Positions 1-20,285 of a DNA stretch of 20,285 bases are shown here, piece by piece (position 1 is the first letter of the stretch; each line of letters starts with the position of its first letter). Both the position numbers and the translations under genes were made by a program. The notes below the pieces were generated by a model, which was not told the origin of the DNA, made no database searches, and saw nothing but the letters and a program-made list of their open reading frames with translations. This DNA comes from a virus, in IMG/VR virus record IMGVR_UViG_3300047491_000652, positions 1 to 20,285 of that record, one strand, 5' to 3'.

Positions 1-636
1 TCTAATAATAGAGTTTATTATATTTTTTATAACTTGCGATATTTTTTAATTTATAATAAAATAATTAATAGAATTATTAGTTATTTTAAAAATTTAGTAA
101 CTAAAGAAAATAATTTAGCAACCTTGCTTGGTGATTATAGTGATTATTTATGTGCAGCACATACATTAAATTATAATATGCTAGATACTATGATTTTATA
201 TCCTAAAAATTTTAAAAATGCACACGATATCACAATTAAAAAGCTTGAATTAAATAAAAGTAAGCATCTAAATGCTAGTATTAAAAGGATATACAAAGAG
301 CTTAAGGACGATTATTATTTTGAGGATAAAAAGCTTTTCGTTAGAATTGCAAAATCTACAAGCGAGATAATCGATGAAGGATCCAAGCTCTCTCATTGCG
401 TTGGGCAATATGTTGAGAAAGTGGCAGATGGAATTTGTATTATAGCATTTATAAGGCAGAAGGATGCACCAAAGGAGCCATTTTATACAATGGAAATAAG
501 AAATTATCAGATTTGGCAATGTAGAGGCTTGCGAAATTGCAATATGACTGACGAGGTCAAAGCATTTGTTGAAAAATATAAAAATAAAGTATTAAATAAA
601 ATTAAGGATAAGGAAAGGGTTAAGGTAGCAATATGA
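1..636 (+). CDS. PcfJ-like protein, 5' end outside window
   Basis: The reading frame is open to the first base of the window, so the N-terminus is missing; a TTG at 34 is only the first possible start codon inside the window and is not taken as the real one. About 211 residues are visible. The C-terminal part carries the pattern I associate with the PcfJ-like family: a stretch with LYPKNF and a following AHD, then SHCVGQY with a conserved His-Cys pair, then IIAFIRQKDAPKEPFYTMEI, and QCRGLRNC before a closing helix. PcfJ proteins were named from enterococcal conjugative plasmids and occur often in Firmicutes phages and mobile elements; their biochemical role is not settled. The stop overlaps the next start (ATGA at 633-636), so the two are probably translationally coupled. 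Confidence 0.75.
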   Translation, partial: SNNRVYYIFYNLRYFLIYNKIINRIISYFKNLVTKENNLATLLGDYSDYLCAAHTLNYNMLDTMILYPKNFKNAHDITIKKLELNKSKHLNASIKRIYKELKDDYYFEDKKLFVRIAKSTSEIIDEGSKLSHCVGQYVEKVADGICIIAFIRQKDAPKEPFYTMEIRNYQIWQCRGLRNCNMTDEVKAFVEKYKNKVLNKIKDKERVKVAI

Positions 637-1556
637 GCGAAATTATAATAGCTAGAAATTCAAATATCATTGCAACAGAAATTAAAATCATTAAAAATCA
701 GACAGCACAAACGGTCTTAATGGCATCTATTGACATTGGTAAAAGGCTTATTGAGGCTAAGGAGCTTTTGGCACACGGGGAATGGCAAAGCTGGCTCGAG
801 GAACAAATTGATTATAAGCAATCAACAGCTAATAATCTTATGCGAATTGCAAAGGAGTATGAAGATAGTAGCGATAAATTAAAAAGCATAAGCTACTCCC
901 AAGCTGTTGCATTGTTGGCACTACCTGAAGAGGACAGAGAGGAATTTATATCTGAAAATGATGTTTCTAATATGTCTGTAAGGGAACTGCAAGAGGCTAT
1001 CAAGGCTAAGGAAGAAGCTGAGAATGAACGGGATGAATTTAAAAAGAATGCTGTTGAATTATCTGAAAAAATGAATGAGGCTACTGAAAGAGCAGAGGAA
1101 GCAGAGGAAGAGGCTAGAAGTATAAATCAAGATTTTAAAGAACTTAAAGCTTCAATTGAAGAAATTGAAAGCAAAAATAAAAAAAACCAACAAAATTTGG
1201 AAGCTGAAAAGAAAAAGCTTCTTGATACAATTAAAAAGCTTGAGGCTGAAAAAGAAGTTATTTCTGCTGAGGTTGTTCTGCCCGATGAGGAGCTAGATAA
1301 GATAAGGCAGGAAGAACGGGACAAGCACCAAAAATTGATTGATGAGCAAAAGGCTAAGGTTACAGAGCTTGAAAATAAGCTTAAAAAGACAGCGAATACT
1401 TCTATTATGGAATTTAAGGTATATTTTGAAAGCACACAAAATTCCTACAATAAAATGATTGAATGTATATCAAAAATTGAGGATGATAAGGAAACTATAG
1501 ATAAATTAAAAGGTGCTTTAATCAAGCTTTTAGATGAGTTTAAGAAGGGAATTTGA
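633..1556 (+). CDS. DUF3102-type protein with long coiled coil
   Basis: The 307-residue product begins with a DUF3102-like region (about residues 15-80): IDIGKRLIEAKELLAHGEW followed by YKQSTANNLMRIAKEYE, which looks like a helix-turn-helix-bearing segment. Residues about 80-125 (SYSQAVALLALPEEDREEF, then MSVRELQEAIKAK) resemble ParB-like helical DNA-binding segments. From about 125 to 250 the sequence is rich in Glu, Lys and Ala with heptad character and is almost certainly a coiled coil, so the protein is probably oligomeric. DUF3102 proteins are common near replication genes of Firmicutes phages and plasmids; DNA binding is my inference. The ATG at 633 is preceded by AAGGTAG at good spacing and overlaps the stop of the gene before it. 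Confidence 0.75.
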   Translation: MSEIIIARNSNIIATEIKIIKNQTAQTVLMASIDIGKRLIEAKELLAHGEWQSWLEEQIDYKQSTANNLMRIAKEYEDSSDKLKSISYSQAVALLALPEEDREEFISENDVSNMSVRELQEAIKAKEEAENERDEFKKNAVELSEKMNEATERAEEAEEEARSINQDFKELKASIEEIESKNKKNQQNLEAEKKKLLDTIKKLEAEKEVISAEVVLPDEELDKIRQEERDKHQKLIDEQKAKVTELENKLKKTANTSIMEFKVYFESTQNSYNKMIECISKIEDDKETIDKLKGALIKLLDEFKKGI

Positions 1557-1565
1557 TAATGAAAT

Positions 1566-1832
1566 ATGAATATTAAAAAAATGAAAAGCAATTGTCTTTT
1601 TCAAGCGATTAAACATAGATTTAAAGGTTCCCCAATATATCGGGTTATTCCTAATCCTGATGGGCACTTACACTTTGTTTGGTGGGATTGTATAGATAAT
1701 ACTTATAAACATTTCACTTGGGGTGATAATCCAGTCGAGTTATCTAAGTTTTATTATTTCACAATATTTGATGGAAGTATTGAAAATTTCTATATAAATG
1801 ACGATTGGTATAAATTAAAATTAATAATTTAA
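1566..1832 (+). CDS. Small phage protein of unknown function (88 aa)
   Basis: I do not recognise a named family with confidence. The product is basic and aromatic-rich (HFVWWD, HFTWGDN, FYYFTIFDGSIENF), suggesting a small compact beta fold; short Firmicutes phage proteins of similar look occur next to replication genes. The ATG at 1566 has only a weak ribosome binding site. A five-codon mini-ORF starts at ATG 1559 directly upstream, so translation may depend on re-initiation after the gene ending at 1556. The TAA stop (1830-1832) is also the first three bases of a palindromic repeat element. Confidence 0.6.
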   Translation: MNIKKMKSNCLFQAIKHRFKGSPIYRVIPNPDGHLHFVWWDCIDNTYKHFTWGDNPVELSKFYYFTIFDGSIENFYINDDWYKLKLII

Positions 1833-1880
1833 TGCATAATGCAGAATTTCGGAGAACACTGTTCTCCCCTACAAGGGAAA
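1830..1880 (+). repeat. Palindromic repeat 1, class B (GGAGAACA/TGTTCTCC)
   Basis: Left flank TAATGCATAATGCAGAATTTC, core palindrome at 1851-1867 (8-nt arms around a central C; the outermost G of the class is missing), right flank CTACAAGGGAAA. Its first TAA is the stop of the preceding gene. Confidence 0.85.
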
Positions 1881-1905
1881 TTATAAATAAAAAGGGGTGA
1901 TTTTA

Positions 1906-2109
1906 TTGATTTATTGTAAATATTGTAAAAAGCCGATAAGGTTTATTAAAAGAAAGGGTGGCTTTAGTATATGCTGCAATTTTAATGCGGTATATATTCG
2001 CCCTGAGAAGGATAAAAATGTATATTTTAGTTCATCTGGAATGAAACATGAGGGTGTTATTGTAAGTGATGGTATAAAGGTTTTTCAACCACATATTTGC
2101 AATAGGTAA
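1906..2109 (+). CDS. Small Cys-rich (zinc-ribbon-like) phage protein (67 aa)
   Basis: I choose TTG 1906 because AAAGGGGTG (1891-1899) then sits at normal distance; the in-frame GTG at 1897 lies inside that ribosome binding site. The product has Cys4-x2-Cys7 at its N-terminus, a Cys-Cys pair near residue 23 and a His-x-Cys at the C-terminal end (residues 63-65), so it may bind one zinc. The middle has the short beta-strand pattern (VYIRPEKDKNVYF, then a Gly-bearing turn) seen in small early phage proteins. Function is unknown. Its TAA stop is the first three bases of repeat 2. It probably belongs to the transcript of the surrounding early genes. Confidence 0.6.
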   Translation: MIYCKYCKKPIRFIKRKGGFSICCNFNAVYIRPEKDKNVYFSSSGMKHEGVIVSDGIKVFQPHICNR

Positions 2110-2156
2110 TGCAGAATTGCGGAACGACGAGTGCGTCGTTCCCTACAAAAGGAAAT
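2107..2156 (+). repeat. Palindromic repeat 2, class C (GGAACGACG/CGTCGTTCC)
   Basis: Left flank TAATGCAGAATTGC, core 2121-2142 with 9-bp arms around loop AGTG, right flank CCTACAAAAGGAAA. It forms a pair with repeat 3. The TAA is the stop of the gene before it. Confidence 0.85.
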
Positions 2157-2162
2157 GTGGGG

Positions 2163-2199
2163 TTTCGGGAGAACACTGTTCTCCCCTACAAGGGGAAAT
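2163..2199 (+). repeat. Palindromic repeat 3, class B (GGGAGAACA/TGTTCTCCC)
   Basis: Core 2167-2185, preceded by TTTC and followed by CCTACAAGGGGAAA. It is the start of a 72-bp segment (2163-2234) repeated almost exactly at 4358-4428 in front of the large terminase gene. Confidence 0.88.
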
Positions 2200-2234
2200 G
2201 TAGAAATAAAAAAGGATGGTGGTTTGGTTTGGAA
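2163..2234 (+). repeat. Duplicated repeat-plus-leader segment, copy 1
   Basis: This 72-bp stretch matches 4358-4428 with one indel and two substitutions by eye. It holds repeat 3, its AAGGGGAA tail and the leader AAAAAGGATGGTGG-TTTGG-TTTGGAA that leads into the next gene. It ends two codons into the gene starting at TTG 2229, whereas copy 2 ends at the first base of the terL start codon at 4428. Confidence 0.85.
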
Positions 2235-2465
2235 CCAATTAAAAAGAAAAAGCGAACACGAAAGGCTTGTGACCAGCTTTGCTGGAGCTGTATACATAGT
2301 GTACCAAATTATGATAGGACGAGGGGCTGTGAATGGTCGATTAAGTTTATTCCTGTTCCTGGTTGGTTTGCTAAAAAAAGAGTTATTAAATGCAATGATT
2401 GGGACGAGGAAACAGTTTATTATAATATAATGAAATGTCCTAAATTTGAATTTGGGAATCCGTGA
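2229..2465 (+). CDS. Small Cys-rich phage protein (78 aa)
   Basis: I place the start at TTG 2229, behind the GGATGGTGG leader; the upstream in-frame ATG at 2109 would make repeats 2 and 3 coding and has no ribosome binding site. The product starts with a basic stretch (KKKKRTRK), then Cys14-x3-Cys18-x2-Cys21, Cys34-Glu-Trp-Ser, PVPGW near residue 44, and a closing YNIMKCPKF with Cys70. The order CW-x-C, C-x-W-S, PV-x-GW, Y-x-(I/V)-x-x-CP-x-F matches a small zinc-finger-like protein I recall from clostridial phages, of unknown function. It lies among early genes just before the replication-initiator-like gene. Confidence 0.7.
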   Translation: MEPIKKKKRTRKACDQLCWSCIHSVPNYDRTRGCEWSIKFIPVPGWFAKKRVIKCNDWDEETVYYNIMKCPKFEFGNP

Positions 2466-2520
2466 ATAATGCATAATTTTGGGTTTTCGGGCGAACACTG
2501 TTCGCCCCTACAAAGGGAAT
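2466..2520 (+). repeat. Palindromic repeat 4, class A (GGGCGAACA/TGTTCGCCC)
   Basis: Left flank ATAATGCATAATTTTGGG, then TTTTC, core 2489-2507, right flank CCTACAAAGGGAAT. It is the one copy after a gene whose stop (TGA, 2463-2465) is not part of the flank; it is paired with repeat 5. Confidence 0.88.
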
Positions 2521-2530
2521 GCGTGTTGTG

Positions 2531-2565
2531 GAATTTTGGAACGATGATTGCATCGTTTGCAACAA
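2531..2565 (+). repeat. Palindromic repeat 5, decayed class C
   Basis: Core 2538-2559: arms AACGATG (2540-2546) and CATCGTT (2551-2557) with loop ATTG. The outer two pairs of the class are lost (GG against TG) and the tail reads GCAACAAAAA instead of CCTACAAGG, so this looks like an eroded copy. Confidence 0.65.
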
Positions 2566-2591
2566 AAAAAATAAAATGAGGTAAATTAAAT

Positions 2592-3443
2592 ATGGCTGGT
2601 AGAAAAATAAAAAACGGTAATTTCTATTGGTCTATAGAGTGTGATTTTTTTAATCAAAATGAAATAAGGCTTTTAATGTTGGATGGCGGTTGTGATGCAG
2701 TTTGTATATATTTATATTATTGCAATCGTTGTCTTAGTAATAGTTTCTTTGTTGTTTTTGACGAGATTGAGTGTAAGACCACTCAGCATCTTTTTGGATT
2801 CAGTGAGGAAAAGGTAAAAACCTTGTTAGAATACTGTTTTAAATGGGAGCTTTTTGATAGGCAACTGTTTAAGATGGCTAATATCTTAACAAGTGTCATA
2901 ATACAACAGAAATTTCAAGATTGTTTTTCTAATCGTGGAAAGACAAGAAGTATAGAAGTTTTTGATTTTTACTGGCTACTAGATAGTGACAATACCTATA
3001 GCTTTATTTCGTTATGCTCTTTAGATTATTTTATAGAAAAAAATATAGATTATTTCGGAAAAAATACCAATTATATTAGAAATAATTATAATTATTTTTC
3101 TAATATAATAAATAGAAATAAAAATATTATTAATAATAAAGAAATAGCTTCGCCTCATTCATTTATTTATGATGATGAGGATGAAGAGGAATTAACACCA
3201 AAGCTAATATTAAGAAGACCACCTACAGATGAAAATTTAGCATCTAAAATTAAAAACCATATAGAAGAGAATATTGATGAGGGTGAAAGTGAAACAAATG
3301 AAATGGGTTTAACTGCTGATGAATATTTAGAGATAATAGCAGAGGTTAAGAAAAAATATAATTATCATACTCATCAAAAGGAATACTATAATGAGCTAAC
3401 TAGATTATCAAAAATAAAGAGGGAAGAGAAAAGAGGGTATTAA
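2592..3443 (+). CDS. Replication initiator/replisome organizer-like protein (DUF4373, Lin1244 type)
   Basis: The N-terminal 110 residues fit the DUF4373 (Lin1244/Lin1753 N-terminal) pattern: YWSIECDFFNQNEIRLLM, CDAVCIYLYYC, then LFGFSEEKVKTLLEYCFKWELFDRQLF and ILTSVIIQQKF. In related phage proteins this winged-helix-like part is followed by a DnaD-like part and the whole acts in loading the replication machinery at the phage origin. Here the C-terminal half (about 155-283) is low complexity with Asn/Ile-rich and acidic runs, so no DnaD domain is evident. Start ATG 2592 follows GAGGTAAATTAAAT. It is the last gene before a terminator and the packaging module, the usual place for such a gene in Firmicutes phages. 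Confidence 0.65.
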   Translation: MAGRKIKNGNFYWSIECDFFNQNEIRLLMLDGGCDAVCIYLYYCNRCLSNSFFVVFDEIECKTTQHLFGFSEEKVKTLLEYCFKWELFDRQLFKMANILTSVIIQQKFQDCFSNRGKTRSIEVFDFYWLLDSDNTYSFISLCSLDYFIEKNIDYFGKNTNYIRNNYNYFSNIINRNKNIINNKEIASPHSFIYDDEDEEELTPKLILRRPPTDENLASKIKNHIEENIDEGESETNEMGLTADEYLEIIAEVKKKYNYHTHQKEYYNELTRLSKIKREEKRGY

Positions 3444-3460
3444 CTGCCCTCTATTTTTTT
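3432..3460 (+). terminator. Intrinsic terminator after the early module
   Basis: The arms AGAGGG (3432-3437) and CCCTCT (3447-3452) can be extended inward by two weaker pairs. They are followed by a run of seven T (3454-3460). The left arm lies in the last codons of the gene and its TAA stop (3441-3443) is in the loop. Confidence 0.75.
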
Positions 3461-3493
3461 AAATATTTTTTTATAAAAAAAACGATATTAGTT

Positions 3494-3536
3494 GTGACCT
3501 ATTAAAAGTCACTTGGTTAGTGATAAAAATGGCATT
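3494..3536 (+). promoter_or_regulatory. Overlapping inverted repeats upstream of the packaging operon
   Basis: GTGAC (3494-3498) can pair with GTCAC (3508-3512); the same GTCACT can instead pair, as TCACT (3509-3513), with AGTGA (3519-3523). A further palindrome, AAAAATG-G-CATTTTT, begins about 3525. These lie in the 177-bp gene-free gap. They could be operator sites or a mutually exclusive pair of RNA hairpins; the sequence cannot decide. Confidence 0.35.
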
Positions 3537-3553
3537 TTTTGATATAAAAATTT

Positions 3554-3582
3554 ATGACAGTTTTTTTTAAATGTGTTATATA
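3554..3582 (+). promoter_or_regulatory. Candidate promoter for the packaging/head genes
   Basis: ATGACA (3554-3559) lies 17 bp before TATATA (3577-3582), with an overlapping TATAAT at 3583-3588. It is placed after the terminator at 3460 and about 35 bases before the terS start, where a late promoter is expected. The region is very AT-rich, so chance matches are likely. Confidence 0.4.
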
Positions 3583-3620
3583 TATAATTAAAATTTTAAA
3601 AGAAAGTGAGGTGAGCGAAA

Positions 3621-4292
3621 ATGAATGACAAATATTATGATGAAGTTGTAGAAAACAACGGTGTTTTAAATGCAGAATCAGAAGAGGTTTGTTTCGGGGA
3701 AAATGTCGGAAATGAAGTTTATGAAATGCAGAATACAGGCGAACACTGTTCGCCCCTACAAGGCAATATTGATATATCAGAGAAAGAGAAAAGGTTTTGT
3801 GAAAATTATATAAATTGTAACAATATATACCAGGCAGCGGTGGATGCAGGCTATGAAGAGAGTTATGCAAAAGCTAGAAGCTATACATTTTTGCAAAAGC
3901 CTCATATAAAAGCATATTTGGCATCATTATCAAAAATAATAACAGATGATAAGATAATGAGTGCAAGAGAGGTCTTAGAGCTTTGGAGCAATATTGCAAG
4001 GGGAACTTTGCAAAATCCAAATGCGTTGCCTAAAAATTTATATAATGCTATTGATAAAAAATATAATGCTGACCAAATGACCTTTGATCAGTTGGTTACA
4101 GAGGATAAGGGTTATTTTATTCCTGACGAAGTGAAAATTCCTTTAGGGGCGAGGTTAAAAGCATCTGAGCTTATTGCAAAGAATTTGGAAATGCTTACAG
4201 AAAAGCAAAATATCAATATTAGCATCAATGAGGATTTGGCAAGCTTGACCGATGAGGAATTAAAGGAATATTTGAAGAAGGTTGTTAAATAA
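3621..4292 (+). CDS. terS: Terminase small subunit (Terminase_2 type) with a repeat-derived insert
   Basis: The small terminase subunit recognises the phage DNA packaging site and guides the large subunit to it. Residues about 51-100 carry the Terminase_2 helix-turn-helix pattern: ISEKEKRFCENYINC, IYQAAVDAGYEESYAKARSY, then a KPHIKAYL helix. A central part (about 110-185) and a charged C-terminal helix (LASLTDEELKEYLKKVV) follow, as usual for oligomerisation and contact with TerL. The first 50 residues are a non-conserved extension, and residues 36-48 (MQNTGEHCSPLQG) are encoded by a copy of the palindromic repeat, so the repeat became coding sequence. The start ATG 3621 follows GTGAGGTGAGCG. 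At 223 aa it is somewhat longer than many members. The TAA stop begins repeat 7, and terL follows. Confidence 0.85.
   Translation: MNDKYYDEVVENNGVLNAESEEVCFGENVGNEVYEMQNTGEHCSPLQGNIDISEKEKRFCENYINCNNIYQAAVDAGYEESYAKARSYTFLQKPHIKAYLASLSKIITDDKIMSAREVLELWSNIARGTLQNPNALPKNLYNAIDKKYNADQMTFDQLVTEDKGYFIPDEVKIPLGARLKASELIAKNLEMLTEKQNINISINEDLASLTDEELKEYLKKVVK
3726..3764 (+). repeat. Palindromic repeat 6, class A, in frame inside terS
   Basis: ATGCAGAATACA, core 3738-3754 (GGCGAACA-C-TGTTCGCC; the outer G of the class is an A here), then CCCTACAAGGC. It is read as MQNTGEHCSPLQG, residues 36-48 of TerS, upstream of the helix-turn-helix. Confidence 0.88.
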
Positions 4293-4334
4293 TGCAGAAT
4301 TCGGGCGAACACTGTTCGCCCCTACAAGGGGAAT
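4290..4334 (+). repeat. Palindromic repeat 7, class A
   Basis: TAATGCAGAATTC, core 4303-4321, then CTACAAGGGGAAT. The TAA is the terS stop. It is paired with repeat 8, 59 bp downstream from core to core. Confidence 0.9.
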
Positions 4335-4340
4335 ATAAAA

Positions 4341-4393
4341 TAATACATAATGCAGAATTTCGGGAGAACACTGTTCTCCCCTACAAGGGGAAT
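4341..4393 (+). repeat. Palindromic repeat 8, class B
   Basis: TAATACATAATGCAGAATTTC, core 4362-4380 (GGGAGAACA/TGTTCTCCC), then CTACAAGGGGAAT. Confidence 0.9.
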
Positions 4394-4428
4394 ATAGAAA
4401 TTAAAAAGGATGGTGGTTTGGTTTGGAA
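4358..4428 (+). repeat. Duplicated repeat-plus-leader segment, copy 2
   Basis: Near-identical to 2163-2234: repeat core, tail, and the leader AAAAAGGATGGTGG-TTTGG-TTTGGAA. Here the segment ends at the ATG of terL, so the duplicated sequence supplies the translation leader of the large terminase. Confidence 0.85.
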
Positions 4429-5915
4429 TGACTAGAGAGCAGTTATTGATACTTGCTAGCGAGATCAAAAGGCGAGAGGATGAAAAAAATAAGAATAAGC
4501 TATTATGCTATAATACTGATCCTACTATGCTACATAAAAAGCAAATTGAATTTCATAAATCTGCTAAAAGAAATAGATGGAATTTTGGGGGGAATAGAAC
4601 TGGTAAGACTGTATCGGGAGCTGTTGAGGCTGTTTGGTATGCTAGGGGAAATCATCCTTATAAAAAAATTGATAAGGCTAAAAATGGTTGGGTGGTTTCT
4701 CTTACAAATGAAGTACAGAGGGATGTTGCTCAAAAGGAAATACTAAGGTGGCTTAATCCTGATTGGATTGTTTCAGTTGCAGCAAGAAGGGGACGAAGTG
4801 ACGATTTAGAGAATTGTATTTTAGATTTTATAACAATTAAAAATATTTTTGGGACAACCTCTCGCATTGGTTTTAAAAGCTGTGACCAAGGGCGAGGAAA
4901 GTTTCAAGGGACAAGCTTAGATTATATTTGGTTTGATGAAGAGCCCCCAAAGGAAATATATGACGAATGTAAAATGCGTGTATTTGATACTAGTGGCGAT
5001 ATGTGGGGCACTATGACACCGTTAATGGGTCTTACTTGGGTTTATGATGAAATATATAAGAATGAGCTAGCTGACTCTGAAATCGAATATAGATTTTTCC
5101 AATGGGAAGATAATCCTTATTTATCTAAGGATGAAATAGAATATTTAATTGCAACAATGCCAGAAAAGGAAAGAGAGGCAAGGCAATATGGAAGATTTAT
5201 TAATTTATCTAGTGCTATGTTTCCTGAATTTAACGAAGAGATACATATCTGCAAGCCTTTTAAAATTCCTACAGACTGGAAAAGGTATTATGTTAATGAT
5301 TATGGCTTTGATATGTTTGCAGGGCTTTGGGTAGCTGTTGATTATGATAAAAATGTTTATATATACAACGAAAAGCATATAGCTGATTTACTTATATCAG
5401 AGGCAAGTGAACAGATACTAGATTTTGAAAAGATTGAGGAAATTAATAATAATTATAAATTTAAGTATACTCGCTATTGTCCGCCTGACTTTCGGAAACG
5501 GTCTCATCAAAATGGAGTTACTTGGTATGATACATTTTTTGATAATGGAATTAATTTTATTGAGGCTTCAAATAAAAGAGAATATGGCTGGAGCTGTATA
5601 AGAGAAATGATGAAGGTAATAGAGATAGTTGATCCAGTTACAGGACAAACCTATAAAACAGCAAAGCTCAAGATATTTGATAATTGCGAGGTTTTAATAG
5701 AGCATTTACAAAAAGCTTTACGAGACCCAAAAAATAAAGATGATATTTTAGATAAAACAGATGGTGACCATTATATTACTCATATATTAGATGCTTTAAG
5801 ATATTTCTGCATTAGTTGGTATTCAGCACCAGCAAGACCAAAGGAAGAGGTATCAGAGGCAATTAAATATAAACAAAAATTATTAAAAAAAATGAAAGGA
5901 AATATTTATGGTTGA
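4428..5915 (+). CDS. terL: Terminase large subunit
   Basis: This is the ATPase/nuclease motor that pumps DNA into the prohead through the portal. Counted from ATG 4428 (495 aa), Walker A is GGNRTGKT at 54-61, Walker B is LDYIWFDEE with the acidic residues at 170-172, and the coupling motif is MTPLMG soon after. The nuclease half starts near NDYGFD, continues with LWVAVDYDKNVYIYNEKH and ends with DHYITHILDALRYF, giving the expected acidic metal ligands of an RNase H-like fold (Terminase_6 type). An in-frame ATG at 4410 is less likely since AAAAAGG touches it without spacing; 4428 lies 11 bases after GGTGG. The stop overlaps the next start by 8 bases (ATGGTTGA). Confidence 0.93.
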   Translation: MTREQLLILASEIKRREDEKNKNKLLCYNTDPTMLHKKQIEFHKSAKRNRWNFGGNRTGKTVSGAVEAVWYARGNHPYKKIDKAKNGWVVSLTNEVQRDVAQKEILRWLNPDWIVSVAARRGRSDDLENCILDFITIKNIFGTTSRIGFKSCDQGRGKFQGTSLDYIWFDEEPPKEIYDECKMRVFDTSGDMWGTMTPLMGLTWVYDEIYKNELADSEIEYRFFQWEDNPYLSKDEIEYLIATMPEKEREARQYGRFINLSSAMFPEFNEEIHICKPFKIPTDWKRYYVNDYGFDMFAGLWVAVDYDKNVYIYNEKHIADLLISEASEQILDFEKIEEINNNYKFKYTRYCPPDFRKRSHQNGVTWYDTFFDNGINFIEASNKREYGWSCIREMMKVIEIVDPVTGQTYKTAKLKIFDNCEVLIEHLQKALRDPKNKDDILDKTDGDHYITHILDALRYFCISWYSAPARPKEEVSEAIKYKQKLLKKMKGNIYG

Positions 5916-6159
5916 TATTAAAAAGGTTGACAATGGTGTCAAATGCTCTAGAAATGGCTGTAGGGCTAGAGGTATCTATGTTATACATAATGATACTGAT
6001 TGCTTTTATCCAAAGCAGTATATTTGCAAAAGCTGTGCTGATATGATAAGCGGAATTCATAAAAAAGAATTGCGGGCGAACACTGTTCGCCCCTACAAGG
6101 AAGTTGATGTGAAAGCTAATGAGGATGAGGCAATTCAAGGCACATTTGAAACGATATAA
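5908..6159 (+). CDS. Small zinc-finger-like protein with repeat-derived C-terminal segment (83 aa)
   Basis: I do not recognise a named family. The first 45 residues hold Cys13, Cys18, Cys32 and Cys40-x2-Cys43 (CSRNGC, then YICKSC), with an intervening short beta region, so a small treble-clef or zinc-ribbon fold is likely. Residues 54-65 (ELRANTVRPYKE) are encoded by a class A palindromic repeat read in a different frame from the copy in TerS. The last 18 residues are acidic. Start ATG 5908 follows AAAGGAAAT and overlaps the terL stop by 8 bases, which implies translational coupling. Small zinc-binding proteins are often found between terminase and portal genes, but the role is unknown. Confidence 0.65.
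   Translation: MVDIKKVDNGVKCSRNGCRARGIYVIHNDTDCFYPKQYICKSCADMISGIHKKELRANTVRPYKEVDVKANEDEAIQGTFETI
6067..6101 (+). repeat. Palindromic repeat 9, class A, in frame inside a gene
   Basis: GAATTGC, core 6074-6092, then CTACAAGG. It is read as ELRANTVRPYKE. It is a single copy without the full TAATGCA left flank; the shortened flank keeps the frame open. Confidence 0.88.
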
Positions 6160-6174
6160 AAGTGGGGTGAGATT

Positions 6175-8088
6175 ATGCAGGGTAATGAAATTTCAGAGCT
6201 AGAGCAACAAAAAATTAAGGAAGCAAATAGAAATCCTTATACTGATCCAGAATTTTACAAAGAGGTTGTTAGCTTTGTTACAAATGAATTTGAGACAAGA
6301 AAAGAGCAAAGAAAGGTTACAGAGCTTAAATGGCAGTTATATTATAATTTTTATAAGGGCAATCAGCATTGCTTTATAGATAATTATAAAAATAAAATTA
6401 TTTTAAAAGATTTAGAGAATGAGAATATAAATAATTCTATTTACAATAATATTGCTCCAATTGTCGATACAAGACGGGCCCAGCTTAGACAGCTTAATAA
6501 AAATATGACTGTGTTATCTGCGACAAGTGAAAATGAAGATATTATTAATGCAGAAATTTCATCACATATCCTAAAAAATACTTATGACAAATTAAAATTT
6601 GATAAGGATTTGGTATTAGCATCTGATTGGGCAGAGATAACAGGCACAGCATTTATTAAATCTTGTTGGGATAAATATGCAGGCGAGGTTGCAGGCGAGG
6701 TTGAAGGTGAGGTATTAAGACAAGGCGAAATTTCTACAAGTGTTGTTAGTTGCTTTGAGATATATCCCGAGAATTTAGAAAAGGAAAATTTATATGACCA
6801 AAATTCACTTATTCATGCTAAGCTTATGAGTCGTGATGAAATATTTAAAAAGTATGGAATTGAGATTAGCGGCAGCTCAAATGAGATTTATAATTTTAAT
6901 ATTGAATGTAATTTAAATAATAATTCTGAGCTTCAGTATTTACAGGATAGTGCAATTGTAAAAGAATATTATGATCTTCCCGATAGATTTTATCCAAATG
7001 GAAGATTTATAACTGTTATTGAAGATAAAATGCCTGTATATGCTAGCTTACCTTTTATTAATTCTGATAATGGAAATAGAACCTTCCCTTTTGTGAAAAT
7101 AGATTGTATTCGGGTACCAGGTCAATTTTTCTCAGATAGCATCATAGAGAGACTTATATCAGTTCAAGAAAGCTATAACAATACTAATAATGCTATCAAT
7201 ACATTTTTAGACTATACAGCGATTGGAGTTCCTATTATTGAAGAAGACAGTGTTGAGAATGAAGAGGATATTGTAAATAATGGGTTTTCACCAGGACAAC
7301 TTATTATTTTAAAAAATGGACGAACCGCACCACGATTTCTTCAGATGAACAATTTGCCAGGTGAATTTTTCGGAATGAAAAAGGATTTAGAAAATAGCTT
7401 TAATATAATTTCGGGAGTTTCTGAGATTAGTAGAAATAGCTCAGCACCGGCAGGGGTTAATTCTGGGGTTGGTATACAGTTACTTCAACAGCAAGAGGAT
7501 ACAAGAATTTCACTGACTGGCAAAAATATTTTAGATGCGTTAGGGGAAATTGGTCAGCAATGGCTATATTTATATAAACAATTTGCTACAACCTCTAGAG
7601 TTGTTAGGGTGACTGGAATTAATTATTCGATATCTAAGCAGTGGACAAAGGATATTATTACAAGCTTTGATGTCAAGGTGGCTGATGATAATAATATGTT
7701 TTCTAATTCTGCTATGACAAGAGAGCTTGCAGTAAATTTTAGGGATAATGGCATTATCAATCAAGATAAGTATTCAAAATTGATGTTTGTATCAGTTTTC
7801 CAAAATGGCGATATCAATAAGCTTTTCCAAAATGAGTTTTTAGATATTAAGAATGCGGAAAAGGAAAATTATAAGTTTAAGGATAATAAGGAGTTACCTA
7901 TTCTAAGAAATGAGGATGATCACGAGCTACATTTGCAGGTACATAATCATTTAAGAAAGGGTGATTGGTTTAGAGATTATCTTTATGAAAAAGAACCAGA
8001 ATTGGCGGAGCAATTTAATGAGCATTGCAAACAGCATCAGATTGCAATTGATAGTATGAAGCAGGCAGAGTGCAATCAAAATTCATAA
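6175..8088 (+). CDS. Portal protein (podovirus, P22-like)
   Basis: The portal forms the dodecameric ring at one vertex through which DNA enters and leaves and onto which the tail is built. At 637 aa it is in the size range of podovirus portals. Support: the pattern YNNIAPIVDTRRAQLRQLN, DWAEITGTAFIKSCWD, a region around IDCIRVPGQFFSDSIIERL with QESYNNTNNAINTFLD (typical portal stem/crown helices), VSEISRNSSAPAGVNSGVGI, and the C-terminal ELHLQVHNHLRKG, which I associate with P22-type portals. A short GEV repeat lies near residues 163-173. Start ATG 6175 follows GTGGGGTGAG. It lies between terminase and scaffold as expected. Its TAA stop begins repeat 10. Confidence 0.88.
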   Translation: MQGNEISELEQQKIKEANRNPYTDPEFYKEVVSFVTNEFETRKEQRKVTELKWQLYYNFYKGNQHCFIDNYKNKIILKDLENENINNSIYNNIAPIVDTRRAQLRQLNKNMTVLSATSENEDIINAEISSHILKNTYDKLKFDKDLVLASDWAEITGTAFIKSCWDKYAGEVAGEVEGEVLRQGEISTSVVSCFEIYPENLEKENLYDQNSLIHAKLMSRDEIFKKYGIEISGSSNEIYNFNIECNLNNNSELQYLQDSAIVKEYYDLPDRFYPNGRFITVIEDKMPVYASLPFINSDNGNRTFPFVKIDCIRVPGQFFSDSIIERLISVQESYNNTNNAINTFLDYTAIGVPIIEEDSVENEEDIVNNGFSPGQLIILKNGRTAPRFLQMNNLPGEFFGMKKDLENSFNIISGVSEISRNSSAPAGVNSGVGIQLLQQQEDTRISLTGKNILDALGEIGQQWLYLYKQFATTSRVVRVTGINYSISKQWTKDIITSFDVKVADDNNMFSNSAMTRELAVNFRDNGIINQDKYSKLMFVSVFQNGDINKLFQNEFLDIKNAEKENYKFKDNKELPILRNEDDHELHLQVHNHLRKGDWFRDYLYEKEPELAEQFNEHCKQHQIAIDSMKQAECNQNS

Positions 8089-8129
8089 TTCATAATAACG
8101 GGCGAACACTGTTCTCCCCTACAAGGGAT
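8086..8129 (+). repeat. Palindromic repeat 10, class A/B hybrid
   Basis: TAATTCATAATAAC, core 8100-8118 with left arm GGGCGAACA (class A) and right arm TGTTCTCCC (class B), then CTACAAGGGA. The hybrid has one C-T mismatch at exactly the pair that separates the two classes. Confidence 0.88.
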
Positions 8130-8164
8130 ATTATAAGTCAAAAAGCCAAACGATTGGGAATTTG

Positions 8165-8204
8165 AATAATAACGGGCGAACACTGTTCGCCCCTACAAAA
8201 AAGG
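8165..8204 (+). repeat. Palindromic repeat 11, class A
   Basis: AATAATAAC, core 8174-8192, then CTACAAAAAAGG. It is paired with repeat 10 in the portal-scaffold gap and ends next to the scaffold ribosome binding site (GGAAGG). Confidence 0.88.
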
Positions 8205-8218
8205 AAGGATAAAAGGAT

Positions 8219-9220
8219 ATGAAAAAATTTAAAATTAATTTACAGCTGTTTGCTGAACCGACACAACCACAAGAAGATATAAACGAGCTTTTAAAAGCTT
8301 TCGATGGTATGAATGGCAATTCTGATGATAATCAGGAGCCGTTAGATACACAAGAGCCCCCAAGTGGGACAACTCTTGAAAGCGAGGAAATGAATTTAGA
8401 AGGTGGCGAAAATGAGCCCCCAAGTGGGACAACTCAAGAGCCATCAACACAAGCTGAACCAATAGAAACGAATGAGCCCCCAAGTGGGACAACTCAAGAA
8501 CTTTTACTTGGAAAGTTTAAGACGGTTGAGGATCTAGAAAAGGCATATCAAGAAAGCCAAAGCTTACTTGGGAAGCAAGGCAGTGAGCTTGGCGAGTATC
8601 GAAAGATGCTACAAAATAATCAACTAAATATGGGAATAACAAATATTCCTAATCAAAGCGAGGATGTATTCGAGCAAATGGACGATGAGGATTTAGTTAA
8701 TTCTTTTCTGACAAATCCAAAAGGATTTTTAAAAGGATTTCTAGAGCTATCAAAGGGCGAAATAGTACAAAGCACAAAAGCAGAGCGAGAGCGAGACGAG
8801 TATATTCAAAAGTTTTTCAATGACAATTCTGATATAAATTATTTAAAAAATGATTTTATGGAATTGTTTGAAAAGACAAAGGACCCTGAGTTGTCTTTGT
8901 TGGCAGTAAGAGGAAAAAGTACAGGTAATTTAGATAGCTTACTTAAAAATGAAAGCTTTGTTTCAAAAAACTTTAGCAATGATAATCTTAAAAAGCTTTT
9001 TGAAAATGAAAATATTTTAAATAGTATTGCATCAAATTTACCTGAGAAAATTAAAAACGATATTATCCAAGAGTATGTAAAAACCTTAAAGGAAACCAAA
9101 GCACCTGAAATGCTTGGCAAGAATAATGGGTCAACTGCAAAATTGCCGCCTAAACAATATAGTAATTTTGGTGAGGCTTTTGATGATAATGTTTCGTTTT
9201 TAAAAAATTATAACAAATAA
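8219..9220 (+). CDS. Scaffolding protein
   Basis: Scaffolding proteins guide assembly of the procapsid and leave before DNA enters. The N-terminus MKKFKINLQLFAE matches the LNLQLFA motif common at the start of scaffold or capsid proteins in Firmicutes phages. The first third is acidic and Pro/Thr-rich, with three copies of EPPSGTT spaced by exactly 20 residues; from about residue 98 (LLGKFKTVEDLEKAYQESQ) the sequence is helical and charged with likely coiled coil, ending in PPKQYSNFGEAFDDNVSFLK. High charge, lack of a catalytic signature and its place between portal and major capsid protein all support the call. Start ATG 8219 lies behind GGAAGG/AAAAGG. The length (333 aa) is ordinary for the class. 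Confidence 0.8.
   Translation: MKKFKINLQLFAEPTQPQEDINELLKAFDGMNGNSDDNQEPLDTQEPPSGTTLESEEMNLEGGENEPPSGTTQEPSTQAEPIETNEPPSGTTQELLLGKFKTVEDLEKAYQESQSLLGKQGSELGEYRKMLQNNQLNMGITNIPNQSEDVFEQMDDEDLVNSFLTNPKGFLKGFLELSKGEIVQSTKAERERDEYIQKFFNDNSDINYLKNDFMELFEKTKDPELSLLAVRGKSTGNLDSLLKNESFVSKNFSNDNLKKLFENENILNSIASNLPEKIKNDIIQEYVKTLKETKAPEMLGKNNGSTAKLPPKQYSNFGEAFDDNVSFLKNYNK
8354..8374 (+). repeat. In-gene 21-bp element, copy 1
   Basis: GAGCCCCCAAGTGGGACAAC plus T; encodes EPPSGTT. It is more GC-rich than its surroundings, with a small inverted core CCCA-AG-TGGG. Copies 2 and 3 lie exactly 60 and 120 bases downstream. Confidence 0.9.
8414..8434 (+). repeat. In-gene 21-bp element, copy 2
   Basis: Identical to copy 1 over 21 bases; identical to copy 3 over about 29 bases including the preceding AAT and the following CAAGA. 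The spacer after it differs from the spacer after copy 1. Confidence 0.9.
8474..8494 (+). repeat. In-gene 21-bp element, copy 3
   Basis: Third identical copy, encoding EPPSGTT, just before the conserved helical part of the scaffold protein. Confidence 0.9.
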
Positions 9221-9234
9221 AAAATTAAGAAAGG

Positions 9235-9252
9235 CACATTTTAAATAATGTG
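9235..9252 (+). promoter_or_regulatory. Hairpin in the leader of the major capsid gene
   Basis: CACATT (9235-9240) and AATGTG (9247-9252) form a 6-bp stem with loop TTAAAT, directly before AAAAAAGG (9253-9260), the capsid ribosome binding site. No T-run follows, so it is not a terminator; a stabilising or translation-modulating leader hairpin is possible. Confidence 0.35.
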
Positions 9253-9268
9253 AAAAAAGGTATTAAAA

Positions 9269-10426
9269 ATGAATTTTGATATTACAGCGGTAAATGCACT
9301 GCTCAAAGAAAAGGTTGCACCACAGGTTGCAAACCAAATTAGCGATAATATTTCGCCTTTTTATGACGAAATAAAAAACAATACTATTGCCGGGGGCGGT
9401 AAAGGATATTTTGAGCCAATCCAGCTTGGTATCAATGGCGGTGTTGCGTTTAGCGGCGAGGTCAATACACCTGAGGCACAGGTTAATCCTCTTGACAGAT
9501 TTAAGGTTGATACTAAAAATTTATTCGGAGTTATGGGTATCACTGAAAAGCTTTTAAGACAAGGTAATGCAGAATCAATCGTAAACCATTTTGGTTGGGA
9601 ATCTCAAAAGCTTGTTGAATCTATTAAGTTTAACAAAAAAAGAGCTATTGAGGGCGGTAGTGACGGAACTTGTGCATTAGCAGATGGAGCTGTTGATGAT
9701 GATTATGATGTTGTTGTTGATAACACCAATAGGCTTGAGGTTGGTATGTTTGTAACATTTTACGATGCAGCAACTAAAGCGAAAATCACAACTCACGAGA
9801 TTAAGAAAATAGATGAGGATACCTTAACTATTACACTTGCAACAAAGGTATCTTGTGGGGATGGCGATATCATTACTAATGTTGATAGTTATGGTTTGGA
9901 ATTGACTGGCTTAAATGACATTTTCAAAAATAACAATACTATTTATGGTATTGATAGAACTGACATTAGTGCTTTGCATCCTTACATAAAAGCTAATTTT
10001 GGGGCTGTTTCTGATGAGGGCATAAATCTTGCAATACAAAGAATAGAAGGTAGAAGAAATGTTAAAATCAATTTTATATTGATGGCTTATGATGTTCAAA
10101 ACTTCTATATGGCATATACCAAAGGCGTTGGACAATTTGTGCAAAGCTTAGAGCTTAAAGGTGGATTTAAAACAATAAGCTTTAATGGTATTATTCCGAT
10201 GGTATCATCTCGCTTTGCTCCTAACGGACAAATGGATTTACTTGATACTAAGACCTTTAAATTTGTGGAGCTTGGAACACCTAGCTTTATGAATACTGGG
10301 AACGGTATTTTAGATAAAATTCAAAATGCGGCTGCTTACCAAGCTACCTTCTGCGATTTCACAGAGCTTTATTGCAATAAGCCAGGCGGACAAGGTAGAT
10401 TAACTGGGGTAACTGCTTCGGTTTAA
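9269..10426 (+). CDS. Major capsid protein (HK97 fold, P22 coat-like)
   Basis: This is the coat subunit of the icosahedral head. Evidence: place right after the scaffold, length 385 aa, a helical N-terminus (LLKEKVAPQVANQISDNISP), a FEPIQLGINGGVAFSGE strand region, GVMGITEKLLRQGNA with the following long helix as in HK97-type spine helices, and a late A-domain-like part (INLAIQRIEGRRNVKINFIL, GVGQFVQSLELKGGFKTISFNGIIP). Residues about 150-205 (RLEVGMFVTFYDAATKAKI, TLTITLATKVSCGDGDII) look like a small beta-barrel inserted in the fold, comparable in position to an insertion domain. Start ATG 9269 follows AAAAAAGG. The G+C is higher than in neighbours, as expected for a heavily translated gene. 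The TAA stop begins repeat 12. Confidence 0.85.
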   Translation: MNFDITAVNALLKEKVAPQVANQISDNISPFYDEIKNNTIAGGGKGYFEPIQLGINGGVAFSGEVNTPEAQVNPLDRFKVDTKNLFGVMGITEKLLRQGNAESIVNHFGWESQKLVESIKFNKKRAIEGGSDGTCALADGAVDDDYDVVVDNTNRLEVGMFVTFYDAATKAKITTHEIKKIDEDTLTITLATKVSCGDGDIITNVDSYGLELTGLNDIFKNNNTIYGIDRTDISALHPYIKANFGAVSDEGINLAIQRIEGRRNVKINFILMAYDVQNFYMAYTKGVGQFVQSLELKGGFKTISFNGIIPMVSSRFAPNGQMDLLDTKTFKFVELGTPSFMNTGNGILDKIQNAAAYQATFCDFTELYCNKPGGQGRLTGVTASV

Positions 10427-10467
10427 TGAAGAATAACGGGCGAACACTGTTCGCCCCTACAAGGGAA
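10424..10467 (+). repeat. Palindromic repeat 12, class A
   Basis: TAATGAAGAATAAC, core 10438-10456, then CTACAAGGGAA. The TAA is the stop of the capsid gene. It is directly joined to repeat 13. Confidence 0.9.
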
Positions 10468-10504
10468 TGCGGAACGATGAGGGCATCGTTCCCTACAAGG
10501 TAAT
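10468..10504 (+). repeat. Palindromic repeat 13, class C (GGAACGATG/CATCGTTCC)
   Basis: Core 10471-10492 with 9-bp arms around loop AGGG, then CTACAAGGTAAT. Compared with repeat 2 one stem pair changed from C-G to T-A, keeping pairing. Confidence 0.88.
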
Positions 10505-10506
10505 TA

Positions 10507-10541
10507 AATACGGGGAATGTTTTGTCGTTCCTCGTATTTTT
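10507..10541 (+). terminator. Intrinsic terminator-like hairpin after the capsid gene
   Basis: AATACGGGGAA (10507-10517) pairs with TTCCTCGTATT (10528-10538) through 11 pairs including one G-U; the loop is about 10 nt and the right arm runs into five T (10537-10541). It probably reduces or ends transcription between head and tail genes. Confidence 0.65.
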
Positions 10542-10558
10542 AAAAAAAAGGTGGCAAT

Positions 10559-10921
10559 ATGAGGGTTAAGGTTAATACTAATGTTTATTATATTCCTGAG
10601 AGAATTAAGGAAATAGATAGCAATTGGGATGTATATTATAACAAAAAGACTGGTAATTTTGAAATACATAATAAAAATAGAGTTTTAGGCAGAAAAAGTA
10701 TTGTAATGTATTTGCCTTTTATTAGTTTAGATGCTAGGGCAATTACATATATACATAAAACCATCAAGCAAAATAGGGATATTGAAATTGAGTATAGAGA
10801 AATGCAAAGGCATAATCAAAAGCTTGAAGAAAATAATCAGAAAAAGCAGGCTGACCAAATACAATATCAGACAAAGGAAGTATTTCGGCATATTGATCAT
10901 AATCCTAGTAGGTTTATTTAA
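10559..10921 (+). CDS. Unknown small virion-region protein with coiled coil (120 aa)
   Basis: I do not recognise the family. The first 60 residues look like short beta strands (MRVKVNTNVYYIP, WDVYYNKKTGNFEIHNK), reminiscent of a small beta-sheet domain; the second half (HKTIKQNRDIEIEYREMQRHNQKLEENNQKKQADQ) is very rich in Gln, Asn, Glu and Lys and should form one long helix or coiled coil. It ends HNPSRFI. The start ATG 10559 follows AAAAAGGTGGCAAT. It lies between the capsid gene and the adaptor-like gene, where podoviruses often carry a small head or assembly protein. The TAA stop is the first three bases of repeat 14. Confidence 0.65.
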   Translation: MRVKVNTNVYYIPERIKEIDSNWDVYYNKKTGNFEIHNKNRVLGRKSIVMYLPFISLDARAITYIHKTIKQNRDIEIEYREMQRHNQKLEENNQKKQADQIQYQTKEVFRHIDHNPSRFI

Positions 10922-10964
10922 TGCAGAATTTCGGGCGAACACTGTTCGCCCCTACAAGGGAAAT
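10919..10964 (+). repeat. Palindromic repeat 14, class A
   Basis: TAATGCAGAATTTC, core 10933-10951, then CTACAAGGGAAAT. The TAA is the stop of the gene before it; a single, unpaired copy. Confidence 0.9.
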
Positions 10965-10984
10965 ATTATTAAGGGGGTGTTGGT

Positions 10985-11530
10985 TTGACAATAGCATCTT
11001 TACAAAATTTAGTTATAAATAAGCTTGGGTATGATGTTACTATTGATTTTATACGAATGTATTATAATGAATGTATTGACTGGATATATAATGAGTATCC
11101 TGATTACTTTACACTTGAGAAGGAATTAGATATTGTTATAACTAAAAATAATCTTATTTATACATTACCAGTTACATATTCAAGGATAATTAATGTATAT
11201 AGAATTAGTAGTAATAGGTATTTTGATTATAATGATTATAAAATAATTTTAGGGAAAATTCATTTTAATGATTATGGTGATTATAAAATTGTATTTACTT
11301 CAAAGCCAAGCTATAATAATGACAATAATGAGCTTCTTGATATTAATGACAATTTTATTAATGCTATTTGCTATTATATTATGTATCAAGAGAATAAGAG
11401 AAATAAATATGATAGCAATGCCACAAAGGAATATTATGAGCTATTTAAGGTATTTTTAGAATCTGCTATAAAATTTTTAAGCGGTAGCAAGAGGCGGATG
11501 AGTTTTATACCGAAGAGGAAAGGTATATAA
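10985..11530 (+). CDS. Head-tail adaptor-like protein (P22 gp4 position)
   Basis: The 181-residue product begins with a helix-rich segment (TIASLQNLVINKLGYDVT, FIRMYYNECIDWIYNEYPDYFTLEKELDI), then strands (LIYTLPVTYSRIINVYRI, GDYKIVFTSKPSY), and a C-terminal helix pair (NFINAICYYIMYQENK, TKEYYELFKVFLESAIKFL). This helix-strand-helix layout, with a conserved-looking LP before R-I-x-x-V-Y, is what I associate with phage head-tail adaptor/connector proteins such as P22 gp4, which bind under the portal ring. The order capsid, adaptor, gp10-like fits too. The start is TTG 10985 with ribosome binding site AAGGGGGTG. Assignment rests on pattern and position, not on a search. Confidence 0.6.
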   Translation: MTIASLQNLVINKLGYDVTIDFIRMYYNECIDWIYNEYPDYFTLEKELDIVITKNNLIYTLPVTYSRIINVYRISSNRYFDYNDYKIILGKIHFNDYGDYKIVFTSKPSYNNDNNELLDINDNFINAICYYIMYQENKRNKYDSNATKEYYELFKVFLESAIKFLSGSKRRMSFIPKRKGI

Positions 11531-11560
11531 TGCAGAATGCAGAATTGTGGGATTGCGGAA
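11528..11560 (+). repeat. Repeat remnant 15 (left flank without core)
   Basis: TAATGCAGAATGCAGAATTG then TGGGATTGCGG, which matches the flanks of other copies (compare 13739-13753) but stops where the palindrome should begin. The TAA is the stop of the gene before it. Confidence 0.6.
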
Positions 11561-11582
11561 ATAATAAAAAGGGGGTGATTAG

Positions 11583-13676
11583 TTGGTTAAGGTGGTAAGG
11601 GATTTTAGCGGTGGTTTTAATGATACTGTGAATCCTATTAATTTAAAGGATAATGAATATTGTGAGCTTAAAAATTTAGATAATCTATATGGCGGTGGTG
11701 TTAGTGTTCGCAATGGTACTAAGAAGATTAATACAGTAGCTTTTCTTGCAAATATAGAGCAGATTATTGAATGGCCTTTAAAGACTGGAGTAACTAAGAC
11801 AATTGTTGTATCTGATTATAAGATATACGAATTTAATTCTGCAAGTGGCGAATATTTTTTATGCACTTTACAGAATGGTAATGCACTTACTTTACAAAGC
11901 AGTACAATAAGCTATAGTTTTTTTAAGGATTATTTTTATTTTACTGATGGAACACAATTTTATAAGTGGAGCGATGAATATTTTTATAGGACGAAAAACA
12001 ATCAAACAATACCTTTAAATAGTAAGGTTAAGGTAAATATTTCACTAGACGATTATAAAAGAAGTAGCTTGCCAAATGGTGTAACAAATAAAACTGGTGC
12101 AATGATTAATGATTTTGTAGGGACTGAGGATATTACAACACAAAATGTACGTGATGGTTTTGGTTTGCCAATGGGTACTGTTTCTTTAGGCTTAATTGTT
12201 GATAATATTAATTATTTGTATAGTTTACACTGCACTGACAGTTATTCTTTAAATTATAGTTATTTAGGTATCCCTTTTAGATTTGATAGTTTTACTAAAG
12301 AAAATAAAATTATCAAAACACCATACGCAGGAAATATAAATTATAAATTAAGAAATGGTATTTATATAAATGTTTATAATAATGTTATTCAGCATAATGC
12401 AAATAAAATTGCAGAGGTTGGAAAGACATATAAATTTAAATGGGATGGCTCAAATCAGACTACAACTTTAAATTTACATACTAATTTACTTAATACAAAT
12501 CAATTTGAATTGTTGGCTGATAATTATACTGATATAACTGCAATAAGTATTTATGGAGTTACTGCAGGGACTGGTACTTTAAATGATAATATCAGAAAAT
12601 GCAAATATTTTGTTTATCATCCACAAAGCTTTAGGTTTTTTGCAAGCGGAAATCCAGACGACCCGACAGCTGTATATTATTCAGAGGTTAACAGTATGGA
12701 GCTTTGGCTTAATACCTCGGTGTTTTATCCTCGTTTTAATTTAGGGCTTGTAAATGATTTGATTATTGTAGGGGATTCTGTTATTGCTTGCTACTACAAA
12801 GGCTTTACAAGTATTTCTGGAACTTCTATAACTGATTTTATTTATAAAAATATTTCGGTACCTTTTGGAATTGATAATTCAAATACCTTAGAGCTTGTGC
12901 CAAGTGGCATTATATTTTATACGAATGAAAAGCTTTATTTATTATCTAGCACTTTATTTGATAGCAATTATGTGAAGATACCAGGCAATCAAGAATATTC
13001 TGAAATTTCAAAAAATAGAGTTGAGAATATTTTAAAGGGTTCAAGCGGACATTATGGTGTATATCATAATGACAAATATTATCTAAGCTTTCAAAAGAAC
13101 AACGAAAATTTTATGCTTGTTTATGACTTTTACAAAAATCATTTTCTTATTTATTCTGGAATTGCTTTTAAATGCCTTTTATCAAAGCAGAGTAATAAGC
13201 TCATCGGGGCAAGCGGTGTTAATATATTGGAGCTGTATAGCAATGATTTAATTGGTGATTATGTTGATGGTGAAACTGTTGCTACTACGTTTCACTTAAA
13301 GTCAAAAATATTTGATTTTTCAGAAGAATATAAGAAAAGTATTTTAAGTAAATTTTTTATAACATTTTTTACTTCAAACAAGGATACTTCTATATTTAAT
13401 GATATTAAAATTGTTTTTTATGGCGATGGCGAAATTAAGGAAGAGATTTATGAATTAAAAGAGGATATAAACAATTCGCTCAGTTATACGATAAGCCAGT
13501 TTTTCACAAATTACAGTTTTAATAAGTTTCAATTTGAAATTATATCAAATAATTTAAATTTATTAGAGAAAATAATATTTTATGATTTTGGAATGGATTT
13601 AAATGTAACAAGCGAAAATGCAAATAATTATAGCAATAATAAGAAACGAAATGATTTTTTGCCTGTGGAGTATTAA
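11583..13676 (+). CDS. Tail tube/nozzle-type protein (P22 gp10-like DNA stabilization protein)
   Basis: The 697-residue product starts RDFSGGFNDTVNPINLKDNE and goes on ELKNLDNLYGGGVSVRNGTKKI, an N-terminal pattern common to podovirus tail hub or packaged-DNA-stabilization proteins. The rest is almost all beta strand with repeated aromatic turns (IEWPLKTGVTKTIVVSDYKIYEF, YSFFKDYFYFTDGTQFYKW, KCKYFVYHPQSFRFFASGNP, then DPTAVYYSEVNSMELW), consistent with a beta-propeller-like nozzle body. The segment HPQSFRFFASGNPDDPTAVY is a typical signature as I remember it. It would plug the portal/adaptor channel after packaging. Start TTG 11583 follows GGGGGTGATTAG. Its TAA stop begins repeat 16. Confidence 0.65.
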   Translation: MVKVVRDFSGGFNDTVNPINLKDNEYCELKNLDNLYGGGVSVRNGTKKINTVAFLANIEQIIEWPLKTGVTKTIVVSDYKIYEFNSASGEYFLCTLQNGNALTLQSSTISYSFFKDYFYFTDGTQFYKWSDEYFYRTKNNQTIPLNSKVKVNISLDDYKRSSLPNGVTNKTGAMINDFVGTEDITTQNVRDGFGLPMGTVSLGLIVDNINYLYSLHCTDSYSLNYSYLGIPFRFDSFTKENKIIKTPYAGNINYKLRNGIYINVYNNVIQHNANKIAEVGKTYKFKWDGSNQTTTLNLHTNLLNTNQFELLADNYTDITAISIYGVTAGTGTLNDNIRKCKYFVYHPQSFRFFASGNPDDPTAVYYSEVNSMELWLNTSVFYPRFNLGLVNDLIIVGDSVIACYYKGFTSISGTSITDFIYKNISVPFGIDNSNTLELVPSGIIFYTNEKLYLLSSTLFDSNYVKIPGNQEYSEISKNRVENILKGSSGHYGVYHNDKYYLSFQKNNENFMLVYDFYKNHFLIYSGIAFKCLLSKQSNKLIGASGVNILELYSNDLIGDYVDGETVATTFHLKSKIFDFSEEYKKSILSKFFITFFTSNKDTSIFNDIKIVFYGDGEIKEEIYELKEDINNSLSYTISQFFTNYSFNKFQFEIISNNLNLLEKIIFYDFGMDLNVTSENANNYSNNKKRNDFLPVEY

Positions 13677-13740
13677 TTCATAATTCATAATGCATAATTC
13701 ATGATTGCGGGCGAACACTGTTCGCCCCTACAGGGGAAAT
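13674..13740 (+). repeat. Palindromic repeat 16, class A, with long AT flank
   Basis: Left flank is an iterated TAATTCATAATTCATAATG-type sequence, core 13709-13727, then CTACAGGGGAAAT. The TAA is the stop of the gene before it. It is paired with repeat 17, 42 bp from core to core. Confidence 0.9.
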
Positions 13741-13775
13741 GTGGGATTGCGGGCGAACACTGTTCGCCCCTACAC
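13741..13775 (+). repeat. Palindromic repeat 17, class A
   Basis: GTGGGATTGC, core 13751-13769, then CTACACAAAAA. It is the last copy in the window; none follows in the remaining 6.5 kb. Confidence 0.9.
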
Positions 13776-13809
13776 AAAAATACATTAAAAAAAGAGAGGA
13801 GTTTATATT

Positions 13810-15570
13810 ATGTCTTTTGGCGATATATTTAATCAGCCTAATCCTTTTAAAAAAAATACAGAGGAAAAAAAGGCTAATCTTTTTGCACCAAACAATAATA
13901 ATAACAATAATCCGTTTAAGGCGACAACTCCAGCAAATAACAATAATCCGTTTAAGGCGACAACTCCAGCAAATAACAATAATCCGTTTAAGGCGACAAC
14001 TCCAGCAAATAATAATAGTGGGGGCAGTAGCTTTTATGATGATTTTGTAAGTCGTAGCAAGGCAAATAGGGTGAATAATTTGCCTGATAATCCTACTGTT
14101 TTTACAAAAAAGGATAGTAGCGGAAAGCTTTCGGATGTTTCTTTTACACATAATGATGGCTATACACCTAATTATATGAATAAGGATGTTAAGACTGGTG
14201 CATTATCTACACCACAAGCAAAGCCAATGATTTCAAAGCCTACTGTGGCTTATACGGGGTTATCTACTTTGGATAAATACAATGCTATAAAATCAGTATT
14301 CGAGAATAAGGAGCTTTACAATAAATATTTTAATGAAGACCCTAATTTTCCAAATACTGATTTAGCGAAAAAAATTAAGAGTGATACCGATAAAATTAGA
14401 AGTGATTATGGTTTGTCTGATGAGGAATTTGGTAGCGGTGTTTCTTCCTCTGATGTATCTAAGGCATTAATTCAATTTCAAAGAGAATCAAACACCAATG
14501 ACTATTTAAATAAATCAGATAAATACAATCAACAGCTTTATAAAGAGGCTAGCAAACCAATAAGAATGCGAGATATTATTGGGTTTGATAAGGCTAGGGG
14601 AATGGCAAAGACTGAGCTTGACCCAGTTTTTAAACAAAGAATGAAGGATATTATGGCGAAGAGTGACGAGGATGCAGTCCGTCGAGGTGTATACGGACAA
14701 GTTCCTATTGAGTCACGAAACGAACAGCTACAATATAGTGGTGAGCTTGCTGCTGAACAGGCAATTAATGAAAGAGCAAATCAATTAGTTTCTGAGGATA
14801 TGGAAAAGGCAACACAGGAATATAATATCGAAAGTGCCAATGCAGGTAAAAAGCTTAATGCTTTTCAGCAATTTGTGCAAGGTGAAAAAGAAAAATGGGC
14901 TTTTCGTGATAAAGTATATAAGGAACAGCTTGACAATGCTAGGGCAGAGGCTGAGGCTAGGGCTAAGCAATATGCGGATAATTTAAAAAATCAAATTGAG
15001 GTATTTGGAAAAACAGGTGTTATGAATGAATGGCTTGCTAGTCAATTTGGATATGAGCCTGGAACATACTCACAGGAAATGACGAAAGCAATTATGGATG
15101 ATGAGCAAAAGCAGGCTGATATCATACAAAGACAGACAGAGGCAGAGCTAAAGGCAGCAACTGAACAGGCAAAGATAGATGCTGAATTTATTATGCAGGA
15201 TAAGGATTTGCAATATAAATATTATGCATTAAGTAAAAAAGGCACTGGCGGTGGCGGTGGCGGTGGAAGTGGTGGCAATGGCGGTGGAAGTGGTGCAAAA
15301 CAAATAATAAGTGATGTATTAAATTATTTGGATTTTGATGAAGGAACTGGAGTAAATAAGGTTTATCAGACTAGAGATAGATTATTTTATGATAAAAATA
15401 ATATTATGCAAGATTTGTCTCAAGCTATGACACCGGCACAAGCTCAAACTTATTATAATAATTTAGTTAAACAAAACGAAAGAGATATTGCAGTAGCTGA
15501 AGGTAAATATACTAATCCTAACTATCCAAAAGAAAATAAAGATGACGATCCATTTAATTTAGGGTTATAA
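13810..15570 (+). CDS. Virion-internal/ejection-type protein with N-terminal tandem repeats (586 aa)
   Basis: I do not recognise a named domain. Residues 1-70 are Asn-rich with NPFK motifs, including three identical 12-residue units (NNNPFKATTPAN, residues 32-67). The middle (about 150-330) is charged and helical. Residues about 330-475 are strongly helical and rich in Ala, Glu, Gln and Lys (KQYADNLKNQIEVFGKTG, AELKAATEQAKIDAEF), with likely coiled coil. A Gly/Ser linker (about 477-498) separates a C-terminal helix-rich part. This composition, lack of an enzyme signature, and position between the gp10-like gene and the giant 1407-aa gene suggest an internal virion protein ejected with DNA, as with P22 gp7/gp20, but this is inference. 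Start ATG 13810 follows GAGAGGA. Confidence 0.6.
   Translation: MSFGDIFNQPNPFKKNTEEKKANLFAPNNNNNNNPFKATTPANNNNPFKATTPANNNNPFKATTPANNNSGGSSFYDDFVSRSKANRVNNLPDNPTVFTKKDSSGKLSDVSFTHNDGYTPNYMNKDVKTGALSTPQAKPMISKPTVAYTGLSTLDKYNAIKSVFENKELYNKYFNEDPNFPNTDLAKKIKSDTDKIRSDYGLSDEEFGSGVSSSDVSKALIQFQRESNTNDYLNKSDKYNQQLYKEASKPIRMRDIIGFDKARGMAKTELDPVFKQRMKDIMAKSDEDAVRRGVYGQVPIESRNEQLQYSGELAAEQAINERANQLVSEDMEKATQEYNIESANAGKKLNAFQQFVQGEKEKWAFRDKVYKEQLDNARAEAEARAKQYADNLKNQIEVFGKTGVMNEWLASQFGYEPGTYSQEMTKAIMDDEQKQADIIQRQTEAELKAATEQAKIDAEFIMQDKDLQYKYYALSKKGTGGGGGGGSGGNGGGSGAKQIISDVLNYLDFDEGTGVNKVYQTRDRLFYDKNNIMQDLSQAMTPAQAQTYYNNLVKQNERDIAVAEGKYTNPNYPKENKDDDPFNLGL
13903..14010 (+). repeat. Three perfect 36-bp tandem units in the 586-aa protein gene
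   Basis: Units at 13903-13938, 13939-13974 and 13975-14010 are identical by eye, each encoding NNNPFKATTPAN. Identity at third codon positions points to recent expansion. Confidence 0.92.
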
Positions 15571-15582
15571 AGGGGTGTAAAA

Positions 15583-18500
15583 ATGGCTTATATATCTAAA
15601 ACAGGTCAACAACTTAAAAAAATACAAAGCAAGCAACAAGAGAAACCAAAATTTACAGGACCGTTTATATCAAATTTGCCAGACGATAATTCTGCAAAAA
15701 TATATAGTAAAATTGAGAATATTACTAATTCTGATATTGGTCCAGTAAAAATTGAACCTATAAAGCCATCTATAAAACCTAATACAAATTATGACCCTAA
15801 ATTTGAGAATGATAGAATTTATGGTGCTAGTGATGTTAAGAATAATAATATATTTGCATCTAAAAGCATTGATGATGTCAAAGGGCATTTAGGGAATATT
15901 ACAAAAAATGTAGGCTCTTTTATAGGGACTGGTCTTTTGTCTATGGCAGAAACTGCAGGGGCTGAAACTGCTACTAAACTTGCTACTGGTATGAATGATG
16001 AAGAATATCAGAGAATGAGGAAACGATATTTAACAGGTAGCGAAAATGGGGAGCTTACTGGCTCACAAAAGGTTTCTGATGTATTAGGTAAGGTTGCTGG
16101 AACTGTTTATAACTATAAAGGAGCTGGCAAGCTTATTTCAAAAATTCCTACTATCGGAGCAATTAAAAATCCAATTGTAAAAAATATAGTTAGTGGGCAG
16201 ATTGGGGACACTATTGTTCAAACTCCTAGAGTTATTATAGATGGGGCAAGAAATAACAAGGGAGCTGGCGAAATAGCTTTAGATGTTGCAAAACAGCAGG
16301 GAACTGATTTGTTATTTAATTTAGGTATTGAGGGAGCAGGACAAGCCTACAAGGGCATAAAAAAATTAAAGGACACTAAAAAGCTTGATAAAATTGCAGA
16401 TGATATGAATCGGACAAAGGAACAGGGCATTATTAATAATATAAAAAATAAGGATGTTTTAAATAGTGATGTTACAGCTGATGGTGTTAAATTTAAATCT
16501 GATATACCAACTCCAAAGCCTTTAAAGTCTACAAATGATTTTTATGTTTCGCCTATGGGGAATGTTACAAAGAATAGTCCTCTTGATATGCCTATGCTAC
16601 CTAGCCCTAAAAATGTTGTTAAAGGGATTTCTGAGACAAAGAAAATAAATTTTAATGACAATTTTAATAGTGATGATTTTAATAATTTAAAAACATTTTT
16701 AAATTTAGCATCTGAAACAAAGCTAAAACCGACACAGCTTGTAGATGAGCTATATAGAGGTTTAACAAAGGCATCACCAAATCAGATTGCCGAGCTTAAA
16801 AGCTTGAATAAAATTCAAAAGCTATATGGCCTTGATAATGTAATAAGCATTAAGCCTACAAATAGCGGTTATGAATTTAATGTAGTAAATAAGAATAAGA
16901 CCTTAAGCTTAGAAAACCTTGATATTTTAAATAGAGAGGATAAGGCGATACTAAAGACAATTCAAAATATCGCTGACGAAAATAAGCTTACATTTTCTGA
17001 AACTGTGCAAAAATTTCAAGATAGTAAAAATATTGATTTTCCTTTATCAAACAGAAAAGCAAGTGCAATTTCTAAAATAGATAATCTATCATCCCAAGAG
17101 CTTAAAAGGTTTGACGAAATAGAGCGAGTTAATATGACTGATGATGGGATTGATATTGTTTATAAGAATAAGGATATTCCTTATAACGATGATTATTTTG
17201 GAAAGAAATTTGAAATTGATGATCCAAAATACATAAATAAACCGCAAGAGGTTAAAGAGGCTGTAAGTCAAGTTTTTGAGGATTATCCAGGGCAGAGCTT
17301 AGGGTTTGCTAATATAGCTGATATTAATAAAAAGCTTGGACTTGATAATCATAATTATTTTAATGCACAGGCACAGCTTGATGCAATGAATGAGGTAGTA
17401 TTAGCAAAGGCAAAGCCTATATTAGAAAAGTTTATTGATAATTTTGTGGATAAGCAGGCGGTATTTGATGTATTTGATAAGCTAGACAAAAGCTCTTCTA
17501 CTATGGATAGGATAAGTATATTTAGGAAGTCGCCAAGCACTGCTAAATATATTTTAAATCATAATTTGGTAGATATGCAGGGTAATGAGCTTGGGAAAGG
17601 TTTAGATAGCATATTTGGGCAGGTGAAGGAAAGCGACAGGACTATATTTAATGAGTATCTTGCTATGGTACATAATATTGATAGGTGGAAGGTTAAAAAG
17701 CCATTATTTACAAATGTATCAGTTGAGGATAGTAAATATATTGTTAATGATATTTTAAAGAGTAAGCCTGAATTTAAAAAAATTGCAGATGAACTTTACC
17801 AATTTGATAATAACTTTACTCAAAAATGGCTTGTGGATAGCGGGCTTATATCTCAAGGGCAATATAACATTATGAAAGCTATGTATCCTCATTATGTGCC
17901 CGGTATTCGTGACTTTGGGGCTGATCCATTTCAGACTACTATTAAGAATTTTAATAGAAAGAGTTTGACACCTGGAAAGATAATACAATCTGCAGATGTT
18001 GGGAATGACCCTATATTTGATATTAAAACGCAGTATGAAAATAGAATATTTAAAACTGTTTCAGCTGCTAATCGAAATAGCATTTATAATAATATTTTAG
18101 ATAAGGTATCAAAGCAACCTGAAAAATTCAAGGAATATGCTAGGCTTTATGATAATGCAGATGAATATATTGCTGGGAATGTCAGAAGTATTGAGCTTAA
18201 TCGGAATGTGGATGATGTTTTAGATGAAATTGCTGAAAATGGTTTAGTTAAAAAAGGTGATGTTTTAACTTTGTCAGCTGTTAGAAATGGTAAGCCTGTT
18301 AAAATCGCTGTTAATGAAAGGGTATTTAAGGCTTTAGATAATAGCAAGAATAATACTGAAAAATTTATTGATAATGCTTCTAAAATAAGCACTCAACCTT
18401 TTAAAAATGTTGTAACTCAATATAATCCTTTGTTTGCTGTTCGAAATGTGGCAAGGGATATGCCTACAGCTATGATGAATACGCAAGGTACTGTTTTAGA

Positions 18501-19806
18501 TTTTACAAAAAAATTACCTAGCACAATTGCAAGTATGAAAAATAATGATGAGCTTTTTAGAAAGTTTATTGCTATGGGTGGCGGTGAATCAACTTTGATT
18601 TCTGCAACTGGTGGATTTAAGAAAAAGATACCTGTTTTAACACAAATAGCAAAGCTTAATAATTTTACTGAAATGGTGCCAAGATATAATGAATTTAGAA
18701 CTGTTTTTTTGAAAAGTGATGGAAGTTATGAAAGCTTATTAAAGGCTTTAAATGCATCTGCTGATATTACAGTCGACTTTTCAAAGGGTGGCAACATAAC
18801 AAAGCTAGTTGATAAGGCTATCTTGCCTTATACAAATGCAAGGTTGCAAGGATTTGTTAATTTTATCGACCATATCAAAACAAAAAAAGGACTTGCAAAG
18901 GTTGCAAGGCGAGGCGGTTTAATATTTACTATACCTACAGCATTTTTCTATTTTTTAAATAAAGATAATCCTTTTTATAATAATCTATCTGAAAGGCAAA
19001 AAACAACATATATTAATATTCCTAATTATGCCGGTCGGATGTTAGATGGAAAGCCTACAGAATTTATTAAGATACCAAAATCAAATCAATATGCTTTTTT
19101 ACTTGGGACCTTGATAGATAAGACAATGAGGGCAAAACAAGGCGATAGAAACGCATTTTCTAATATTTGGCTTGAAATGGAAAATGATTTTATGCCTGTA
19201 TCCTACAATGCTTTTAAAAATAATTTTTATAGGCCTTTAATGAATTTTATTGATATTAATTCTGGTGATACTAATATAACAGATTTTGCAGATAGAAAAA
19301 TAATTTCATCAAATTTAGCGAAGCTTCCAAAGGAGCTACAATTTGACGAAAGTACCTCTGAAATATCAAAATATTTAGGGAATGGTTTTAATGTTAGTCC
19401 TCAGGCTATGCAATATTTATTAAAAAGCTATGGTGGTGTTATTGGTGATGTTATACTTCCAGCTACTACTCCAGCAAATTATGCAAGTGGGACAGCTTTA
19501 TCTGGCATTACAAAAGGGTTTACTGCTGACGGTCTTTATAATACTGATATTGTTAATGATTATTATGATTTAAAGGAAAATATTGATATTACAAAGAATG
19601 GATTTCAAAAACTACAAAATGTTCAAGAGTATGCAAAATATAAATATATTCAAACAAAGTTTAATGAGGATAGCAAAATTTTAAAAAATTTTCAAACTGT
19701 TATGGATACATTGCCGAAAAATAGCGAGGGACTGCGAAGGGTAAGAAGTAATTACCTTAATAAGCTTAAGGAAATAAATAATAAATATGAAAAATTTAGA
19801 AAGTAG
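15583..19806 (+). CDS. Giant ejection-type protein with LPD38-like region (1407 aa)
   Basis: The N-terminal 40-250 residues hold Gly/Ala-rich, moderately hydrophobic segments (NVGSFIGTGLLSMAETAGAE, GKLISKIPTIGAIKNPIVKN) that could contact membranes. A long charged helical middle follows (about 300-940). Residues about 945-1150 fit the large polyvalent protein-associated domain 38 (LPD38) pattern as I recall it: YNPLFAVRNVARDMPTAMMN, ADITVDFSKGGN, LPYTNARLQGFVNFIDHIK, then a hydrophobic GGLIFTIPTAFFYFLN and SERQKTTYINIPN. LPD domains occur in giant phage and mobile-element polyproteins, and in podoviruses such proteins are taken to be injected with the genome. No transglycosylase or protease motif was seen. 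Start ATG 15583 follows AGGGGTG. It would work with the preceding 586-aa protein in the head or ejectosome. Confidence 0.65.
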   Translation: MAYISKTGQQLKKIQSKQQEKPKFTGPFISNLPDDNSAKIYSKIENITNSDIGPVKIEPIKPSIKPNTNYDPKFENDRIYGASDVKNNNIFASKSIDDVKGHLGNITKNVGSFIGTGLLSMAETAGAETATKLATGMNDEEYQRMRKRYLTGSENGELTGSQKVSDVLGKVAGTVYNYKGAGKLISKIPTIGAIKNPIVKNIVSGQIGDTIVQTPRVIIDGARNNKGAGEIALDVAKQQGTDLLFNLGIEGAGQAYKGIKKLKDTKKLDKIADDMNRTKEQGIINNIKNKDVLNSDVTADGVKFKSDIPTPKPLKSTNDFYVSPMGNVTKNSPLDMPMLPSPKNVVKGISETKKINFNDNFNSDDFNNLKTFLNLASETKLKPTQLVDELYRGLTKASPNQIAELKSLNKIQKLYGLDNVISIKPTNSGYEFNVVNKNKTLSLENLDILNREDKAILKTIQNIADENKLTFSETVQKFQDSKNIDFPLSNRKASAISKIDNLSSQELKRFDEIERVNMTDDGIDIVYKNKDIPYNDDYFGKKFEIDDPKYINKPQEVKEAVSQVFEDYPGQSLGFANIADINKKLGLDNHNYFNAQAQLDAMNEVVLAKAKPILEKFIDNFVDKQAVFDVFDKLDKSSSTMDRISIFRKSPSTAKYILNHNLVDMQGNELGKGLDSIFGQVKESDRTIFNEYLAMVHNIDRWKVKKPLFTNVSVEDSKYIVNDILKSKPEFKKIADELYQFDNNFTQKWLVDSGLISQGQYNIMKAMYPHYVPGIRDFGADPFQTTIKNFNRKSLTPGKIIQSADVGNDPIFDIKTQYENRIFKTVSAANRNSIYNNILDKVSKQPEKFKEYARLYDNADEYIAGNVRSIELNRNVDDVLDEIAENGLVKKGDVLTLSAVRNGKPVKIAVNERVFKALDNSKNNTEKFIDNASKISTQPFKNVVTQYNPLFAVRNVARDMPTAMMNTQGTVLDFTKKLPSTIASMKNNDELFRKFIAMGGGESTLISATGGFKKKIPVLTQIAKLNNFTEMVPRYNEFRTVFLKSDGSYESLLKALNASADITVDFSKGGNITKLVDKAILPYTNARLQGFVNFIDHIKTKKGLAKVARRGGLIFTIPTAFFYFLNKDNPFYNNLSERQKTTYINIPNYAGRMLDGKPTEFIKIPKSNQYAFLLGTLIDKTMRAKQGDRNAFSNIWLEMENDFMPVSYNAFKNNFYRPLMNFIDINSGDTNITDFADRKIISSNLAKLPKELQFDESTSEISKYLGNGFNVSPQAMQYLLKSYGGVIGDVILPATTPANYASGTALSGITKGFTADGLYNTDIVNDYYDLKENIDITKNGFQKLQNVQEYAKYKYIQTKFNEDSKILKNFQTVMDTLPKNSEGLRRVRSNYLNKLKEINNKYEKFRK

Positions 19807-19816
19807 GTGATTTTCT

Positions 19817-20285
19817 TTGTTACTTGAATTTTTAGTTACTAAGCAACAGATAACAAGAATTGATAGTAATTTCGTTGTTGAAAATAGCAGAAATTATTTA
19901 CAAGCAAAGTTTAGCTTTAGTGAGGATTGGGTGACTACTGCAAAGACTGCAAAGTTTAGGTTTTTAAATAATACTCCATATGATGTTTTAGTTGGTTCTG
20001 ATTTAGTTTGTGATGTCCCTTGGGAAGTTATCAATGAAGGGAAGTTTTATATTTCTGTTTTTGGTGTTTTTAACGGGTTGACTATACCTACAAACGAAAT
20101 ACCAATACCAGTTGCAAAGAGTGGCAATCCTGATGGGCAATTACCAGCACCACCAACAGAAGAGATTTACAATCAAATTTTAACACTTACTACAGAGGCT
20201 AAGGAGAATTCTGATACTGCTATTGAAACTGCAAATAATTCTTTAGCTAATGTGAATGCTCATATTGTTGATTTAGAGGCACATA
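19817..20285 (+). CDS. Baseplate/tail-fibre N-terminal protein, 3' end outside window
   Basis: The frame is open from TTG 19817 to the last base (156 whole codons). AGGTGATT (19805-19812) gives the ribosome binding site. The visible sequence has the pattern I associate with N-terminal domains of Firmicutes phage baseplate or receptor-binding-structure proteins: LVTKQQITRID, YLQAKFSFSEDW, a short beta segment TAKFRFLNNTPYDVL, VPWEVINEGKFYISVFG, IPTNEIPIPVAKSG, then LPAPPTEEIYNQIL and a coiled-coil-like helix (TTEAKENSDTAIETANNSL). Such proteins anchor fibres or adhesins to the tail. It follows the ejection-type gene after 10 bases and is likely in the same transcript. The C-terminal, host-binding part is not visible. 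Confidence 0.65.
   Translation, partial: MLLEFLVTKQQITRIDSNFVVENSRNYLQAKFSFSEDWVTTAKTAKFRFLNNTPYDVLVGSDLVCDVPWEVINEGKFYISVFGVFNGLTIPTNEIPIPVAKSGNPDGQLPAPPTEEIYNQILTLTTEAKENSDTAIETANNSLANVNAHIVDLEAH

Follow-up and report, generated by a model that had tools for sequence, protein, structure and literature searches.

The virus record analysed here raises the question of what the short palindromic repeats behind nearly every gene of its packaging and capsid block are, and how they came to be there. The window, that is, the whole stretch of DNA that was analysed, comprises the 20,285 bases of a linear virus record in IMG/VR and has a G+C content of 32%; its packaging and head block contains the small and large terminase subunits, a P22/SU10-type portal protein and a major head protein. 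We consider it likely that the repeats are clostridial GTAG-tagged REPs of two stem classes that entered an ancestor of this phage, and that a RAYT of the host very probably mobilised them in trans.

A pattern scan of both strands of the whole window identified 13 class 1 cores with at most three mismatches to GGGCGAACACTGTTCGCCCCTACA, starting at positions 1850, 2167, 2489, 3737, 4303, 4362, 6074, 8100, 8174, 10438, 10933, 13709 and 13751; their consensus is GGG[C/A]GAAC-ACT-GTTC[G/T]CCC-CTACA. In addition, there are two class 2 hairpins (2121-2146 and 10471-10496), which combine a different stem and a 4-nt loop with the same CTACA foot (GGAACGAYG-loop-CRTCGTTCC-CTACA), a decayed class 2 copy at 2538, GGAACGATGATTGCATCGTTTGCAACA, and a remnant at 11529, where only the flank AATGCAGAATGCAGAATTGTGGGATTGCGGAA is left, with no core. 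The total, 16 cores and one remnant within 1837 to 13796, is identical to that given in an earlier note on this DNA; that note described one family, and while its 16 cores are real, they fall into two stem classes (Table 1). The family tops the repeat list of the window, where dispersed near-identical 24-nt repeats far exceed chance. Two sets of in-frame repeats were also observed in coding sequence: a 36-bp unit (NNNNPFKATTPA) in three tandem copies at 13900-14017 in ORF 13810-15570, and an EPPSGTT motif present three times with 60-bp spacing at 8336-8500 in the putative scaffold ORF 8219-9220.

The stems of the copies in the window are 8-9 bp long and the loops 3-4 nt. Twenty-two columns of the core are invariant and the flanks drift; the left flank AATGCAGAATT is common to about half of the copies and the right flank AAGGG to most. 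In three cores a C-G pair is changed to A-T on both sides of the stem, and overall 98% of the stem cells are paired, as opposed to 42-55% when the two sides are slid by 1-3 columns. CTAC, which is GTAG on the opposite strand, directly follows the stem in 15 of the 16 cores; the decayed copy (2538) has lost it. Seen from the opposite strand, the elements are made up of GTAG and an immediately adjoining hairpin (stem 8-9 bp, loop 3-4 nt). The + strand carries every copy, as the earlier note had stated in saying that all copies point with transcription. No true copy was found on the - strand of the window, where the matches are the same palindromes reversed and lack the CTACA foot. Tandem copies are spaced 42, 59 and 74 nt apart and are all direct.

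Table 1. Repeats and main genes of the packaging and head block, in window coordinates
Feature	Position	Strand	Remark
REP class 1, GGAGAAC-ACT-GTTCTCCC stem, with left flank	1837..1880	+	directly 3' of the stop of ORF 1566-1832
REP class 2, stem GGAACGACG-AGTG-CGTCGTTCC, CTACA foot	2107..2152	+	TAATGCAGAATT flank from the stop codon of ORF 1897-2109
REP class 1, A-T variant stem	2160..2195	+	within a longer duplication shared with 4349-4428
REP class 1	2468..2520	+	3' of the stop of the ORF ending at 2465
Decayed REP class 2 (GGAACGATGATTGCATCGTTTGCAACA)	2534..2564	+	repeat list
Terminase small subunit, Terminase_2 domain	3621..4292	+	holds an in-frame REP
REP class 1 in terminase small subunit gene	3724..3763	+	in frame, encodes TGEHCSPLQG, N-terminal to the Terminase_2 domain
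REP class 1	4290..4332	+	TAATGCAGAATT flank from the terS stop codon
REP class 1, A-T variant	4348..4391	+	tandem with the 4290..4332 copy, 59 nt apart
Terminase large subunit (Terminase_6N)	4410..5915	+	profile match
REP class 1, in frame	6061..6102	+	C-terminal part of ORF 5908-6159
Portal protein (P22/SU10 type)	6175..8088	+	profile match
REP class 1, one stem mismatch	8087..8127	+	12 nt past the portal stop
REP class 1, second copy of the portal-scaffold junction	8161..8200	+	pattern scan
Major head protein (phrog_14242)	9269..10426	+	profile match
REP class 1	10424..10465	+	12 nt past the major head protein stop
REP class 2, stem GGAACGATG-AGGG-CATCGTTCC	10466..10501	+	CTACA foot
REP class 1	10919..10961	+	TAATGCAGAATT flank from the stop codon of ORF 10559-10921
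Remnant with left flank but no core	11528..11560	+	3' of the stop of ORF 10985-11530
REP class 1	13689..13736	+	3' of the stop of ORF 11583-13676
REP class 1, tandem second copy	13738..13775	+	42 nt from the previous copy

Fourteen of the 16 copies lie in non-coding DNA, which makes up 6% of the window (1,219 bases) according to a hand-made gene set (binomial p about 1e-15). At eight of the nine repeat-bearing junctions, including that of the remnant, the stop codon is TAA with a T after it, and this codon is also where the repeat's left flank (TAATGCAGAATT and variants) starts; TAAT is found at none of the eight repeat-free junctions (Fisher p 0.0004, for a comparison chosen after the sequences had been seen). 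The two copies inside genes are both in frame: in the small terminase the copy precedes the Terminase_2 domain, and in ORF 5908-6159 it lies in the C-terminal part. Read in the + direction, the core contains no stop codon in any frame; in reverse, GTAG gives TAG in one frame.

A GC-rich stem-loop behind most genes of a block might also be a transcription terminator mistaken for a repeat. We reject this reading, which is improbable in the extreme, because no U-tract lies 3' of the stem on the coding strand (CTACAAGGG) and a terminator scan calls none of the copies on the + strand; a proper terminator-like site lies elsewhere, at 3432-3452. This likely intrinsic terminator has the replication-type ORF 2592-3443 on one side and the small terminase gene on the other, and its junction, of 177 nt, is the sole long one without a REP.

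Another reading is that the repeats serve the phage as RNA elements: a hairpin about 12 nt past the stop of each late gene would block 3'-5' decay of the mRNA or separate the translation of neighbouring genes, with REP DNA perhaps as the raw material, and would be kept by selection. The spacing agrees with this, since the hairpin starts 11-12 nt past the stop codon at five junctions, although two copies lie inside genes. The + strand folds with -12.8 to -19.4 kcal/mol (z-scores -1.96 to -4.58), but the hairpins match no Rfam family. Moreover, the stem is kept by paired changes; such compensatory change, however, is equally expected for a DNA hairpin bound by a transposase. REPs in general are known near ORF 3' ends and are believed to be transcribed. 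Taking these points together with those on relatives and orientation given below, we regard an RNA role as unlikely.

The repeats match a known kind of element. GTAG-tagged REPs are defined by GTAG at the foot of a palindrome (PMC3733652; PMC8266576), and the repeats in the window have GTAG in this position, a palindrome of about 20-40 nt with a short loop, and compensated stem variants. They share with the elements described by Di Nocera et al. 2013 (PMC3733652) a short-looped palindrome of 6-13 bp with GTAG beside its foot, subfamilies whose stems differ by complementary changes, and a location close behind stop codons, with occasional in-frame genic copies and both tandem and single copies; the known habit of being mostly extragenic and near gene 3' ends is likewise seen in the 14 non-coding copies. 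They differ in that they lie in a phage structural operon, in one orientation and without any inverted pair. In the main text of PMC3733652, neither Firmicutes or Clostridia nor copies carried by phages are mentioned.

The core itself was found in chromosomes of Clostridia. An exact scan of 84,980 species genomes detected the 27-nt core-plus-flank pattern (core with AAGG) in three Clostridia assemblies, and whole-genome searches allowing at most three mismatches gave 283 core copies in G002, 89 in G001 and 149 in G401, with no match to a reversed-pattern control in any of the three. The core is thus dispersed in Clostridia genomes, which supports the earlier statement that such repeats are usual between chromosomal genes and unusual in phages. 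Searches with core-and-flank patterns in three orders and a sample of one class found no chromosome with the phage's flanks around the core, and no plasmid matched the repeat pattern. As in the GTAG-tagged REPs of PMC3733652, chromosomal copies of this core in Clostridia also pair head-to-head: in G002 they are mostly inverted pairs about 71 nt apart, which is the REPIN form. REPINs and BIMEs consist of the same core elements, and inverted pairs also occur in the virus contigs L298, L301 and L303; the window contains no inverted pair and hence lacks the REPIN arrangement. The virus is a putative phage of gut-type Clostridia, and its repeats are a known kind of element in an unusual carrier and location, being numerous and pointing one way in a phage structural operon.

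In Clostridia, these REPs are associated with a RAYT transposase. G424 contains an ORF of 162 residues with the HUH motif MPNHIHMI that is flanked and interrupted by five REPs carrying the window's core or close variants; it matches NCBIfam REP_Tyr_transpos (E 3.5e-19, yet below the curated cut-off) and TnpArep of PDB 4er8 (E 4.7e-6). Related RAYTs are present in G001, G348 and G401, and in 55 of 391 sampled Clostridia. Twenty-six RAYT loci were examined, and 21 of them have two or more REP-type hairpins within about 500 nt, many inside the gene. Most stems belong to the two classes also seen in the phage, one of 8 bp with a loop of 3 nt and the other of 9 bp with a loop of 4 nt; several loci carry this second type as GGGACGATG-TGGG/AGGG-CATCGTCCC. 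A RAYT accompanies the core in four of the six core-bearing genomes and is present in 51 of the 385 others, which is more co-occurrence than expected (Fisher p 0.004); the remaining two have no close RAYT, and G002, the richest carrier of the core, has distant Y1 transposases only. A PF01797 search had suggested that G401 and G001 have no transposase, a result overturned by the clostridial RAYT query.

The arrangement resembles the REPtrons of TnpA-REP/RAYT subclass 2.4 (PMC6006769), for which REPs lying within the transposase gene and leaving its frame intact are typical. In-frame genic copies, as in the window, are a known trait of REPs. The clostridial RAYT genes likewise have their own REP inside and flanking them, and the clostridial REPs have three G-C pairs at the base of the stem; the difference is that the phage fragment contains no RAYT, and the subclass is placed by description, not by a model. 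A cognate RAYT flanked by the window's core is thus seen in G424 and not in the window fragment, where none was found, so that the REPs of the window would depend on a host enzyme. A RAYT search of viral_contigs gave only 13-residue matches, which were discarded. The earlier note had proposed looking for a RAYT/TnpA-type transposase in the host; such an enzyme is indeed tied to these REPs in the Clostridia genomes examined.

The closest relatives are the prophages L314 and L315, which share the gene order, with 65% identity in TerL and 49% in the portal protein. The same kind of scan found no REP in either of them, and none in 262 kb from 18 more distant relatives; the search for the core in related phages that the earlier note had called for therefore returned no copies. 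Since the REPs are absent from the closest related phages, they were acquired and are not ancestral. The junctions that carry them are also longer than those of L314 and L315, with the reservation that stop-to-start gaps depend on the chosen start codons: 117 nt versus -8 and -8 between terS and terL, 130 nt versus overlaps between portal and scaffold, 132 nt versus 74 and 74 between the head protein gene and g13 (13-14 in L048 and L050), 63 nt versus 30 and 11 between g13 and g14, 52 nt versus 10 and 14 between g14 and g15 (remnant), and 133 nt versus 14 and -14 between g15 and g16. The REP-free gap between g16 and g17 is 12 nt, versus 16 and 29. Relatives of the same gene order thus manage without the hairpins, which counts against an RNA role. 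L314 (G472:C18) and L315 (G529:C95) reside in clostridial genomes of 1.4-1.5 Mb, both with a RAYT gene, and are a possible guide to the host group.

Carriage of REPs by phages recurs, yet exact scans of 2.9 million contigs show it to be rare; among the virus contigs examined, only the window has many copies all pointing one way. The exact core-plus-flank patterns had no match in viral_contigs; a flank-based pattern matched two unrelated GC-rich contigs, which were ruled out as having no REP. In L303, a phage contig that encodes a terminase, a P22-type portal and capsid proteins, the junctions around the terminase (10111-12476) hold inverted REP pairs with mixed stem types. L302 has several REPs with related stems in and near the gene 3' of the portal, and prophage L324 has two REPs between terminase and portal, pointing with the genes. 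The GC-rich (57-59%) contigs L298 (1-13414) and L301 (4431-8075) are loaded with REP-like hairpins of unlike stems, most of which form inverted pairs separated by a few nt. The 13.4 kb of L298 hold over 20 of these hairpins, together with a Mu-type transposase and an AAA ATPase; L301 has a GpA-type terminase. Two GenBank records named 'Bacteriophage sp.', L106 (MT836789.1) and L107 (MT838908.1), hold single core copies and were set aside because they look like bacterial chromosome fragments, with genes for uvrA, a CPBP protease and a solute-binding protein as judged from ORFs only.

The orientation of the copies requires separate consideration. The nine loci of the phage share a single direction (two-sided p 0.004), and the earlier note took this uniformity to favour an RNA-level role or insertion linked to transcription. 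As an argument for an RNA-level role it fails: the palindrome forms an identical mRNA hairpin either way, so that one orientation is neither needed for nor evidence of such a role. The orientation tally that the note had suggested, run in Clostridia chromosomes with genes called by a simple longest-ORF rule, shows that single REPs between co-directional genes lean against gene direction (7 same versus 36 opposite in G401, p 9e-6, or 6 versus 28 by 300-bp clusters; 1 versus 9 in G424), whereas paired copies in G002 are symmetric (16:16). There is no universal rule that ties REP orientation to transcription. GC skew as a proxy for the replication strand was uninformative in G001, G002 and G401; in G424, 13 of 14 copies lie on the C-rich strand, although the sample is small. 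With strand-specific insertion into single-stranded DNA at the fork, polarity could differ between phage and chromosome; a uniform orientation would likewise result if copies were made within the phage.

Such copying forms part of a further alternative, in which recombination or gene conversion multiplied one or a few founding REPs in the phage lineage, their orientation and flanks being copied with them; the repeats may then act as short homologous boundaries for gene exchange between phages. Shared flanks extend beyond the REP at most sites (AATGCAGAATT left, AAGGG right), but they drift far more than the cores. The single orientation of the nine loci and the tandem copies would be accounted for, whereas the presence of two stem classes would not, and no recombinant partner phage was found. 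A REP and the gene-start region behind it, a stretch of about 75 nt, occur twice, at 2154-2234 and 4349-4428, with 93% identity over the 42 nt 3' of the copies at 2154 and 4349; together with the shared flanks, this duplication favours some copying. As a full account we find spread within the phage rather doubtful, but it may hold in addition to a REP origin rather than instead of it.

The core is identical to that of chromosomal REPs, those REPs are linked to RAYT genes in Clostridia, and the syntenic relatives have tight junctions and no REP, all of which points to host-type REPs that entered the phage. The earlier interpretation holds in part: such repeats are usual between chromosomal genes and unusual in phages, but orientation as evidence for an RNA role is not supported. 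In the mechanism that we propose, a host RAYT (TnpA-REP, an HUH tyrosine single-strand transposase) would mobilise the REPs in trans, a process that in the cited literature is a hypothesis with biochemical support and not a directly observed event. The REPs would have inserted into the phage ancestor mostly just 3' of stop codons, presumably the site of least harm, and some would then have multiplied locally, giving the direct tandem copies and the copied 75-nt stretch. We infer that RAYT did the copying, that this occurred in the phage's host, and that the uniform orientation arose from strand-biased insertion or copying within the phage and not from an RNA function. Two observations run counter to REP insertion: chromosomal REPs often form inverted pairs, whereas the phage copies are all single or direct tandem, and both stem classes lie between similar flanks in the phage, which insertion of bare REPs does not explain.

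REPs are usually treated as chromosomal elements, and a phage with 16 of them whose nearest relatives have none shows that REPs can enter phage genomes. The analysis also describes clostridial RAYT-REP pairs, which are little covered in the cited REP literature. More speculatively, and against the odds, the phage could be a carrier whose replication makes host REPs accessible to single-strand transposition, with entry on one strand only; the junction repeats would have been co-opted as protectors of late mRNA 3' ends or as recombination boundaries, and phages would multiply REP families and ferry them between hosts. The phage is a compact natural record of insertion, in which the choice of sites directly behind stop codons, the strand and the tolerance of capsid and packaging genes can be read. 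If its one-way orientation reflects strand-specific insertion, phages would offer an in vivo readout of the movement of REPs by RAYT, a movement itself unproven.
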